Positions 1-64,000 of a DNA stretch of 64,000 nt are shown piece after piece. Position 1 is the stretch's first letter. The number at the start of each line of letters is the position of its first letter. The notes beneath the pieces are model-generated. The model searched no databases. It saw only the letters and a program-made list of their open reading frames with translations, and had not been told where the DNA came from. Source of the DNA: an uncultured Lachnospiraceae bacterium (GTDB lineage: Bacteria > Bacillota > Clostridia > Lachnospirales > Lachnospiraceae); contig CANQRR010000004.1 of assembly GCA_947626285.1 (NCBI GenBank), forward strand, positions 1 to 64,000. Direction: 5' to 3'. The position numbers and the translations under genes are program-made.

Positions 1-108
1 AATTTATATAATAATTTTGTTAAAAAGATCAAGCTTTAACACCAGTTATGCTGGTGGGAAAGTTGAGTAAATTATTTTTTAAAAATGCGCTCAGAGTGCA
101 GAAAAATG

Positions 109-1155
109 TCAAAAGCTTTTTTCCGAAAAGAGATTAGAGTTGCTCTTGTACCACTCCGCAAATTTGCGTAACCCCTCCCGAAGTTTAATTTTTGGTACAA
201 AGCCAAAATCACGCTCCAGTGCGGAGGAATCCGCATATGTAACCGGCACGTCCCCCGCCTGCATCGGCATAAGCTCCATTTGATGCTCAACGGAGAAACC
301 TTGCGGCAGAATCTCTGCACGGATCAGTTCCTCCGACAGAATATACACAAAATCCATCAGGCTTTCCGGCCTCCCGCCCCCGATATTATACAGCTTATGC
401 GGTATAATCGGTAAATCATCAGCCCCTTTTTCCTTTTTCGGTGCTTTCTTAATCACACGGACAATTCCTTCAACAACATCATCAATGTAAGTAAAATCTC
501 GTTTACAATTCCCGTAATTAAAGATATGGATTTTTTCTCCGCGAACTAATTGTTCCGTAAAACGAAAGCACGCCATATCAGGGCGTCCGAAAGGTCCGTA
601 AACCGAAAAAAAACGCAAACCTGTTGTCGGAATATCATAGAGTTTACTGTAACAATATGCCATCAACTCATTGGCTCCTTTCGTCGCCGCATAGAGTGAA
701 ATTGGCTTGTCAACTTTATCATCAGTACTAAAAGGCAGTTTTCTATTTTCACCATAGACACTTGACGAACTAGCATATATCAGATGTTTCACCGGATAAT
801 GACGACATGCTTCTAGTATATTATAGAACCCAATGATATTACTACTGATATATACGTCCGGCCTCTCAATCGAATAACGCACACCGGCCTGCGCAGCAAG
901 GTTGACAACAATATCAAAATGATATGTTTCAAATAGTGATAATATAAACTGTTTGTCTGAGATATCACCTCGTACAAATGAAAAATTGCTATACTTGATG
1001 ACATTTGCAAGGCGACGTTCTTTCAAACTAACATCATAATAATCATTCATATTGTCAATACCAACAATACGTATTTCGGATTCTTCCGCGAGCAACCGCA
1101 CACAAAGGCTATTACCGATAAAGCCTGAAGAACCAGTAACCAAAACAGTGGTCAT
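109..1155 (-). CDS. NAD-dependent epimerase, UDP-glucuronate 4-epimerase-like
   Basis: This 348-residue short-chain dehydrogenase of the extended family probably interconverts a UDP-hexuronate at C4 (UDP-GlcA to UDP-GalA) in the cytoplasm. The N-terminus carries the NAD-binding glycine motif GSSGFIG at about residues 8-14. The catalytic tyrosine and lysine lie in SLYAATKGANE near residue 155, and the RRLANV and GRPDMACFRFT segments are typical of the GlcA-epimerase branch. A ribosome binding site AGGAAAGGTG precedes the ATG. The gene starts 18 bp after the Wzt-like gene and is the last of the polysaccharide operon. With the UDP-glucose dehydrogenase at 17.6-18.9 kb it would complete a route from UDP-Glc to UDP-GalA. 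The exact substrate is inferred from family resemblance; UDP-glucose epimerase activity cannot be excluded. Confidence 0.85.
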   Translation of the reverse strand: MTTVLVTGSSGFIGNSLCVRLLAEESEIRIVGIDNMNDYYDVSLKERRLANVIKYSNFSFVRGDISDKQFILSLFETYHFDIVVNLAAQAGVRYSIERPDVYISSNIIGFYNILEACRHYPVKHLIYASSSSVYGENRKLPFSTDDKVDKPISLYAATKGANELMAYCYSKLYDIPTTGLRFFSVYGPFGRPDMACFRFTEQLVRGEKIHIFNYGNCKRDFTYIDDVVEGIVRVIKKAPKKEKGADDLPIIPHKLYNIGGGRPESLMDFVYILSEELIRAEILPQGFSVEHQMELMPMQAGDVPVTYADSSALERDFGFVPKIKLREGLRKFAEWYKSNSNLFSEKSF

Positions 1156-1173
1156 AAAAATACACCTTTCCTT

Positions 1174-2415
1174 TTATTCTATAAACAACGGAAGTTCCAC
1201 ATAACCCCAGTCACGCTTGTACATCTGATAGACCGGCCAATCCTCTGAAGGCAGTATTTCAAAGGCAATCACATCCCTAAGTGCATCAAGCTTCACCATA
1301 AGTCCACTTTTATCCATATCCACAAGCAATAATTCAAGACTGTACTTCCCCGGCAACAATCTCGATGTATCCATGCGGAAATAAGTCTCATTTTCGCCCT
1401 CGCAGGCATTCGGAAGCCTTACAAAACTGATTGCCGCCGCTGTCCCGTCCGCCGACCATATACCAACTCGCAAACAGAGTTGCCCAACCCTTTCAAGAAG
1501 CCGGAAGCGCAACATAAATCGCAGGATCTCCCTCATCGCAAACCGGGTTCGTCCGAGAATTTTAATATATGTCATGCACGCTACTCGGTTTGGATTGTGA
1601 GACGGGGTTCGTTCAAGCTGTTCTAACTCGCGCGCCTGTTCCATATAAAAACTGGCAGAGGTATAATAACGTATTGCCTCTTCTACTTTCCCGTCAAATT
1701 TCAGCTTCCCTTGGTCTAAAACAATACATCTTTTGCAGAGACTCCTAATTAGAGCCATATTATGGCTCACGAAAAGAATCGTCCTTCCCGATTCCGACAT
1801 TTCTTTAATCTTTTGAATGCATTTATTCTGAAATGCTGTGTCTCCCACCGCTAAAACCTCATCCATGACCACGATCTCTGCATCCAAATACGCTGCCACC
1901 GAAAGCCCCAACTTCAAGTACATTCCAGAAGAATAGCGCTTTACTGGTGTGTCCAAAAACTGCCCGCATTCGGAAAAGTCGACAATCTCATCCAGCTTCT
2001 GGTCAATCTTCCTCTCACTCATCCCCAGCATTGCTCCTTTAAGATAAATATTCTCACGCCCGGTCAATTCCGAATGAAAACCTGTACCCACCTCAATCAT
2101 AGAAGCCACATGACCGTTCAGAAGTATCCGTCCAACGGTAGGCAAAGTAATTCTGGCTAGAAGTTTTAGCAGAGTAGATTTGCCAGCTCCGTTGCGCCCA
2201 ATGATTCCTAAAGTCTCTCCTGCCTCAACCTCAAAGGATATATCCGACAGCGCCATGAACATCCCTTTATCATTGATTCTGCCTTCATGCAAATCATGTT
2301 CCGTCAATCTTTTCCCCAAAGGGCTATCCGCCTTATCCAGCATTATTTTCTGTCCAATAACCCCAAGCTGATACTCTTTTGAAACATGTTCCACTCGAAT
2401 CATCCTGTCTCCCAT
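1174..2415 (-). CDS. Polysaccharide export ABC transporter ATPase (Wzt-like)
   Basis: This is the cytoplasmic ATPase of an ABC-2 polysaccharide exporter, 413 residues. The Walker A motif is GRNGAGKST (about residue 73), the signature is YSSGM, and Walker B is VVMDEVLAVGD followed by a switch His in LFVSHN. After the nucleotide-binding domain (about 1-250) comes a C-terminal beta-rich extension of about 150 residues, as in Wzt proteins that read the end modification of the glycan. A second in-frame ATG lies four codons downstream, but GGGAG sits correctly for the first. The permease gene lies immediately upstream in the operon, so the two should form one exporter. What the C-terminal domain recognises cannot be read from sequence. 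Confidence 0.92.
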   Translation of the reverse strand: MGDRMIRVEHVSKEYQLGVIGQKIMLDKADSPLGKRLTEHDLHEGRINDKGMFMALSDISFEVEAGETLGIIGRNGAGKSTLLKLLARITLPTVGRILLNGHVASMIEVGTGFHSELTGRENIYLKGAMLGMSERKIDQKLDEIVDFSECGQFLDTPVKRYSSGMYLKLGLSVAAYLDAEIVVMDEVLAVGDTAFQNKCIQKIKEMSESGRTILFVSHNMALIRSLCKRCIVLDQGKLKFDGKVEEAIRYYTSASFYMEQARELEQLERTPSHNPNRVACMTYIKILGRTRFAMREILRFMLRFRLLERVGQLCLRVGIWSADGTAAAISFVRLPNACEGENETYFRMDTSRLLPGKYSLELLLVDMDKSGLMVKLDALRDVIAFEILPSEDWPVYQMYKRDWGYVELPLFIE

Positions 2416-2532
2416 ATTAATCTCCCATCCCAGTGTACAGCCTCATATTCCGCATTCATAGTATCTCATTTTCAATAAGTTGTCCCACCATTGAAAAAAC
2501 ATACTTTGCACCATTCGTTTTCCCTGCAGAAA

Positions 2533-3417
2533 TCATATGATGTCAACAAATGTCTTCTCCGCACGGTTGAACAGGATACAACCACCCACAAAAAAGAAAA
2601 GAACAGCTACCCAACTCCAGATCACGTATCCCACCTGAACATATCCCTCTCCAAAACAGAAATAACGGGCAGTCGTCATAATTGGTGTAACTGGATTCAG
2701 CATATACAGGCCAATCCACCGCTTTGGCACAAGCTGTAAGCCATATGCAACCGGTGTCAGATAAAGCCAGAGCTGCAGAGCAAAATCTACTATAAATCCA
2801 ATATCCCGATATTTCACTGTCAAAACTGCAATTATAAGTCCAATACCCAGACCGAGCAGCATCAGTTGAAAAACTGTTAACGGAAAAAACAGCATCGTCC
2901 ATGACATCCGCACTGACACGCTACCGCAAACCACCCCCACCGCAAATAAAGCACCAAACAGCAGCAGCCTGATTACTGCCATCGCCAAATCAGAAAACGC
3001 GGCAGCAATCGGTGATGCAAGCCGGGGATAGTACACCTTGCCCATAATCCGTGCATTGGCAAGAAAAGTTTTGGCAGTGTGTTTTAAAATGTTCGAAAAT
3101 AACTCCCAAAGGATATTACCAATCATATAAAACAGGAAAGCCGGAACTACCATATCACCAGATGCCACACTATCCAATGTGGGAAATTTTGCTATATTCC
3201 CAAACACAACTGTGAACACAATCGTGGTCAAAAACGGGGGAATGAACATCCATAGTGGACCCAGAACCGTCTGTCGGTATTTTGACGTAAAATCCCGTTT
3301 GGCAAATAGATGAACCAATCCACGATACCTCCAGAGGTTTCGCAACCCCAACTCCAGCCTTCCCCGTTCTGGTTCTATACAATATTTCCACTGTTCCTTA
3401 TCACTCACGCTGTCCAT
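2533..3417 (-). CDS. Polysaccharide export ABC-2 permease (Wzm-like)
   Basis: This is an integral membrane subunit of about 294 residues and roughly six hydrophobic segments, of the ABC-2 (Wzm/TagG) type. The conserved N-terminal region NLWRYRGLVHLFAKRDFTSKYRQTVLGPLWMFI style interface helix precedes the first membrane segment. The open frame extends to a GTG at 3438, but AAGGAG lies inside that extension, nine bases before the ATG at 3417, so 3417 is chosen. It pairs with the downstream Wzt-like ATPase 117 bp away. The pair would flip a completed undecaprenyl-linked glycan across the membrane. Confidence 0.9.
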   Translation of the reverse strand: MDSVSDKEQWKYCIEPERGRLELGLRNLWRYRGLVHLFAKRDFTSKYRQTVLGPLWMFIPPFLTTIVFTVVFGNIAKFPTLDSVASGDMVVPAFLFYMIGNILWELFSNILKHTAKTFLANARIMGKVYYPRLASPIAAAFSDLAMAVIRLLLFGALFAVGVVCGSVSVRMSWTMLFFPLTVFQLMLLGLGIGLIIAVLTVKYRDIGFIVDFALQLWLYLTPVAYGLQLVPKRWIGLYMLNPVTPIMTTARYFCFGEGYVQVGYVIWSWVAVLFFFVGGCILFNRAEKTFVDII

Positions 3418-3532
3418 TTGCTGAAGCTCCTTTTTCACTCCGAATACCGTCTCTTGCTTCGCACATACAAGGTGCTCTTCCTCTCATAATTTCAATGCCG
3501 TATTTATAAACACCCAGAGACGCAATTAATGG

Positions 3533-4843
3533 TTATAACCTCCAATAAAAATAACCCGCCGTTAAAAATTGTTCCTTTTTATATATACCCTTAATATCAA
3601 ACAATATCTTATGTTCATCCTTGTAATAGTGATTGAACCAATCTACAGACAGGTTTCTGAAAATCTGATGCTGTACACAAACTGCAATAGCATCTGATTT
3701 CTTCATATCTCTCAAGGAGACAATGTCAACCTCATAAAGCCTTTTCGCCTCCCGTATATCAGCAACGTCGTCAACGAGCAATACCTTTACTCCATACTCC
3801 CAAAGTTCTTTTACAATATCCATTACTTTTGTATTACGTATATCCTGACAATTTTCTTTAAAAGTAAATCCCAGAATCGCTACCTGGGCGTCTTTAACCC
3901 TTTTTCCGTTTTTGATTAAACCTTTAACAATATTCTCCGCAACATATCGTCCCATATTATCGTTTATACTTCGTCCGGATAAAATAACTCGAGAATGATA
4001 ACCAAGCTGGGCTGCTTTGGTGGTTAAATAATATGGATCTACTCCTACACAATGCCCTCCTACAAGCCCCGGTTGAAAATTTAAAAAATTCCATTTTGTA
4101 CCAGCAGCCTCAAGAACTTCTCGTGTATCTATCTCCATTTTGTGGAATATAATTGATAATTCATTCATGAATGCAATATTAATATCCCTCTGGCTGTTCT
4201 CGATAACCTTAGCAGCCTCGGCTACCTTTATGCAGGAAACCCGATGAACTCCCGCCAACGCAACTAATTCATATACATGAGCGACAATGTCTAATGATTC
4301 TTCGTCCATTCCGGAGACAATTTTAATAATCGTATCCAGACGATGTATTTTATCGCCCGGATTTGTCCTTTCAGGAGAATATCCTATCTTAAAATCTTTT
4401 CCACATTTCATGCCGGATTCATGCTCCAGCAAAGGCACACAGATATCCTCTGTAACTCCTGGATACACAGTGGATTCGTAAACAACAATAGCACCATTTT
4501 GCAGATTCCTTCCCACTGCTCTGCTAGCCTCTTCTATCGGAATCAGATCCGGTGTATGGTCGGGATTTATAGGGGTCGGCACTGTTACGATAATGAATCT
4601 TGCCTTTTTTAAGATGCTTTCATCAGAAGAAAATATCATTGGCGCATTGCGAATCGCAACATCCCCTGCTTCCCTCGTAGGATCAATTCCTTTGTTACAC
4701 AATTCAACTTTATGTTCATCAGAATCATACCCAATCACATCCAATTTCTTCGAGAATGCAACAGCAAGAGGCATTCCAACATATCCCAAACCTACTACCG
4801 CCAGTTTTTCTTTCTTTTTCAATAATTGCTCAAGCAAACTCAT
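3533..4843 (-). CDS. Nucleotide sugar dehydrogenase (UDP-HexNAc 6-dehydrogenase type, WbpA/TviB family)
   Basis: This 436-residue UDP-sugar 6-dehydrogenase oxidises a UDP-hexosamine C6 alcohol to a uronate using two NAD. The Rossmann motif GLGYVGMPLA is at residues 18-27. The catalytic cysteine lies in GLVGGHCVGVDPYYL (about residue 262), a form typical of the WbpA/WbpO/TviB branch rather than of UDP-glucose dehydrogenases. AAGGAG is eight bases from the ATG. Together with the separate UDP-glucose dehydrogenase at 17.6 kb, the cluster encodes two distinct uronate-forming enzymes. Whether the substrate is UDP-GlcNAc or UDP-GalNAc is not decided by sequence reading. Confidence 0.9.
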   Translation of the reverse strand: MSLLEQLLKKKEKLAVVGLGYVGMPLAVAFSKKLDVIGYDSDEHKVELCNKGIDPTREAGDVAIRNAPMIFSSDESILKKARFIIVTVPTPINPDHTPDLIPIEEASRAVGRNLQNGAIVVYESTVYPGVTEDICVPLLEHESGMKCGKDFKIGYSPERTNPGDKIHRLDTIIKIVSGMDEESLDIVAHVYELVALAGVHRVSCIKVAEAAKVIENSQRDINIAFMNELSIIFHKMEIDTREVLEAAGTKWNFLNFQPGLVGGHCVGVDPYYLTTKAAQLGYHSRVILSGRSINDNMGRYVAENIVKGLIKNGKRVKDAQVAILGFTFKENCQDIRNTKVMDIVKELWEYGVKVLLVDDVADIREAKRLYEVDIVSLRDMKKSDAIAVCVQHQIFRNLSVDWFNHYYKDEHKILFDIKGIYKKEQFLTAGYFYWRL

Positions 4844-4888
4844 TTATCTGGTCTCCTTGTTCCATATGGGCTCATTCCGATTTCTGGT

Positions 4889-5992
4889 TCAACAGCAAAT
4901 TTCCTTTATCTTTTTCAACAGCTGCTCCGCAATTTCTTCCTGATTTGCCCATGCCTTCATTCTCTGTTTTGCCGCCATGCCCATCCGATTTGCTTTCTGA
5001 GGATTCTCGACCAGATACTGCATCGCATGTGCCATTGCATCCACATCCCCGACCGGCACCAGCAACCCGTTTGTTCCATTGGTAATCAGATCAGCTGGTC
5101 CGGTAGGACAGTCCGTAGAGACACATGGCAACCCGGCAGCCATCGCTTCCATCAGGGCATTCGGGAAACCCTCATTGTCGGAGCCAAATACAAAAGCATC
5201 CGCTTCCTTATACTTTTTCTCTATATCTAAAACCCGCTCCGATAGAAACACACGCTCCTCAAGATGAAATTCCCGGATCAGGGTTTTCAATTCCTGCTTT
5301 AATCCGTCATTTTTTGATCGTCCATATATTGTCAGTGTGGCATACGGATCTTTGGTATAGATAAGCATTTGGGCGAATGCCTTGATCAACAGTTTCTGAT
5401 TCTTTACCGGATGTATCCTTCCCATACTGACAAAGCGGCGAATATACGCCCGCTTTTCTCTGGATATCTCCAGAAAGCTCCGGTCAAGAAGATTAGGCAC
5501 CTCAAAGATTTTTTTTTGCAAATCCTGCGGAAAGAAACTGCGCTGCGCTTGTGTTTGTATCCATATTCCATCGGCCAGAGAACATATCCTTTTCCATCTG
5601 CTCCTGTCTCTTTCCCCAGTATATTGCGTTTCCTGATTATGTCGCACGCTATATATAAAACGGGTTTTTGAGCACCAGGTCGCCAACTGAATTTTCATAC
5701 AATATTCCAATGGTAAGTTAAACGGTATGATCACATCAGCTGCTAGTTTTCGCAGCTGGCTGAACGGATGAAGCCGATTGCAAAGCCCTCTCAGCTTCGG
5801 AATTTTTACTTCGGAAGAATATGTCAGCCGATGTCGGGTAACCTTCGGATCCGGGAAATATTCATCCGGCTTCTCTTCCACGCATGCGATGTGAACGTCC
5901 TCTCCAAGCTTCACTAACATATTCGCAAACGCAACGGTCTGCCGTTCCGTTCCTCCGTTCCTGAGGTAGCTTACCACAAACACAATTCTCAT
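4889..5992 (-). CDS. GT4 glycosyltransferase, paralog 1
   Basis: This 367-residue retaining glycosyltransferase has a GT-B fold. It starts with MRIVFVVSYLRNGGTERQ, the acceptor-side glycine loop. The donor-side EX7E motif is in NEGFPNALMEAMAAGLP (about residue 285), followed by STDCPTGP and LLVPVGD. It is one of six closely related copies in the cluster. Its start lies 5 bp after the stop of the radical SAM gene at 5998, so the two are probably translationally linked. It presumably adds one sugar to the lipid-linked repeat unit at the inner membrane face. Donor and acceptor are unknown. Confidence 0.9.
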   Translation of the reverse strand: MRIVFVVSYLRNGGTERQTVAFANMLVKLGEDVHIACVEEKPDEYFPDPKVTRHRLTYSSEVKIPKLRGLCNRLHPFSQLRKLAADVIIPFNLPLEYCMKIQLATWCSKTRFIYSVRHNQETQYTGERDRSRWKRICSLADGIWIQTQAQRSFFPQDLQKKIFEVPNLLDRSFLEISREKRAYIRRFVSMGRIHPVKNQKLLIKAFAQMLIYTKDPYATLTIYGRSKNDGLKQELKTLIREFHLEERVFLSERVLDIEKKYKEADAFVFGSDNEGFPNALMEAMAAGLPCVSTDCPTGPADLITNGTNGLLVPVGDVDAMAHAMQYLVENPQKANRMGMAAKQRMKAWANQEEIAEQLLKKIKEICC

Positions 5993-5997
5993 ATGTC

Positions 5998-7020
5998 TTA
6001 CCCCAGATCATTTTCTATTAAGGAATAATAAGAACAAGCGCATCTTTTCGCGGGACAGCGCATTTTATCCCCCAAAAAACGAGGCGGATCTGTGCAGATA
6101 TTTCCAAACACAGTATCCTTAGCCGCCGTTATGCAGCGACTCATATTCCCCTGCGGATCGATTACTATGAAACGCACTCCGGAATCGCAAAGGAATCCCT
6201 GCGGCTGAAAACAAACTTCTTCATCCAAAAACAATCCTATGTCAAGGTTATGTCCGAGGTATTCTATCTTCCCGTCTTTAAAAATCACTCTGATATTTTT
6301 TTTCGGTTTTTTCATCCTGCGCAGTTTTTCTTTCACGTCTTTTGAAATAAGTGTCTTATAATCCCTTATTACAATTTCTTTCATCAGATCAGCATATTTC
6401 GCATGTTTCCGCCTAAACTGCATGTACTGTTCATAGTCCTCGTCCTGACACAGCGGATAACCGATCGTACACTGAAATCCATTTGCGTGATGAAAAAATT
6501 TTTTTAAAATCTCACGACGAATACTTCTTCCAGTCAGGATCTGCACTTTCTTAAAAAATTCCTTTTCATTTGCGAAATCTTTATAATAGCTAAAGGACAT
6601 TGTCAGTTTTCTGTTCTTTTTCCCTCTGAGTACAGTAGATAAGGTTCTGCAGGTTCTTATATCCATAGAGAGATTGGTTGTAATATGTATTTCAAGCAAC
6701 CCATCAAACTTTGCCTCCAGCAGCCGCGAGATAATGGGAATGAAGTCTTTCATTATCGTTACCTCTCCGCCAAGTAATATGATCTGTACCCTCTCCGCTT
6801 TTCCATTCAGCTCTTCTTCTATCAGACTAATTAATTTCCGACAAATTGTTTCCCTGATCTGTGCAGACTCCTTTTTCGCCTGTTGATTGTGAAATTCTTC
6901 GTTCCCCTGAACGCAAAAATCACAGCTGTAATTACACAGATATGTGACCTGCCACTGGATCACATATTTTTTTTCAATATTTCGCAGATTTTCTACGCGC
7001 AGAATGTCTGTACTCTTCAT
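5998..7020 (-). CDS. Radical SAM protein with SPASM-like C-terminus in the polysaccharide cluster
   Basis: This is a 340-residue radical SAM enzyme. The [4Fe-4S]-binding triad is CNYSCDFC (CX3CX2C, about residues 30-37), preceded by the usual hydrophobic strand. A GGE motif (LLGGEVTIM) follows near residue 83. The C-terminus has further cysteines in GFLCDSG, NMSRCITA and CPAKRCACSYY, which could bind an auxiliary cluster as in SPASM or twitch proteins. AAGGAG precedes the ATG, and the stop codon of the upstream GT4 gene overlaps its start by 4 bp (ATGA). Its place between two GT4 paralogs suggests glycan or lipid modification, but the substrate is unknown and no specific subfamily is recognised. 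Confidence 0.85.
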   Translation of the reverse strand: MKSTDILRVENLRNIEKKYVIQWQVTYLCNYSCDFCVQGNEEFHNQQAKKESAQIRETICRKLISLIEEELNGKAERVQIILLGGEVTIMKDFIPIISRLLEAKFDGLLEIHITTNLSMDIRTCRTLSTVLRGKKNRKLTMSFSYYKDFANEKEFFKKVQILTGRSIRREILKKFFHHANGFQCTIGYPLCQDEDYEQYMQFRRKHAKYADLMKEIVIRDYKTLISKDVKEKLRRMKKPKKNIRVIFKDGKIEYLGHNLDIGLFLDEEVCFQPQGFLCDSGVRFIVIDPQGNMSRCITAAKDTVFGNICTDPPRFLGDKMRCPAKRCACSYYSLIENDLG

Positions 7021-8171
7021 AACAGTTCTCCTTTTCCATTTATACTTTTCTTCAACCTCGGCCGGGAACAGACTATATTAAGCTGCCGCAAAAGCTGTTC
7101 CGCAATTTCCTCCCGACTTCCCCACAATTTCATTCTCTGTTTTGCAGTTCTTCCTATCCGATTCGCCTCCTCCGGATTTTCAACCAGGTATTGCATCGCA
7201 CACGCCATCGCATTCACGTCCCCGACCGGTACCAACAGCCCATCTTTCCCATCCGTGATCAAATCAGACGGTCCAGTGGGGCAATCCGTGGAAATGCACG
7301 GCAAGCCTGCAGCCATCGCTTCCATCAGCGCGTTCGGACAACCTTCATAGTCGGAGCTAAGTACAAAGGCATCCGCTTCTTCATACCTTTTCTCAATGTC
7401 AGAAGTATGTCCAAGCAGAAACACACGCTCCTCAAGGTGGGATTCCTGAATCAATTTTTTCAGTTCTTTCTCTGGTCTGTCATCTTTCGGCTGCGCATGT
7501 CCGTATATCGTTAGCGTAACATAAGCGTCTTTCGTCTGCATCAGCATCCGGGCAAACGCCCTGACCAGCAATTTCTGATTCTTTTGCGGATATATTCTGC
7601 TCACGCTGATAAAACGGCGAATCTGTGTGCGCTCCTCCCTGCATATTCCCAGATAATGCCGGTCGAGAATGTTGGGCACTATAAAGATTTTTTTTGTATA
7701 TATGTCTGAAAAGAAATTTCTCTGACCCTGTGTCTGAAGCCATACCCCATCCGCCAGACCGCACAGTTTTTGCCATCTATATCTGTCTTTTTCGTCGGGA
7801 TATTTTTTCTCCAAATTGTTCCGTACGGCATAAATAAAACGAGTATTTAAATACCGCGTCGCCAATTGCACTCTTATACAGTATTCCAACGGCAGGTTTA
7901 CCGGTATAATCACATCCGCCGCCAGTTTTCTCAGCTGTTGGAACAAATGCAGTCCGCTGTACAGTTTTCCTAGCTTTGGTATCTTTATTCCAGAAGAAAA
8001 TGTCAATTGGCGCCGGATAATTCTGGGATCTGTAAAATACTCATCTGGTCTATCTGTCATGTATGCAATATAGACTTCCTCTCCTAATTCCACTAACATA
8101 TTTGCAAACGCCGCCACCTGCTTTTCCGCACCGCCACCCCATAGATGCTGCGTCACAAACACAATTCTCAT
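7017..8171 (-). CDS. GT4 glycosyltransferase, paralog 2
   Basis: This is a GT-B glycosyltransferase of about 384 residues, beginning MRIVFVTQHLWGGGAEKQ. The EX7E motif is in YEGCPNALMEAMAAGLP and is followed by STDCPTGP. The open frame extends to a GTG three codons upstream, but the ATG at 8171 is preceded by GGGGTG at a suitable distance. Its 3' end overlaps the radical SAM start by 4 bp. The C-terminal tail (PRLKKSINGKGELL) is longer than in paralog 1. The donor sugar is unknown. The middle of the gene is very similar to its neighbours, consistent with origin by duplication. Confidence 0.9.
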   Translation of the reverse strand: MRIVFVTQHLWGGGAEKQVAAFANMLVELGEEVYIAYMTDRPDEYFTDPRIIRRQLTFSSGIKIPKLGKLYSGLHLFQQLRKLAADVIIPVNLPLEYCIRVQLATRYLNTRFIYAVRNNLEKKYPDEKDRYRWQKLCGLADGVWLQTQGQRNFFSDIYTKKIFIVPNILDRHYLGICREERTQIRRFISVSRIYPQKNQKLLVRAFARMLMQTKDAYVTLTIYGHAQPKDDRPEKELKKLIQESHLEERVFLLGHTSDIEKRYEEADAFVLSSDYEGCPNALMEAMAAGLPCISTDCPTGPSDLITDGKDGLLVPVGDVNAMACAMQYLVENPEEANRIGRTAKQRMKLWGSREEIAEQLLRQLNIVCSRPRLKKSINGKGELL

Positions 8172-8293
8172 ATATTTCACCCCAAATCATTTTCAATCAT
8201 CATATTCCAGAAATTCTGTTCCCTCCGGATATACCTAAATCCGCTGTACCGTTTTAAAGCCGCGAAACGGTATTTCTTCAGGCCGTGAACATA

Positions 8294-8587
8294 TCATTTC
8301 GCATACTGTGTCATTGTTTCTAGATATTTCTCCGGCAGCCCCACGTCAAACGATTTGCCCGCAACCACATATCCTATCATCCCACAACGCTTTCGAGCCG
8401 CTTCAAGAGCGTCGGTAAGTTCGATTTCTCCTTTTTCCTTTGCAGCACGTTCGACGAGTTCTCTTAACGCGTCAAAGATATCTTTTGTAATCACATACTG
8501 TCCAAAAACCGCATAATAGTTTTCCTGGCTTGCCTTTGTCTGCACATTCAGATAATTTTCAGCATAACAGACGTCAGGCTTGACTTC
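8294..8587 (-). pseudogene. C-terminal remnant of a GalU-type UTP-glucose-1-phosphate uridylyltransferase
   Basis: The frame reads YYAVFGQYVITKDIFDALREL, then a helix with EIELTDALE, and ends GKSFDVGLPEKYLETM. This matches the C-terminal third of GalU-type nucleotidyltransferases. The only usable start inside it is a GTG at 8545 with no ribosome binding site. The homologous reading continues upstream of that GTG (KPDVCYAENYLNV) until a TAA at 8588-8590. The N-terminal catalytic part with the G-rich nucleotide loop and active-site residues is absent, so this is a decayed fragment and not a small gene. The next 180 bp up to 8768 hold no recognisable remainder of the gene. Confidence 0.8.
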
Positions 8588-8768
8588 TTATTTGCAAACT
8601 ATTTGCGATATTTCCAGACTATATATAGAACGCGTAATCCATCTTTAAAACTTATTTTCTTCCCTTGCTCCTTTTCCTCGAACAGTGCGAAATCGGTACT
8701 TCCTTAATCAGAATCCTTTTTGGGGATATCTTTGTAGTAACTTCCATATTCAAATTCATTGCACTTGT

Positions 8769-10106
8769 CTATCCCTTTTCTATAGACATTGAAAGTTCTA
8801 CTTTATACCCTTGTATCGCACCAATCATGTCATTTAAAAGCAGAGTCAGCCCAAAGAAAGCAAACGGTAACACATAAACCATGCAGCGATTATAATCACC
8901 GTAAGTCCCTAAAAATACCGAAATGACAATTGCTGACAAAATGCCAACCGTTCCCAAGTAATACCAAGGACATTTACCGCTTTTCAGCCATTTTTTTACA
9001 AGGAGAAAAAGTGCTGCCAGATCAATCAAATAAATATGTCCGATACGAAGGACAAAAATAAGAAGACTCTGTATTTGCAGTACAAAATGATCGATCGTAT
9101 TTTCATTTGATGTTACTGTTTCATCCATTTTAAGCCGTAGATTGACATTGTCTGTAAATCGACTAAGTAAATATCGCACATAGCAAATAGGGTCAGATTT
9201 GATACAATATGAATTAAATTCTGCTAATTGAGGATTGTACTCCCTCTTATTGCTGCCAAACATACATGAAATTTCTTTAAGAACCCTTCCCCCTACCTGC
9301 TGTTTATTTTCCATATAAATTCTTTCCATTTCCTTTACTAATTCCTGATCAGGGTAATTTTTGTAAATGCCACTTTCCAGACAGGCCGCCAAAGTATGCT
9401 GCGGTCCTCTATTATCAATACTGAAAGTACCCGCATAAATATAAACCTGGCATGCATAGGCAAACAACACTATGACAATCAGTAGATTAATTCCCATCAG
9501 TCTACACACAATCCTGCGTTTTTCCTTTTGAAGGAAAAATTGTATAGCAAACAGAACAAAAACTGCTGGCACATAGATGAGCAATGCAGATTTTTCACAA
9601 ACGTTCAGAAAAACTAGCAGCAACAGCCGAACTCCATTTTTTCCAGTACTATTTCGGATATAATGGACTGTAAAATAGAGTAAAAAAACACTTAAGGAAA
9701 GTGCAAATGATTCTGAGAGAATGAAGGTATCAAAACCCATGACTTCCGGATAACACCCATAGAATACTGCCGCAATGCAGGCGATCAGTCGATTCTCTGT
9801 CGCTAATTTTACTGCCTTATAAAAAAAGATGACTGCAATTAAGGATACCAAGATCTGACACCATACTACACCTGTCAAATAAGAATCATGGAACAAGAAT
9901 TTATTTATCCATACAATCATTGGATAAAATGGCATCCTATTTCCCTCTCGAAATCCGCCCCATCCAGTTATATATGATTGAGTATCAGGCTTAATTTGCA
10001 CAAATATCACATTTTTATAATTGACAAAACGGAACAGTAAAACCAACAACATACTTATCAGTTCCGGTAAAGGTATTGCTTTTTTCTGTACTTTATATTT
10101 TCTCAC
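8769..10106 (-). CDS. Polytopic membrane protein, probable GT-C type glycosyltransferase (copy 1)
   Basis: This 445-residue integral membrane protein has about ten to twelve hydrophobic segments. After the first membrane helix comes a loop with [12 protein letters not shown] and EGNRMPFYP. An acidic residue in this position is the hallmark of GT-C (PMT/ArnT-like) enzymes that use polyprenyl-phosphate sugars on the outer membrane face. The protein is clearly paralogous to the one at 11750-13099, with the same loop and the same NRGPxHxLxACLE and YPDQELVxxxE segments. The start is a GTG only two bases after AAGGAGCC and overlaps the upstream oxidoreductase by 14 bp. The function is inferred from topology and context; no precise family is recognised. 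Confidence 0.75.
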
Positions 10107-11688
10107 GGCTCCTTTTCCCTTCTCTTTTGCTTTCGTGATATTCTGCAGCAGTATTTATATTCCAGATTTCCTCTTTAAATGCCCCGTTCTCTAAAATGCT
10201 TTTTACCGCGGTAAATGCCGTCTCCATCGAATGATCCATGTTATTGTACCGATGCTGTCCGTTTCTTCCAATACAATACAGATTTGAAAACTGATTCAGC
10301 CAAGCACGCAATGTATCAATCTGACGATAAGTGTCAAAATAGGCGGGATATGCTTTCTTTACCTTTTCACAGTGAGCATCCAGTACATTTTTCGGAGAAG
10401 AAAGGATTCCCATAGCCATCAATTCCTTTACAGCTAGATCAACCCATTCTTTTTCAGATTTCCGCCAGTATTTATCATTTTCTGTACAGAAATATTCCAG
10501 ACCGAGCCAGACTGTTTTCTGCGGCTCCTTTACCAGATAAGGCGACCAGTTATTGAATATCTGAATCCGACCCATCTGTATGTCAGCATCCTGCACATAG
10601 ATCCAGCAATCTGGGATAATATTCGATAAAGTTTGCCGATCCGTCTTATTTTTTAAGTTCAGACTGTCTGTCAAAAGTCCTACCGTCACAAAATCACGGT
10701 ACGGAAGGCCTGCAGCAATCTTTCTTATATTAGAAGGAACCCCATTCATTCCGAAAACTAAATCCTTTAAAGGCATGGTTGAAATCAGGATATCGACAGG
10801 CATTTCCATATGCTCTATTTCTTGCATATCACAACTTTCCGTCCATACAGAAATAATCTGCTCCTTTATTGTTTTGATCCCAGTTACTTTCCGGTTCAGC
10901 AAAATCTTACCGCCCATTTTCTGAAATTTGTCTGCAGCGGCTTTCCACAACTGGCCGGGACCATATTTAGGATACCAGAACTCCTCGATTAAAGAAGTCT
11001 CCACTTCTCTTCTCTTTTCACTGCCCCATATACTTTTCCAGAAAATATCTCTTAACACCTCGGCCACAGATATGCCCTTCACACGTTGTGCGCCCCAGTC
11101 GGCGGAGATATCCCGCGGATGCCGTCCCCATACTTTTCGAGTATAATTTTCAAAAAACATCTGATATAATTTGCACCCAAACCGATTGATATAGAAATCT
11201 TCCAGAGAATGTTCTTCTTTTTTATGTAACGCTACCGCCAAATAGCTACTGCCTGCTTCAAATGTGGTGCACAACCCCATATTGCGGATAGTATTCCAGT
11301 TTAATTTTACTGGATAATCAAAGAATTTTTTTTGATAATAGATCCGCGAACTACGCTTTCGCAAAAGCATGACCGCATCTTCCGTCTCAGGGTCCGGACC
11401 ACCTGGTGGCAAAGGCACCTGACGCTTCAGCAATTTATCATCCATGGCTTCTCTTCCCTGCAATGGCAGGATTTCCTGCCACCATTGCAGCACACGCTCA
11501 TCCTTTGAAAAAAAACGATGTCCGCCAATGTCCATCCGATTCCCATTGTAACAAACGGTACGCGACAATCCACCGATTTGATTCGACTCTTCCAGAATAG
11601 TCACATCATATTCTTTTGTCCGCTTTAGCAGTTCGTATCCAGCAGTGATGCCCGCCGGGCCTGCACCAACAATAATTACTTTTTTCAT
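10093..11688 (-). CDS. FAD-dependent NAD(P)-binding oxidoreductase (COG1232-like, polysaccharide cluster type)
   Basis: This flavoprotein of about 531 residues has the N-terminal ADP-binding motif [14 protein letters not shown] and the second glycine box IGGLSRT, followed by [10 protein letters not shown] with a WW pair. It resembles protoporphyrinogen-oxidase or phytoene-desaturase-like oxidoreductases often found in surface glycan clusters. It is not a canonical UDP-galactopyranose mutase in its N-terminal signature, though a sugar-nucleotide ring or redox reaction is possible. The ATG at 11688 is preferred over the GTG one codon earlier. It sits between two paralogous membrane proteins and overlaps the next gene by 14 bp. 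Confidence 0.85.
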
Positions 11689-11749
11689 CACTCTTTTTCC
11701 GTATTCCTCGCATTCTATCGTTTAAGTTAAGATTTTGATTCTCCACTGT

Positions 11750-13099
11750 TTATTCCCCATAATTCATCGTCCATACAAGAAAATCTCTCAATAACAGCGC
11801 CAGCCCAAAAAAGGCAAAGGGCAGGACATAGCTAGTACATCGCATATAACTGCTATATGTTCCCACTGTCACTGAAACCAAGATTACCAGGATCATTCCC
11901 GTCGTTCCCAGATAATACCAGAGGCACTCCTTATTTCTTTTCCTTTTTATAATCAGCAACAGCAAAACTGCCCCACTGATCAAATAGGCGTGTCCAATCT
12001 TCATCGGTGGAAACAGGATTAACTGAATCTGATAAATTTTACGGAGTGCCGACGAACCTTCATCCACATCAGACCACGATAATTTATACTCTTTTCCCAT
12101 TGTAGTTACAAAACGCTGTAGCATAAATTTTATATACACATCCGGATCTGACCGAATGCAGTAATTATTAAATTCGTTCATCTTAGCATTACGCTCTTTT
12201 ATTGTCTCGCCAAACAGATGCACAATTGGTCCAAGTGTTTCCGCCCATCGAATAGATTTGTCATTTTCCACCCATATCTTTTCTATCTTTTCCACCAATT
12301 CCTGATCTGGATAGTTTTGATACAAATCTGTTTCCAGGCAGGCCACTAACATATGGAATGGTCCTCTGTTATCAATACAGAATGTAGCTGCGTTTCGCCA
12401 TACCTGTCCTGCGTAGAGCAACAGAAAAAAAGTAATTCCAAGCAAAACGGCAGAAAGCTTCCATATTGTCTTCCTCATATCCTTCAAATAAAAAAACTGT
12501 ATCGCCATAAAGACCAAATATGCTATCACATAAACAAACATCGCCGACTTCAAAAGCACTGCCATCAGCACGCAAAACACCATCGCCATACCGCTTCTAA
12601 AAAAATGTAACCGTATGTAACAGACTGTATGATATAGCAGAAATACACTGATCGAGAGTGCAAGCGATTCTGTAAGGATTTGTACATCACATCGCAAGAT
12701 CAATGGATTACCCCCATAGAGAAAAGCTATGGCACAGGCAATCTTCTGGTTTTCCGTTGCTATCCGCACCGCACGATACAGATACCATACCGCAATCAGC
12801 GAGACAATAATCTGGCAGATAACTACTCCGGTCAGATATCCATCGTGAAATAAGAACCGATTCATCTGAATGAGGAGTGGGTACAGCGGCATACGATTTC
12901 CTTCCAAAAATGTATTCCAAGTCAATTCTACATATGATTTTGTATCCCCCTCTATCTGCGGCTTATTGATCGCCAGATAAAACAGAATTCGAATCAGAAG
13001 CACACAAGCGGCTATGATCCATTCCACTCTCCCCCATTTCTTTTGTACACCAAAATTATGCGTACGTCTTTTCCTGACAGGTACGATGCTTTTTTCCAT
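11750..13099 (-). CDS. Polytopic membrane protein, probable GT-C type glycosyltransferase (copy 2)
   Basis: This is a membrane protein of about 449 residues, paralogous to the one at 8769. It shares the first-loop acidic motif (EGDTKSYVELTW), EGNRMPLYP, GYLTGVVxCQI, FCIDNRGPFHMLVACLE and the terminal [15 protein letters not shown] helix. The open frame extends to 13141, overlapping the GT4 stop, but AAGGAG lies seven bases before the ATG at 13099, so that start is chosen. The protein has a basic cytoplasmic N-terminus (VRKRRTHNFGVQKKW) before the first membrane helix. It probably transfers a sugar from a lipid carrier on the outer face, by analogy with GT-C proteins. Confidence 0.75.
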   Translation of the reverse strand: MEKSIVPVRKRRTHNFGVQKKWGRVEWIIAACVLLIRILFYLAINKPQIEGDTKSYVELTWNTFLEGNRMPLYPLLIQMNRFLFHDGYLTGVVICQIIVSLIAVWYLYRAVRIATENQKIACAIAFLYGGNPLILRCDVQILTESLALSISVFLLYHTVCYIRLHFFRSGMAMVFCVLMAVLLKSAMFVYVIAYLVFMAIQFFYLKDMRKTIWKLSAVLLGITFFLLLYAGQVWRNAATFCIDNRGPFHMLVACLETDLYQNYPDQELVEKIEKIWVENDKSIRWAETLGPIVHLFGETIKERNAKMNEFNNYCIRSDPDVYIKFMLQRFVTTMGKEYKLSWSDVDEGSSALRKIYQIQLILFPPMKIGHAYLISGAVLLLLIIKRKRNKECLWYYLGTTGMILVILVSVTVGTYSSYMRCTSYVLPFAFFGLALLLRDFLVWTMNYGE

Positions 13100-13131
13100 T
13101 GTTCTTCTCCTTGCTATATTCATGATGCGGC

Positions 13132-14220
13132 TCACAAACACATCCTACGCAGATTCTCCCGAAGCTGTTCCGCATGTTCCCGCGCTGTCCCCCATTCGCG
13201 CATTCTCTGCCGCGCTGCATCTCCCAGTCGATTAGCCTCCTGCGGATGCTCAATCAGGTATTGCATCGCGTACGAAAGCGTCTCCGCATCCCCCACCGGC
13301 ACCAACAGGCCGTCTTTTCCGCTCTCGATCAACATAGAAGGTCCTGTGAGACAGTCGGTAGAAATACAAGGCAGACCCGCAGCCATCGCTTCCATCAGAG
13401 CGTTGGGACAGCCTTCATAATCTGAACTGAGTACAAAAGCGTCTGCTTCCTCATACCGTTTTTCAATATCTTTCACCCAGTCTTGAAGAAACACCCTGTC
13501 CTTCAATCCAAGTTCCTCGACCTGTGCTCTCAGCTCTTTTTCCTGCCATAGAAAATCGCTGTGCGGCCGGCCATAGATAGTCAATGCAGCCACGACATTG
13601 CCGGTTCGTCGAATCATCTTTCCAAATGCATCGATCAGCAGCCTCTGGTTTTTCTGTGGCTGCAGTCTGCCCACGCTGATAAAATGCATTATCCTATTCG
13701 TGGGCTGTTTATGGATTTGCAAAAACCGGTTGTCAAGGATATTATGTACTTCAAACAATTTACTCTGAAGTTTCTTCGAAAAAAATCGTCTCTGCCCTTC
13801 AGTCTGAATCCAGATGCCTTTTGCAAATCGGCATGCCAGTTTTCTTCGAAAGTAGTCGCTTTTCTTTGGGAGTTCCTTTTCCAGATTCGTCCGAACGGTA
13901 TAAATCAGTCTGCTTCTGGAGAGCAAAACCGCAAGGTGGAATGTCACATAGAATGGCAAAACTACGTCCCCATGAATTTTCCGCAGCAGCGCCGCCATTA
14001 AAAGCTGATTACATGCACCTTTCAGTCTGGGTATCCTAATCCGGTCGCCATGCAGCAGATGTCTATGTATCCGTTTATCCACGATATAATCGTCCTTCGA
14101 ATCGACAATACTTACAACGTGGACTTCCTCTCCCATCTTAACAAGCTCATTCGCAAAAGCCACCGCTTCTCTCTCAGCGCCACCATTTGCCAATTGCTTT
14201 ACGATGAATACAATCCTCAT
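13132..14220 (-). CDS. GT4 glycosyltransferase, paralog 3
   Basis: This is a 362-residue GT-B enzyme starting MRIVFIVKQLANGGAERE. The EX7E motif is in YEGCPNALMEAMAAGLP, followed by STDCLTGPSMLI; the STDCLTGP variant is shared only with paralog 4. Its ATG lies 3 bp beyond the stop of the preceding gene and has no strong ribosome binding site, which suggests translational coupling. The donor sugar is unknown. The acceptor-side half (about residues 40-130) differs more from the other copies than the donor half, as expected if each copy uses a different acceptor. Confidence 0.9.
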   Translation of the reverse strand: MRIVFIVKQLANGGAEREAVAFANELVKMGEEVHVVSIVDSKDDYIVDKRIHRHLLHGDRIRIPRLKGACNQLLMAALLRKIHGDVVLPFYVTFHLAVLLSRSRLIYTVRTNLEKELPKKSDYFRRKLACRFAKGIWIQTEGQRRFFSKKLQSKLFEVHNILDNRFLQIHKQPTNRIMHFISVGRLQPQKNQRLLIDAFGKMIRRTGNVVAALTIYGRPHSDFLWQEKELRAQVEELGLKDRVFLQDWVKDIEKRYEEADAFVLSSDYEGCPNALMEAMAAGLPCISTDCLTGPSMLIESGKDGLLVPVGDAETLSYAMQYLIEHPQEANRLGDAARQRMREWGTAREHAEQLRENLRRMCL

Positions 14221-14223
14221 AGA

Positions 14224-15333
14224 TTATCCGCAAAGCCTCCGTATATTTTCCAAAAGCATTCCTGCCAACTCTTCCCTGCCCTTCCATGCCTGCATCCTCT
14301 TTCTCGCCGCCTTTCCCATCTCAGCCGCCTGCTGGGGATGTCGGACAAAAAATTCCAGTGCTTGTGACATGGCCTCCACATCTCCCACCGGCACCAGCAA
14401 CCCATTTTCTCCACTCGTAATCAGGGCAGACGGACCCGTGAGACAGTCTGTGGAGATACAGGGAAGTCCTGCCGCCATTGCCTCCATCAAGGCATTGGGT
14501 AGCCCCTCATAATCGGAACTGAGTAAAAAGACATCCGCTTGCTCATAACATTTTTCAATTTCTTGCATACGGCCAGGCATAAATACACGTTCTTCCAGAT
14601 GATGCGTCTGTACTAAAACCTTTAATTCATTTTCAATCGGGCCTTCCCATGGCATAGACTGTCCATATATGGTAAGTGTAGCATCCCTGTTTCCTGTCTT
14701 TTCCAACATGCTTGCAAATGCCTCAACCAGCAGCCTTTGATTTTTTTGTGAATGGAATCTGCCCACCGTAATGATTCGCCGGATTTCTGTTCGTTCCCGT
14801 TCCGGTATTCCGAGGAAACGAGTATCTAAAATATTAGGAACCTCGAATATTTTCTCCTGCATTTGATCCGGGAAAAAGCGGCGCTGAGCCTCTGTCTGAA
14901 TCCAGATGGCGTCTGCCGTATGCGCCGCACGTCTCCATCTATTCCTATCTGCTTTATTCGTATATTTTTTTTCCAGATTATTACGAACCGCAAGCAAAAC
15001 CTTTGTCCCGGAAAACAATGCAGCAAGCCGAAGTATCGGATAGTATTTAAACGATAGATTAACTGCAAGTATAATGTCGGCATGCAGGCACCGCAGTTCA
15101 GGCACTGCATTCCGCCATCGAAATAAAACGCGCAGCTTAGGAATATTTACACGCGATGTGAGGGATAAGCGGTGCAGCCATACTCTCTGATCAATCTCGT
15201 AGTCGCTTGCTACACACTGAATACAGATAATATGAACCTCCTCTCCCATCTCCGCAAACACATTAGCAAAAGCAATAGTCTCTCTCTCCGCTCCACCGTT
15301 TTGTAATTGATCCGTAACAAAAATAATTTTCAT
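14224..15333 (-). CDS. GT4 glycosyltransferase, paralog 4
   Basis: This is a GT-B glycosyltransferase of about 369 residues starting MKIIFVTDQLQNGGAERE. The EX7E motif is in YEGLPNALMEAMAAGLP, with STDCLTGPSALI after it. The frame is open to a TTG at 15354, but the ATG at 15333 follows GAGGAAGCTT and matches the N-terminus of the other copies. The gene lies 11 bp after the upstream paralog and 3 bp before the downstream one. The acceptor-side region contains RWRNAVPELRCLHADIILAV, which is specific to this copy. The sugar specificity is unknown. Confidence 0.9.
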   Translation of the reverse strand: MKIIFVTDQLQNGGAERETIAFANVFAEMGEEVHIICIQCVASDYEIDQRVWLHRLSLTSRVNIPKLRVLFRWRNAVPELRCLHADIILAVNLSFKYYPILRLAALFSGTKVLLAVRNNLEKKYTNKADRNRWRRAAHTADAIWIQTEAQRRFFPDQMQEKIFEVPNILDTRFLGIPERERTEIRRIITVGRFHSQKNQRLLVEAFASMLEKTGNRDATLTIYGQSMPWEGPIENELKVLVQTHHLEERVFMPGRMQEIEKCYEQADVFLLSSDYEGLPNALMEAMAAGLPCISTDCLTGPSALITSGENGLLVPVGDVEAMSQALEFFVRHPQQAAEMGKAARKRMQAWKGREELAGMLLENIRRLCG

Positions 15334-15344
15334 AAGCTTCCTCA

Positions 15345-16454
15345 TCAGGAACAAATCTTATGTAAGTTTTCCAACAGACACTTTGCCTGTTCCTGCGCCG
15401 TTCCCCATTTTCGCATTCTTTGTCTTGCTGCCTTCCCAAACTGACCTGCCTTCTGTGGATAATCAATTAGGTATCCCATTGCCTGAGCCATAGTTTCCAC
15501 ATCGCCCACAGGTACAAGCAACCCATTCTCCCCATTTACAATCAATTCTGAGGGACCAGTGGGACAGTCTGTAGAAATACAGGGAAGCCCTGCCGCCATC
15601 GCCTCCATCAAAGCATTTGGGAATCCCTCGTGATCTGAGCCAAACACAAACGCGTCTGCTTCCTCATATCTTTTCTCAATTTCTCTTGTCCGCCCAGGAA
15701 AGAAAACACGATCCTCCAATCGAAGCTGACAGACTAACTCTTTCAATTCTTTCTCTGTCTGTCGGTAATTCTTTCGGGATTGTCCGTATATTGTTAAAGT
15801 AGCCAATGTGTTGCCAGTGCAACGAATCATTCGCTCAAAAGCCTTTACCAAAAGCTTCTGATTTTTCTGTGGATGCAGCCTCCCTACACTAATGAAACGC
15901 ACAATTTGCCTTGGATTCTCTCTCGGTATCTCTAAAAACTTAGTGTCAAGGATATTGTGTACTTCAAACAGTTTTTTTTGCATAGACTTCGGGAAAAATT
16001 GTCTCTGTGCAGTTGTCTGAATCCACACACCGTCTGAAAACCGACACGCAAGATCCTTTCTGCGCCTATCCTTTGGGTTCGGAATCTCTCTCTCCGGATT
16101 ACCGCGCACGGTATAGACCAGCCTGGTTTTCGAAAATACCGTTGCGAGAAACAGTCGAAAATAATAACTGTGCGGCACATAGAAAGACAAAATCACGTCC
16201 CCATGAATCCTTCGTAACTGCCTTGCCATGGAAAGCTGTGTACAAATATTCCGCAGCTTCCGGTGTCTGGACATTTTAAAAGCCTGCAGCCAACACCTCT
16301 GTACTCGTACATCCACTGCATAATCATCCTCTACATTGTGAATGCATGCAATATAGACTTCTTCTCCCATTCGAACCAGTTCGTTTGCAAATGCTGTCAC
16401 TTCCCTTTCTGCCCCGCCACCGGTCAATTGCGATATAATAAAAATAATTTTCAT
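15345..16454 (-). CDS. GT4 glycosyltransferase, paralog 5
   Basis: This is a GT-B enzyme of about 369 residues starting MKIIFIISQLTGGGAERE. The EX7E motif is in HEGFPNALMEAMAAGLP and STDCPTGPSELI follows. The frame extends to a GTG at 16481, but the ATG at 16454 aligns with the other copies and has AGGT upstream. It is most similar to paralog 3 in the region after the first domain (QLRRIHGDVILSFYVPHSYY against LLRKIHGDVVLPFYVTFHLA). It probably works at the cytoplasmic membrane face on the lipid-linked glycan. Donor and acceptor are unknown. Confidence 0.9.
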   Translation of the reverse strand: MKIIFIISQLTGGGAEREVTAFANELVRMGEEVYIACIHNVEDDYAVDVRVQRCWLQAFKMSRHRKLRNICTQLSMARQLRRIHGDVILSFYVPHSYYFRLFLATVFSKTRLVYTVRGNPEREIPNPKDRRRKDLACRFSDGVWIQTTAQRQFFPKSMQKKLFEVHNILDTKFLEIPRENPRQIVRFISVGRLHPQKNQKLLVKAFERMIRCTGNTLATLTIYGQSRKNYRQTEKELKELVCQLRLEDRVFFPGRTREIEKRYEEADAFVFGSDHEGFPNALMEAMAAGLPCISTDCPTGPSELIVNGENGLLVPVGDVETMAQAMGYLIDYPQKAGQFGKAARQRMRKWGTAQEQAKCLLENLHKICS

Positions 16455-16484
16455 AAATATACCTGATAAAAATATTTTCACGTT

Positions 16485-17591
16485 TCAACTGCAGATTCTC
16501 TTTAATTGATTTAAAAGCTGTTCTGCTAATTCTTCATCGCTTCCCCACTCCTGCATAGTCTGCCTTGCCTGTCTTCCCATTTGCTCCGCCTTCTGCGGCT
16601 CCTTAATAAACAATTCCATAGCCTGCGACATAGCATCTACATCCCCAACCGGCACCAGAATCCCATTTTCCCCGCTCTTAATCAAAACTGACGGACCGGT
16701 GGGACAATCTGTAGATATACAGGGCAGGCCGGAACCCATTGCTTCCATCAGCGCATTTGGCAGCCCTTCATAATCCGATCCAAATACAAAGGCATCCGCC
16801 TGCGCATATCTGGTTTCTATGTCCTTCACCCAGCCCAGAAGAAAAACACGCTCTTCCAGATGATATTTGCGAATCAGACTCTTTAACGCTTCTTCTGTTC
16901 CAGGAATGTCCTCTTTCTCTTTCCCATAGATCGCAAGTGTCGCCTTACTATTTCCCGTCCGTTCCAGCAGTTTCGCAAACGCTTCAATCAATAATCCCTG
17001 ATTCTTCTGCGGATGCAGCCGCCCTACGCTGATAAAATGAACGATCTCCCCTCGATAAGTTTTCTTTATATCCAGAAATTTCCTGTCCAGAATATTCCGC
17101 ACTTCAAAAACTTTTTCTTGCACATATACAGGCAGAAATTTTCTTTGTTCTCTTGTCTGTATCCAAATGGCATCCGCCATACGGCAGATTTTTTCATGCT
17201 GTTTTCTTCTTCTCTTCTCCGGATATTTTTTATCCACATTGTTGATGATCGCATAGACCATTCTGGTTTTTGTAAAAAGGGTTGCCACCCATATGCGCCA
17301 ATTACGATCCAGCGATGGATTGTCGGAAATGAGAACGTCTCCCGAAAGTCCACGCAACTGTTTTATCGACAGGATGATATTGCACAACCCTCTGAGTTTA
17401 GGGATACGCACCTTGGAATTACGCTGCCAGAATGTTCGCACCCTCGGATCCAAGGTATAGTCAATTCCGATGTTATGAAGATAAGCGATACAGACATCCT
17501 GCCCTATTCGTACAAGCGCGTTGGCAAAAGTAACCACTTCCCGCTCCGCACCCCCATTAGTTAAATGTCTGGTCACAAATACGATCCTCAT
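16485..17591 (-). CDS. GT4 glycosyltransferase, paralog 6
   Basis: This is a GT-B enzyme of about 368 residues starting MRIVFVTRHLTNGGAERE. The EX7E motif is in YEGLPNALMEAMGSGLP; this copy has GSGLP where the other five have AAGLP. A GTG six codons upstream is an alternative start, and the ribosome binding site is weak for both. It is the first of the GT4 block to be transcribed, 31 bp after the UDP-glucose dehydrogenase gene. This order puts uronate donor synthesis next to the transferases, so at least one of the six copies probably uses UDP-GlcA or UDP-GalA; which one is unknown. Confidence 0.9.
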   Translation of the reverse strand: MRIVFVTRHLTNGGAEREVVTFANALVRIGQDVCIAYLHNIGIDYTLDPRVRTFWQRNSKVRIPKLRGLCNIILSIKQLRGLSGDVLISDNPSLDRNWRIWVATLFTKTRMVYAIINNVDKKYPEKRRRKQHEKICRMADAIWIQTREQRKFLPVYVQEKVFEVRNILDRKFLDIKKTYRGEIVHFISVGRLHPQKNQGLLIEAFAKLLERTGNSKATLAIYGKEKEDIPGTEEALKSLIRKYHLEERVFLLGWVKDIETRYAQADAFVFGSDYEGLPNALMEAMGSGLPCISTDCPTGPSVLIKSGENGILVPVGDVDAMSQAMELFIKEPQKAEQMGRQARQTMQEWGSDEELAEQLLNQLKRICS

Positions 17592-17622
17592 AGTTTTTTT
17601 GCCTTTCACAAGTCGCTTTCAT

Positions 17623-18873
17623 CTAATCTCTCCCGAACAGATCCCTCGTATAGACCTTCTCTTTTACGTCCTCGAGCACACACTCATACCTGTTTGCAAT
17701 GATTACGTCTGCTTCAGCCTTAAACCGCTCAATATCATTCACCACAGAGTTTCCAAAGAACGTCTCGCCATCCTTCAATGCCGGCTCATAGATGATGACC
17801 GTCGCTCCCTTATCCTTTAGTCGCTTCATCACGCCCTGGATACTGCTCTGGCGGAAATTATCCGAATCGCTCTTCATCGCCAGCCTATACACGCCCACCG
17901 TGACCGGTCGTCCCTTCCGGGCGTCCTGCACATTGCCTGCCGCATTATACCTGGCCTTCTCCAGCACACGGTCTGTGATAAAATCTTTCCTTGTCCTGTT
18001 GCTTTCGATGATCGCGCCGATCAGGTTCTCCGGCACATTCTGATAGTTGGAAAAAAGCTGCTTCGTGTCCTTGGGAAGACAATAACCGCCATAGCCAAAG
18101 GATGGATTGTTGTAATAGTCCCCGATTCTGGGATCCAGACTGACGCCTCTGATGATGTCCGCCGTATCCAGCCCTTTCACTTCCGCATAGGTATCTAATT
18201 CGTTGAAAAACGATATTCTGAGCGCCAGATATGTGTTTGCGAACAGTTTTACCGCTTCCGCCTCCGTATAACCCATATAAAGAGTATCAATATGCTCCCT
18301 GACCGCTCCCTCTGCCAGCATTCCGGCAAATATCTCAGCGGATTCCCTGCTCTTCGCATCACATCCCACTATGATCCGGCTCGGAAAAAGATTATCATAG
18401 AGAGCTCTGGATTCCCTCAGAAATTCCGGACTGAAAAGAATTCGGCTCGTGCCAAACCTCCTGCGAACGCTTTCTGTGTATCCCACAGGGACGGTGCTTT
18501 TGATCACAATAACCGCCCTGTCACTGCTCTTGAGGATAAGACCGATCAACGCTTCCACGGCCGAACAGTCGAAAAAATTCTTCTGTGAATCATAATCGGT
18601 CGGCACCGCTATAATCACAAAATCCGCATCTGCGTACGCCGCAGCGCCGTCGAGCGTGGCAAGCAGATCCAGCTCTTTATCTGCCAGATATTTTTCTATT
18701 TCCTTATCCAGTACCGGGCTAATCCGGTTGTTGATTTTCTCAACTCTTTCCGGCAGGATATCTACCGCTGTGACCTCGTTGTGCTGTGAAAGCAGCACTG
18801 CAAGGGACAACCCCACATAACCTGTGCCCGCGACAGCAATGCGGTACCTTCTGCCTGTTTTTCCGTTTATCAT
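17623..18873 (-). CDS. UDP-glucose 6-dehydrogenase
   Basis: This enzyme of about 416 residues oxidises UDP-glucose to UDP-glucuronate with two NAD in the cytoplasm. The Rossmann motif is [13 protein letters not shown] and the catalytic cysteine lies in [16 protein letters not shown], the form typical of UDP-glucose dehydrogenases. The open frame extends 35 codons upstream into the lyase gene, but GGAAGG lies seven bases before the ATG at 18873 and the N-terminus then fits the family. The stop of the preceding lyase gene ends one base before this start. Its product would feed the epimerase at 109-1155 to give UDP-GalA, matching the PL9-type lyase encoded next door. Confidence 0.93.
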
Positions 18874-18874
18874 T

Positions 18875-21406
18875 TCAGAAATCCTTCCCCACTGTGGTCT
18901 GCTCCCCTTTGCTGTTGACTGATACCTGTCTTTCTGCGTCCCAATAATAGTTTCCCTCACTATACAGATCCGCTTCAACCTGCATCCCCCGCCCTTTCAG
19001 GAGATCCGATTTTCCGATTTTTGCATTCTTCCGTAGGGAGCGGGTATTTCGTACCACATAAGCCGTATCTTTCTGATTTTTTGTGTACAGGCGGATATTG
19101 TATCCTCCATTGTCGATAGCCGTGCAGTCAATCAGCGTGACATCCGGGCAGCTGTTGGAGGTAAATCCGTCCTTCCTGTTCTCATAGGAAAGACAGTTCT
19201 CCACGATATGTCCGCCCGGCATACTGTCTCCGCCCAGCTTGAATCCGTTTCCGTTCCCGGCTTCCCTGCCATCTTCCAGATATCCGTTCTGATAGGCGGT
19301 GCAATTCTTCACCGTCACCGGTCCCAATGCTTCCAGCCAGGCTTTTGCATAGAAATCCCAGCCGTCGTCCGCATTGTGGTGCGCGGTGCATCCGTCAAAC
19401 ACATTTCCCGATCCTGCGGTAAACTGGCAGGCAAAGCCGTCCGCGTCCTCATAGGCGTCGTCGCAATTCCCGTAGGAAGTACAATTCAGAATCAGATTGT
19501 CCGACGGCCACTCACTGACATCATCCCAGAGGGATAAGCTGCTGATATGCAGACCGGTGTTTCCGTTTCGATAAATCTCCAGATTCTCCAGCCGATTATG
19601 GCTTCCGCTCAGATGAATCCCATATTCGTTTACGGCGGAACCGGTGCAGTTAAATCCATCAAAGACCCAGTAATCCGCAGAAAGTGTAATTCCTCTGCAT
19701 TTTCCCTGAAAATCCAAAATCGGCCTTTCCTCATTCGCCGGATCAGACGTCAGAATGATTGGCTCCTCTTCTGCCCCGTCGTGCCCCTGCTCAATCGTAA
19801 GCGGTTCCGACAAGCGATATTCCCTATCTGCCAGAAGGATTCTCTGGCCGGGAGCAGCGTATGCTACCGCCGCGGCAAGACTGACCGGATTTTCCTGTGT
19901 TCCCGGTCTATTGTCCGTCTCCGATACCGCATGGCCGCTTTGTTTTTCTGTCTGTTCGTTCATGTCATCTGTTTGCTCGGTTCCCAGTTCGTGCATACTG
20001 TCTGTCCAACCTGCAGTCGGGGATGTGTATATATCTCCATTCTCATCCCCGATCTTCCGATAGGAAACCGTATGCCAGAATACCGCTTCTGACAAGTCGG
20101 ACAGACTTACCCGACTGGCCTGACCATTATGACCCTCCCCGTCGTTCGCATTATTCTCCGGCAGGAACGAGATCTCATATCGGTTTTCTCCCTCCCGCAG
20201 CTGACACGGCAGGGAAAAACTTTCTCCTGCCGTAAGCGCTTCTCCGAAAATAAGAATCTCTCCCTGTTCGTCCTTTATGGTCAGTATACCGCCGTAATTG
20301 GTCTCAAAAATCAATTTATATGCCTCCGCATTTGCCGTATGGGAACTCGTCACTCTAAAGTCAGGGTCCAACACCTCCGGCTGTTCTTCCTCCGCCTCCG
20401 GATCTGTCCGCGCGTCTGTCACAGCAAACTCCATATCCCGAAAACTGACGCGCGCCTGTCTTGTCACAAAGAATCCGACATATATATGTTCCGGGTCGAT
20501 CACGGCCAGCTTTTCCCTTTTGGTATCGTAAAACAGCTTTTCATGCACGGTTCCATCTTCCTCGATATAGCGAAGCCGATAGCCGGTATTGTCTCTGCAT
20601 ATTTCCAATTTGATAGTGGTGAGCAGTTCCGCCTCTCTCACCGTCCCTGCAGGCGAATGTTCCTCTCCCCCGGATCCAGTGATTGGTGTATAGTTTCCGA
20701 TAATGTTGTATGTTCCCGCTCCCTTTTTCCCCTGGGACTCTTCCAGTGTATACGTTCTGACAGTCTGCGCGTGCGCCGCCGCCTGCGCATTCTCCGGATG
20801 TGATTCGGCAGAACCAATCTTCTCTCTCGCCGCGATCCCCTGCCGCATGACAATGGGATCCCCCACATTAGATGTCTTTTCCGTCTCAGGGTTCCAGCAG
20901 TATTCCACCTTTGTCACCGCCGCCATATACGAATTATTCCAGAAATCCGCGCTGTCGCCGTGTTCCCCCACAGAATCGCTCACCATCAGGCCGAAACCGT
21001 CGTCCTCTCCATTGGTCATCGTCCAGGAATTCACGGTGACCTGCGCGGATAGTACAAAATTATCCTGCTTCGCATTCAACTCCGTGTAATAAAAACTCAG
21101 TCCATCCGCCCCGTAAGTCACCATCTTGCCGCTTCCGGTATTTTCGATTGTCAGTTCACCGACATCATAGCTGCCCGTGCACACCGATTTCGCAGAATCC
21201 GCGCCCACCCCGTAGGCAGCGAATTCCCAATCTCTTTGAGCATGAGCATGCGGAAGCAGAAAAAAACATGTCACGGTCAGAATACAGGCGGCTATACAAA
21301 TGCCCGCCGCAAACATACCGCCGGCACGAAGCTTACCGTGCTCACTGCCAGCACAAGCGTGAAAGCGCCCGCCCCGCGCCACTCTGTTCCGAATTTCAGA
21401 ACGCAT
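18875..21406 (-). CDS. Secreted PL9-type pectate lyase-like right-handed beta-helix protein
   Basis: This 843-residue exported protein has a long basic N-terminus and a hydrophobic segment ([21 protein letters not shown]) ending AHA, a plausible signal peptidase site. Next comes a beta-sandwich-like region (about residues 60-350) and an acidic linker. The last ~260 residues form a right-handed parallel beta-helix. That helix has the PL9 signature residues: ADGFA (Asp near 653), NADDGWD (three Asp near 675) and [10 protein letters not shown] (Lys near 721), corresponding to the calcium ligands and catalytic lysine of Pel9A-type lyases. GGAGG precedes the ATG at 21406. The gene overlaps the acyltransferase by 115 bp. 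An ATG at 21316 would reduce the overlap but lacks a ribosome site. It likely cleaves the uronate polymer made by this cluster. Confidence 0.82.
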
Positions 21407-22590
21407 AGAAATCCTCCAAGTCCGTAAATAAAACGGTGTGAAAAGTACAGCCACGCGCTGACTTTCCTCATCCGTATGGAAACATCGTCCGAAATCGAAA
21501 GCCTGACGTCCACAATGCAAAGCAACAGCAAAGGAAGCAGCAGGATATGCGCCAGGTACAGCGCACGGTCGTCCAGATAAGCGCAGTTCCGTGTCAAATA
21601 TATCTCCGCCACATAGAGGAGTGTGACACAGGCCAGAATCAGGCGACGACAATCCCAGATCGTATGCTGCCTTTTTCTGCTTTGGTATTGGCAACGACCG
21701 TCCGGATACTGCCGTAGCCTGCTGATATCAGCATCCGCACTGTACAGCTCCCATGCTTTGATTCCAAGGGCAAGAAAGAAAAATCCCACAAACACACCAT
21801 TTCTTGCCGAAATAAACAGGTTCATATAAGAATTCACTACTCTATCAAGTCCGACTGCCTGCGCAAGAAAGTAATAATTATTGCACAGCAGCGCCCAACC
21901 ATAGAGCAAAAGACCGACAAGCAAAGCAGAGTTAGTCTTTTTTCTTTTCAGGAACGGATACAAAAGCCACGCGCCAATGATGCATGCCTGTATGAACCAC
22001 ATTGCGCCATAGGGATAGAACAAAATATGCCTGGCAAAATGCTCCGCCAGATACCTCAGGCTCTTTCCATACCGTAGTCTCCGGGTGATCAACTCCAGTG
22101 TCGCATTCGCACCTTCCACTATAAGAAGGGGGATAAAAAGCCTGAGCGTATATCTCCGAAGCACTGTGACAATTTCCTGCTTCCGCTCTCCTCCGTCATG
22201 TTTCCATCCTTTCCTCCACTGATCCAGTTTGTCCTGCCTTTGCCTGTCCTGTTCTTGTCCGCATAACTTCCTGCCGAGCAGGAAACCGGACGTGACAAAA
22301 AAGAACGGAACCGCCAGCCGGAAAACACCCTGCGTAAGCCAGAAGGACAGTACCCGCGACAGACCGTCCGACGCATGTGTGTGGATTGCTACGACACATA
22401 CAGCAAAGAAAAGCCTGAATGCATCCAACGCATTCGAGCAGCTATCCGGATTCAAAAGAATCCGGCTTCTGTTTTCCCCGGTAGCCTGCTTCGCACAGCT
22501 CCTCCGCATATCTTCTGACCTCCCGGATGTCTCAGCCGATAGAACACAGTCTTTTCTTTTATCTGACTTTTCCCGCATGAGACCTTCCAT
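21292..22590 (-). CDS. Membrane acyltransferase (Acyl_transf_3/OafA-like)
   Basis: This polytopic protein of up to 432 residues has about ten membrane segments. The N-terminal membrane domain begins NALDAFRLFFAVCVVAIHTHAS, with the Arg and His expected for acyltransferase-3 proteins that O-acetylate surface glycans. Later segments (LTQGVFRLAVPFFFVTSGFLLGRKL) fit the family. An ATG four codons in (22578) has GGAAGG just before it and may be the real start. The first 60 residues are charged and non-membrane. The gene overlaps both neighbours: the epimerase by about 30 bp and the lyase by 115 bp. It probably decorates the exported polymer with acetyl or another acyl group. Confidence 0.85.
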   Translation of the reverse strand: MEGLMREKSDKRKDCVLSAETSGRSEDMRRSCAKQATGENRSRILLNPDSCSNALDAFRLFFAVCVVAIHTHASDGLSRVLSFWLTQGVFRLAVPFFFVTSGFLLGRKLCGQEQDRQRQDKLDQWRKGWKHDGGERKQEIVTVLRRYTLRLFIPLLIVEGANATLELITRRLRYGKSLRYLAEHFARHILFYPYGAMWFIQACIIGAWLLYPFLKRKKTNSALLVGLLLYGWALLCNNYYFLAQAVGLDRVVNSYMNLFISARNGVFVGFFFLALGIKAWELYSADADISRLRQYPDGRCQYQSRKRQHTIWDCRRLILACVTLLYVAEIYLTRNCAYLDDRALYLAHILLLPLLLLCIVDVRLSISDDVSIRMRKVSAWLYFSHRFIYGLGGFLCVLKFGTEWRGAGAFTLVLAVSTVSFVPAVCLRRAFV

Positions 22591-23656
22591 AGCTGTAATT
22601 ACTGTCCTGGAAGTTGTTTTCCGTCATTCGCGCATACATATACAGCAGCGGATCGCCATCCTCTTCCCTGCAGCTTCCCGCGAACCAACCCAGTTCCCTC
22701 AGACGGGAGGTGTCCAAATCCATATAAAGAAGACTATTATAGCCATATTTTTGCTCATCCTCCGGCTCGAACCGCACGCCGATTCCATTGGCATCGGCCA
22801 GCTTCCGCGCCATTTCCGCAATGGAACAATAAGTACGCTCATCCGCCGCATTGTATGCCTGCCCGGGAGTACCTTTTAAAAGGACAGTCAGGATTGCCCC
22901 GGCTGCGTCAACGGTATACAGATAGCTGCGCTCCGTCTCGCCCCTTGTACGGAGCACAATGTCCCGCCTATCCTGTACATAGCGTCCGAACTCCGCGAAA
23001 ATACGGGTATCCTCCTCACTCACGCCCGGTCCGAAGGTCTGAGTCAAACGAATAATTTTTGCCGGAACACCGTATTCGGAAGCGTATGCACAGCACAGAT
23101 TTTCGCACTGCAGCTTGCTGATGGGATAGCTGCCGCGCACTTCCTCCGGCCGCAGGACGCACGCATCTGTCTCCACGACCTTGTGTCCTCGCTGCGGATG
23201 TCCGTATACCTCCATGCTCGACAGAAAGACAAATCCATCCGAGCGTTTCTTTCGCGCCAATCCCAAAAGCCGAAGCGTACCTAACAACGAAGTTTTGATG
23301 GTTTCCACCGGTTTCCGAACAAAAACCTCGCTGTTTGTCTCCGCGGCGCCGTGCAGAATATAATCCACCGAGCCTTCTATATCCGACAATCCCTCCACCG
23401 TTCCCTCCAAAAAGCGCAGAGGTCTTCCGGACTCCAGATGCTCAGAAAACTGCCGGCGCGCCTGTGCTTCATCTAAAACGAGTGCCAACACCGTCAGCTC
23501 TAATTTTTTCTTCTCATTCGCGTACAACAGCACATCCGTCAGCGTCTGCCCAATCAGCCCTGTCGCTCCGGTGATCAAAATGGTTTTCTCCCGCAGTTTC
23601 TCCCAAGGCAGAAATTTCGCATCACAGACATATTCGCAGTCTTTCTCCGGAATCAT
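22559..23656 (-). CDS. NAD-dependent epimerase/dehydratase
   Basis: This extended short-chain dehydrogenase of about 365 residues has the nucleotide motif GATGLIGQ (about residues 27-34), the SSMEVYG strand and the catalytic YPISK. It resembles sugar nucleotide epimerases, decarboxylases and dehydratases of the dTDP-glucose dehydratase type. The open frame runs to a GTG at 23680, but the sequence GGAGGTGG inside that stretch is the ribosome site for the ATG at 23656. It would make an additional nucleotide sugar for the polymer. The specific reaction cannot be assigned, though the proximity to LicD suggests a ribitol- or amino-sugar-type precursor is possible. Confidence 0.85.
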   Translation of the reverse strand: MIPEKDCEYVCDAKFLPWEKLREKTILITGATGLIGQTLTDVLLYANEKKKLELTVLALVLDEAQARRQFSEHLESGRPLRFLEGTVEGLSDIEGSVDYILHGAAETNSEVFVRKPVETIKTSLLGTLRLLGLARKKRSDGFVFLSSMEVYGHPQRGHKVVETDACVLRPEEVRGSYPISKLQCENLCCAYASEYGVPAKIIRLTQTFGPGVSEEDTRIFAEFGRYVQDRRDIVLRTRGETERSYLYTVDAAGAILTVLLKGTPGQAYNAADERTYCSIAEMARKLADANGIGVRFEPEDEQKYGYNSLLYMDLDTSRLRELGWFAGSCREEDGDPLLYMYARMTENNFQDSNYSYGRSHAGKVR

Positions 23657-23750
23657 AACCGTATGTCCACCTCCCGTCACGCGTCCTCCGTTGATTTCTA
23701 TCTAATTCATCACTTTCCTGCAATCTTTACGGCAGGTTCTTCACGTCAGT

Positions 23751-24434
23751 TCACTCATTCACCCCTTCACGACGGATTACCTGTTCTATCGTCATCCAAA
23801 AAATCCTCCGATCCATTGAAAAACTCATCTTCTCCAGATATTCACGGTCATAAGCTGCTTTTCTCTCATCCGAGAGCATCCTGCGGCCGTTCACCTGAGC
23901 CCATCCGGTAATTCCGGGACGCAATTGATACACTCCGGTATCCCAGCGCATAACATGAATCTCCCTCTCTTGAGGAATCAACGGCCTCGGTCCAATCAGA
24001 CTCATTTTCCCGGACAACACCTGAAATAACTGCGGAAGCTCGTCCAGACTGCTTTTTCTCAGAAAACGACCAATCCTTGTGACACAGTCCCTACCTTCCT
24101 CCGCTTCTTTTCTCTCCCTATGTAACATCATAGACCGGCCTTTTCGTCCATATGAAAAAGCGTCGTCCTTCATGCTGGAAAATTTAACCAGTGTAAATAA
24201 TTCCCCGTTCCTCCCTACCCGTTTCTGCCGGAAAAGTACCGGCGTCTTAGGGTACAGGATTTTTAAGATAATTGCGATCAACAGCATAGGAATTATCAGA
24301 AACGCCACTGCGGCAAGCGAAACCACAACGTCTATCATTCTCTTCAAGGATAAATATCTCAGCTGTCTCTCTGTCAAAATATAAGCAGCTGTTTTACCAT
24401 CCGGCTTTAATCTATATCCTTCTATGCCAAACAT
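23751..24434 (-). CDS. Initiating sugar-1-phosphate transferase (undecaprenyl-phosphate glycosyl-1-phosphate transferase)
   Basis: This 227-residue monotopic transferase has one hydrophobic segment (VVVSLAAVAFLIIPMLLIAIILKIL). It is followed by the family motif PVLFRQKRVGRNGELFTLVKFSSM, the LDELPQLFQVLSGKMSLIGPRPL block and the terminal RPGITGWAQVNGR. It corresponds to the catalytic domain of WbaP/PglC enzymes, which transfer a sugar phosphate from a UDP-sugar to undecaprenyl phosphate and so start the repeat unit. The Asp-Glu pair of the LDELPQ block is the catalytic dyad. It follows LicD by 4 bp. The donor sugar is unknown. Confidence 0.93.
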   Translation of the reverse strand: MFGIEGYRLKPDGKTAAYILTERQLRYLSLKRMIDVVVSLAAVAFLIIPMLLIAIILKILYPKTPVLFRQKRVGRNGELFTLVKFSSMKDDAFSYGRKGRSMMLHRERKEAEEGRDCVTRIGRFLRKSSLDELPQLFQVLSGKMSLIGPRPLIPQEREIHVMRWDTGVYQLRPGITGWAQVNGRRMLSDERKAAYDREYLEKMSFSMDRRIFWMTIEQVIRREGVNE

Positions 24435-24438
24435 TCTT

Positions 24439-25299
24439 TCATCCGTCCGCTGTTCTCTTTAACAGGATCCTCTGCATGTGCGGACGTTTTGCCTCCTCCG
24501 GCGGGATTCTCCAGCCGTCGCCGTAGAACTGTATCAGATATTTCTCCCAACAAGAAGGCGCATGAAAAGTCCGATCTCGTATGGGAATTTCTATCGTCCT
24601 CACAAAATCTTCCTTCCGCATTCGTTCCCTCGGTCCGGAACTGGACGTCACGCCTCCTGCAAACTCACTTGTCTCAAAGGAAAAGTGAAGAGAATATCTG
24701 ATCACCGCCCGCGTCCAGAATTCTTTCCCTCCCAGTTTTCCGATCAGCTTAACCGGAGGAGCCAACAGAAGACGCCCGATCTGCTTTCCCAGTGTGGGGC
24801 GTCGGAGCAGATAAGGCAGGGCAGCCCATGACGGAAAGCGTTTCAATCCCCGCGCGATCCTGAGCCAGATGGCTGAACGCATCGGACTCCGCGGCAATCC
24901 ATCCATAGGATAAATATCCAGCCAGAGATGCGGGACGCCAAGAGATCGATCCGGTATATACGTATCCATATCCGCCAACTTGGCATGCGGGAAAAAGGTA
25001 TTTCCCTTCTCAAAGGCAAAGAGCGTGTATCCATTCAAAACAGTTCCCGGAACACTCTGAAGCAATCGATCATAATCAGGTCTCGGCACAAACACATCCA
25101 GATCATCGTCCCACGGAATAAAATCATGATTGCGCGCAGCGCCAAGCAAAGTTCCGCTGCAGAGGTAATATCGGATATCATGAGTATCGCAGTAGTCTGC
25201 AAAGGCGCAAAGCATAGCGAAAAGTCTGTCCTGAATCTCTGTCTGCATCAACTCATGTCCTGCACCCTTCTGACCGTCCGGCGTTCTTCGGCAGCCCAT
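24439..25299 (-). CDS. LicD family phosphotransferase
   Basis: This 286-residue protein of the nucleotidyltransferase-fold LicD family includes the diagnostic SGTLLGAARNHDFIPWDDDLDVFVPRPDYDRL region (about residues 44-77) with the DDD/DxD metal-binding aspartates. LicD enzymes transfer phosphocholine or other polyol/ethanolamine phosphates from CDP donors to surface glycans. Its presence suggests a phospho-substituent on the polymer. GGGAG lies eight bases before the ATG. It is followed after 4 bp by the initiating transferase gene. No CDP-choline synthesis genes are in the window, so the substituent is not identified. Confidence 0.9.
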   Translation of the reverse strand: MGCRRTPDGQKGAGHELMQTEIQDRLFAMLCAFADYCDTHDIRYYLCSGTLLGAARNHDFIPWDDDLDVFVPRPDYDRLLQSVPGTVLNGYTLFAFEKGNTFFPHAKLADMDTYIPDRSLGVPHLWLDIYPMDGLPRSPMRSAIWLRIARGLKRFPSWAALPYLLRRPTLGKQIGRLLLAPPVKLIGKLGGKEFWTRAVIRYSLHFSFETSEFAGGVTSSSGPRERMRKEDFVRTIEIPIRDRTFHAPSCWEKYLIQFYGDGWRIPPEEAKRPHMQRILLKRTADG

Positions 25300-25318
25300 A
25301 CCGTTTTCTCCCTTCTTC

Positions 25319-26659
25319 CTAATTTTGTCTTCCGAGCAGCAGTCCCAGTCCGATCCAGAGAAACGGCGCGACAGTGACGATGTTGATATTAAAAAAATCC
25401 TGGATCAGATAACCGGCAAGTCCCGCGCCAAGCGCCACAGTGAGGTCTTCGCTTCTGTTTCGCAACCAGGCAGCACATCCGCCCCCAATCAGGAGAAGAT
25501 AACACGCAAGCCCCGGAATCCCGGTATCCATCAGATATCCAAGGTAAGTATTGTGGGCATTGCGAACAGCCACCACTCGATTCATCTCCTCATTCACTGT
25601 CCGGAGATCGATCAGCCATGCTCCGGAACCAGGACCGTTGCCCAGCGCAGGGCTCTGAATGATACTGTTCCACACTTGCTGCCAGATCCCAATCCGGTCA
25701 TGGCCAAAGGATGATTTAAAATGTCCATGAAGCATCGAAGATGCCTCGTACAGAAAACCTGACTTCCCCGGCCAGAAATAGACCGCGACAAGTCCAAGAA
25801 CCGTAAGCGCCACACAGGCGATGCCTGCACGCTTCGACCATTTCGGGCTGCGGATAACAACAGGCAACGCAACGATCAGGAATCCGAGTATCCCCACTTT
25901 TCCGGCGTCGACCTCGCTCAGGAACAACACTGCCAGAGAAAGCAGCGCCGGAATCAATAGCAATCTATCGCGTCTGCAATCTGAGCGCAGGGCAAAAACG
26001 GCAAGAGTCGGTATGGAAAAGCAGAGGAACGCTGCGAGGACGTCCACATTTCCAAGCGTCCCAAGAAACGCGCTGGTATACTCTTGATACTTATTGTAGT
26101 AATTCAACCCTTCCGGGTACATAAGAAGCGGATTGAATCCTGCGAGCTGGGCGATGGAAAGAACTCCGGACAGAATTGTGGAAATTCCCAGAGCCCGGAT
26201 ATGCATCGCCTTCAAATGCCCAAAAAGAGAGACCCCGATAAACGCAATCACATAGGACGCTATAAAAAGGACGCTGTTGGTGTTGGAAGATCTCAACATG
26301 AGGAAACTGTCCTTCACTGATCTTGAGAAACTTGCAGAGATGACATTCACTATAAGAAATGCCAACGCCACACCGTGATACCAGCAAAAGTGTGCACGGA
26401 CAGACAACCTTTTTATTTTACACCAAAGCAGATATCCGCCCAGACAAGAGAGCCACAAAGCGTTTATGCCAAACCAGAGATATGTTTTCATCTCCACCAA
26501 ATTTTCATATCCATAATCGCCCAGTCCGATCATCAGCGGAAAGAAACCGAAAACTGCCAGGAGATACAGTTCCACAATATCTTCGCAGACACTTTGCGGC
26601 TTCATATGCTTCTCCTGATGCCGTGTCCTGCGCTGCCTGCTCTTCTTATTTCTGGCCAT
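25319..26659 (-). CDS. O-antigen ligase/polymerase family membrane protein
   Basis: This 446-residue protein has about eleven to twelve membrane segments and a Wzy_C/WaaL-type extracellular loop. That loop contains GNGPGSGAWLIDLRTVNEE and the conserved RNAHNTYLGYLMDTGIPGL motif, whose His is essential in O-antigen ligases. The cytoplasmic start is strongly basic (MARNKKSRQRRTRHQEK). AGGGGAG lies eight bases before the ATG, and the gene overlaps the WecB-like gene by 14 bp. In a Gram-positive cell such a protein would polymerise repeats or ligate the glycan to another surface carrier. Polymerase and ligase cannot be told apart by sequence. Confidence 0.85.
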   Translation of the reverse strand: MARNKKSRQRRTRHQEKHMKPQSVCEDIVELYLLAVFGFFPLMIGLGDYGYENLVEMKTYLWFGINALWLSCLGGYLLWCKIKRLSVRAHFCWYHGVALAFLIVNVISASFSRSVKDSFLMLRSSNTNSVLFIASYVIAFIGVSLFGHLKAMHIRALGISTILSGVLSIAQLAGFNPLLMYPEGLNYYNKYQEYTSAFLGTLGNVDVLAAFLCFSIPTLAVFALRSDCRRDRLLLIPALLSLAVLFLSEVDAGKVGILGFLIVALPVVIRSPKWSKRAGIACVALTVLGLVAVYFWPGKSGFLYEASSMLHGHFKSSFGHDRIGIWQQVWNSIIQSPALGNGPGSGAWLIDLRTVNEEMNRVVAVRNAHNTYLGYLMDTGIPGLACYLLLIGGGCAAWLRNRSEDLTVALGAGLAGYLIQDFFNINIVTVAPFLWIGLGLLLGRQN

Positions 26660-27398
26660 TCTGCTGCTCCCCTTTCGCTATCCTGTGCAGGACTTTTCTC
26701 CCTGCTTCCGCAAGCGCTAAAAAAGGGAGAGTCAGGGACATACAGACTCTGCCAAACCGCCACGGCTCCTGTAAAAAGCGGTACGCCCATTCCAGGTTGC
26801 GCTTTCGCCAGCCAATCGGCGCTCGTTTGAGATCTCCGGCACAGACATCGATCCAACCGCCGCAACCGCAGGCGAGCCTGGCGCCCGTAGTCGCTCCATA
26901 CTCTGCCATCCACAGCTCCTGTTTGGGCGAACCCAGGCAGACCAAAAGCAGCTCCGGAGCGCTTTTGGCAATCTCTTCTGCCATCACTCTCGGATCTTCA
27001 AAGAATCCATGGTGCACGCCGCAAATCAACAGCTCCGGATACTGTTCTCTCAGATGTTGTTTGGCTTTTTCTGCCGTTCCGGGCTTTCCGCCCAAAAGGT
27101 AAACCCTGATTCCAAGAAGCTCCGGCAAAAGCATCTCCAGAAAATCTATACAAGCAATCCGCTCCGCCAGAGGCGTACCCAGAATACGTGACGCACAGAT
27201 TACCCCATATCCGTCCGCCAGAGACAGATCCGCCAGATTTATCGCCTCACGATAACACTTATCGCGGCGAGCCATCCGCAGCAAGTTGGCGTTCGTACCT
27301 GCGATGTAATGCCAGGAAGCGCTCCGGACCATATCCTCAGCTCTGTTCACAGCTTCCTCCAGCGTAATATTGTCAAACCGAACATCGAAGATTTCCAT
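26646..27398 (-). CDS. WecB/TagA/CpsF family glycosyltransferase (GT26)
   Basis: This 250-residue GT26 enzyme starts with FDVRFDNITLEEAVNRAEDMV, then has the ATP-independent donor-binding region (GTNANLLRMARRD, LADGYGVI, VYLLGGKPG) and ends with the LGSPKQELWMAEY and GCGGWIDVCAG blocks that define the family. Members transfer N-acetylmannosamine or related sugars to a lipid-linked acceptor as an early step in teichoic acid or exopolysaccharide assembly. It is the first gene of the polysaccharide operon. A strong inverted repeat lies about 25 bp upstream. The ribosome site (AGGA) is weak. Confidence 0.92.
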   Translation of the reverse strand: MEIFDVRFDNITLEEAVNRAEDMVRSASWHYIAGTNANLLRMARRDKCYREAINLADLSLADGYGVICASRILGTPLAERIACIDFLEMLLPELLGIRVYLLGGKPGTAEKAKQHLREQYPELLICGVHHGFFEDPRVMAEEIAKSAPELLLVCLGSPKQELWMAEYGATTGARLACGCGGWIDVCAGDLKRAPIGWRKRNLEWAYRFLQEPWRFGRVCMSLTLPFLALAEAGRKVLHRIAKGEQQNGQK

Positions 27399-27422
27399 GC
27401 TTTCAGTTGTCCTGACATACTG

Positions 27423-27447
27423 CGGCGGATCAGTGTTACAGATCCGC
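27423..27447. repeat. Perfect 8-bp inverted repeat between adhesin and polysaccharide operon
   Basis: GGCGGATC and GATCCGCC form an 8-bp G+C-rich stem around a 9-base loop. It lies between the adhesin stop and the first polysaccharide gene. Neither side shows a clean T-run on the minus strand, so it is not a textbook terminator for the adhesin. It could be a partial terminator, an mRNA stabiliser or an operator. Confidence 0.55.
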
Positions 27448-27502
27448 CACAGTCATTTCTTTTTCATGTTTTTCATACTTTTTCAGCTGCAGGATTCAGT
27501 CA

Positions 27503-30500
27503 TTAAAAGTGGTTTTTCCTTCGTCTGAAGACAAGCATTCCACTTAGGATGGCAGCTGCGCTGACTAGCAGGCACAAATACCGCATGAACGGCGTGTCGT
27601 CGCCTGTCTTCACAGAGATTGCTTCTGTTTCATCCGTCGCAGGCTGCTCCTCCGCGAATTCCGATTCAGTCTCTTCTTCCACCATCTGATTGGTAATCGT
27701 CACATCCCAACGGCCATGCTGTTCATCAAACACCGGTCTACCATTTTCTACGGTCACTTTACAGCCTATAGAATCGTCCACCGGTTGCCCGTCTTCATCC
27801 ACCTCTGTCACATACAGGAAAATCTGCTCCCCTTCCATGCAGGCCCTCACATCCACATGCGCCGTCACAGACGAATTTCCGTTCAGTTTCAAAGGCACGA
27901 TATTTTGATTTACCTGACCGGATAGCTGCGTAAACTCCGGATCATCGAAAATCCCCGCATAAAAGATTCTGTCACTGTCGCACAAGCCTCCGTCCGGATC
28001 CAGTAGAATCTTAGTGATCTCCATATTTTCTGTCATATGGAAACGCTCGGATATCACTACGAACTCGTTGGCAAACTCTACGTTCGCTGTTCCTCCGTTT
28101 TCCGTTACAACCGCTTTATTACCGTTGTAGAAGCTCACGTTAAAATCAATCAAGCCCTCCAGATGTCCGTTGCCCCTGATTACATTGCCTTCTGTATCCA
28201 ACTCCGCAACATAATATGTCTTCCCAACCTCAACACCGTCGAAAACAGCCGCGGCAGATGAAGCCTCAACAAAATTCAGCGGCATGACGGCGGATACCAT
28301 AACGGTACATTCCGGATCCTCAAACAGCGCCGCATAAAACGTCTGCTTATCCACATATACCGGCTTACCGTTATAGCTGAGTTTCTTCACTACCCGGATA
28401 CTTCCTTTTCCCGGCGTCTTCTCGCTTTGATGCTCTTCCTCCGTCTTATTGTTGATAAACGCAGCTTCAATCAGCCGGTCCGAAGTGATCATACCCATAT
28501 CTCCGGTCGCAGTCGTCGTATAGCCATCCTGACCTGCCTCCGCCTCCGTCACCGTGTAGCTGATGCCAGCCGGAAGGTCTGCTGCCTCTTTGCTCTCGCC
28601 GCTCTTCAGCGTGAACTCGGCAATACCGTTCGTAAACGTCATCTCACCGTATGTTCCATTGACCGGAACGGTTACGCTGTCCTGAGTCAGCGTCACCGTG
28701 AAATGCCACTCTCTATCCTTTTCACCCGCATTTCCCGTCACTGTTTTCATGACCTTCAGATCTCCGCTCGCAACCGGATTCTCTATCATTTCCGTATTTA
28801 TTGCCGGGTTGTTCCCAAACTGAACGGATGCCTGGTTCGCCACCTGATTCGTTGTCGTTCCCGGCTTCACAGCCTTAGCGTTCACCTGCGCCGTCAACTC
28901 CACATAACCTTTCGTCCCGGCCGGCACATTCTCCAGCATCCAGGTCACCGTGCGGGCTGAGGCATCATTGACGCCTGCCGGAGCTGTATAACTTCCTTCC
29001 ACAGCCGGAGTCTCCGGAGCAAATACAAAGTCCAGTCCCACATCCAACGGATCTGTGATAAGGATCGTCATGGGATTCTCACTGACATTCTCATAGCTGA
29101 TCCGGTAAGTGATCGTATCGCCCACCTCTACAGCCTTGTTTTTACCCGGTTCCTTCTCCTCCTTGTGCGGCTCAGACTTATAGTTCGTGAACTCGGCTTC
29201 GACCGTAGCACCCACTGGAATCTCGCCTGTCTCACCCTTATAAGTCGTCGTATAGCCGTCTTCATCCGCTTCCTCTTCAATTACCGTATAGTCCAGCCCT
29301 GCTGGAAGGCCCTCAATTGTCTTGCTCTCGCCGCCTCTCAGTTGGAAATTGCCTTTACCACCTTTAAACTCAATCCCGCTGAACGTGTCGTTGATTGTCG
29401 TATCGTTCAGATCTACCGTAAACGTAAAGTACTTCTCCGGATCTACTGCATTGCCTAGCAATGTCTTTTTAACACTTAGATTACCATACTCATTCTTCGT
29501 ATTCGTGACCTCAACCTCGACCGTATCAGACACTGGGATTGTTCCTGTATTGCCCTTGTAAGTCGTCGTATAGCTATCTTCCCCCGCTTCCTTCTCGATT
29601 ACCGTATAACTCAGTCCTGCCGGAAGCACAATCGTCTTGCTCTCTCCGCCTTTCAGCTGGAACTCGCCTTTACCTTCTTTGAATTCAACGCCACTAAACG
29701 TATCGTTGATTGTTGTATCGTTCAAATCTACTGTAAATGTAAATTTTTTCTCTGAATCTATATCTACTGCATTGCCCGACAATTTTTTACTAACGGTCAG
29801 ATTCCCCGCATCCCTGTGATTCGTAAACGCCAAATCACCGGTTGTATCCTCCAAATCAGAAGAACTCGCATCGATAATTCGGCCTATACCATCGCCAGGA
29901 GCATCCACGCCATCGCCTTTTTCCACTATACTTGTCGAGTAACCATTTTGGTTACTTTCCTGTTCCACTACCGTATAGGTAATTCCCTCTGGAAGATTCG
30001 TCGCTATTATTTCTTCACCATCTTTCAAGGTAAACTTAGCAACACCGGAATAGAACTCCATATCGCCGTACTGCCCATTAATTGTGGTGTCGCTTAATCT
30101 TACCTCGAAATGCCATACTCCATTCTCGTCAACCAAACTTCCCGTCACATGCTTAGTAACCTTCAAGTCACCAGATGCATCTGCTTCGCTCCCTTTTCGT
30201 CTTTTTAGCACATACCGACTGTTTTTTGTTTCCAGAATCTCTGCCTCGCTCGTCAGTTCGGTCTCACCAGACGTCTCTTCTTCGCTTGTCAGCTCAGTCT
30301 CGCCAGTCGTCTCTGCCTCGCCTGCCAGCTCAGTCTCACGGATTGTCTCCGATTCATTCGCCTCAGTGTCATCCTCCGCCGGATTCGCTTTGACGGATAC
30401 AGTTATAGTGGGAAGCTCAATTCCTTCTGCCAGCTCATAATCCGCTCTATTCTCTATTTCCGGCCGGAAGACATACTCGCCTTCTGCAGAGCCGTTAAAC

Positions 30501-31162
30501 TCTGGTTCTGAAATCCACTTCACGGGAACCGCAAGCTCACCTTCCGAACATACGGCTTCCAGCTCATTTGGCAAATTAAGCTTTTCTATTGATGTTCCCA
30601 CAGGATATTCCTGTGTCAGGATTTCATTTTTGAGCGCAATAAAAGACAGGATTCGAACGGCTGACGTCTGTCCGCCGGATCCTATCTCATCTGAATCCGA
30701 ATCATCCGATGATCCGGGCAATTTCTCTTTCTCATTGGAATCTGAATTTTTATCGGGAGATTCTCCCCCGCCCTGCTCTGTGTCAGAAGGAGTTGCAGAA
30801 TCAGAGTCAGATTCGCTTATACCCCCCCCCGCGCCATCGGGGATTGCCTCTGTACTCTGTTCGGTCTCGCGAGCCATCTCCGCTTCGTCGACTGCTTCTT
30901 CTTTATTCGCCAGTTCAGTCTCTGCGGATGTTTCCACCACACTCACCGGTTCGGTCTCTGCGGATGCTTCTTCCACGCTCGCCGGTTCGGTCTCTGCAAT
31001 TGTCCCCGATTCATTCGCCTCAGCGCCATTCTCTGCCGAATTCGTTTCGTAAGCGTCATCCATTGTGTAAGCTGTATTCACGAAAGTAAAGCAAGACAGA
31101 ACCATGCAAAAACAAAGTATCAATGCCCAAAGTCTTCTTTTAATTTTCTTTAATGTTCTCAT
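27503..31162 (-). CDS. Large modular surface adhesin with pilin-like isopeptide domains and sorting signal
   Basis: This exported protein of about 1219 residues has a basic N-terminus, the signal segment LWALILCFCMVLSCFTFV, and an acidic Ser/Glu/Thr-rich region with a 12-residue repeat. At least four modules follow of the streptococcal-pilin isopeptide type (GNLTVSKKLSG...FTVDLNDTTINDTFSG...TTTYKG). A DUF11-like module (VGDTITYRISYENVSENP) lies between the third and fourth of them, and two SpaA-like domains follow. The C-terminus ends SVKTGDDTP, a hydrophobic helix and RRRKNHF, a sortase-type sorting signal with KTGD in place of LPXTG. AAGGAGGAAATT precedes the ATG at 31162; the frame extends to 31186. 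A nine-G tract lies near codon 110. It is probably wall-anchored and adhesive; the ligand is unknown. Confidence 0.88.
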   Translation of the reverse strand: MRTLKKIKRRLWALILCFCMVLSCFTFVNTAYTMDDAYETNSAENGAEANESGTIAETEPASVEEASAETEPVSVVETSAETELANKEEAVDEAEMARETEQSTEAIPDGAGGGISESDSDSATPSDTEQGGGESPDKNSDSNEKEKLPGSSDDSDSDEIGSGGQTSAVRILSFIALKNEILTQEYPVGTSIEKLNLPNELEAVCSEGELAVPVKWISEPEFNGSAEGEYVFRPEIENRADYELAEGIELPTITVSVKANPAEDDTEANESETIRETELAGEAETTGETELTSEEETSGETELTSEAEILETKNSRYVLKRRKGSEADASGDLKVTKHVTGSLVDENGVWHFEVRLSDTTINGQYGDMEFYSGVAKFTLKDGEEIIATNLPEGITYTVVEQESNQNGYSTSIVEKGDGVDAPGDGIGRIIDASSSDLEDTTGDLAFTNHRDAGNLTVSKKLSGNAVDIDSEKKFTFTVDLNDTTINDTFSGVEFKEGKGEFQLKGGESKTIVLPAGLSYTVIEKEAGEDSYTTTYKGNTGTIPVSDTVEVEVTNTKNEYGNLSVKKTLLGNAVDPEKYFTFTVDLNDTTINDTFSGIEFKGGKGNFQLRGGESKTIEGLPAGLDYTVIEEEADEDGYTTTYKGETGEIPVGATVEAEFTNYKSEPHKEEKEPGKNKAVEVGDTITYRISYENVSENPMTILITDPLDVGLDFVFAPETPAVEGSYTAPAGVNDASARTVTWMLENVPAGTKGYVELTAQVNAKAVKPGTTTNQVANQASVQFGNNPAINTEMIENPVASGDLKVMKTVTGNAGEKDREWHFTVTLTQDSVTVPVNGTYGEMTFTNGIAEFTLKSGESKEAADLPAGISYTVTEAEAGQDGYTTTATGDMGMITSDRLIEAAFINNKTEEEHQSEKTPGKGSIRVVKKLSYNGKPVYVDKQTFYAALFEDPECTVMVSAVMPLNFVEASSAAAVFDGVEVGKTYYVAELDTEGNVIRGNGHLEGLIDFNVSFYNGNKAVVTENGGTANVEFANEFVVISERFHMTENMEITKILLDPDGGLCDSDRIFYAGIFDDPEFTQLSGQVNQNIVPLKLNGNSSVTAHVDVRACMEGEQIFLYVTEVDEDGQPVDDSIGCKVTVENGRPVFDEQHGRWDVTITNQMVEEETESEFAEEQPATDETEAISVKTGDDTPFMRYLCLLVSAAAILSGMLVFRRRKNHF
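30200..31010. repeat. 36-bp coding minisatellite in the adhesin N-terminal region
   Basis: Two clusters of degenerate 36-bp repeats, about 30240-30350 and 30915-31000, encode a 12-residue acidic unit of the form E(T/A)SGETELTSEE. Neighbouring copies differ mostly at third positions. In-frame 36-bp steps would change the length of the wall-spanning stalk without breaking the frame. Confidence 0.7.
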
Positions 31163-31210
31163 AATTTCCTCCTTCTTCATAGTCACCGAAGGATTTATTT
31201 ATATTAATTA

Positions 31211-31239
31211 ATTGTATTTTAAAAATACTTTCCTGTCAA
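31211..31239 (-). promoter_or_regulatory. Sigma-A-type promoter of the adhesin gene
   Basis: On the minus strand TTGACA is followed after 17 bases by TACAAT, one mismatch from the full consensus. The predicted transcript start is about 40 bases upstream of the adhesin ATG at 31162, with a strong ribosome site between them. Confidence 0.85.
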
Positions 31240-31271
31240 TAAATTTCTTTGAGTTCTGCTCTTGAGAATTC

Positions 31272-31304
31272 AAAAAGCTGCTGCAAATCTACTGCAACAG
31301 CTTT
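31272..31304 (-). terminator. Rho-independent terminator of the opp operon
   Basis: On the minus strand AAAGCTGTTGCA pairs with TGCAGCAGCTTT across a short loop (one G-U pair), running into TTTTT. It lies about 100 bases after the oppF stop and upstream of the adhesin promoter, separating the two transcription units. Confidence 0.75.
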
Positions 31305-31402
31305 ATCTTTCAATGAGTTAGCGCCATTTTCTAATGTCTGATATAGCAAAATTAAATGTTATAGTAAATATCATTGTGCTCGTCAAGAAATTATCAAAAA
31401 TT

Positions 31403-32341
31403 TTACCTCTCCGTAAATCTCTCAAATTCCTCATCCGTGCATTTCACATAGTGCGTTCCGGATACCAGATGTTCCGTGCCCTTCGCGTAGTCCAGCCCAG
31501 ATGTGCGGTAATCATAACTCTCGGCTACACGGTTCTTCTCCACGACCGGATTCGGGGACGGTATTGCGGAGAGCAGGCTCCTCGTGTAAGGATGGATCGG
31601 GTTTTCAAAAATCTCCCCTGTCGTCCCCGTCTCCAGAAGATGCCCCAGATGGAGAACTCCGATGCGGTCCGAGATATACTTGACCATCGAGAGGTCGTGC
31701 GCGATAAAGAGATACGCGGCTCCGGTCTCCTCCTGGATGTCTTTCATGAGATTTACCACCTGCGCCTGAATCGACACGTCGAGCGCGGAGATGCACTCGT
31801 CCGCGATGATCAGCTTCGGGTTCATGATCAGCGCGCGCGCGATCCCCACGCGCTGGCGCTGCCCTCCTGAGAACTGATGCGGGTATCTGGAGGCGTGTTC
31901 CGGCGCAAGACCGACCTTTGCCAGGATCGACTCGATCTTCTGCCTGCGCTCCGCCGAATTCCTGTACATGTGATGAATATCAAGTCCTTCTCCGAGGATG
32001 TCCTCTACCTTCTTGCGCGGGTTCAGCGACGCCATCGGATCCTGGAAGATCATCTGCATCTGCGTGCGCAGGGCCTTATTGTCCGATCTGGACACTTTGC
32101 CGCTGATGTCCATGCCGTTGAAGCGGATCGTGCCCGCCGTCGGGTCGTAGAGCCGGATGACGCTCCTCCCGATCGTCGACTTGCCGGAGCCGGACTCTCC
32201 CACCAGACCGTAGGTCTCCCCTGGATAGATTCGGAAGGACACGTTCTCCACGGCTTTCACGGTGAACCTGCTGTTGATCCGGAAGTACTGTTTTAGTCCG
32301 TCCACGGTCAGGATCGGGTCAGTCTTATAATTCGCTGCCAT
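31403..32341 (-). CDS. oppF: Oligopeptide ABC transporter ATPase OppF
   Basis: This 312-residue cytoplasmic ATPase has Walker [15 protein letters not shown], the signature FSGGQRQRVGIARAL, Walker B LIIADECISALDVS and the H-loop IAHDLSMVKYISDRI. The C-terminal oligopeptide-transporter extension HPYTRSLLSAIPSPNP is present. A ribosome site GGGAGG lies upstream, and the start overlaps the end of oppD by 17 bp. It would work with OppD to drive peptide import. It is the last gene of the operon. Confidence 0.95.
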   Translation of the reverse strand: MAANYKTDPILTVDGLKQYFRINSRFTVKAVENVSFRIYPGETYGLVGESGSGKSTIGRSVIRLYDPTAGTIRFNGMDISGKVSRSDNKALRTQMQMIFQDPMASLNPRKKVEDILGEGLDIHHMYRNSAERRQKIESILAKVGLAPEHASRYPHQFSGGQRQRVGIARALIMNPKLIIADECISALDVSIQAQVVNLMKDIQEETGAAYLFIAHDLSMVKYISDRIGVLHLGHLLETGTTGEIFENPIHPYTRSLLSAIPSPNPVVEKNRVAESYDYRTSGLDYAKGTEHLVSGTHYVKCTDEEFERFTER

Positions 32342-33419
32342 GTTCGTTCGCCTCCCTCTTCATGCGTTCAATGCGGTTCCTGAGTTCCTCCGGCATCTCT
32401 ACCTTCGGCGCGCGCGGATCAAGCAGCCATGTCGCCGCCGAGTGCGTCTCCGTGATCTGAAACATCGGCGGATCGAGCTTGTCGTCGATCTCCAACGCGT
32501 AGCGGTTGCGCGGGGCAAACGCGTCGCCGTCCTTCTCGTGAAGCAGGTTGGGCGGAGAACCAGGGATTGTGTAGAGCCGTTCGTCGTCTGTGTCCAGATC
32601 CGGCATGGCCGAGAGCAGTCCCCAGGTATAGGGGTGGCGCGGATCATAGAAAATCTCGTTGATATTACCCTTCTCCACGATCTTCCCCGCGTACATGACG
32701 TTCACGTAATCCGCGACCTTCGCCACCACGCCGAGGTCATGCGTGATATAGATCACGGAGATTCCCCTCTCCTTCTGCACCTTCCGGATCAGCTCAATGA
32801 TCTTTGCCTGAATCGTCACGTCCAGCGCCGTCGTCGGCTCGTCGCAGATCAGCAGATCCGGATTGCAGGAAAGCGCGATCGCGATGACCACACGCTGCCG
32901 CATGCCGCCCGAAAGCTGATGCGGATAGTTTTTCATACGCTTCTCGGCGTCCTCGATGCCGACCTCCTTCAGAAGCTGCACCGCCCTGTTCCACGCCTCC
33001 TGCTTCGGCGTCTTGAAATGCCAGATCATACCCTCCATGATCTGTTTCCCGATCTGCATCGTCGGATTCAGCGATGTCATCGGATCCTGAAACACCATCG
33101 CGATCCGCTTGCCGTTGATGTGCCGGCGAATCCATTTTTTGTCTTTCTGCAGAATGTCAACGCTCTCCGGCGTGCCGTCTTCATGATGGTAAGAAAAGCG
33201 GATCGTGCCGCTGTTGACCGTTGCGTTTGAGGCAAGTATGCCCATCGCCGCCTTCATCGTCACAGATTTCCCGGAGCCGGACTCGCCCACGATCGCGACG
33301 GTCTCTCCACGAAAAAGATTGATGTCCACGCCGCGAATCGCGTGTACGTCGCCCGCCGTCGTCCTGAACGAAATGTCCAGATCCGTAATATCCAGAATCT
33401 TTTCTTTGTTTTCAGACAT
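32325..33419 (-). CDS. oppD: Oligopeptide ABC transporter ATPase OppD
   Basis: This ATPase of about 364 residues has Walker [17 protein letters not shown], the signature [15 protein letters not shown], Walker [15 protein letters not shown] and the OppD-type tail [15 protein letters not shown]. The frame extends to a GTG at 33428, but GAGGTGG within that stretch is the ribosome site for the ATG at 33419. The C-terminal region is longer than in OppF and lacks the three-cysteine motif seen in some DppD proteins. The gene follows oppC by 10 bp. Confidence 0.95.
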
Positions 33420-33429
33420 ACCCGCCACC

Positions 33430-34479
33430 TCACATTTCTTTCATCTTCGGATCCAGCGCCTCGCGCAGCCCGTCCGCCACCAGATTGAAACTGAGCATCA
33501 AAAGCGCCATCGTGACGATCGGTGGGATGATCTGGTACGGATGCGTCGTGAAGCTGTTAAAGCCCTCTGAGATCAGGGAGCCGAGCGAGCATTGCGGCAC
33601 CGGAATGCCCAGTCCGACGAAACTCAGAAAAGCCTCTGTGAAGATCGCGGTCGGGATGGAAAACATCACCTGCGTGATGATCGGCCCAATAATATTCGGC
33701 AGAATCTCCTTGAAGATGATGAAGAAGCTACCCGCGCCTAAGGTTCTCGACGCCAGCACAAACTCCTGCTCCTTCAACTTCAGCATCTCCGCGCGCGCGA
33801 TGCGGCTCATGCCGATCCACTCCGTCAGCATCAGCGCGACGATGATCGTCAGCATGCCCGGCTTAAGGACAAGCAAAAGCAGCGTCACGACCACAAGCCT
33901 CGGGATGCCGTTCGCCACCTCCAGGCTTCTCTGCATCACCATATCGACCTTTCCGCCGAAATAACCGGAAATCAGTCCGTAACTCATTCCGATGATCATA
34001 TCGATGATCGCCGCCGCGACCGCTATGATCAGGGAGACCCTGGCCCCTGTCCACGTCCTGGTCCAGATATCGCGCCCGAAATTGTCGCTCCCGAACCAAT
34101 AGTAGACCTTGTCCAGCCCCTTCTCCTCATAGTAGTTGACCTTCTTCGTCCCGGTCGTCGTGCTCATGCTCTCGCTGCCGTCGAAGATCCCCATATTTTC
34201 AAGTCCCGGAACCCGCGGGGCAAGGTTCTTCTCATTCAGCTCCTGTCCGGAGTAGGTATAGCCGTTCATGCCCGGACCGACCACAGCCATGACCGTGATC
34301 AACGCGATCAGCACCAGGCCGATCACCGCGCTCGTCTTGCGGAAATACCGGATCAACACGTCGCGCCAGAAGCTCTGCGCCGCGAAGTTCGTATCCAGAG
34401 CAATCTCGTCCGCATTGTTTTTCAGTCGGAAATCCGCCTCCACAGGGACATAGCCCTGCGCCGTAACAGTCTTATCCAT
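33430..34479 (-). CDS. oppC: Oligopeptide ABC transporter permease OppC
   Basis: This 349-residue permease has an N-terminal cytoplasmic stretch of about 50 residues, one separate helix (VIGLVLIALITVMAVVGP), a large extracellular loop and the five-helix BPD_transp_1 core. The core has the EAA-like loop in SRTLGAGSFFIIFKEILPNIIGPI. The ribosome site AAGGAGACTG is well placed. The gene follows oppB by 4 bp. The extended loop (about residues 75-130) between the first and second helices is usual for OppC/DppC. Confidence 0.93.
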   Translation of the reverse strand: MDKTVTAQGYVPVEADFRLKNNADEIALDTNFAAQSFWRDVLIRYFRKTSAVIGLVLIALITVMAVVGPGMNGYTYSGQELNEKNLAPRVPGLENMGIFDGSESMSTTTGTKKVNYYEEKGLDKVYYWFGSDNFGRDIWTRTWTGARVSLIIAVAAAIIDMIIGMSYGLISGYFGGKVDMVMQRSLEVANGIPRLVVVTLLLLVLKPGMLTIIVALMLTEWIGMSRIARAEMLKLKEQEFVLASRTLGAGSFFIIFKEILPNIIGPIITQVMFSIPTAIFTEAFLSFVGLGIPVPQCSLGSLISEGFNSFTTHPYQIIPPIVTMALLMLSFNLVADGLREALDPKMKEM

Positions 34480-34483
34480 GCGG

Positions 34484-35419
34484 TCAGTCTCCTTTCTTCG
34501 CCAGGCGGATCCTCGGGTCGATGATACCGTAAAGAATATCCACCACCAGCATAATGACGATGTACATCGCCGAGTAGATAAAGCTCAGCGAGATGACTAC
34601 GTTATAGTCGTTTGACTGGATCGCGTTGACGAGCAGGCTTCCGACGCCCGGAATCGCGAAAATCTTCTCGACCACCAGCGAGCCCGTCATCAGGTCGACG
34701 ACCAACGGCGCCAGCACCGTGATGATCGGGATCAAAGCGTTGCGCAGCGCGTGCCGGAAGATCAGGGAAGGCCCCGAGACGCCCTTGCTCTCCGCGAGCA
34801 GCATGTAGTCGCTTCCCAATACCTCCAGCATCTCGGTGCGCGTGAAGCGCGCGATCGACGCCATCGTAAACATTGAGAGCGAAATGCTCGGGAGCACGCT
34901 GGAACCCATCGACTGCTGCACATTGTAGAGCAGCGGGAACCACTTCAGCCGGAATCCGAGCGTATAACTCAGCGCCAGGGCGAACACGTAGGACGGCACC
35001 GAGACGCCGATGACCGAGATGACCGTCGTCAGCGTATCCCAGATCGTGTCATGCTTCAGGGCCGCGATCAATCCCAGGATCAGTCCGAGCACCGCGCCGA
35101 TCGACACGGCAAAGCCGCCGATAAACAGAGAGATCGGAAGCCGCGACTGGATAAGCTGGGAGATCGGCGTGTTCCTGGAGATCTTGTAGCTGACGCCCAG
35201 GTCGCCGTGAAGCATATTCCAGACGTAGCGGAAGAACTGCACGGGTATCGGCTGATCCAGCCCGTATTTCGCATAAAGCACAGCGCGCTGGCTGTCGTTC
35301 AGTTTTTCGTCGTTAAACGGAGAACCCGGCATCAGCTGCATCAGAATAAACAAGACGAGCAGAATGACGAGCAGCGTGAACGCCGCCGTAAGGACTCTCC
35401 TGGCAATATATTTTTTCAC
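34484..35419 (-). CDS. oppB: Oligopeptide ABC transporter permease OppB
   Basis: This permease of about 311 residues starts with the family N-terminus KKYIARRVLTAAFTLLVILLVLFILMQLMPG, then GLDQPIPVQFFRYVWNMLHGDLGVSY and the EAA loop AESKGVSGPSLIFRHALRNALIPI. The start is the GTG at 35419, preceded by GAGGAGGG. The longer open frame to 35626 runs through intergenic repeats and is not supported. The C-terminus DPRIRLAKKGD is standard. It would form the membrane channel with OppC. Confidence 0.93.
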   Translation of the reverse strand: MKKYIARRVLTAAFTLLVILLVLFILMQLMPGSPFNDEKLNDSQRAVLYAKYGLDQPIPVQFFRYVWNMLHGDLGVSYKISRNTPISQLIQSRLPISLFIGGFAVSIGAVLGLILGLIAALKHDTIWDTLTTVISVIGVSVPSYVFALALSYTLGFRLKWFPLLYNVQQSMGSSVLPSISLSMFTMASIARFTRTEMLEVLGSDYMLLAESKGVSGPSLIFRHALRNALIPIITVLAPLVVDLMTGSLVVEKIFAIPGVGSLLVNAIQSNDYNVVISLSFIYSAMYIVIMLVVDILYGIIDPRIRLAKKGD

Positions 35420-35485
35420 TGTCGGCCCTCCTCTATTATCTTCATAGTCAAAACAGGACGCCCCTGCCAGAGTTTCCTGCGGCGG

Positions 35486-35529
35486 GGCTGCTGCAAAACA
35501 ACAGGTCACATCATTATTTTGCAGCAGCC
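35486..35529. repeat. Perfect 13-bp inverted repeat upstream of oppB
   Basis: GGCTGCTGCAAAA and TTTTGCAGCAGCC are exact inverted copies separated by 18 bases. The hairpin lies in the transcribed spacer between oppA and oppB, about 67 bases before the oppB GTG. It may help shield the long oppA message from 3' decay or act as an attenuator. Confidence 0.7.
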
Positions 35530-35539
35530 TCGTCAAAAT

Positions 35540-35620
35540 CGAGCAGGGACGGTTTTCGCCCTGCCCGCTGCGCGGCCCACGTGCTGCGGCAGCAGCAAAA
35601 TACCTCTCGCGGGGCTGCGC
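35540..35620. repeat. Structured dispersed repeat, copy A
   Basis: The element reads CGAGCAGGG, a loop, CCCTGCCCG, then CTGCGCGGCCCACGTGCTGCG, a purine-rich AGCAGCAAAATACC stretch and CGGGGCTGCGC. Two related copies lie at 45121-45200 and 45203-45281. It abuts the terminator-like hairpin downstream of oppA, just as copy C abuts the terminator after metF. Confidence 0.75.
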
Positions 35621-35659
35621 AAACAAAAGCGGAGCCGCTGGTTTGCCGCCGGCGGCTCC
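35621..35659 (-). terminator. Terminator-like hairpin directly after oppA
   Basis: On the minus strand GGAGCCGC pairs with GCGGCTCC around a 13-base loop and is followed by GCTTTTGTTT. It begins about 18 bases after the oppA stop. As oppBCDF have no obvious promoter of their own, this is best read as a partial terminator giving more oppA than permease mRNA. Confidence 0.7.
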
Positions 35660-35676
35660 TGAAAAGTAAAATCTTC

Positions 35677-37320
35677 TTATTCTGCTTTCGCCGCGTTCTT
35701 GTATACGCGGTTCAGGGCAACCGGATGGAATTCAACGCCCGTGACATTTGCGGACATCATCTCCGCGTTTGCCTGGGTGTACAGCGGATAGATCACCGCC
35801 TCATCCATGACGATCTTCTGCGCATCGTACAGTCTCGCCCAGCGTCCCTCTGCGTCCGTGCAGAGATCACCGGTCGTGCACTCGTCGATGATCGCGTCAT
35901 AATCCGCATTGCTCCACAGACCGTAGTTGTTGTTGTTGTCTGTGATCCACATGCCGAGATAGGTCATCGGATCCGCATAGTCCGGACCCCAGCGCGTAAG
36001 GCCCAGCTGGAAGTCGCCGTTCTGCATGTCTTCGACCCTCTGCTTCTTCGGCTCGATGACCAGATCGACCGTCAGACCCGGAAGCGTGGTCTCCCACTGC
36101 TCCTTCAGAACCTGCGCAACCTTCTGCGGCGCATCGTCCGCGTCAACGACCATCTCCAGGCTGAGCTCGCTGATGCCGAGCTCCTCAAGGCCGGCCGCCC
36201 AGTACTCCGCCGCTTTCTCCGCATCGTCCGCGCACACGTCCGTGTACAGCGTCTGGTCGGCAGAGAAATCGCTGCCGTCCGGGCCTGCCGCGAACTGGAG
36301 CGGAACCGCCGTGTAGGTCGGGATGGAGCCATCCTTCAGAACGTTCTCCGTGATGTCGACACGGTTGATCGCCATCGTCATCGCAAGACGGATGTTCAGA
36401 TTATCCAGCTCCGGAACGCTTGCCATATTCGGGCTTACATACCAGAGATACCCCGCGCCGATCGTCTGGAAGCAGGGATCCTCCTTCACCTGATCCACCT
36501 GCTCGCCGTTGACCAGCGTCATATCCAGATCTCCGGACTGATAGCTCATCAGCGCCTGCTGGGAATCCTGGATCACCTGATAATTGAGACCCGGAAGCTG
36601 TACCCTGTCGGCATCCCAGTAATTCTCGTTCCTGGTCAGATGGAACGCGGTCGCCGCCGGCTCATATGTATCTATGACGAACGCGCCGTTGGAGAGCGTC
36701 GTCTCCGGGCTCGTGCCGAAGGTATCGCCCACGGATTCAAAGAATGCCTGGTTTACCGGATAGAAAGCCGGGAAATACATCAGGGACAGGAAGTAGCTGA
36801 CCGGAACATTCAGCTGCACTTCCAGCGTCTTGTCGTCAACCGCCGTGACGCCGAGCTCGCTCTTGTCCTTCTCGCCCGCGATGATCTCGGCGGCATTCAC
36901 CACCTGGCCGATATCGCTCAGCATATAGGAATACTCAGACGCGACGTCCGGATCAACAGCCCTCTGCCACGCGAATACGAAATCCGCCGCCGTGACCGGG
37001 TCCCCGTTGCTCCAGGAAGCATCGCGGAGATGGAAGGTATAGGTAAGTCCGTCGTCAGACAGCTCGTAACTCTCTGCAAGCGCCTCGACAGCCTTGCCGT
37101 CGGCATCCATCTGCATCAGGCCGTCTGTGAAGTCCGCAATCACCTCGAACGATGTGCCGTCGGTAGCGATCTGCGGGTCCAGAGACTCGACCGGGGTCTC
37201 AAGCATGATGTTCAGGTCAGACGCGCCTACATCGGCCAGTGCGGTCGTCGAAACGCCGGTCATTCCCAGAACAAGAGCCGAAACGGTTAAAAACGCAACA
37301 GCTTTTCTTGTCTTTTTCAT
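35677..37320 (-). CDS. oppA: Peptide ABC transporter substrate-binding protein OppA
   Basis: This exported SBP_bac_5 protein of about 547 residues captures extracellular peptides for OppBCDF. The signal peptide is MKKTRKAVAFLTVSALVLGMTGVSTTALA. Family blocks follow: LNIMLETPVESLDPQIATDG, YTFHLRDASWSNGDPVTAADFVFAWQRAVDP and the LTRNENYWDADRV segment. The ATG at 37320 is preceded by GGAGGAGAC; the frame open to 37374 is not used. There is no lipobox cysteine near the signal cleavage site, which is unusual for a Gram-positive binding protein. It is separated from oppB by 257 bp holding a hairpin, an inverted repeat and a structured repeat. Confidence 0.93.
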   Translation of the reverse strand: MKKTRKAVAFLTVSALVLGMTGVSTTALADVGASDLNIMLETPVESLDPQIATDGTSFEVIADFTDGLMQMDADGKAVEALAESYELSDDGLTYTFHLRDASWSNGDPVTAADFVFAWQRAVDPDVASEYSYMLSDIGQVVNAAEIIAGEKDKSELGVTAVDDKTLEVQLNVPVSYFLSLMYFPAFYPVNQAFFESVGDTFGTSPETTLSNGAFVIDTYEPAATAFHLTRNENYWDADRVQLPGLNYQVIQDSQQALMSYQSGDLDMTLVNGEQVDQVKEDPCFQTIGAGYLWYVSPNMASVPELDNLNIRLAMTMAINRVDITENVLKDGSIPTYTAVPLQFAAGPDGSDFSADQTLYTDVCADDAEKAAEYWAAGLEELGISELSLEMVVDADDAPQKVAQVLKEQWETTLPGLTVDLVIEPKKQRVEDMQNGDFQLGLTRWGPDYADPMTYLGMWITDNNNNYGLWSNADYDAIIDECTTGDLCTDAEGRWARLYDAQKIVMDEAVIYPLYTQANAEMMSANVTGVEFHPVALNRVYKNAAKAE

Positions 37321-37359
37321 AATCTGTCTCCTCCTTTTCTCGTTTTGATTACAGAAAAA

Positions 37360-37403
37360 GCAGTATGCAGGCATAATTAAAAGCTTCTACGCTTGCATAC
37401 TGC
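37360..37403. promoter_or_regulatory. 10-bp perfect inverted repeat in the oppA leader
   Basis: GCAGTATGCA and TGCATACTGC are exact inverted arms separated by 24 bases. The element starts right at the predicted transcript start and lies about 40 bases before the oppA start. It could be an operator for a dimeric repressor or a 5' mRNA hairpin. Confidence 0.6.
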
Positions 37404-37406
37404 ATT

Positions 37407-37436
37407 AGTATATCATGCTAAAGTACGAAAAGTCCA
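37407..37436 (-). promoter_or_regulatory. Putative oppA promoter with extended -10
   Basis: On the minus strand TGGACT is followed after 18 bases by TATACT, and TGA directly precedes the -10 box as in extended -10 promoters. The -35 box is a weak match. Confidence 0.5.
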
Positions 37437-37501
37437 GTATTTTATATAAAATAGGACTATATTTTTCGCAGACCGTTTCTTCCGCGGTCAGTGGTTTGAA
37501 G

Positions 37502-38269
37502 CTAATCCTTCAGGGCAGCTCGTACATGTTCCGCCAACAGCCCGCAGGCCTCCCGCAGGATATTATGCAGCTGCATACCGGGGACGGCAGAAGCCGGAAT
37601 CCCGGATATATGCCGATAGCCCTGCCTGCGCGCCACCATCAGCGCGCGGCAGATGTGGAAATTGTTGGTGACGATGCCGACGCGATCCTCCTCCTTATCC
37701 AGAAGCTTTGCCGAAAACCGCAGATTCTCCCGTGTGGTCGTAGACTTGTCTTCCAGCAACAGGCGCTTCTCCTCGATCCCCTGTTCCGTCAGGTAACGCC
37801 GCATACACTCCGCCTCGCTGATGCCCTCGTCCGGTCCCTGTCCGCCGGAGAGGATCAGCACCGTATCCGGGTTCTCCCGCGCATACTCCGCCGCCCGTTC
37901 CAGCCGCCTGCGAAGCGCGCGCGACGGGCGCTTCCCGCGCACCTGCGCGCCGAGCACGATCACATAGTCCAGGTCCGCCTCCGGCTGCTCGTGCATCCCG
38001 GCCACGATGCGGCTCCCCAGCAGCAGGAGGACGACAAGCCCCGCGATCAGCAGTGCAAACATTCCCCTGACCGCGTACCGCAACACCGCTGCCCTCGGAT
38101 TCGCAGCCGCGCGAACCTGCAGCCGCCAAAGCAGCAGGAAATAAAGTCCGCCGAGTATCCAGAGCCACGACAGGCTTGTCCGTATCCCGGCGTACGCCGT
38201 GATCCCGATGTAATAGAGAAAACAAAGGATGCCCAGTACCAGGCATCCCGTCTGCAGACAATGTCTCAT
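37502..38269 (-). CDS. YdcF/SanA-type DUF218 membrane protein
   Basis: This 255-residue protein has three hydrophobic segments in its first 95 residues. A DUF218 domain follows, with DYVIVLGAQVRGKRPSRALRRRLERA, LSGGQGPDEGISEAECM, the LLEDKSTTTRENL block and the VGIVTNNFHICRALMVARRQG strand. Those four blocks define the YdcF/ElyC/SanA superfamily, some members of which affect envelope assembly. The fold is an alpha/beta domain thought to bind a nucleotide-like ligand, with the biochemical role unsettled. GGGGG precedes the ATG. It is separated from oppA and transcribed in the same direction. Confidence 0.88.
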   Translation of the reverse strand: MRHCLQTGCLVLGILCFLYYIGITAYAGIRTSLSWLWILGGLYFLLLWRLQVRAAANPRAAVLRYAVRGMFALLIAGLVVLLLLGSRIVAGMHEQPEADLDYVIVLGAQVRGKRPSRALRRRLERAAEYARENPDTVLILSGGQGPDEGISEAECMRRYLTEQGIEEKRLLLEDKSTTTRENLRFSAKLLDKEEDRVGIVTNNFHICRALMVARRQGYRHISGIPASAVPGMQLHNILREACGLLAEHVRAALKD

Positions 38270-38378
38270 CTAAACCCCCTTACATGTGTGCCCGTATGCT
38301 TCGGCCGCAGTTTTGCGCTGCCTCCCGCAGTTTTGAGCACGCACTGTGCGTGATCCCATCCGCGCATTCGATCTGCGG

Positions 38379-38879
38379 TCAGCGCCCGCAGCAGTACTTG
38401 TACTTCTTGCCGCTCCCGCAGGGGCAGGGATCGTTCCGTCCCACCTTCGGCCCCTTGACGACCGTGTGCATCTTCTTCGCCTCGAGGTACAGCGCCTTGC
38501 GCTTCTCCTCGTCGAAGATCTTCTCCCACGCCGGAAGTCCGTAGAGCCAGTCCGCCTTCGCGTCCACCATGTTCTTATACAGGCTCTCGTTGTCGAAATC
38601 AAGGCTGACGACCGTGTCCTCCTCCATCTCCTCGATCGGATTCGGCTGCTTCAGGCTGTCGTTGATCCCGTCCAGAAAGCCGACCATCGTCATCAGAGGA
38701 AGCTCATACTTCTCCGCCAGCTCCTTCACCGTGCCGGAGACTGCCTCGTCCGGGTTCTCCAGAAGCTGCTCATAGACGCCCTTCTCTGCCTTGAAATAAT
38801 CCGCCCAGAACTGCTCCAGCTGCTTCTTATCCGCCTCCTGTGAGTAGGCCGTCTCTCTCCATGTCTCTAACAATCCCAT
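38379..38879 (-). CDS. SEC-C motif domain protein
   Basis: This is a cytoplasmic protein of about 166 residues ending [20 protein letters not shown], the zinc-binding SEC-C motif (CxC...CC) as at the C-terminus of SecA. The first ~140 residues are helical and acidic ([30 protein letters not shown]) and resemble small clostridial SEC-C proteins of unknown role. The frame extends to 38975, but the ATG at 38879 fits the family and the promoter at 38996-39024 gives a reasonable leader. The function is unknown; a link to ribosome or preprotein binding is suggested only by the motif. Confidence 0.85.
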
Positions 38880-38995
38880 TTCAGATCTACCGTCCTTATC
38901 TTTTATTATCTGTATCTCCGACTGCGCCGGGCATCTTTCGTCTGTGGGAAGCTCCGCGCTTCTCCCACCCCGCACAGCCCTCTGCTTTCGCGAAG

Positions 38996-39024
38996 AGTAT
39001 ATAATACTTTAGCTGTTCTTGCAA
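38996..39024 (-). promoter_or_regulatory. Putative promoter of the SEC-C gene
   Basis: On the minus strand TTGCAA is followed after 17 bases by TATACT. It lies about 120 bases upstream of the start at 38879. Confidence 0.6.
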
Positions 39025-39100
39025 GCAGACAATCTGTATTTTTTTGAATACGCAAGGTTCAAACGAGGTCCCGGGCCGCAGACCGTATCTCACCGCGCCC

Positions 39101-41326
39101 CTACGACCGCAGCAGCGTCAGCAGTTTCTTGATGTCCACCGGCTTCGCGATGAAGTTGTCCATCCCGCAGGCGATCGCTTTTTCCCGGTCTTCCTGGAAA
39201 GAGTTCGCGGTACAGGCGAAGATCCGTACCTTCTTCGCGTCCGCCCTCGGCAGCGCGCGGATCTCCTGTGCCGCCTGGTACCCGTCCTTTTCCGGCATAC
39301 GCAGATCCATGAGGATCACACTGTACTCGCCCTCCGCAGACGCCTTGAAGAGGTCGACCGCCACCTGTCCGTTCACGGCAAGGGTCGTCCGGAAGCCTGC
39401 TTCCTTCAGAATCTCCGTGAGGATCTGCCCGTTCAGCTCATTGTCCTCCGCGATCAGGATGTGACAACCCTCCAGCGGAACTATTTCCCGCTCCTCACCG
39501 GAGCTATCAGAACGCGCATCGCCCTGCACGACTTCCGCCGGGAAGGAGAACGTGAAGCAGCTTCCCTTTCCAGGCTTGCTCTCGACGCTTAAGGTCCCGC
39601 CCATCAGCTGGGCGAGCAGATAGCTGATCGACAAGCCGAGTCCCGTCCCCTGATTGCCCTTGGAGACCGTATTCCTCTCCTGCGTGAACGAGCGGAAGAT
39701 CTTCTGCTGGAACTCCTCGCTGATCCCGCAGCCCGTATCGCTGATCCGGATTTCTGTGGACGTCCGTCCTTCCTCCTGCGACGTCTGGCTGATCTGCACG
39801 CGGACGCTGCCGCCCGCAGGCGTGAACTTGTACGCGTTGTCAAGTATATTCAGCACGATCTGCTCCAGCCGGACCTCGTCGCCCACGATGACCGGGTATG
39901 GGACATCCGTCTCCATCCGGAAATCGATCTCCTTGTCCGCCATCCGGCTCTTCTCGATCGTCTCGATCATCGCCAGCGCGTCCTTCAGGGAAAACGGGCT
40001 GTTCACCAGCTCCATCTGATTCATCTCAAGCTTCGACATGTCCAGGATATCATTGATCAAAGACTGCAGATATTTCGCCGTCGCCGACGACTGGCGCAGG
40101 TAATCCTTCAGCTTCTGACGGTTGTCCAGATTCTGCTCCATCAGGTAGTTGAGTCCGATCATGCCGTTTAGGGGCGTGCGGATCTCGTGGCTCATCGTCG
40201 AGAGGAAATTGCCCTTCGCCTTGGCCTCCGCCTGCGCGTCCGCCGTCCGCAGACGGTAGCGGGCGATCATCGCGATCATCACAACCAACAGGACAAACGC
40301 CGCCGCCAGCGCGATCAGCGCATAGCGGTACCGGTAGAACAGATCCCCGTAGGTGAGATCGTAGATGTTCTCCATCGTCCCCTCTATCACGTAGTTCGTC
40401 ACTTCATCCTCGGTGAGCAGGGCGACCGCGCGGTCGATCACATTCAGAAGCTCTTCGCAGCGATCCCACTCCTCGCCCTCCGTGACCTCCAGGGGCGTCA
40501 CGGCGGAAAAACAGAGCTCATCGTCCATCCCGATCACCGGAATGACGATCAGCTTCTCATATTTTGGCTTATAGAGATAGCGCTCCGCGACAAACTGGTT
40601 CTGGATCAGGATGTCCACCTCGCCCCTGTTCACGGCGTCGAAGCAATCCTCCATCGTGTCGTAATCGATCAGCTCAAAATTCGGGTACATGGAGGCCATG
40701 ACCTTCTTGAGCGTCTGGGAACCGGTGGAGACCGCCACCTTCAGGTCCGCGTTCACGTCAAACGCCAGGTCCTGCCGCCCCACCACGACCTTCTTGCTCG
40801 TAAGATACGGGTGGCTGATCAGAATGCCCCTCGCTTTTTTGTTCTCCTCATTGTACTCCACGCTGGTCACGAAGTCGAAGCCTTCGCCCAGCAGGTAATC
40901 GTACGTCACCGGCCCGCCCGGCAGCGCCACATACTCAAACTGCAGCCCGCTGAGCTCCTGCAGGCGGTCAAAGATCTTGCGCGATACGCCGTCAAACTCT
41001 CCCGCGTCATTCTGAAAAGAGACCGGGTTCCGGTCGCTGACGTAGCCGACCTTCAGGACCCCGAACGCCCGGTTGTGCTCCTGTTCTTCCGTCGTGAAAC
41101 CACCCGATGCCGAAGCGCTGTCATATATCTCTGTTCCCGCCGTGTTTTCGACAGTCTCCTCCGCTTCCACTCCGCCGGCCAGCTCCGCTGCCGTCTCTGC
41201 GGCACCGGAACCTTCCGTCTCCGTCTCCGCGGCCCTGCCGGATATACCGGCGCACAAAAGAATGGCAAGCATCCACATTGCGATGAATCGCTTTCCGAAT
41301 CTGACGTTTAATCTGGCGTTACTCAT
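39101..41326 (-). CDS. Hybrid sensor histidine kinase with SBP_bac_3 extracellular sensor and receiver domain
   Basis: This membrane kinase is about 741 residues long. After a signal segment (MWMLAILLCAGISGRA) and an acidic linker comes a periplasmic-binding-protein type 3 domain (about residues 85-320). One transmembrane helix (YALIALAAAFVLLVVMIAMIA) and a HisKA domain with the phospho-acceptor His in MSHEIRTPLNG follow. The HATPase region has NILDNAYKFTP, DTGCGIS and GTGLGLS, and the receiver domain has ILIAEDNELN, the Asp in VILMDLRMP and the Lys in IAKPVD. No HPt or output domain is present, so a separate partner is needed. The ligand is likely an amino acid or similar small solute. The ATG at 41326 is preferred over a GTG at 41344. 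Confidence 0.92.
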   Translation of the reverse strand: MSNARLNVRFGKRFIAMWMLAILLCAGISGRAAETETEGSGAAETAAELAGGVEAEETVENTAGTEIYDSASASGGFTTEEQEHNRAFGVLKVGYVSDRNPVSFQNDAGEFDGVSRKIFDRLQELSGLQFEYVALPGGPVTYDYLLGEGFDFVTSVEYNEENKKARGILISHPYLTSKKVVVGRQDLAFDVNADLKVAVSTGSQTLKKVMASMYPNFELIDYDTMEDCFDAVNRGEVDILIQNQFVAERYLYKPKYEKLIVIPVIGMDDELCFSAVTPLEVTEGEEWDRCEELLNVIDRAVALLTEDEVTNYVIEGTMENIYDLTYGDLFYRYRYALIALAAAFVLLVVMIAMIARYRLRTADAQAEAKAKGNFLSTMSHEIRTPLNGMIGLNYLMEQNLDNRQKLKDYLRQSSATAKYLQSLINDILDMSKLEMNQMELVNSPFSLKDALAMIETIEKSRMADKEIDFRMETDVPYPVIVGDEVRLEQIVLNILDNAYKFTPAGGSVRVQISQTSQEEGRTSTEIRISDTGCGISEEFQQKIFRSFTQERNTVSKGNQGTGLGLSISYLLAQLMGGTLSVESKPGKGSCFTFSFPAEVVQGDARSDSSGEEREIVPLEGCHILIAEDNELNGQILTEILKEAGFRTTLAVNGQVAVDLFKASAEGEYSVILMDLRMPEKDGYQAAQEIRALPRADAKKVRIFACTANSFQEDREKAIACGMDNFIAKPVDIKKLLTLLRS

Positions 41327-41418
41327 GCGCGCACGCACCTCCACATCCCTGCCGTCTGTTCCTGTGTCCGTCCCCTGTCTCTCGCATTTTGCGGCAACTG
41401 CTTTCCATTTTCACAGGT

Positions 41419-41447
41419 ATTATACCCTTCTCCTTTGTATCTGTCAA
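41419..41447 (-). promoter_or_regulatory. Consensus sigma-A promoter of the hybrid kinase gene
   Basis: On the minus strand TTGACA is followed after exactly 17 bases by TATAAT, both full consensus. The predicted transcript has a leader of about 85 bases before the start at 41326. It is divergent from the promoter of the MetV-RnfC gene. Confidence 0.88.
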
Positions 41448-41519
41448 AATTATTGTGGAAAATTAATGTAGAAAAAATTCGTTCCCTGTATATTTTTACT
41501 GGATAATAGAAGTATTCTA

Positions 41520-41528
41520 TGCTATACT
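41520..41528 (+). promoter_or_regulatory. Putative extended -10 promoter of the MetV-RnfC operon
   Basis: TGC directly precedes TATACT on the plus strand, an extended -10 element without a good -35 box. The transcript would begin around 41535, which argues against the ATG at 41532 and for the TTG start at 41568. Confidence 0.55.
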
Positions 41529-41567
41529 GAGATGTACATTAATTCCTTATGGAAGGTGGGTGAGCAA

Positions 41568-43532
41568 TTGGAAAACTATACCAAGTATCAGTTGAAAGAG
41601 CATGACGAGCTGGCTTCCGTGTTGGCTGACAAAGACAAGCTGTTCGTCATCGCCTGTAACAAGTGCTTCAAAGAGTTCGAGACCACGGACGAGCCCGACT
41701 GCGAAGAGTTCGCGAAGATCGCTGCCGAGTGCGGCAAGACGATCACCGGTTCCGTAAAGCTCGACTTTTTGTGCAACAAGACCCAGACAGCGAAGAAGCT
41801 GCAGGACGCGATCCCGGAAGGCACGGAAAATGTGTTTGTGATCGCCTGCGGACTGGGCATCCAGACTGTCGCGGAGCTGATCGACAAGCCCGTGTACACC
41901 GCCACGAATTCGCTGAACTACACGGGACATCACGGCATGGCTCTCACGAAGAAGAGCTGCGATGCCTGCGCACAGTGCTACCTGAACGTGACCGGCGGCA
42001 TATGCCCGATCGTCGACTGCTCCAAGAGCCTCGTCAACGGCCAGTGCGGCGGCGCCAAGAACGGCAAGTGCGAGGTCGACAGCAATAAGGACTGCGCGTG
42101 GGAGAAGATCTACCAGAGACTCGCGAAACAGGGCCGTCTGAAGGAGTTCCTGAATCAGCCCGTGCAGCTGCGCGACTACTCAAAGACCAGCCACAAGTTC
42201 GTGGCCGACTACGTGAAGTCGATCCGTGAGAACCGTCTCGACGGCTACTACGGCGGCGTGCATCCGTCAGAGCGCAAGGAATACTCCGAGCACATCGCGC
42301 TTGAGCGCTTCCCGGAGCCCGAGACCGTCGTGATTCCGCTGTCCATGCATGCGGGCGCTCCGGCGACTCCTGTCGTCGAGGTTGGCGATGAGGTCAAGGT
42401 CGGCCAGAAGATCGGCGAGTCCGCCGGCTTCATCAGCAGCCCGATCCACTCCAGCGTCAGCGGCACCGTCGTCGCGATCGAGCCGCGCCTGCATCCGACC
42501 AGAGGCGATCAGATGCTGTCTGTCGTCATCAAGTCGGACGGCAAGAATACCCTGCACGAATTCGTGAAACCACACGGTGATATCGACAGCCTTAGCCCGG
42601 ACGAGATCATCGAGATCGTCCGCGAGAGCGGCATCGTCGGCATGGGCGGCGCGGGCTTCCCGACCTCCGTCAAGCTGAAACCGAACAAGCCGGTCGACAC
42701 GATCCTCTTAAACGGCTGCGAATGCGAACCGCTGCTGACGGCAGACCACAGAGTGCTGCTGGAGTTCTCGGACGATATCATCTATGGCCTGAAGGCGATC
42801 CTCAAGACCGTGGGCGCTGAGAAGGGTCTCATTGTGATCGAAGACAACAAACCCGACGCGATCGAGCTGATGCAGTCCAAGGTGGCTGACATCGACAACA
42901 TCGACGTCGTCGTGGCGAAGACCAAATACCCGCAGGGCGCTGAGAAGACGCTGATCAAGCGCGTGATGGGCAGGCAGGTGCCGCGCGGCGGACTTCCCGC
43001 GGATGTGGGCGTCGTCGTGAGCAACATCAGCACCACGAAGGCGATCGCAGACGCGATTCGTACCGGTATGCCGCTTGTGGAGCGCGTGGTCACGGTGACC
43101 GGCGAGCACATCGCGAAGCCAGGCAACTACATCGTGAAGATCGGCACGAACGTCCGTGAGCTCATCGAGCACTGCGGCGGCATCGTCGGCGACGACGTGA
43201 CCGTCAAGATGGGCGGACCGATGATGGGCTTTGTGCTGAACGATCTGGACGTCCCGATCCTGAAGGGCTCCAACGGCATCATCGCCATCGACGCCGACCA
43301 CACACAGACCGTCGAGTGCATCAAGTGTGGGCGCTGCGTGGACGTCTGTCCGATGGAGCTCTCACCGCTCTACTTCGCGAAGTACGCGGACGAGGAGAAC
43401 TGGCAGGCCATGAAGGACATGAACGTCATGGACTGCGTCGAGTGCAGATGTTGCGAGTACATCTGTTCTTCCAAGATCCCGCTGGTCTCCAAGATCAAAG
43501 CCGGAAAAAATGCAGTAAGGGGGATGAAGTGA
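41568..43532 (+). CDS. MetV-RnfC fusion protein (electron-input subunit for methylenetetrahydrofolate reductase)
   Basis: This two-part cytoplasmic iron-sulfur protein has about 654 residues. Residues ~1-210 are a MetV-type (MTHFR C-terminal, zinc-binding) domain with CNKCFKEF and the cysteine-rich block CDACAQCYLNVTGGICPIVDCSKSLVNGQCGG. From ~215 it is RnfC-like, starting HPSERKEYSEHIALERFPEPETVVIPLSMHAGAP, then the NADH/FMN-type core (GMGGAGFPTSVK, LLNGCECEPLLTADH). It ends with two 4Fe-4S motifs, CIKCGRCVDVCP and CVECRCCEYICS. The TTG at 41568 follows GGAAGGTGGG and lies downstream of the promoter; an ATG at 41532 would sit on the transcript start. It is followed after 1 bp by a separate MetV gene. 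It probably carries electrons from NADH or ferredoxin to MetF. Confidence 0.88.
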   Translation: MENYTKYQLKEHDELASVLADKDKLFVIACNKCFKEFETTDEPDCEEFAKIAAECGKTITGSVKLDFLCNKTQTAKKLQDAIPEGTENVFVIACGLGIQTVAELIDKPVYTATNSLNYTGHHGMALTKKSCDACAQCYLNVTGGICPIVDCSKSLVNGQCGGAKNGKCEVDSNKDCAWEKIYQRLAKQGRLKEFLNQPVQLRDYSKTSHKFVADYVKSIRENRLDGYYGGVHPSERKEYSEHIALERFPEPETVVIPLSMHAGAPATPVVEVGDEVKVGQKIGESAGFISSPIHSSVSGTVVAIEPRLHPTRGDQMLSVVIKSDGKNTLHEFVKPHGDIDSLSPDEIIEIVRESGIVGMGGAGFPTSVKLKPNKPVDTILLNGCECEPLLTADHRVLLEFSDDIIYGLKAILKTVGAEKGLIVIEDNKPDAIELMQSKVADIDNIDVVVAKTKYPQGAEKTLIKRVMGRQVPRGGLPADVGVVVSNISTTKAIADAIRTGMPLVERVVTVTGEHIAKPGNYIVKIGTNVRELIEHCGGIVGDDVTVKMGGPMMGFVLNDLDVPILKGSNGIIAIDADHTQTVECIKCGRCVDVCPMELSPLYFAKYADEENWQAMKDMNVMDCVECRCCEYICSSKIPLVSKIKAGKNAVRGMK

Positions 43533-43533
43533 T

Positions 43534-44154
43534 ATGTTGATTACCGAATTGAAATCCAAAGAGACGATCCTCTCACTGGCGGACGACAAGAAAGTCTTTC
43601 TCATCAACTGCCACGGCTGCAAGGAAACCCATTTTCCGGAAAAGGAAGCAGCGGAACTTCAGAAGGAATTAGCTGCTGACGGAAAAGTGACCGGAAGCAT
43701 CACCACCGATTACATATGCAACCCGGAGAACCTGAAGCTGCGCCTCGAGCATCACATGAGCGAGATCGAAGCGGCCGACGTGGTACTCGTCTTCTCCTGC
43801 GGCGTGGGCGTACAGACCGTTGCCGAGTATCTGGAGAGCAAGAAAGTCTGCGCGGCCTGCGACACCTACCGTCTGCCGGGCTTCCAGGGCGTGACGCCGA
43901 TTGAGCACGACTGCGGTCAGTGCGGCGAGTGTTACCTGAACCTGACCGGAGGCATCTGCCCGATCACGGCCTGCTCCAAGAGCCTGATCAACGGTCAGTG
44001 CGGCGGTTCCAAGAACGGCAAATGCGAGGTCGACAGCGAGATGGACTGCGGCTGGGAGCGCATCTACCGGAGGCTTGAGAAGATCGGGCGTCTGGACGTG
44101 CTGAAGTGCCCGACCCAGATCCGCAATTTCGCGACGGACGACGCTACAAAATGA
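43534..44154 (+). CDS. metV: Methylenetetrahydrofolate reductase C-terminal domain protein MetV
   Basis: This 206-residue protein of the MTHFR_C family has CHGCKETHFP near residue 27 and the block CGQCGECYLNLTGGICPITACSKSLINGQCGGSKNGKCEVDSEMDC, with many cysteines for zinc and iron-sulfur binding. It is closely similar to the N-terminal domain of the preceding gene, so the operon carries two MetV units. In acetogens MetV forms a complex with MetF and an RnfC-like subunit. The ATG is 1 bp after the upstream stop, preceded by AAGGGGGATG. Confidence 0.9.
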   Translation: MLITELKSKETILSLADDKKVFLINCHGCKETHFPEKEAAELQKELAADGKVTGSITTDYICNPENLKLRLEHHMSEIEAADVVLVFSCGVGVQTVAEYLESKKVCAACDTYRLPGFQGVTPIEHDCGQCGECYLNLTGGICPITACSKSLINGQCGGSKNGKCEVDSEMDCGWERIYRRLEKIGRLDVLKCPTQIRNFATDDATK

Positions 44155-44211
44155 AAATCTACCGATAACAGAATCATCAATTCAAAAAAATAGGATTAGG
44201 AGCATAGAAGA

Positions 44212-45090
44212 ATGAAAATTACTGAATTATTTGAACGCGGTGAATTTGTAGTATCTGCAGAAGTGGGGCCGCCGAAGGGATGTCACATCGAAGGGCTTCT
44301 CGAGGAAGCGAAAACGTATCTGAAGGGCGTCACGGCGGTGAACGTGACGGACAACCAGTCCTCCGTGATGCGCCTCGGATCTCTGGCGACGTGTAAGGCT
44401 CTGTTGGACGAGGGGCTGACCCCGATCTTCCAGCTCACCTGCCGCGACAGGAACCGCATCGCGCTGCAGTCCGATCTCTTAAGCGCGGCGATGCTCGGGA
44501 TCGAGAATCTCCTGCTACTGACAGGCGACCACACAAAAATGGGCGATCATCCGCAGGCGAAGCCGGTCTTCGACCTGGACTCCGTCTCCCTGATCCACAC
44601 GGTGAAGCTGCTTGAGTCCGGCGTGGACTTGGGCGGAAATGAGCTGGTCGGCGAGCCGCCGAAGTTCGCGAAGGGCGCGGTCGTCTCCCCGTGCAGCGAT
44701 TCCCTCGACGCGCAGCTCGCGAAGATGGAGCGCAAGGTGGCTGCGGGCGTGGACTACTTCCAGACCCAGGCCGTCTTCGAGCCGGAGAAGTTCATCAAGT
44801 TCATGGAGAAGGCGAAACAGTTCGGCAAGCCGGTGCAGCTGGGCGTCGTGATCCCGAAGTCCGCAGGCATGGCGAAGTACATGAACAACAACGTCGCCGG
44901 CATCCATGTCCCGGATGAGATGATCGAGGAACTCAAAGCCGACAAGGAAAAGACCAAGGCCGGCGTCACCGGCACCGAGATCACGGCGCGCATCATCAAA
45001 GAGTGCAAGCCGTACTGCCAGGGCGTCCACATCATGGCGCTCGGCTGGGAATCCAAGATCCCGGGTCTGCTTGAAATGGCTGGAATCTAA
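44212..45090 (+). CDS. metF: Methylenetetrahydrofolate reductase MetF
   Basis: This 292-residue TIM-barrel flavoprotein reduces 5,10-methylene-THF to 5-methyl-THF. Conserved features include SAEVGPPKG near the start, AVNVTDNQSSVMRLGSLATCKALLDEGL, HLTCRDRNR-like FQLTCRDRNRIALQSDLL with the folate-binding Asp, LLLLTGDHTKMGDHPQAKPVFDLDS and the DYFQTQAVFEPEKF strand. It lacks the long C-terminal regulatory domain of eukaryotic enzymes. AGGAG lies about ten bases before the ATG. With the fusion protein and MetV it makes a complete module of the methyl branch of one-carbon metabolism. Confidence 0.95.
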   Translation: MKITELFERGEFVVSAEVGPPKGCHIEGLLEEAKTYLKGVTAVNVTDNQSSVMRLGSLATCKALLDEGLTPIFQLTCRDRNRIALQSDLLSAAMLGIENLLLLTGDHTKMGDHPQAKPVFDLDSVSLIHTVKLLESGVDLGGNELVGEPPKFAKGAVVSPCSDSLDAQLAKMERKVAAGVDYFQTQAVFEPEKFIKFMEKAKQFGKPVQLGVVIPKSAGMAKYMNNNVAGIHVPDEMIEELKADKEKTKAGVTGTEITARIIKECKPYCQGVHIMALGWESKIPGLLEMAGI

Positions 45091-45120
45091 GGATCCGAAA
45101 TCGAAAGGTCCTGACATAAT

Positions 45121-45200
45121 CGAGCAGGGCGGATCTTCCCTGCTCGCTGCGCGACCCGCGTGCTGCGACAACAGCAAATTTTTCCTCTCGCTGATCTGCG
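45121..45200. repeat. Structured dispersed repeat, copy B
   Basis: CGAGCAGGG and CCCTGCTCG form a perfect 9-bp stem, followed by CTGCGCGACCCGCGTGCTGCG and a degenerate right end (CTCGCTGATCTGCG). It begins 30 bases after the metF stop and is followed after two bases by copy C in the same orientation. Confidence 0.8.
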
Positions 45201-45202
45201 AT

Positions 45203-45281
45203 CGAGTAGGGCGGATTTTCCCTACTCGCTGCGCGACCCGCGTGCTGCGACAGCAACAAAATACCCTACGCGGGTCTGCGC
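45203..45281. repeat. Structured dispersed repeat, copy C
   Basis: CGAGTAGGG and CCCTACTCG form the same 9-bp stem as copy B with a compensatory C-G to T-A change. A second stem pairs GACCCGCGT with ACGCGGGTC across the AGCAACAAAATACCCT loop. It ends immediately before the metF terminator. Confidence 0.8.
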
Positions 45282-45283
45282 AT

Positions 45284-45315
45284 AAAAGCCCCGGAGACAT
45301 GCTCCGGGGTTTTTC
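45284..45315. terminator. Bidirectional rho-independent terminator
   Basis: CCCCGGAG and CTCCGGGG form an 8-bp G+C stem around a 5-base loop, followed on the plus strand by TTTTTCTT. On the minus strand the stem is followed by CTTTTA. It can end both the metF operon and the convergent RiPP operon. Confidence 0.88.
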
Positions 45316-45347
45316 TTGCCTTTATGCCACTTCGCAGCTTTTCCGTT

Positions 45348-46577
45348 TTACTCGGCAGCTACAGCTTCCGTCTCCATCTCGCTCGTGTCCATCAGCGCCG
45401 CAAATACCGGGGTGAGGGCAGCGCCTATCACGTCGGTCCCCAGCGTGCTGAACGAATTGCCCAGCTCCTCGGCCGCCGCGTCTTCGTCCATGTCGCTCAG
45501 CATGATCGCGCTGTCCATATCCACGGAATCCATGGTGAAAGCCTCGCCCTCATGCGTGCCCTTAGCCGCGCTCAAGCTCACGCCAAACGGCGTCCCCGCA
45601 TTCACACCAGTGATAGCGACGTCCACTGCGTCTCCGCTCTCGCTAAAGCTCTTGTTCGCCGCCACATGCACTTCGCCGCTCTCCGACGTGCCGTCGTCAA
45701 ACTTCACATAGACGTCCGCCAGATTGTTCAGGCCGTCAGCCGTGCCCTTGGTGACGCTTCCGGATACCTGAAGCGCGTTGACTTCCCCAAGCAGCTGCTC
45801 GCTCAAGCCTGCCGGCTCGCCGTCCACATAGATCATATCCAGGATCTTGCAGAGCGTGTCAATGCCAAAGCTGAACTCAGTCTTGTTGTAAGTACCGTCG
45901 GCAATACTGATCTCCTCGCCGTTGATGCCGGTCTGTACGCCGCCCAGCTCGACGGTCTCCGGACCGGTGATGCACTCCTCGATGACAGCCGCGACGTCAC
46001 CCTCCACGGTAACCTCAGGCAGCGTCTCTTCCGCAGCAGCAGCCTCGGCCTCTGTCTCTACGACAGCCTCGGTCTCCGGCTCTGCCGGCAGCTCAACAGG
46101 TACATCATTCATCCCCTGCACGATGCCGTCCGCAACTGCCTTCGTGTCGATGCTCTGGAGGACGCCGATCAGCGACTGGATCCCCTCGTCCATATAACGC
46201 GCCATCACGACCGCCGGGTCGATCAGGTAATCCTTGGCGCCAAGGGTCGGGCTCTCCAGATGGAGCGCTCCGAGCGTGTCCGTGCCGGTGAAGCACACCA
46301 CGGCAGCTGTCTCGCCGTCCACGTCCAGATGCAGGCTGATCGCCTCCAGCTCGTCTTCCGTGGCGGTGACATCCACTTCCAGTTCCACACCCGTGAGGTC
46401 GATGACCTGTTCACCGCTTGTAAGGCGCAGGTTCGACAGTTTGATGCTTTCCGTCGTCGCGGCTGCGGCAGCCGCAGCTTCCTCCGCGAACGCGCAGGTG
46501 CAGCTTCCGAGCAGCATTGCCGCGCTCAGCACCGCTGCCATCAGCTTTTTCCCTAAGTTCCTCTTTCTTGTTTGCAT
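45348..46577 (-). CDS. Secreted protein of unknown function at the end of the RiPP operon
   Basis: This 409-residue protein has a signal peptide (KKLMAAVLSAAMLLGSCTCAFA) and an Ala-rich start. A beta-rich acidic domain follows (TSGEQVIDLTGVELEVDVTATEDELEAISLHLDVDGETAAVVCF) and then a Glu/Ala linker (residues ~170-190). A second region repeats the style with GMNDV, YVKFDDGTSESGEVHVAANKSF and EAFTMDSVDMDSAIML. The LGSC sequence could be a lipobox, though AFA before EEA is also a good signal peptidase I site. AAGGAG precedes the ATG, which is only 27 bp after the GNAT-like gene, so it is probably cotranscribed with the RiPP genes. I do not recognise the family. Confidence 0.85.
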   Translation of the reverse strand: MQTRKRNLGKKLMAAVLSAAMLLGSCTCAFAEEAAAAAAATTESIKLSNLRLTSGEQVIDLTGVELEVDVTATEDELEAISLHLDVDGETAAVVCFTGTDTLGALHLESPTLGAKDYLIDPAVVMARYMDEGIQSLIGVLQSIDTKAVADGIVQGMNDVPVELPAEPETEAVVETEAEAAAAEETLPEVTVEGDVAAVIEECITGPETVELGGVQTGINGEEISIADGTYNKTEFSFGIDTLCKILDMIYVDGEPAGLSEQLLGEVNALQVSGSVTKGTADGLNNLADVYVKFDDGTSESGEVHVAANKSFSESGDAVDVAITGVNAGTPFGVSLSAAKGTHEGEAFTMDSVDMDSAIMLSDMDEDAAAEELGNSFSTLGTDVIGAALTPVFAALMDTSEMETEAVAAE

Positions 46578-46604
46578 GTTCCCTTTCTCCTTTTCATGAA
46601 AAGT

Positions 46605-47525
46605 TTATTTGAAACGCACATGCGTCGTTTCCATAAATTTGATTTTGAGGACCTGTTCCATGAACAGCTCCTGTAACGCCTCGCCGAAATACCACCGGCT
46701 AAACTGTAGCATGTCTCTGTTGTCCGCACGCACGATGAACTCTATGTCCTCGTACCGCGCGGAAACGTAGTCGATCCACCGTCCCATGAGGCAGACTCCC
46801 GCCATCTTCGCCCTCCGGCTCGGGAAAGCGTACCAGCGCCTCACCTCCAGCGTCGCGGGATCCATAAGGCGGCAAATCACCCAGCCGCACAGGAGATCAC
46901 TCTCCTGCTCCTGCAAAAAGAAACTGGTGTCCTCGTCGAACTCCTTGACAAACGGCTGCAGGTCCTTCAGCTCGTCCCGGTCATCCGCTGAGCGGATCCG
47001 GTCCATGAGCCGGGCCTTCATTTCGGAAGTCAGCTCTGAGGCTCGCAGGATGCGATAGCCCTTCCTCGCCAGATATTCATCCGAATAGCGCTCCGCCCTG
47101 GTGCGAAAGCCCGGCAAATGCACCCGGAACCTGTGATAGGACGGCTCTGTGTGCGCCGTGGCTCCGGAAATCCCCTGCACAAGCCGCTCGATCGGATCCG
47201 CCCGGCCTGCTTTCACGGGATAGCGCCAGAAAAACAGCTTCGGATGATAACGGCGCTCCGCCTGCACAAGCAATGCGCCGATCAGCTCCCGAAGCAGCGC
47301 CGCGTCGCGCCATCCGGGAAGAACCAGCAGCATCAATATCTGAAATTCCGAATCCTCCGGAATGAACCAGCCGCGTATCACTCCGATCTCCTCTTCGTCC
47401 GACGACACGGACAAAAACAGATGCTCCAAAGAGCCCGCAGCATTTGCCGCCGGCTCTTTGGAACCAAGCTTTCTCAGAAGCCTGAGCTGTTCAGTAGGAT
47501 CGTCAATGCTCTGGTACCGGTACAT
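46605..47525 (-). CDS. GNAT-like protein of the RiPP cluster
   Basis: This 306-residue cytoplasmic protein looks like two GNAT-type halves. The first half has a strand-helix arrangement (IGVIRGWFIPEDSEFQILMLLVLPGWRDAALLRELIGALL). The second half has LLCGWVICRLMDPATLEVRRWYAFPSRRAKMAGVCLMGRWIDYV and ends ALQELFMEQVLKIKF. The classical Q/RxxGxG acetyl-CoA loop is not clear in either half. The start lies inside the last codons of the radical SAM/SPASM gene (23 bp overlap), which points to translational coupling and a shared role in peptide maturation. Acylation of the product is a possible role but is inferred from context. Confidence 0.72.
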   Translation of the reverse strand: MYRYQSIDDPTEQLRLLRKLGSKEPAANAAGSLEHLFLSVSSDEEEIGVIRGWFIPEDSEFQILMLLVLPGWRDAALLRELIGALLVQAERRYHPKLFFWRYPVKAGRADPIERLVQGISGATAHTEPSYHRFRVHLPGFRTRAERYSDEYLARKGYRILRASELTSEMKARLMDRIRSADDRDELKDLQPFVKEFDEDTSFFLQEQESDLLCGWVICRLMDPATLEVRRWYAFPSRRAKMAGVCLMGRWIDYVSARYEDIEFIVRADNRDMLQFSRWYFGEALQELFMEQVLKIKFMETTHVRFK

Positions 47526-48846
47526 CGCTCTGTTCCGCCTCTTTTTTTATCTTCGCCTCGTAGTGCAGCTCCAGCAGCTCCTCCAGATGCCCCTTGAAAT
47601 AAGAGCAGCAGCTTCCGATCTTGCCGTCGCGCTTGTGGTTCATGCGCACCTTGTGGCAGCCGCCGTCGCAGATGGGAAAGTAAAAGCACTCCCTGCACTC
47701 CTGCGAGTCCAGATAGGAACAGCCGGTCATACCCTCAGCGATCAGCCCCATGTTCCAGTCGTTGAACCGGTCGATATGGCCGACCACAAGGGACTCTATG
47801 CCCACGTCGTCCCAGCACTTGTACAGCTCGCCGTCCGGCCCCACCACATAAGCGTTGCGCTTCGTGAGCGTACAGCCGGCGTGCGCCCTTCCCGGAAAAA
47901 GCGACAGCGGGTCGATTCCGTATTTCTCGTGCGTCTCGGCGATGAACCGGCCCTTGTCCTCCGGGTCGAAGAAGCAGCTCACATCCGGATGGTCGTCCCC
48001 CTTCACGAAGCCCGGGTAGACCGCCACCTGCTTCTTTTTGTCCTCCGGACAGAGCGCCATGACCTGCCGGTGCACATCGATGAATTCGTCTTCATTTCTG
48101 GTATCCACATTCACACGGATGTGGATCTGCCCCTCGTAGCCGGACTTCAGAAGTCTTTCCAGATTCTGAAGGATGCGGTCGTAAGTAGGACCGCCGTTTT
48201 TCAGGTAACGCCGTTTATCGTGCGTCTCCTTCCTGCCGTCCAGTGTGATCTGGACCGCCCTGACATGCAGATCGTTCAGCTCGTCCGCGATCTCCCCGGT
48301 CAGCAGATAGCCGTTCGTTATCATGCTGGCGCTGTACTTCTTATCCATTTTTTCCACTTCCCGCGTGATGCGGCGAATGGTATTGATCGCGAGCAGCGGC
48401 TCGCCGCCGTACCACACAAGCCCGACGTTCTTAAGCCCCGTGTGGAGCCGGATGAACTCGATCAGCTTATCCGCCGTCTCGTCGGACATCGGGGCGCCGC
48501 TCCGGTTCCCCTCATAGCAGTAGGAACAATCGAAGTTGCAGTTCCGCGTGATCGCCACGGTCAGCATCAGCGTCTGGGTGGCGTAGGTCTCGGTCAGACG
48601 GTGCATCTTCAGGATATTGTACAGCGCGTCGTCCTGTCCGTCCTCCACAAGAAAGCCGTGGCTGCGCAGCAGGAAATAGAGCTGCGGCTGCCCGGAAAAG
48701 TCAAAGCCGTCCGCGTCCTTTTGAATCGCCTCCAGTACCGGAACCAGGTTCTCCTCTACCTGAAGGAAAGCATTGGACGCGGAGTTGTACAGCAGCCAGC
48801 CGTTCCGCCTGGAGCGGAACAGCCGGCTGTATCTGGACCAGCGCAT
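47503..48846 (-). CDS. Radical SAM/SPASM peptide maturase
   Basis: This 447-residue enzyme has an N-terminal PqqD-like peptide-binding region (about 1-90, RSRRNGWLLYNSASNAFLQV). The radical SAM triad is CNFDCSYC (Cys 103, 107, 110), followed by the GGEPLL loop. The C-terminal SPASM domain begins at GCTLTKRNAYVVGPDGELYKCWDD and continues through CRECFYFPICDGGCH to a late CC pair. Such enzymes form thioether, ether or carbon-carbon crosslinks in ribosomal peptides. The ATG is 2 bp after the stop of the first NHLP precursor, so that peptide is the natural substrate. The precise bond formed is unknown. Confidence 0.92.
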   Translation of the reverse strand: MRWSRYSRLFRSRRNGWLLYNSASNAFLQVEENLVPVLEAIQKDADGFDFSGQPQLYFLLRSHGFLVEDGQDDALYNILKMHRLTETYATQTLMLTVAITRNCNFDCSYCYEGNRSGAPMSDETADKLIEFIRLHTGLKNVGLVWYGGEPLLAINTIRRITREVEKMDKKYSASMITNGYLLTGEIADELNDLHVRAVQITLDGRKETHDKRRYLKNGGPTYDRILQNLERLLKSGYEGQIHIRVNVDTRNEDEFIDVHRQVMALCPEDKKKQVAVYPGFVKGDDHPDVSCFFDPEDKGRFIAETHEKYGIDPLSLFPGRAHAGCTLTKRNAYVVGPDGELYKCWDDVGIESLVVGHIDRFNDWNMGLIAEGMTGCSYLDSQECRECFYFPICDGGCHKVRMNHKRDGKIGSCCSYFKGHLEELLELHYEAKIKKEAEQSDVPVPEH

Positions 48847-48848
48847 GC

Positions 48849-49148
48849 TTACTTGTCGAGGCTGACGCCGGTGCCCTGCGCGGCGCAGGCATTGCCGCCG
48901 CAGGTGCCGCCTGCCACCTGGTCAAGCTCCTCCTCGCTGAGCGGCGCGCCGTTGGTGTAGACTGCGTCGATGCCGTCGCCCTTCTCGATCACCTGGATGG
49001 AGTAACCCTCCGGAACGCTAAGCCCCGTAAGCTCCTCTACGGTCTTGACCGGATCCTTGCAGAGTTTCTCGCGGAACGCCGGATCCTGTGCCGCCTTTTC
49101 CTTTATCTGCGCGTATACCTCGTTGATCTTTTCAGTTGTCCATGCCAT
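48849..49148 (-). CDS. NHLP-leader RiPP precursor 1
   Basis: This is a 99-residue precursor peptide. The leader (1-81) resembles the nitrile hydratase alpha subunit (DPAFREKLCKDPVKTVEEL, LSVPEGYSIQVIEKGDG) and ends LDQVAGG, the double-glycine site for the C39 peptidase exporter. The predicted core is TCGGNACAAQGTGVSLDK (82-99), with two cysteines. GAGGAGG lies upstream of the ATG. It is directly followed by the SPASM maturase. The core segment CGGNACAAQGT matches CGGEACAAAGS in precursor 2. The final product is probably a short crosslinked or D-amino-acid-containing peptide. Confidence 0.93.
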   Translation of the reverse strand: MAWTTEKINEVYAQIKEKAAQDPAFREKLCKDPVKTVEELTGLSVPEGYSIQVIEKGDGIDAVYTNGAPLSEEELDQVAGGTCGGNACAAQGTGVSLDK

Positions 49149-49191
49149 GTTTTTTTCCTCCTCTTTTCTTTTTTCATCATACTAAAACTGC

Positions 49192-49587
49192 TCAGACAAT
49201 ACTTCCCGCCGCGGCGCAGGCTTCCCCGCCGCAAACGAATTCTGCCATACAGCCCTTTGCTGCGCATGCTCCCACATCGGGACCCACGCCCACGGCTGCC
49301 GCGCAGGCAGAGACGATCAGGAGCATGCTCAAACCTCCCGCCGCCGTCTCGGACTCCTCATCCGTCAGCTCTCTCCCGATCATATCGGGGAGAACCATGG
49401 TCGCCGTGTAGGCCGGATCGTTCTCGATCACCTTGAGCTTAAAGCCGTCCGGCAGCTTCTCGCCCGCGAACGCTTCGATCGCCTTCGTCGGGTCGGCCAG
49501 AAGCTCCTTGCGGAACGCCTCGTCGGTCATCGCTTTTTTCTGCACGCCGACGTACAGTTCCTCCAGTTTCTGTTGTGTCCATTCCAT
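49192..49587 (-). CDS. NHLP-leader RiPP precursor 2
   Basis: This is a 131-residue precursor. The leader (1-85) follows the same nitrile-hydratase-like plan (DEAFRKELLADPTKAIEAF, KLPDGFKLKVIENDP) and ends TAAGG. The core of 46 residues (86-131) starts hydrophobic (LSMLLIVSACAAAVGVG) and contains five cysteines, with the GACAAKGC and VCGGEACAAAGS segments near the end. AAGGAGG precedes the ATG. It lies 44 bp before precursor 1 and 77 bp after the C-methyltransferase-type gene. A long Ala/Val/Gly-rich core is what PoyD-type epimerases and C-methyltransferases act on in proteusins. Confidence 0.93.
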   Translation of the reverse strand: MEWTQQKLEELYVGVQKKAMTDEAFRKELLADPTKAIEAFAGEKLPDGFKLKVIENDPAYTATMVLPDMIGRELTDEESETAAGGLSMLLIVSACAAAVGVGPDVGACAAKGCMAEFVCGGEACAAAGSIV

Positions 49588-49663
49588 ACGGAATACCTCC
49601 TTTCCTACATATGGTATTTATTTGATACATAATGTGTATCCCTTTTTATAGGTACCGACCGGT

Positions 49664-51475
49664 TCAGAGAACCTTCTGCCTTTCCGGAACGGCCAGGAAC
49701 AGCACCTCGTCCCCGATCCGCAGGATCAGCTTTTTCCGGATCAGCTCTTCCAGGACTCCCTCCGCCCTGTCTCTCTCCTGCTTCCCGCAGGTTTCCAGCA
49801 GCCGGTCTATCCTGACCGCCTGGTCCGCCGCGAGACAGACGTCCTTCTCAAGGCCGTCAAGCACATAGGTCTCCTGCAGGGCGCAGGGCCGTCCGTCGTA
49901 GATCGCGAGAAGACCGTACTGCAGTCTGTAGCTGAGGGTGCAGCCTTTTCGGCTGGCACGCTTCCATTCCAGAACCAGCTTTAAGAGCTCGTCAAAATAC
50001 GGCGTGCTCTGCGGCGGATCCGCCAGAAAGAATTCGTGGAAGCGGCTGTCCCCCGCAAGCTCCTCTCCAAAGAGATAAGGGTAATACCCATCGGGCTTCA
50101 GCGTCACCCCATAGTCCGCCGCCCGCTGCGTAAAGATGCTCTGCCGCTGATAACCGTGCGGGTTCAGCTGCGGCGCGGGCAGATGGAACAACAGCGGATA
50201 AAATTCCATGTCGTGATAATACCATTCCGCCTTCTCCCCGGGGAACGAATACAGCAGGTTCCATGCGAGGTAGATCCCCGCCTCCTTTGCGTTTTTCAAA
50301 AATTCCACGTGTTTGATCCCGCGGTTCCCCTTGTGCATCAGTTGGAGCAGATGATCGTTCAGGCTCTCGATCCCCGGCTGGAAGGATGTGAAGCCGGCCC
50401 TTCTCAGCCTGTGGACGTCTTCTCTCGTCATGTTTGTCTTGACTTCGGAAAAGAGAGAATATCCCTTTCCTGTCAGCAGCTCCGGCAGCTCTCTGACGTG
50501 CTCCCGCGCCAGGATGCAGTCTGTCAGGAAAAAGCTGCGCACCTGATATCTCTCCGCCAGATACGCCAGTTCATCAGCGAAACGCCGGCTGTCCTTCCTG
50601 CGGTAGCACAGCAGCTCAGGATCGGGATGGAGCCCGCAGAAGCAGCACCTGTGCTTCTCACCCCACCAGCAGCCCCGGGAGGCCTCGACCGGCAGGTCGA
50701 CACTCACCCTCTCTGCAAGTCCCGATGCGGAGAGCTCCGCAAAGTAATCGTCAAAATCCGGATAAGGAACCGCGTCCAGGTCCCGGACGGCGTGTACGGC
50801 GGGGGTCCCACCCCTGTGCAGCACCTCCGGGAAGCGCCTATGCAGCTCTTCGGTCCTGCCCTCCGCGATCAGATCCAGCGCGTCGCAGAAATTGTCGTCC
50901 GATTCCCCCACAAACGCGTAATCCACCTGCCCCATGCGGTCCACAAGCGCCTGCCCCCTCTCCGGGCCGACCGAACTGCCGCCGATCACGGTGACGGTCT
51001 TTGGCGCCTTTTCCTTGATCCGCTTCAGAAGCGCAAGGTCGGCGTTGCACTGGGCAAAGGTATAGGTGCAGCCGACGACGTCCGGATCTTCCGCGAGGAT
51101 TTCATCGGACAGCGCGTCCAGGAACCCCGGGACCAGCGGATCGCACTTTTGGACCAGCGAAAAAAAATCCGCCGTGATCCGTTCGTATCCGGCGCCCCGG
51201 AAATACTCCATGGTCTCCTGCCTGGACGGCACATGGCCGTAGCCGGCGTAGGGCGAAAATACTGCCTCGATCAGCTGCATATACATAGCCGCGATCTCAT
51301 CCAGCCGGAAATAAGCCTCCGCCCCGATCAGGCGCGCGAAACGAAGGTTCGCGTAGACGACGCGCGCATCTATGCCGCGCTTTTCCGCGGCCGCTTTCAG
51401 CAGGCTCAAGCCCATCACAGGGGCTTTCGCGGTGCAGAAAGGCATTGTCACCAGGCAGATCTTTTTCACGCCCAT
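49664..51475 (-). CDS. Cobalamin-binding radical SAM RiPP C-methyltransferase
   Basis: This 603-residue enzyme resembles the RiPP maturation radical SAM protein 1 family. An N-terminal B12-binding-type domain (about 1-200, with DPDVVGCTYTFAQCN and VIGGSSVGPERG) precedes a radical SAM domain. The cluster motif is the distinctive SRGCWWGEKHRCCFCGL: Cys 269, 277 and 280 are spaced CX7CX2C, not CX3CX2C. The rest (FFLTDCIL, FQPGIESL, WNLLYSFPGE) fits the family, which methylates unactivated carbons of core residues. Its start overlaps the epimerase gene by 10 bp. It probably methylates side chains of precursor 2. Confidence 0.9.
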   Translation of the reverse strand: MGVKKICLVTMPFCTAKAPVMGLSLLKAAAEKRGIDARVVYANLRFARLIGAEAYFRLDEIAAMYMQLIEAVFSPYAGYGHVPSRQETMEYFRGAGYERITADFFSLVQKCDPLVPGFLDALSDEILAEDPDVVGCTYTFAQCNADLALLKRIKEKAPKTVTVIGGSSVGPERGQALVDRMGQVDYAFVGESDDNFCDALDLIAEGRTEELHRRFPEVLHRGGTPAVHAVRDLDAVPYPDFDDYFAELSASGLAERVSVDLPVEASRGCWWGEKHRCCFCGLHPDPELLCYRRKDSRRFADELAYLAERYQVRSFFLTDCILAREHVRELPELLTGKGYSLFSEVKTNMTREDVHRLRRAGFTSFQPGIESLNDHLLQLMHKGNRGIKHVEFLKNAKEAGIYLAWNLLYSFPGEKAEWYYHDMEFYPLLFHLPAPQLNPHGYQRQSIFTQRAADYGVTLKPDGYYPYLFGEELAGDSRFHEFFLADPPQSTPYFDELLKLVLEWKRASRKGCTLSYRLQYGLLAIYDGRPCALQETYVLDGLEKDVCLAADQAVRIDRLLETCGKQERDRAEGVLEELIRKKLILRIGDEVLFLAVPERQKVL

Positions 51476-52818
51476 CGCACATAACCTCTTTCATACAGAT
51501 ATTGGAACTTCTGCCAGAGCAGAAGCGCGCGGCGATCCTGCGCGGAAAGCGTCCGGCAGACCTCCGCAAATGTGGAGGCCGCTTCCCGGACGATCCGGAC
51601 TGCCCGCAGGAAGTCCTCGTCCTTCGCAAGACTGCAGCCCACGCCGTCTCCCCAGAATTCCACGCAGTCTTCTTTTTCTGCGATCCTGCACACCGCGTTG
51701 AAATGCAGGACCCTGTCCTCGGGCAGCTCTGCGCGCGCCCAGGTCCCGAACAGGTGTTTCATGCCTGTCTCGAACTCATCCGCGTCCGCAAAGCCAAGCG
51801 TCTCCCGGATGCAGTATCCGTTCGGATACTCTCCCGACGGCAGTTCAGGCTCGATGAATTCCATGGTCTTTTTCACCAGGTTCACCCGCAGCCCGGCGGT
51901 ACAGCTGATCCCATAGCGGATGAACTTCTCTCTGCCCTTCTCGCCCATGCGTTCACACAGGCGGATGGCTCTCCCGGAAAGGGAATATTTCGTCAGCGAC
52001 TCCGGATTATTCGGCAGAAGCTCAATATCCTTCAGCTCATCCGGACGGTAGATCTCCTGTATCTTCTCCAGCTGGCGCAGACTGCGTATGCTGAAGCGCA
52101 TCGCGGCCTTCCCCATGGCGTCCGGCCCCAGCTCTTTCATAAAGGCACGGATGCGCTCCGGATCCCGCTCCGCCACAGCCGTCGTCGTCTGCGGAACCAG
52201 CCCCGTGACCGCGCGGAAATCGTAGACGAATTTCTCGTAGTCCGGATTGTCGAACGGCTCCGTCGCCATATAGCAGCTGCTCGTCCCCGCGACGCGTCCC
52301 AGATAGCGGACGCTGCGCTTGAGGATCTCTCTCCACAGTCCAGCGTTCTCCGGCGTGTAGGCAAAATTTTCTCTCCAGCGCGGCGCGTCCACGCCGCAGA
52401 ACGGACACTGTACACTGCATCCGTCGCCCAGCTCAAACAGGAGCGGGAAATAATGGATCGCCCCGTGCTTCCGGATCTGACGGCTCTCCATGCGGCACCT
52501 CCGGTGTACCTGCCGGCTCCAGAGGCAGATCTCGCGCTCGGCGAACGCGTCGTCCGCGATCCTGATCTCGTATTCCTCCACGATCTCCCGCTGGTACGCC
52601 CGGTACTCCTGCAGATAGCGGTTCTGCTCCTCCGGAGTGCGCATCTCCCTCGCCTGTCCGCACAGCATATCGCACGCTTCCAGCGCCATCTCCGCGTCAA
52701 GCGGGATGCCGCGCTCCTGCAGGGTCTCTTGCGGCCGCGCCTGCAGCCGCTCGCGGAAGGAGGGATCCGCCGCGTAATTCTCCATCAGGTATTTTATATA
52801 TGGAACGTCTGCATACAT
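51466..52818 (-). CDS. PoyD-type radical SAM RiPP amino acid epimerase
   Basis: This 450-residue enzyme has the radical SAM triad in FELGDGCSVQCPFCG (Cys 134, 138, 141). It resembles the radical SAM family RiPP maturation epimerase (PoyD/OspD) that turns L- into D-residues in proteusin cores. The first ~50 residues (AADPSFRERLQARPQETLQERGIP) look like a Nif11/NHLP leader helix pair, which may be a built-in leader mimic. Later cysteines (GISCTAGLR, GYCIRE, VCRIAEKEDC) are candidates for the H-atom donor or auxiliary cluster. AGGAG lies about nine bases before the ATG. It overlaps the C-methyltransferase-type gene, so the two are coupled. Confidence 0.86.
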   Translation of the reverse strand: MYADVPYIKYLMENYAADPSFRERLQARPQETLQERGIPLDAEMALEACDMLCGQAREMRTPEEQNRYLQEYRAYQREIVEEYEIRIADDAFAEREICLWSRQVHRRCRMESRQIRKHGAIHYFPLLFELGDGCSVQCPFCGVDAPRWRENFAYTPENAGLWREILKRSVRYLGRVAGTSSCYMATEPFDNPDYEKFVYDFRAVTGLVPQTTTAVAERDPERIRAFMKELGPDAMGKAAMRFSIRSLRQLEKIQEIYRPDELKDIELLPNNPESLTKYSLSGRAIRLCERMGEKGREKFIRYGISCTAGLRVNLVKKTMEFIEPELPSGEYPNGYCIRETLGFADADEFETGMKHLFGTWARAELPEDRVLHFNAVCRIAEKEDCVEFWGDGVGCSLAKDEDFLRAVRIVREAASTFAEVCRTLSAQDRRALLLWQKFQYLYERGYVRWA

Positions 52819-52878
52819 CTCTTAGCTCCTATCTCCGGCAAAAATCTTCACAACTCTTTCCGCGAATGCTGCTCCTGT

Positions 52879-53220
52879 TTATCTTTCCTTGCTGCCAGTC
52901 AGCGCATCCTGCAGATAGGCCGCGGTCGCGCCGAGTAAAATGCAGCCAGCGTAGAGCATTCCGTCAAAGTGCAGGGCCGAAATAAGGAAATAGCAGGCAA
53001 AGACGATGACTGCAAAGACGGCGCACCAGATGGCATTGCTGAACTTCTTCTTTTCCTTGTTCCCCTGCAGCGCGTCCTGCAGATAAGCCACGGTCGCGCC
53101 GATCAAAATGCAGCCGGCGTAGACAAACCCGTCCATATGTAGGGCCGGGACAAAGAAATAGCAGACGTAAACAATGACTGCGAAAATAGCTGTCCAAATT
53201 GCATTACCGAATTTTTTCAT
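52879..53220 (-). CDS. Internally duplicated four-helix membrane protein, possible immunity or regulatory protein
   Basis: This 113-residue protein consists of two nearly identical 56-residue halves. Each half runs KKFxNAIWxAxFAVIVxxCYFxxxALHxDGxxYAGCILxGATxAYLQDALxGxKE and has two membrane helices, giving four in total. The DNA of the halves is also clearly similar, so the duplication is recent. AAGGAG lies seven bases before the ATG. It lies between the sigma factor and the epimerase in the same operon. Small hydrophobic proteins in RiPP clusters are often immunity proteins, but it could also be a membrane anti-sigma partner. The function is unknown. Confidence 0.85.
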   Translation of the reverse strand: MKKFGNAIWTAIFAVIVYVCYFFVPALHMDGFVYAGCILIGATVAYLQDALQGNKEKKKFSNAIWCAVFAVIVFACYFLISALHFDGMLYAGCILLGATAAYLQDALTGSKER

Positions 53221-53238
53221 GATATTTTTCTCCTTTTG

Positions 53239-53766
53239 CTATAAATGATCTGTTTCACAAACGCTTAAGTATCTCCGCATCTTCTTCAGCGCGTTGTGCT
53301 GAAGGACGCGGACGTTGGCGTAGCTGACGCCGATGCGGTCCGCGGTCTCCTGCGCGGAGAGCCCGTGATAAAAGCGCAGAATCACGATGTTCCGCTCCCG
53401 CTCAGGAAGCCGCTCCAGCGCGTCGGCAAGCGTCTCGAGCAGCTCCTGTGTCAGCAGCCGGTCCTCCACGTCCGCCAGGAGCGAACGCTCCTCCGGCTGA
53501 TCCAGCGTCTCCATCTCGGCCGGCACCGGCTCGCGGCTCCTCCTGCGATAGTAATCCGTCACCGCGTTGCGCGTGATGACATAGAGCCATGTCCCAGGCG
53601 CGCTGCGCGCCGGATCATAGCCGTCCAGCGCCGAGATCGCGTTCAGAAAGACCTGCTGCTTCAGATCCGCCCTGTCGTGCTCATTCGACACATGAGAACT
53701 GATGTACCGCTCCACTTTCTCGTGGTAATCCTGATATAGTTTCTCGGGCGTGATGGCGGTATTCAT
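53239..53766 (-). CDS. Sigma-70 family (ECF-like) RNA polymerase sigma factor
   Basis: This 175-residue sigma factor has region 2 (DLKQQVFLNAISALDGYDPARSAPGTWLYVITRNAVTDYYRR) and region 4 (LPERERNIVILRFYHGLSAQETADRIGVSYANVRVLQHNALKKMRRYL), with only a linker between them, so it is of the ECF-like small type. Its ATG overlaps the stop of the small upstream gene by 4 bp (ATGA). It lies inside the RiPP operon and probably directs transcription of the cluster from promoters near the direct repeats at 54.1 kb. No recognisable anti-sigma factor is adjacent. Confidence 0.92.
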   Translation of the reverse strand: MNTAITPEKLYQDYHEKVERYISSHVSNEHDRADLKQQVFLNAISALDGYDPARSAPGTWLYVITRNAVTDYYRRRSREPVPAEMETLDQPEERSLLADVEDRLLTQELLETLADALERLPERERNIVILRFYHGLSAQETADRIGVSYANVRVLQHNALKKMRRYLSVCETDHL

Positions 53767-53960
53767 AGCTTATCCTCGTCTTTCGTCCGGAGCCGCAGCG
53801 CATCCGCGTCCCCGGCGGCGTTCAGCTCCAGCTCGCTGTCGTCCAGTCCCACTCCGGCCCTCGCTTCCTCGGCATCGCGGATCAGCCTGCCCAGCCGCCT
53901 GTTTCCGGAAAAGCGCTGGAAATCAAACAGTACCCTCAATGTCCTTTCTATCCCGTCCAT
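53763..53960 (-). CDS. Small acidic protein coupled to the sigma factor
   Basis: This is a 65-residue protein (MDGIERTLRVLFDFQRFSGN to KDEDKL) with a helical basic first half and an acidic second half containing DDSELELNAAGD. GGAGG lies eight bases before the ATG, and its stop overlaps the sigma start. No known domain is recognised. Position and coupling suggest a regulator or chaperone of the sigma factor. It is supported as a gene by the ribosome site and the overlap and not by homology. Confidence 0.7.
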   Translation of the reverse strand: MDGIERTLRVLFDFQRFSGNRRLGRLIRDAEEARAGVGLDDSELELNAAGDADALRLRTKDEDKL

Positions 53961-54111
53961 AAAAGCGCCTCCTGTCTTTCATCGTCTATTCTCCTCTCTT
54001 ACTCCTTTCTTTTCGCATCGTCTTTCGGATTTCAACTATTGATACGCCGTAACGTACCATTTGTTAATATGGTGCAACCATATTTTATCATAAATTGAGT
54101 AATTCGTGGAT

Positions 54112-54148
54112 GACGTTTGTGCAATCAAACCTGACGTTTGTGCAATCG
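54112..54148. promoter_or_regulatory. 16-bp direct repeats upstream of the sigma operon
   Basis: TGACGTTTGTGCAATC occurs twice with a 21-bp period (54112-54127 and 54133-54148). They lie upstream of the predicted sigma-operon start and just downstream of the Nif11 gene terminator. Two-turn spacing on one DNA face is typical of an activator or repressor site. A nearby ATGGTGCAACCAT palindrome (54070-54082) is also in this 295-bp gap. A -10-like TAAAAT lies in the same stretch but no clear -35 was seen. Confidence 0.65.
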
Positions 54149-54165
54149 GCGGCTCCTTCCGCACA

Positions 54166-54196
54166 GAAAAGAGCTGTCGCGAAATACGACAGCCCT
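54166..54196 (-). terminator. Terminator after the Nif11-type precursor
   Basis: On the minus strand GGGCTGTCG pairs with CGACAGCTC around a 7-base loop and runs into TTTTCTG. It lies 60 bases after the precursor stop and separates the exporter/precursor unit from the sigma/epimerase unit. Confidence 0.75.
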
Positions 54197-54255
54197 CCTC
54201 AGCGTCCATGCCCTTGTTCTTTTATTTTCTGCGGCGCAGCGCCGTGCTGCCGCCC

Positions 54256-54579
54256 TTATCGCTTGTTTACTTCGCAGTACATCCACCCTTTTTTGTGCGT
54301 ATGCGAGTAACCGCAGAACGTGCACCAGTTCAAGGCGTTGGTGCACTTGTTGCAGCCGTAAAACGGCGAAACGATCAGATAGCCGTCGTCGGTATACTCG
54401 CCGCCGCCAGCGACCGCACCCAGCTCCCCGTCTGAGAGCTCTCCCGCCGCATGCGCCGCGTCATAAAGATTCTTCGCCTCTTCCGCGGTGATCTTCTGTC
54501 CCCGGGTCTGAAAGAATTCCGCGACCTCCTCCGCAGACTTTGCCGTCCTCATTTTCTCCATGATCTCTTTCTGATTCAT
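54256..54579 (-). CDS. Nif11-type leader RiPP precursor with five-Cys core
   Basis: This 107-residue precursor has a Nif11-like leader (MEKMRTAKSAEEVAEFFQTRG, TAEEAKNLYDAAHAAGELSDGELGAVAGG). It ends with a double glycine at about 58-59. The core of about 48 residues contains YGCNKCTNALNWCTFCGY, two CxxC pairs six residues apart (Cys 76, 79, 86, 89), and a fifth Cys at 102. AAGGAGG precedes the ATG. It lies between its own terminator and the ABC exporter genes, not next to the maturases. The core pattern looks like a zinc ribbon or a cysteine-crosslinked peptide; no dedicated modifying enzyme is adjacent. Confidence 0.88.
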   Translation of the reverse strand: MNQKEIMEKMRTAKSAEEVAEFFQTRGQKITAEEAKNLYDAAHAAGELSDGELGAVAGGGEYTDDGYLIVSPFYGCNKCTNALNWCTFCGYSHTHKKGWMYCEVNKR

Positions 54580-54679
54580 ACTGTAACCTCCTTGATCTTT
54601 AAAATATATTTTGTCCTATTGCTCTTCACTTTTTTATACGTCAGACACAGATCCCTGTTAGGAAAATATCGAAAAAATT

Positions 54680-56890
54680 TTACGCTGTCGTCTGAGTCGC
54701 TTCGTCCGGATCGTCCAGGCGCTGACGCGCCACCAGATCCGCGAACTTTCCGTTCTTCGCGATCAGCTCCTCGTATGTGCCGTCCTCGACGATCTTCCCC
54801 TTCTCGAGGTAGACGATGCGGTCGCAATGCTTGATCGTGGAAAGGCGGTGCGCGATGACGATCCTCGTGCACTTCAGCTTATCGAGAGACTCGGACACCT
54901 TCTTCTGCGTGAGATTGTCGAGCGCGCTCGTCGCCTCGTCAAACATCAGGATCCGCGGCTTCGGCGCGATGGCCCGCGCGATCATCAGCCGCTGGCGCTG
55001 TCCGCCGGATACACCTCCGCTGCCCTCGGAGATCATCGTGTTCATCCCCATCGGCATTCTGCGGATATCATCCGCGATGCCCGCAAGCTCCGCCGCCTCC
55101 CACGCTTCGTCGAGCGTCAGCCACGGCGCAGAGATCGTGATATTAGAAAAGATGTCTCCCTGGAACAGCCCGCCGGTCTGCATCACAGTGCCGATCCTGC
55201 GGCGCAGTGACTTCAAGTCGATGCCGTTAATATCCTTGCCGTCGTAGTAGACCGCGCCCTTCTGCGGCGTCTCAAAGCCAAGCATGATGCGCATGAGCGT
55301 AGACTTGCCGCAGCCTGTCGCGCCGACGATCGCCACGTACTGGCCGGGACGAATCTTCAGGGAGAGATCGTCCACCACGTTCGGCATGTGGTCGTTGTAG
55401 CGGAACGAAACATTGTTCAGCTCGATGCCGCCGGAGAGCCGCGTAATCACCTGCTTGCCCTCGGACACTTCGGGTATGGCGTCCATGATCGGCTTCGCCA
55501 TGTCGAGGATCGGCTTGATGTTCGCCGCGCTGAGCGCGAGTCCTGTAAGGGACAAAAACGCCCCGCTCACCATGCCGTACGCCGCGTTGAACGCGTAGTA
55601 ATCCGCCACGGCGACATTGCTCACGATCGCCATGTAGTACATGACAAAGGTACCCGCCAGCGTGATCAGCGTGGTGACCACAGCGTTGTACCGGATGATC
55701 GCGGGCGGATTGTAAAGCACCTTCGCCTGCTTCGCATATAGATTTCCCCAGCGGGCGAACGCGCGCTTCTCCGCCCCGGAGAGCTTGATCTTCTGCACGC
55801 CTGTGATCAGCGCGTAGCTCATACCGCTGACCTTGGCGCCTAGCTCCATCTGCCTGCGCGACACCTTGATCTGCGTCAGCGCGGTGACCACGGTGACGAT
55901 CAGCGTCGCCAGAATGATCAGCAGCGCGGGCGCCACCAGCGCGGGCGCATAGGCAAAGATCTGCGTGATGTAGATCAGGGAAAACAGAGAGGTGAGCCCC
56001 GTCGTGAATACGGCCTCCACCAGCATGGAGCACAGCGCGTTCATGTTCTGCGTCCGCGTGAAAAGCTCGCCCGAGCTGTAGTCTTTGAAGAACGCGGCAG
56101 GGAGCGACATGACGCGCGCCATCGTCGCGGCCTCCACGGTGATGTTCATTTTCGTCTGGATCCGCGCCATGAAAAGGTTCTTCACCGCCTCAAGCATCAG
56201 CCTGGAAACCGTCACACAGACCATAAATACCCCGATGGACGCAAGCAGCGCCAGATCCCTGTCCTCCACGACCAGTCCGAACAGCAGCTGGTTCAGCTTC
56301 GGGCTGAGCAAGCCTACAAGGGTGACCGCAAGGGTGGCGCCCGCCGCCAGCACGTAGTCGGCGGGCGCGAGGATCCCGGCGATGTACCGCAGGACGTCGG
56401 CGAAGCTGATCTTCTTGAGCGGGAACGGCTTGTAGAAGGCGATCGCCTCATCCTTGAAAAGCTCCTCGTTCTTCCGTGAGACCTTCACGGTCTTTCCCGT
56501 CTCCGCGTCAAAGAAAGTATATCCGCTCAGGGCCCCGGGAATGAGTGCCACGATGGAGCCGTCCGACCTGCGCACGCCGAGCATCGCCCCGATGGCGTCC
56601 TTGTACCAGCCCTTCTCCAGGACGACCGTCCTGCGCATGATACCGTAGGGACGCATGAGGAACTCCAGCTGTTCGTTTAAGTCCGTGATGCTATCCGGCA
56701 CTTCCTGCGATCTCACATGGTAAAATTTGAGGATCGCGTCGATCGCGTCCTTCGCGCGGCTCCTGTCGTCCGCGAACGCCGCGGATACGCGCGCGCCTGT
56801 GACGGCGTCCGAGATCCCGAGGAACGCTTCCTCGAAGGTGTTCTGATCATATTTTTTTCTCTCTTTTATCTGTTCACTAAACCAACCCAT
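54680..56890 (-). CDS. NHLP bacteriocin export ABC transporter permease/ATPase (no peptidase domain)
   Basis: This exporter half-molecule has about 736 residues. An N-terminal ~250-residue extra domain (IKERKKYDQNTFEEAFLGISDAVTG) precedes a six-helix membrane domain and an ABC domain. The ABC domain has Walker A GATGCGKSTLMRIM, the signature GVSGGQRQRLMIARAI, Walker B ILMFDEATSALDN and the switch His in VIAHRLSTI. It is the NHLM-type ATP-binding partner of the C39-bearing exporter encoded just upstream, with which it probably forms a heterodimer. The ATG at 56890 (preceded by AGGGGTG) is preferred over a GTG two codons earlier. Confidence 0.9.
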   Translation of the reverse strand: MGWFSEQIKERKKYDQNTFEEAFLGISDAVTGARVSAAFADDRSRAKDAIDAILKFYHVRSQEVPDSITDLNEQLEFLMRPYGIMRRTVVLEKGWYKDAIGAMLGVRRSDGSIVALIPGALSGYTFFDAETGKTVKVSRKNEELFKDEAIAFYKPFPLKKISFADVLRYIAGILAPADYVLAAGATLAVTLVGLLSPKLNQLLFGLVVEDRDLALLASIGVFMVCVTVSRLMLEAVKNLFMARIQTKMNITVEAATMARVMSLPAAFFKDYSSGELFTRTQNMNALCSMLVEAVFTTGLTSLFSLIYITQIFAYAPALVAPALLIILATLIVTVVTALTQIKVSRRQMELGAKVSGMSYALITGVQKIKLSGAEKRAFARWGNLYAKQAKVLYNPPAIIRYNAVVTTLITLAGTFVMYYMAIVSNVAVADYYAFNAAYGMVSGAFLSLTGLALSAANIKPILDMAKPIMDAIPEVSEGKQVITRLSGGIELNNVSFRYNDHMPNVVDDLSLKIRPGQYVAIVGATGCGKSTLMRIMLGFETPQKGAVYYDGKDINGIDLKSLRRRIGTVMQTGGLFQGDIFSNITISAPWLTLDEAWEAAELAGIADDIRRMPMGMNTMISEGSGGVSGGQRQRLMIARAIAPKPRILMFDEATSALDNLTQKKVSESLDKLKCTRIVIAHRLSTIKHCDRIVYLEKGKIVEDGTYEELIAKNGKFADLVARQRLDDPDEATQTTA

Positions 56891-56900
56891 GACCACACCC

Positions 56901-59084
56901 CTATTCGTTCGAGACGAGCTGCGTATAGTAGCCGTTCTTTGCGTACAGTTCTTCGTGCGTTCCGCGCTCCACGACCTTGCCGTGGTCCAGGACGACGATC
57001 TCGTCGCAGTCGCGGATGGTGGACAGGCGGTGCGCCACCACGATGCAGGTGATACCCCTGTCCTTGATGGACTTCACGACCTTGTACTCGGTCTTGGCGT
57101 CGAGCGCGCTCGTGGCCTCGTCCAGAATGATGATAGTCGGATCCTGCGCCAAGACGCGGGCGATCTCCATGCGCTGGCGCTGCCCGCCCGAGAAGTCCTT
57201 GCCGCCCTCGGTGAGCACATAATCGTATCCGCCGTCGCGCTGCATGATATCCTCGTGGAGCTGGGCGTCCTTCGCCGCGAGGATCACCTCAAAGTCCTCG
57301 ATCGAATCATCCCACATCTTGATGTTGTTGCGTATCGTGTCCTCGAAGAGGATGATGTCCTGGTCCACGACCGCGAGCGAGCCTGTGAACACGCTGCGGT
57401 CGATGTCCTTCATGGGCTTGCCGTCGAAGAGGATCTCCCCGCTCCACGGCTGATAGAGCCCGGAGACCAGCTTGGAGAGCGTCGATTTGCCGCAGCCGGA
57501 GCCTCCGACAAAGGCCACACGGCTGCCGGGCTTGAGCGTCAGGTTGAAGTCCTCGATCAGGGGCTCGGCAAGCCGGGAGTACCCGAAAGTCACATTCTTC
57601 ATCTCCACACTGCCCGAGAGCTTGTCGAACTCGGCATCCTCATCGTACCCTCCCTCGTCCTTATAATTGACATCGGTAGGGTACTCCATGACATCCTCCA
57701 CGCGCTCCATCTGCGTGCGCATCTCCTGGAGGGACTGTCCCGCCTCGATCAGCGTCATGGCCGGTCCCGTAAACGCACTCAAAAAGCTCTGGAACGCCAT
57801 CACCATACCGATGGTAAAATGCCCCTGGATCGCAAACAGGACGCCCAGAACCAGCACGGCGGTATTGGCCAGCTCAGTGATCATCGTCGGAATCATCCCA
57901 AAGTACTCGTTCAGCCTCGCGAAGCGCACCTGCTGCGTGTTCACGCTGGCCTGATAACCTGCCCATTTCTCATAGTAGCCGGTCTCCGCGCCGCTCGCCT
58001 TGATCGTCTCGATCATCTCGATGCCCGCAACCGTCGAGCCAGCCAGCTTGCCGGCGTCGCGCATCTGCACGCGGGTGATATTGACGCGCTTCTTCGATAT
58101 GACACGCGACATTGCCACATTGAGCAGAATCGAGGCGATGCCCACCAGCGAGAGCAGCGGGCTGTAGCGCAGCATGACGATGAGATAAAAGATCATCATC
58201 ACCGCGTTCAGCACGAGCGGAGCGAAAGTGTTCACAAGCGTAGCCGCGATGGAGGCGCTCGCATCCTGCCGCTGTTGGATGTCTCCCGCCATGCGCTGAC
58301 TGAAGAATTCGATCGGCATGCGCAGCACCTTCCACATAAAGGAGGTGTTCCCGACCGCGGCGAGCTTGCCCTGGATCAGATAATTCGATTTCGCCTGGGC
58401 AAACGCCACCACAAGCTGCATGATCGAGACAAACGCCAGTGTCGTGAAAAACAGCCAGAACCATTCAGGGTTCTGACGCGTGAGCAGACGATCTAAGAAG
58501 ATCCGCGAGAACACCGGCTGAATAATGCCGATGATCGAGGTGATCGTCGTCGTGAGAGCGACAAATACGATTGCTGCACCGGCACCGACCAGACGCTTTT
58601 TTGCAAAGGAAAGCACGCTCTTCGGCTTTCCGCCCGGCTCGAAACTCTCTGTTGGCTCAAACATCAGACAGATGCCCGTGAAGCTCTGGTCGAAGGTCTC
58701 CATCGAGACGGTGTAGTTGCCCTTCGCCGGGTCGTTTAAAACGACCTTATCCCCCTTAAATCCGCAGAGGACGACGAAATGATTGAAGTTCCAGTGGATG
58801 ATGCAGGGGAAAGTCCCCTTCGCCTTCAGCATCTCCGGCTCGTAACGGTAGCCCTTGGCCTGGAGGCCGTAGCTGCGCGCGGCCTTGAGGACGTTTTTCG
58901 CATTGGATCCGTCCCTGGATACGCCGCAGTCTGCGCGGACCTGCTCAAGCGGGATCCACTTTCCGTAGTAGGCAAGAATCATCGTCAGCGACGCCGCGCC
59001 GCATTCGAGCGCTTCCAACTGCATCACGACAGGTACCTTCGCCACGCCGTTTTTGATTGGTACGTTCTGTTTTTTCTTCACCAT
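56901..59084 (-). CDS. NHLP bacteriocin export ABC transporter with C39 peptidase
   Basis: This 727-residue exporter has an N-terminal C39 peptidase: catalytic Cys 28 in LEALECGAAS, His 102 in NHFVVLCGF and Asp 118 in NDPAKGNY. A six-helix membrane domain follows. The ABC domain has Walker A GGSGCGKSTLSKL, the signature DFSGGQRQRMEIARVL, Walker B IIILDEATSALDAKT and the switch His in VVAHRLSTI. The peptidase would cut after the GG of the leaders. GAGGTG precedes the ATG. It lies 8 bp after the HlyD-like gene. Confidence 0.94.
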   Translation of the reverse strand: MVKKKQNVPIKNGVAKVPVVMQLEALECGAASLTMILAYYGKWIPLEQVRADCGVSRDGSNAKNVLKAARSYGLQAKGYRYEPEMLKAKGTFPCIIHWNFNHFVVLCGFKGDKVVLNDPAKGNYTVSMETFDQSFTGICLMFEPTESFEPGGKPKSVLSFAKKRLVGAGAAIVFVALTTTITSIIGIIQPVFSRIFLDRLLTRQNPEWFWLFFTTLAFVSIMQLVVAFAQAKSNYLIQGKLAAVGNTSFMWKVLRMPIEFFSQRMAGDIQQRQDASASIAATLVNTFAPLVLNAVMMIFYLIVMLRYSPLLSLVGIASILLNVAMSRVISKKRVNITRVQMRDAGKLAGSTVAGIEMIETIKASGAETGYYEKWAGYQASVNTQQVRFARLNEYFGMIPTMITELANTAVLVLGVLFAIQGHFTIGMVMAFQSFLSAFTGPAMTLIEAGQSLQEMRTQMERVEDVMEYPTDVNYKDEGGYDEDAEFDKLSGSVEMKNVTFGYSRLAEPLIEDFNLTLKPGSRVAFVGGSGCGKSTLSKLVSGLYQPWSGEILFDGKPMKDIDRSVFTGSLAVVDQDIILFEDTIRNNIKMWDDSIEDFEVILAAKDAQLHEDIMQRDGGYDYVLTEGGKDFSGGQRQRMEIARVLAQDPTIIILDEATSALDAKTEYKVVKSIKDRGITCIVVAHRLSTIRDCDEIVVLDHGKVVERGTHEELYAKNGYYTQLVSNE

Positions 59085-59092
59085 GGATCACC

Positions 59093-59566
59093 TCAGTTAA
59101 ACAGGAATGAGACCGGAGAGACCTGCTCCGTGACAACCACTGCCTCGTAGACGCCGTCCGGCAGCGCAACGCTCACCGTCACCGGATAGACCCACTCGCC
59201 CACGGACAGTGCTCCGACGCGCAGCGCGTACTCGGAAAAGCTCTCGTCCACGGCGACCGGCTCAGCGGCGATCTCCGCCACCGTATACTCCTCTCCATCG
59301 ATGCGCACGACGTCCCCCTCTTCGACTCTGGCAATCTCATCCTCCCGGACGTAGCAGTTCGTCGTGCCGGCCTCTGAGACGGCGGCCACACTCACCCTCG
59401 ACTCGAGCGAGCCGACGACTCCCCAGACGATGAAACCTGCGAGCAGCACGATGACAGCCGAGAGCGTCAGCCAGATCCCCGGGTTCGTCACCCGGATGTA
59501 ATCGTTCAGCTGCTCGGGCGAGGATACCCGCTCCAGACTCTTTTCCCTGAAAATCGTGTTTGCCAT
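59093..59566 (-). CDS. NHLM bacteriocin system secretion protein (short HlyD-like)
   Basis: This protein of about 157 residues starts ANTIFREKSLERVSSPEQLNDYIRVTNPGIWLTLSAVIVLLAGFIVWGVVGSL, the characteristic N-terminus and single membrane helix of NHLM secretion proteins. A barrel-like extracellular part (RVSVAAVSEAGTTNCYVREDE to VSPVSFLFN) follows. It is much shorter than the long coiled-coil HlyD proteins, lacking the hairpin domain, as expected in a cell without an outer membrane. GGGAGG lies before the ATG at 59566. It probably bridges the exporter. Confidence 0.87.
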   Translation of the reverse strand: MANTIFREKSLERVSSPEQLNDYIRVTNPGIWLTLSAVIVLLAGFIVWGVVGSLESRVSVAAVSEAGTTNCYVREDEIARVEEGDVVRIDGEEYTVAEIAAEPVAVDESFSEYALRVGALSVGEWVYPVTVSVALPDGVYEAVVVTEQVSPVSFLFN

Positions 59567-59593
59567 GTCATTTCCTCCCATGCCTGTTTTGTC

Positions 59594-60001
59594 TTATATA
59601 TTCTTCGTGATCCGGACGATATTTTGTCCGTCTTTGTATTCATAGCTCATGTCGTCCATGCTCTTTTTCACCATGAAGATGCCGAGCCCGCCGATCTTGC
59701 GCTCCTCCGCGGAGAGCGTGACGTCCGGATCCTTCTTCTTCAACGGATCATAAGGCACGCCGTTGTCGATGAATGTGATCCTCACACGGATGGGATCCTC
59801 CAGCAGCTCCACACGTACCGTAGCCTTTCCGGTCCCGGGAGCGTACGCGTAATTCGCGATGTTGGCAAGCAGCTCGTCGACCGCCACGTCGATCTGCAGC
59901 TGGGTCTTCACAGGACAGCCGTACGCTTCGATCTGTTCACTCACAAAGTCAACGACCTCCGGAATGTTTTCCACTTTCGCCTCGATCGTCATTTCTTTCA
60001 T
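59594..60001 (-). CDS. RsbW/anti-sigma-type ATP-binding protein
   Basis: This is a serine-kinase-like HATPase of about 135 residues: IDVAVDELLANIANYAY (N box), ITFIDNGVPYDP (G1 box) and GGLGIFMVKKSMDDMSYE (G2 box). It is the RsbW/SpoIIAB-like family that usually binds sigma factors or phosphorylates STAS anti-anti-sigma proteins. No STAS gene is in the window. The ATG at 60001 is preceded by AGGAGGG. Its neighbours are the HlyD-like gene and a GNAT gene, so it may control the locus. Confidence 0.85.
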   Translation of the reverse strand: MKEMTIEAKVENIPEVVDFVSEQIEAYGCPVKTQLQIDVAVDELLANIANYAYAPGTGKATVRVELLEDPIRVRITFIDNGVPYDPLKKKDPDVTLSAEERKIGGLGIFMVKKSMDDMSYEYKDGQNIVRITKNI

Positions 60002-60014
60002 CTGAATCCCTCCT

Positions 60015-60602
60015 TCATCCTGCCTCACCGTCCGGGGCCCCGCCCGCATGTTCGCCCTCCAGCTCCAGAACGTACTGCTCGCCGTCGCATTTGCAGCGGC
60101 CTTTGCAGAAAACGCAGTAATAATCCTTCATATGGTACCACGGGCGGGAAACCCTGTGCAGATAGCGGAAGCCATTCCGCAAGTGCGCTCCCCGCGCCGG
60201 GACCTTGCCGTCGTACGCCCAGATCAGCGAGGTGATGGCTCCGAATCTCCCGCGGCTCCTCAGATCCGCGATCGCGTCGGCCAGCAGCTTTGAGCCTACC
60301 CCCTGTCCCTGACAGTCCGAGGCCATGCACATGCTCCGGAATTTGACCAGCTTCTTCCCATGCGCCAGCCGCTTCAGCTCCTCAAGCGGGATCTTCGTCT
60401 CCTCGTGCAGCGTCTGCTCCGGTTCCACCCCGAACAGCGCGATCCCCGCAAGGCGGCCGTCCTCGCGCCTCGCCGCGTAAAAGAATTCGTCCTCATCGCT
60501 GATGTGCCGGCGCATCTCCTCCTCCGACATATAACGCTCGCCGAAATTCTCGTCAAACATTTCCATCAGAAACGGGATATCCGTCTCCCTCACATAATCC
60601 AT
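60015..60602 (-). CDS. GNAT family acetyltransferase
   Basis: This 195-residue protein has the GNAT core with FRSMCMASDCQGQGVGSKLLADAIADLRSRG as the acetyl-CoA loop (QGQGVG near residue 100), followed by ITSLIWAYDGKVPARG. The C-terminus adds a cysteine cluster YYCVFCKGRCKCDGEQ, possibly a metal site not usual in GNATs. AGGAGGTAGC precedes the ATG. The stop lies 13 bp before the start of the RsbW-like gene. It could acylate the RiPP or a regulator; the substrate is unknown. Confidence 0.88.
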   Translation of the reverse strand: MDYVRETDIPFLMEMFDENFGERYMSEEEMRRHISDEDEFFYAARREDGRLAGIALFGVEPEQTLHEETKIPLEELKRLAHGKKLVKFRSMCMASDCQGQGVGSKLLADAIADLRSRGRFGAITSLIWAYDGKVPARGAHLRNGFRYLHRVSRPWYHMKDYYCVFCKGRCKCDGEQYVLELEGEHAGGAPDGEAG

Positions 60603-60697
60603 GTTTCGCTACCTCCTGTAGATCGTCTTTCTTATTTTCCGTCCGAAACATTTGTTCACTCTGTGATCAGCGACGCGAAGCTAATCCTTCAGGTAAC

Positions 60698-61864
60698 TCA
60701 GGATTTCTTTGGAATCCCCGCCAGCGCGAGATATGCCACGAGCCCGACCAGCAGAAACAGTCCCAGGGACATCACGCTTCCGGACAGCACGATCAGCGTC
60801 GGCCCGATCATCTGCCCCACCCTGGACACCAGGATATAAATGATCAGCGCGTCGTTGTCAGAATAAGTCTGGGTGGTCTTCGTCTTCGTGAATGCGTCCA
60901 TGATCACCGAGAGGCCGAACGAATCCAGCACTCCGCAGAGCACCACGGCCAGCACCAGCAGCGGCATCACCGCGACCCAGCCGTACAGCATGATCAGCAC
61001 CGCGCTCGCCGCCATGTAGAGGAATGTGGCCTTGAGGGACGACATCCGGTCGGAGACAAAATCGGTCATGAACGGCCCCACGTACGCGCAGAGCAGGTAG
61101 TTCACCAGCATCAGCACCGAGGCGACCGTCGCGGAATACCCGTATTCGTTGACAAAGAGCGGCACGATGTACGAGATGAAGACCGAGCAGGTGTAGACCG
61201 GCAGCAGCAAAAACAGCAGGAATTTCAACGCGCGCACGTTCTTCAGCACCCGGAAGATGTCCGCGTAGCTTCCCGCCTCCACCTTCCCCGCGATCCGCAC
61301 CTTCAGCGACATCACTAACGGCACCAGCAAAAGCACAGCGGAGCCCATGTAAATATGGGAGTACGCCAGCTGATTCGCCAGGATACCGCCCAGGATCGTG
61401 CCCATGCACTGCCCGGCGAACGCGCCGCCGTTCACATACACGAGCGCGCGCATCCTCTGCCTGTCGTCCGCAAAGAGGAACGCATAGTAGCGTATGCCTA
61501 TAAAGAGGCAGCCGTTCCCGAGACCGGAGATGCCGAAACCGAGGAACAGCATGCGGTAATCCGTCGCGGCTCCCCGCACGATCAGCCCGAGCATCAGTGC
61601 GATCACCCCGACGCTCAGAAAAGAGCCGAAGCGCTTCGTCCGCCTGCAGATCCCGCCGGAGACGATCACGCCCAGCGCCGTCATCGCCGAGAGAAAGGTG
61701 ATCGGAAGGCTCACCAGCAGATCCATGTTCACGCCCGACACCGCCATCGCCATCTGCCGGATGTAGACGACGTTGAACGAGTCGCCGATCGACGAGGCGA
61801 AAAATGCGAACACGAAGATCAGGCGGACAAACGCATTCTGTTTCATAAATTCAGACTGTTCCAT
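60698..61864 (-). CDS. MFS transporter
   Basis: This 388-residue transporter has about twelve membrane segments and the loop GGICRRTKRFG between helices 2 and 3 typical of major facilitators. Two six-helix halves are joined by a cytoplasmic loop (VRIAGKVEAGSYADIFRVLKNVRALK). GGAGGG precedes the ATG. It overlaps the sensor-like membrane gene by 14 bp. The substrate is unknown. In this setting it may handle a signal molecule, nutrient or the modified peptide. Confidence 0.88.
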   Translation of the reverse strand: MEQSEFMKQNAFVRLIFVFAFFASSIGDSFNVVYIRQMAMAVSGVNMDLLVSLPITFLSAMTALGVIVSGGICRRTKRFGSFLSVGVIALMLGLIVRGAATDYRMLFLGFGISGLGNGCLFIGIRYYAFLFADDRQRMRALVYVNGGAFAGQCMGTILGGILANQLAYSHIYMGSAVLLLVPLVMSLKVRIAGKVEAGSYADIFRVLKNVRALKFLLFLLLPVYTCSVFISYIVPLFVNEYGYSATVASVLMLVNYLLCAYVGPFMTDFVSDRMSSLKATFLYMAASAVLIMLYGWVAVMPLLVLAVVLCGVLDSFGLSVIMDAFTKTKTTQTYSDNDALIIYILVSRVGQMIGPTLIVLSGSVMSLGLFLLVGLVAYLALAGIPKKS

Positions 61865-62813
61865 TTTGTCCCTCCGTCAGTGTTCCCGTATTCGTGACAA
61901 AAAACTGGTACTCCGCCAGGATCAGAATCGAAAATGTCAGAAGCAGCACCGCCTGCAGGATATAATCCAGCGCCATCTTGCGGCGGTGATCCGCCGACAT
62001 CCTGTAGGAGAGCTCGTCGTCCTCCCCGAGGGACAGCTTCTCCACCTCCGGGATCAGATCCGTGTAGCGCTGCAGGTAGGCCTCCACCCCGTAGAAGTCC
62101 TCCCGGGCGACGCCGAGCGCCTCCACCTTCGCGATATCCGCCCGCACGGATTCTTCGATGTGCCCGCAGAGCTCCCGGGAAGTCCCGGCGTAGTCGCGGT
62201 ACGCGTCCACGCCCGTCATCGCACTGAACGCCGCGATCCAGATCAGGGGCACGACCGCCGCGACGCGGTACGCTTTTTTCCCATCCGGGATCAGCCGCCA
62301 GGCCAGATGGATCAGCAGCAGCACAAGGACAAGGCCGGCCGCCGCGATCCCCACGAGCTTCAGGAGATAACCTCCCATCTCCCGCTGTATGTCTGAGACC
62401 TTGCTGACCGTCAGGATACGCGCGTCGGCGCCCACCGCGTACATGCAGTAGAGGTGACTCGCGTCGCTCATATTGTTCCCCGCGGGCATGGAATACGCGC
62501 GTTCCGGAAGCATCGCCGGCTCCGTGGAGAACAGCAGCCGGTTCTCCACAGAGAGTATGTGCAGCTGATCCACGTCGTCGAGCGAGTCCCGCAGCTCGAT
62601 CAGGTCTTCCTGCATCCCGTAGAACGTCTCGATCCGCTTGCCAAACTTTGTACTGTAATCGGTATTGTAGATAAAATCCGCCAGCTCCACGCCGATCAGA
62701 TTCTGTCTGGTATTCTTGAGGTTGCTGAAATACATCAGCCCGCCCAGGACCAGCGTGATCACTGTCAGCAGCAACGCCAGAAGCTCTATCATGAGTCGTT
62801 GTCTGTTGTGCAT
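61851..62813 (-). CDS. Sensor-like membrane protein with extracellular domain
   Basis: This protein of about 320 residues has a first membrane helix (LLALLLTVITLVLGGLMYF). An extracellular alpha/beta domain of about 110 residues follows (TEPAMLPERAYSMPAGNN, YAVGADARILTVSKVSDIQREMGGYL), resembling a single-Cache/dCache sensor. Two further helices, another extracellular helical stretch (CGHIEESVRADIAKVEALG) and a last helix complete it. There is no kinase or output domain. The ATG at 62813 follows GGAAGAGGG; a start at 62840 is possible. It probably senses an extracellular ligand together with the adjacent binding protein. Confidence 0.7.
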   Translation of the reverse strand: MHNRQRLMIELLALLLTVITLVLGGLMYFSNLKNTRQNLIGVELADFIYNTDYSTKFGKRIETFYGMQEDLIELRDSLDDVDQLHILSVENRLLFSTEPAMLPERAYSMPAGNNMSDASHLYCMYAVGADARILTVSKVSDIQREMGGYLLKLVGIAAAGLVLVLLLIHLAWRLIPDGKKAYRVAAVVPLIWIAAFSAMTGVDAYRDYAGTSRELCGHIEESVRADIAKVEALGVAREDFYGVEAYLQRYTDLIPEVEKLSLGEDDELSYRMSADHRRKMALDYILQAVLLLTFSILILAEYQFFVTNTGTLTEGQNGTV

Positions 62814-62829
62814 GTTCCCTCTTCCAATC

Positions 62830-64000
62830 TTACGATTCATTTTCTTTTTCCGTCCCGGACAGCGCGTCTGTCTCCTGCCCTTCGTAGATCTTGTCCGCGA
62901 TCAGGTACACGCTCATCGGGATCTTCGCGCCTGTCTTCCGGATCGTTTCCAGATTCAGGGAGATATGCGGCGTGATCAAAAATACCTGGTTCAGCTCGCC
63001 GATCGGAGTGCCGTCCAGGTAGTCCACCAGCGTCTGCGCGAGGAAGCCTCCCTCCTCCGGCGCGTCCGTCATCGTAATGTGCATCAGCGCCCTGTATTCC
63101 ACCTGGCTCTCCGCGGTCTCCGCCACCGTGATGATCCCCGCCTCGTGTACCTCCTCGAGCAGCCAGGGCAGCATTTCGTCCTCGATCATTCCCGTCGTGA
63201 TGTACAGGACGTCAATGTCCGGGATCAGCTCATGGTATGCGGCCTTCAGCTCATTGTAGTAGCGGTCATAGTCGTTGTCCTTGCTCGGCTCATCCACATG
63301 CAGTCTGTGGATCTCAAACCCCTTCTCTTCACTCAGGGCCTCGAGCTGGGCGATCCCGGAATAGCTGTAGGCAGCCTCGGAATCCTCATAGACCACGCCG
63401 ATCGAGTCGAACGGCATGATCTCGTAGGCCAGCTCAGTCTGTCTGCCGAGCCGTCCCGGATCCACATGGGCGAACGAGATGTCGTTGAAGCGCTCCGTCT
63501 CGCTCTTCACGATCCCGCCCGAGATCGGGTCGGCGCTCGCGAAGACCATATACTCAAACGGAAGCTCCGAGGCGTTCTCGGTGAGCCAGACGCCCGCCAC
63601 CGTCCCGAAGACCAGCATCAGGTCGACATCGCTCTCGTGGAAAAAGACATCCTCCATCTCACTCTCTTCCATCTGGTCCGTATTGTAAAAGCTCTCTTTC
63701 ACAAACTCCGCGTTCTCGATCTGCTGCACGTCGCAGATGTCGTCCCACACCTCCTGCGCCGGGCGTACGCCCTCAGGAGGATCGTATTCCCCTATGAGGC
63801 CCTGCCTGCTTAAGCTCTCCGCCGCCGCCGAGAGCTGCTCGGAGAAAAATCCGTATTCCTCCGCGATGATACAGCCGATCTTGACATCCTCCCGCGTCAC
63901 GCGCTCCGGCTCATTCGCCGAGCAATAGCCTGTGAACGTGCCTGCAGTCAGAAGGACGGCAGCCGCGAGCGCGGCGAAGCCTCCGGCACGCTTCCGGGAT
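62830..64000 (-). CDS. ABC-type sugar/solute substrate-binding lipoprotein, partial (start beyond the window)
   Basis: The frame runs off the window end. Read beyond the GTG at 63900 it gives SRKRAGGFAALAAAVLLTAG, FTGYC and SANEPERV: a lipoprotein signal ending in a lipobox with Cys. The mature part resembles type 1 periplasmic-binding proteins of the ABC_sub_bind kind, with VKIGCIIAEEYGFFSEQLSAAAESL, a first domain, MPFDSIGVVYEDSEAAYSYSGIAQLEAL and the strand LYITTGMIEDEMLPWLL. No ABC permease or ATPase is adjacent, so it may serve as a sensor ligand-binding subunit for the next membrane protein. Its true start is outside the window. Confidence 0.8.
   Translation of the reverse strand, partial: SRKRAGGFAALAAAVLLTAGTFTGYCSANEPERVTREDVKIGCIIAEEYGFFSEQLSAAAESLSRQGLIGEYDPPEGVRPAQEVWDDICDVQQIENAEFVKESFYNTDQMEESEMEDVFFHESDVDLMLVFGTVAGVWLTENASELPFEYMVFASADPISGGIVKSETERFNDISFAHVDPGRLGRQTELAYEIMPFDSIGVVYEDSEAAYSYSGIAQLEALSEEKGFEIHRLHVDEPSKDNDYDRYYNELKAAYHELIPDIDVLYITTGMIEDEMLPWLLEEVHEAGIITVAETAESQVEYRALMHITMTDAPEEGGFLAQTLVDYLDGTPIGELNQVFLITPHISLNLETIRKTGAKIPMSVYLIADKIYEGQETDALSGTEKENES

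Follow-up and report, generated by a model that had tools for sequence, protein, structure and literature searches.

Gene Content of the Locus

The window, that is, the whole 64,000-nucleotide stretch of DNA that was analyzed, carries a tightly packed gene set that spans 45348..53960 and lies entirely on the minus strand. The open reading frames of its PoyD-type epimerase and its methyltransferase overlap by 10 nt, those of its SPASM enzyme and its GNAT-like protein by 23 nt, and 2 nt separate the end of precursor B from the SPASM gene. A sequence-only reading had listed a sigma factor, a membrane protein, the PoyD-type enzyme, the methyltransferase, the precursors, the SPASM enzyme and the GNAT-like protein, and each was found where it had been placed; the claim that proteusin-type precursors share one operon with a PoyD-type epimerase, a B12 radical SAM methyltransferase and a SPASM enzyme is supported. 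That reading overlooked the NHLM exporters, a Nif11-like peptide, a third precursor and the regular spacing of the core cysteines. The cluster was found again in other MAGs (L015 and L016), and dN/dS lies between 0.12 and 0.46 in 21 comparisons of seven window genes with L015, L016 and L020; on both grounds the cluster goes beyond chance. One more genome in the family sample, G152, belongs to the same genus, and no PoyD was found in it.

The PoyD-type radical SAM epimerase (450 aa; 51466..52818, minus strand) scores 340.2 bits against TIGR04517 (cut-off 325). As had been proposed, it carries a CX3CX2C motif (C134-X3-C138-X2-C141), which is invariant in 33 of 33 aligned sequences, and the further cysteine expected of such an epimerase, C306, a candidate counterpart of Cys372 in PoyD itself, is invariant in the same 33 and in 35 of 35 when two more sequences are added. 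Its N-terminus has a weak NHLP-like match (NF038399, residues 15–44; 21.9 bits, cut-off 40). The neighboring radical SAM C-methyltransferase (603 aa; 49664..51475, minus strand) is likewise assigned by its model and its cysteine motif, with 481.3 bits against TIGR03975 (cut-off 281.85) and the CWWG noted earlier within C269WWG...C277-X2-C280 in all 17 aligned sequences; its B12-binding region matches PF02310 at E 1.2e-7, with 32.0 bits just below the gathering threshold of 32.1.

The SPASM radical SAM maturase (447 aa; 47503..48846, minus strand) is confirmed as such by C103-X3-C107-X2-C110 and eight further cysteines, all invariant in 33 of 33 aligned sequences. Among the best 25 of the 83 families matched it exceeds the cut-off of none, and the top-scoring and nearest named family is CefB (NF038107; 214.2 bits, cut-off 600). 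Against TIGR04103, which we take to be the PlpX model, it scores 32.4 bits (cut-off 725). The nearest solved chain is CteB (5wgg, E 1.6e-19), in which the additional invariant C291 has no cysteine counterpart; SkfB, a sactisynthase, also matches (E 1.1e-6), far less well than CteB. Because the enzyme falls far below the cut-off of every family listed, homology does not reveal which reaction it performs.

First in the operon as drawn is an accessory ECF-type sigma factor (175 aa; 53239..53766, minus strand; TIGR02937, 120 bits, cut-off 42.9), which had been regarded as dedicated to the pathway. It is found in only 6 of 34 related loci, or 7 of 35 with the window, and a sigma-like gene (102 bits) also occurs in a PoyD plus methyltransferase cluster without a SPASM match (L137), so that we rejected it as a defining part. 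The 113-aa membrane protein (52879..53220, minus strand) does consist of two copies of one segment, as read directly from the translation; it exceeds no family cut-off and had no match at E 1e-5 in the 82 loci searched, which excludes it as a conserved part. An accessory secreted or lipoprotein-like protein (409 aa; 45348..46577, minus strand) with a signal-like N-terminus, also read directly, has no family match and recurs in L015, L016 and L020. The GNAT-like protein (306 aa, probably of two domains; 46605..47525, minus strand) has no Pfam match itself, and the relation rests on its homologs, of which 11 of 19 aligned members match Acetyltransf_1 (E up to 0.1, best 3.5e-13); it is possibly an acyltransferase.

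Upstream of the operon, and likewise on the minus strand, lie a Nif11-like leader peptide (107 aa; 54256..54579; TIGR03798, 22.5 bits, below the cut-off of 32.3), which is possibly a further export substrate, and both ABC subunits of an NHLM export system, the usual partner of proteusins. Subunit 2 (54680..56896; TIGR03797, 716.2 bits, cut-off 709.4) and subunit 1, a peptidase/permease/ATPase (56901..59084; TIGR03796, 945.9 bits, cut-off 853.3), are each above their cut-offs. They are followed by a short NHLM secretion-type protein with an HlyD-like N-terminus (59093..59581; TIGR03794, 35.5 bits over residues 18–64, below 156.2) and an RsbW-like anti-sigma protein (59594..60049; NF003144, 43.7 bits, below the cut-off of 145). 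In L005 its neighbors include an anti-sigma antagonist (71.4, cut-off 53.45) and a SiaA-like protein (80, cut-off 700), and the RsbW-like protein may belong to a partner-switching module that continues past the window.

Precursors and Their Cores

Two precursors with nitrile-hydratase-like (NHLP) leaders had been described, and both are present, with leaders that end in GG. Precursor A (131 aa; 49192..49587, minus strand) exceeds the TIGR03793 cut-off of 50.9 with 58.9 bits, and precursor B (99 aa; 48849..49148, minus strand) falls marginally below it with 49.2. Their cores, which are the most unusual part of the cluster, had been left undescribed. The core of A contains a hydrophobic segment, SMLLIVSACAAAVGVG, and five cysteines at spacings of 13, 5, 6 and 5; the residues three positions after these cysteines (+3) are A, K, E, E and A, that is, D/N/E/Q in two of five. 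A similar core occurs in L013. The short core of B, TCGGNACAAQGTGVSLDK, ends in Lys and has N and Q at +3 (two of two); relatives of this type are present in related loci. Precursor B offers PoyD little to act on. Neither core contains Tyr. The third precursor lies ~23 kb from the cluster.

Across the family we collected 68 cores, 44 of them nonredundant; in L020 precursor B and in L036 the core boundary was set wrongly, and some leader residues remain. Successive cysteines are five residues apart in 204 of 353 pairs from the nonredundant cores (shuffle maximum 41), and a polar residue, mostly Asp or Asn, is phased at +3. This residue belongs to the preceding cysteine, because its phase is kept where the linker is longer: for the 69 cysteines whose next cysteine is at +6, D/N/E/Q make up 62% at +3 and 9% at +4, against a background of 14%. 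Pairing with the following cysteine was tested and failed on these same sites. The rule is not absolute, as +3 is occupied by another residue in 72 of the 204 spacing-5 units (34 Ala, 15 Lys). The hydrophobic segment of the A type is present in 30 of 30 related loci that have both PoyD and a precursor, scored with a pattern drawn up from these same cores, and is absent from L043 and L045, which lack PoyD. A scan of 30 precursors chosen from the 68 gave an NHLP leader match in all 30, the leader being how precursors were found, and a CefA match at E 0.01 in 12; L032 exceeds the CefA cut-off (38.2 bits against 30). Some cores of relatives contain Tyr-Gly, for example L046.

Eleven cores of relatives are far larger, at 97–374 residues, and jointly show a 16-residue (5-5-6) period. 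The GNAT-like gene occurs in 18 of 21 loci with short cores (the window included) and in none of 12 with giant cores, and Lys lies within the last three residues of 35 of 47 cores from GNAT loci compared with 3 of 21 elsewhere. GNAT presence and giant cores both follow the branches of the SPASM tree, and thus the link may reflect one evolutionary event.

Distribution in Related Loci

With the SPASM enzyme as the query we collected a clade of 35 loci, including the window and some near-duplicates, which come from rumen, rabbit and other gut sources according to record titles. PoyD is encoded in 33 of the 35, NHLP precursors in 33, and PoyD together with the methyltransferase in 17. The search for the same gene set that had been suggested shows that all three enzymes recur in 16 of 34 related loci; the methyltransferase is absent from the other 18, where some contigs are short. 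Of 47 SPASM loci at a greater distance, a large share of which lie on short contigs, none showed PoyD or an NHLP precursor. Distances among SPASM enzymes match those among PoyD enzymes: over 30 loci the two correlate at r=0.87, and none of 9999 permutations exceeded 0.32. The association is not strict, as L043 and L045 encode the SPASM enzyme and NHLP precursors without PoyD, and G241 and G1075 encode PoyD without a window-type SPASM enzyme. When the remaining neighbor genes of the 34 loci were clustered, no further gene proved widespread; the largest group, a protein of ~295 aa, occurs in five loci. Inspection by eye of C-X4-C-rich open reading frames beside the 47 distant SPASM loci revealed no clear family with cysteine at every fifth position; other Cys-rich GG peptides lie beside a few of them (L069, L072, L077 and L080).

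Comparison with Known Systems

The NHLP leader and the PoyD-family and TIGR03975 enzymes, both over their cut-offs, are shared with the polytheonamide-type proteusins (PoyA/PoyD/PoyB/PoyC), to which the window adds the SPASM enzyme, period-five Cys-rich cores and a gut-type bacterial setting. The cores are best read as resembling the "Cys-every-fifth" peptides of NCBI (CefA/CefB, NF038108/NF038107), and CefB is the top family for the SPASM enzyme; however, precursor A (14.0 bits, cut-off 30) is, like that enzyme, far under its cut-off. The near-CefB locus L129 (573.7 bits against 600) encodes two peptides that by eye have no NHLP leader, and no PoyD match was found in its 19.9 kb. In ranthipeptides, cysteine is joined by a thioether to a carbon other than the alpha carbon. 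Their maturases CteB and PapB resemble the window system in combining a SPASM enzyme with a Cys-rich substrate, CteB being the nearest solved chain, and in a CXnD-like motif. The account of PapB in passages of PMC9413430 gives Cys-Asp/Glu thioethers in CX3D, acceptance of CXnD with n=0–6, and tolerance of D-residues; the window family differs in its CX2-polar units and in the added NHLP leader and PoyD. In selidamides, as outlined in passages of PMC9505594, a GNAT enzyme acylates Lys or ornithine of an NHLP precursor, whereas the window GNAT is divergent and a putative acyltransferase, and no lanthionine synthetase was noted among the operon genes. The same passages describe the B12-making Microvirgula aerodenitrificans as the host used for EreB.

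The combination, a built-in sigma factor included, had been called unusual and a possible source of a new peptide class, and this view stands only in part, in contrast to the gene set itself. Spliceotide clusters (PlpD/PlpX/PlpY), in the portion of PMC11002830 that deals with them, already unite a PoyD-like epimerase (PlpD) and a SPASM enzyme (PlpX) with NHLP/Nif11 precursors, and therefore the window cluster is a variant rather than wholly new. It is nevertheless very improbable that the pathway is simply spliceotide-like, with tyramine excision by the SPASM enzyme. This reading was rejected, despite the shared gene set and the Tyr-Gly in a few relatives, given a SPASM enzyme of another family (far below the TIGR04103 cut-off) and Tyr-free window cores that lack Xaa-Tyr-Gly.

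Proposed Pathway and Alternatives

The gene families and their motifs, their co-occurrence, the matched SPASM and PoyD distances and the phasing of cysteine and polar residues are features of the sequences themselves. We favor, with a probability of roughly 0.55, a proteusin pathway whose cores are built of CX2-polar units, in most of which Asp or Asn is the polar residue when the whole family is considered, and in which the SPASM enzyme would staple Cys to +3 and PoyD and the methyltransferase would act on the hydrophobic segment. From the genes we infer every chemical step, be it epimerization, methylation or cross-linking, and the residues hit. The NHLP leader would bring precursors A and B to the three radical SAM enzymes, and the SPASM enzyme would join core cysteines to the side chain at +3 by a thioether, as in ranthipeptides. 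In precursor A the conserved hydrophobic segment (S..LIVSACAAAVGVG) may serve both PoyD, which would convert residues in it to D-amino acids, and the B12 enzyme, which would add C-methyl groups to residues there. The GNAT-like protein could acylate short precursors at the Lys close to their end, or it could give self-protection. NHLM subunit 1 would then cleave after GG, and subunits 1 and 2 would export a product that is probably antibacterial or a signal.

A tentative alternative, which we think somewhat unlikely, keeps the same cluster and lets the SPASM enzyme form sulfur-to-alpha-carbon (sactionine) links or perform another Cys reaction, the polar residue at +3 serving only structure or recognition. 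The match to SkfB and the units without D/N/E/Q at +3, including three of the five cysteines of precursor A, would suit it, but CteB matches far better, and a polar residue that tracks the preceding cysteine when linker length varies is in keeping with an acceptor. Less likely is a mainly structural role, in which the cores fold as a repeat solenoid whose cysteines are free or bind metal, while the radical enzymes alter few sites. The 16-residue super-repeat of the giant cores is what a solenoid would give, and in the AlphaFold2 model of L032 part of the core has short strands that recur every 16 residues; yet the leader was well modeled and the core poorly, with core pLDDT of about 31–56 per ten-residue block, and a pentapeptide-repeat family, membership of which was considered and rejected, is not among the Pfam matches of 30 precursors at E 0.01. 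A solenoid alone also requires no SPASM enzyme, although finding that enzyme in these loci proves nothing, since they were collected with it.

Returning to the stapling pathway, we raise the unlikely but specific extension that the family makes thioether-stapled peptide solenoids. Giant cores would form 16-residue turns (5+5+6) with three sides, one Cys stapled to +3 per side, for up to about ten turns, anchored by the D-amino-acid hydrophobic segment; the short A and B of the window would be a minimal, acyl-tagged two-peptide form. If true, such a stapled solenoid would be a protein-sized RiPP with its fold locked by radical enzymes.

The cluster unites two kinds of system, the PoyD-type D-amino-acid proteusins and the Cys-every-fifth substrates of SPASM enzymes. 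It defines a recurrent enzyme set (PoyD and SPASM, with or without the methyltransferase and GNAT) with candidate substrate rules, namely CX2-polar units, a hydrophobic segment in A and a terminal Lys, and it points to a likely substrate for a so far unnamed SPASM clade from bacteria of the rumen, the rabbit and other gut habitats. If cross-linked, the giant cores of 16-residue period would amount to modified peptides of large size and great regularity, and they may open a way to make stapled repeat proteins with enzymes.

Gene content of the cluster

Nine closely packed genes occupy positions 45348-53766 of the window on the minus strand. Upstream of them, still on this strand, come a gene for a Nif11-like peptide and those of the NHLM exporter, as far as approximately 59581. 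Curated models bear out two enzymes named in the sequence-only reading, the PoyD-type epimerase (340.2 bits, cut-off 325) and the radical SAM C-methyltransferase (481.3 bits, cut-off 281.85). Of its two NHLP precursors, precursor A passes (58.9 bits, cut-off 50.9), whereas precursor B, at 49.2 bits, falls slightly under. Both NHLM ABC subunits exceed their curated cut-offs. The SPASM enzyme (47503-48846) matches 83 NCBIfam models, the top one being the 'Cys-every-fifth' maturase CefB (214.2 bits, cut-off 600), and none of the 25 matches listed is close to its cut-off; the closest solved structure is CteB (E 1.6e-19).

The Nif11-like leader peptide (54256-54579), with a tail rich in cysteine and aromatic residues, lies between the exporter and the sigma factor. 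Near the exporter are also an RsbW-like protein (59594-60049), an anti-sigma antagonist and a SiaA-like phosphatase (551-3101 of L005, a locus on the same contig), a possible partner-switching regulatory module. On the plus strand, 41532-45090 holds three genes, the second small and related to the first, which we take to encode an RnfC-like protein extended at its N-terminus, its small relative and a methylenetetrahydrofolate-reductase-like protein. Several paralogous genes at 4889-17609, presumably glycosyltransferase-like, lie in low-GC DNA (approximately 0.39-0.46, against 0.55-0.60 at 32-64 kb).

The host genome (3.73 Mb, 147 contigs) encodes a single PoyD and three precursors of NHLP type, namely A, B and preC. 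The last (L005:8762-9160, equivalent to contig C4:72261-72659, plus strand) shares 68% identity with precursor A across residues 1-88, but its core is unrelated and lacks CX2-polar repeats. No recognised maturase lies alongside it within the stretch of contig read, and preC may serve as a substrate in trans or be a relic.

A SPASM clade associated with PoyD

PoyD is rare: with the window's genome included in each sample, it exceeds the cut-off in 3 of 397 family, 1 of 391 class and 3 of 398 phylum genomes, and it was not found in G152, a genome of the same genus. Among the five distinct PoyD genomes, two (the window's and G104) encode a member of the SPASM clade, no member lies within the 14.3 and 18 kb read of G241 and G1075, and the PoyD contig of G831, at just 3.7 kb, is too short to judge. 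The G241 locus, L014, has a tandem pair of PoyD genes with NHLM-type transporters, no match to this SPASM clade, and a 207-residue NHLP-like precursor whose mainly hydrophobic core (V/A/G) recalls that of polytheonamide type. The G1075 locus, also without a SPASM match, combines PoyD, a C-methyltransferase, a sigma-like factor, weakly Nif11-like peptides and NHLM-type exporters.

The SPASM pair A1, searched once against 84,980 species genomes by means of two short peptide patterns, gave 100 confirmed loci, of which the best 80 were used. With L013 from G104 added, the clade comprises at least 34 loci (L013, L015-L046 and L051; best-segment identity 45-95%). By their MAG labels the hosts are Lachnospiraceae, other Clostridia, a Treponema, Lactobacillales, Defluviitaleaceae and others, several from rumen and, as the word Lapin indicates, rabbit. 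This search for the same gene set, which the sequence-only reading had proposed as a check, recovered by HMM PoyD in 32 of the 34 loci, an NHLP precursor likewise in 32, the methyltransferase in 16 and GNAT in 18; the sigma factor, described as built in, is present in the window operon but in just six clade loci. These counts are lower bounds because of short contigs (the two loci without a precursor, L023 and L028, are on contigs under 3.4 kb), and they are not independent, since some loci are near-duplicates (for example, L015-L017 with the window, L018/L019 and L024/L025). Among 47 more distant SPASM loci, many of them short, none matched PoyD or NHLP. SPASM and PoyD tree distances are correlated (r=0.87, 30 loci including the window; best of 9999 permutations 0.32), to which shared host ancestry can contribute. 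Seven window genes have dN/dS of 0.12-0.46 against L015, L016 and L020. A protein approximately 295 residues long is encoded near the cluster in five loci (L013, at 10295-11194, L015, L016, L027 and L043).

Core peptides and their candidate modifications

The 44 non-redundant cores among 68 yield 353 successive cysteine pairs, spaced by 5 in 204, by 6 in 68 and by 3 or less in one, whereas 1000 shuffles gave spacing 5 at most 41 times and 3 or less at least 97 times. Units with spacing 5 follow the consensus C-[G/A]-[A/G]-X-[A/V/G], where X is D in 72, N in 37, A in 34, K in 15, E in 13, Q in 10 and another residue in 23. For the 69 cysteines with the next cysteine at +6, D/N/E/Q remains at +3 (62%, against 9% at +4), which assigns X to the preceding cysteine. 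In the window X is A, K, E, E and A in precursor A, and N and Q in precursor B. The PapB motif, given as CX3D in the portion of the source available (PMC9413430), is one residue longer. The CefA model, for the 'Cys-every-fifth' peptide, matches 12 of 30 precursors scanned from the 68 at E 0.01, with L032 above the cut-off, and L129, a nearly CefB-type locus without a PoyD match, has such cores and, by eye, no NHLP leader. Thus, in the window's family a proteusin leader is joined to a core of the Cys-every-fifth-like type.

Eleven non-redundant giant cores (97-374 residues, 12-35 cysteines each) mostly show spacing runs of 5,5,6, with 44 such blocks in ten of the eleven. In the pooled cores, cysteine pairs 16 apart number 144, against 71 (sd 7, maximum 95) in 2000 shuffles of the spacing order; for pairs 32 apart the observed count is 118 against 39 (maximum 66) and for pairs 48 apart 92 against 25 (maximum 44). 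Singly, five of eleven (L022, L030, L040, L025 and L032) surpass every one of 1000 shuffles of their own spacings; L021, L046 and L036 exceed the shuffle mean without passing the maximum, the period is weak in L034 and L041, and L031 shows none, with steps of 15 instead. Three units per 16-residue period point to a three-sided solenoid. AlphaFold2 modelled the L032 leader well (pLDDT 84-96 per block, first 50 residues) and its core poorly (about 31-56), and the two-residue strands predicted every 16 residues between residues 183 and 237 are only a hint of such a fold. The L021, L022 and L046 precursors carry a long acidic Gly/Ser/Asp-rich tail C-terminal to the repeats.

We infer the chemistry of the whole pathway throughout. 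A-type cores open with a hydrophobic segment (S..LIVSACAAAVGVG) which, by a pattern derived from these same cores, is present in 30 of 30 related loci that have PoyD together with a precursor, and is missing from the two loci without PoyD, L043 and L045. Because it tracks PoyD, this segment is the best candidate substrate of the epimerase. B-type cores are short and in most cases Lys-terminated. GNAT is encoded in 18 of 21 short-core loci, the window included, against 0 of 12 giant-core loci (cores of 60 or more residues), and Lys occupies one of the final three positions in 35 of 47 cores from loci with GNAT against 3 of 21 elsewhere. In the NHLP-type selidamides, GNAT enzymes add acyl groups to Lys or ornithine, according to the part of the source available (PMC9505594), so acylation by the cluster GNAT is plausible here by analogy. 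As the giant-core loci all fall on a single branch of the SPASM tree, the split may be one evolutionary event.

Conserved cysteines of the enzymes

The SPASM enzyme has eleven cysteines invariant in 33 of 33 sequences, three of them radical-cluster ligands and seven presumably the usual SPASM pattern. C291 is invariant but outside the usual set, and the matching position of CteB is not cysteine. In the PoyD-type epimerases, CX3CX2C and one further cysteine, C306, are invariant in 33 of 33 full-length proteins (two from L014 among them) and in 35 of 35 aligned. A review, in the part available, describes Cys372 of PoyD itself, to which C306 may correspond, as the single strictly conserved cysteine and proposed hydrogen donor (PMC8326336).

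Relation to known clusters

In a literature search with bioRxiv and most subscription papers outside its scope, we found no mention of 'Cys-every-fifth' and no report of this gene set. The pairing itself has precedent, however, as spliceotides bring PoyD-like and SPASM enzymes together on NHLP/Nif11 leaders (PMC11002830, as excerpted). From the excerpts available, a 2014 survey of anaerobes described clusters of NHLP/Nif11 type that each encode more than one radical SAM protein (PMC4289311), and a rumen survey counted two proteusin clusters without detail (PMC13289728). CefA and CefB are, moreover, already named in NCBIfam. The cluster is therefore a variant on known ground.
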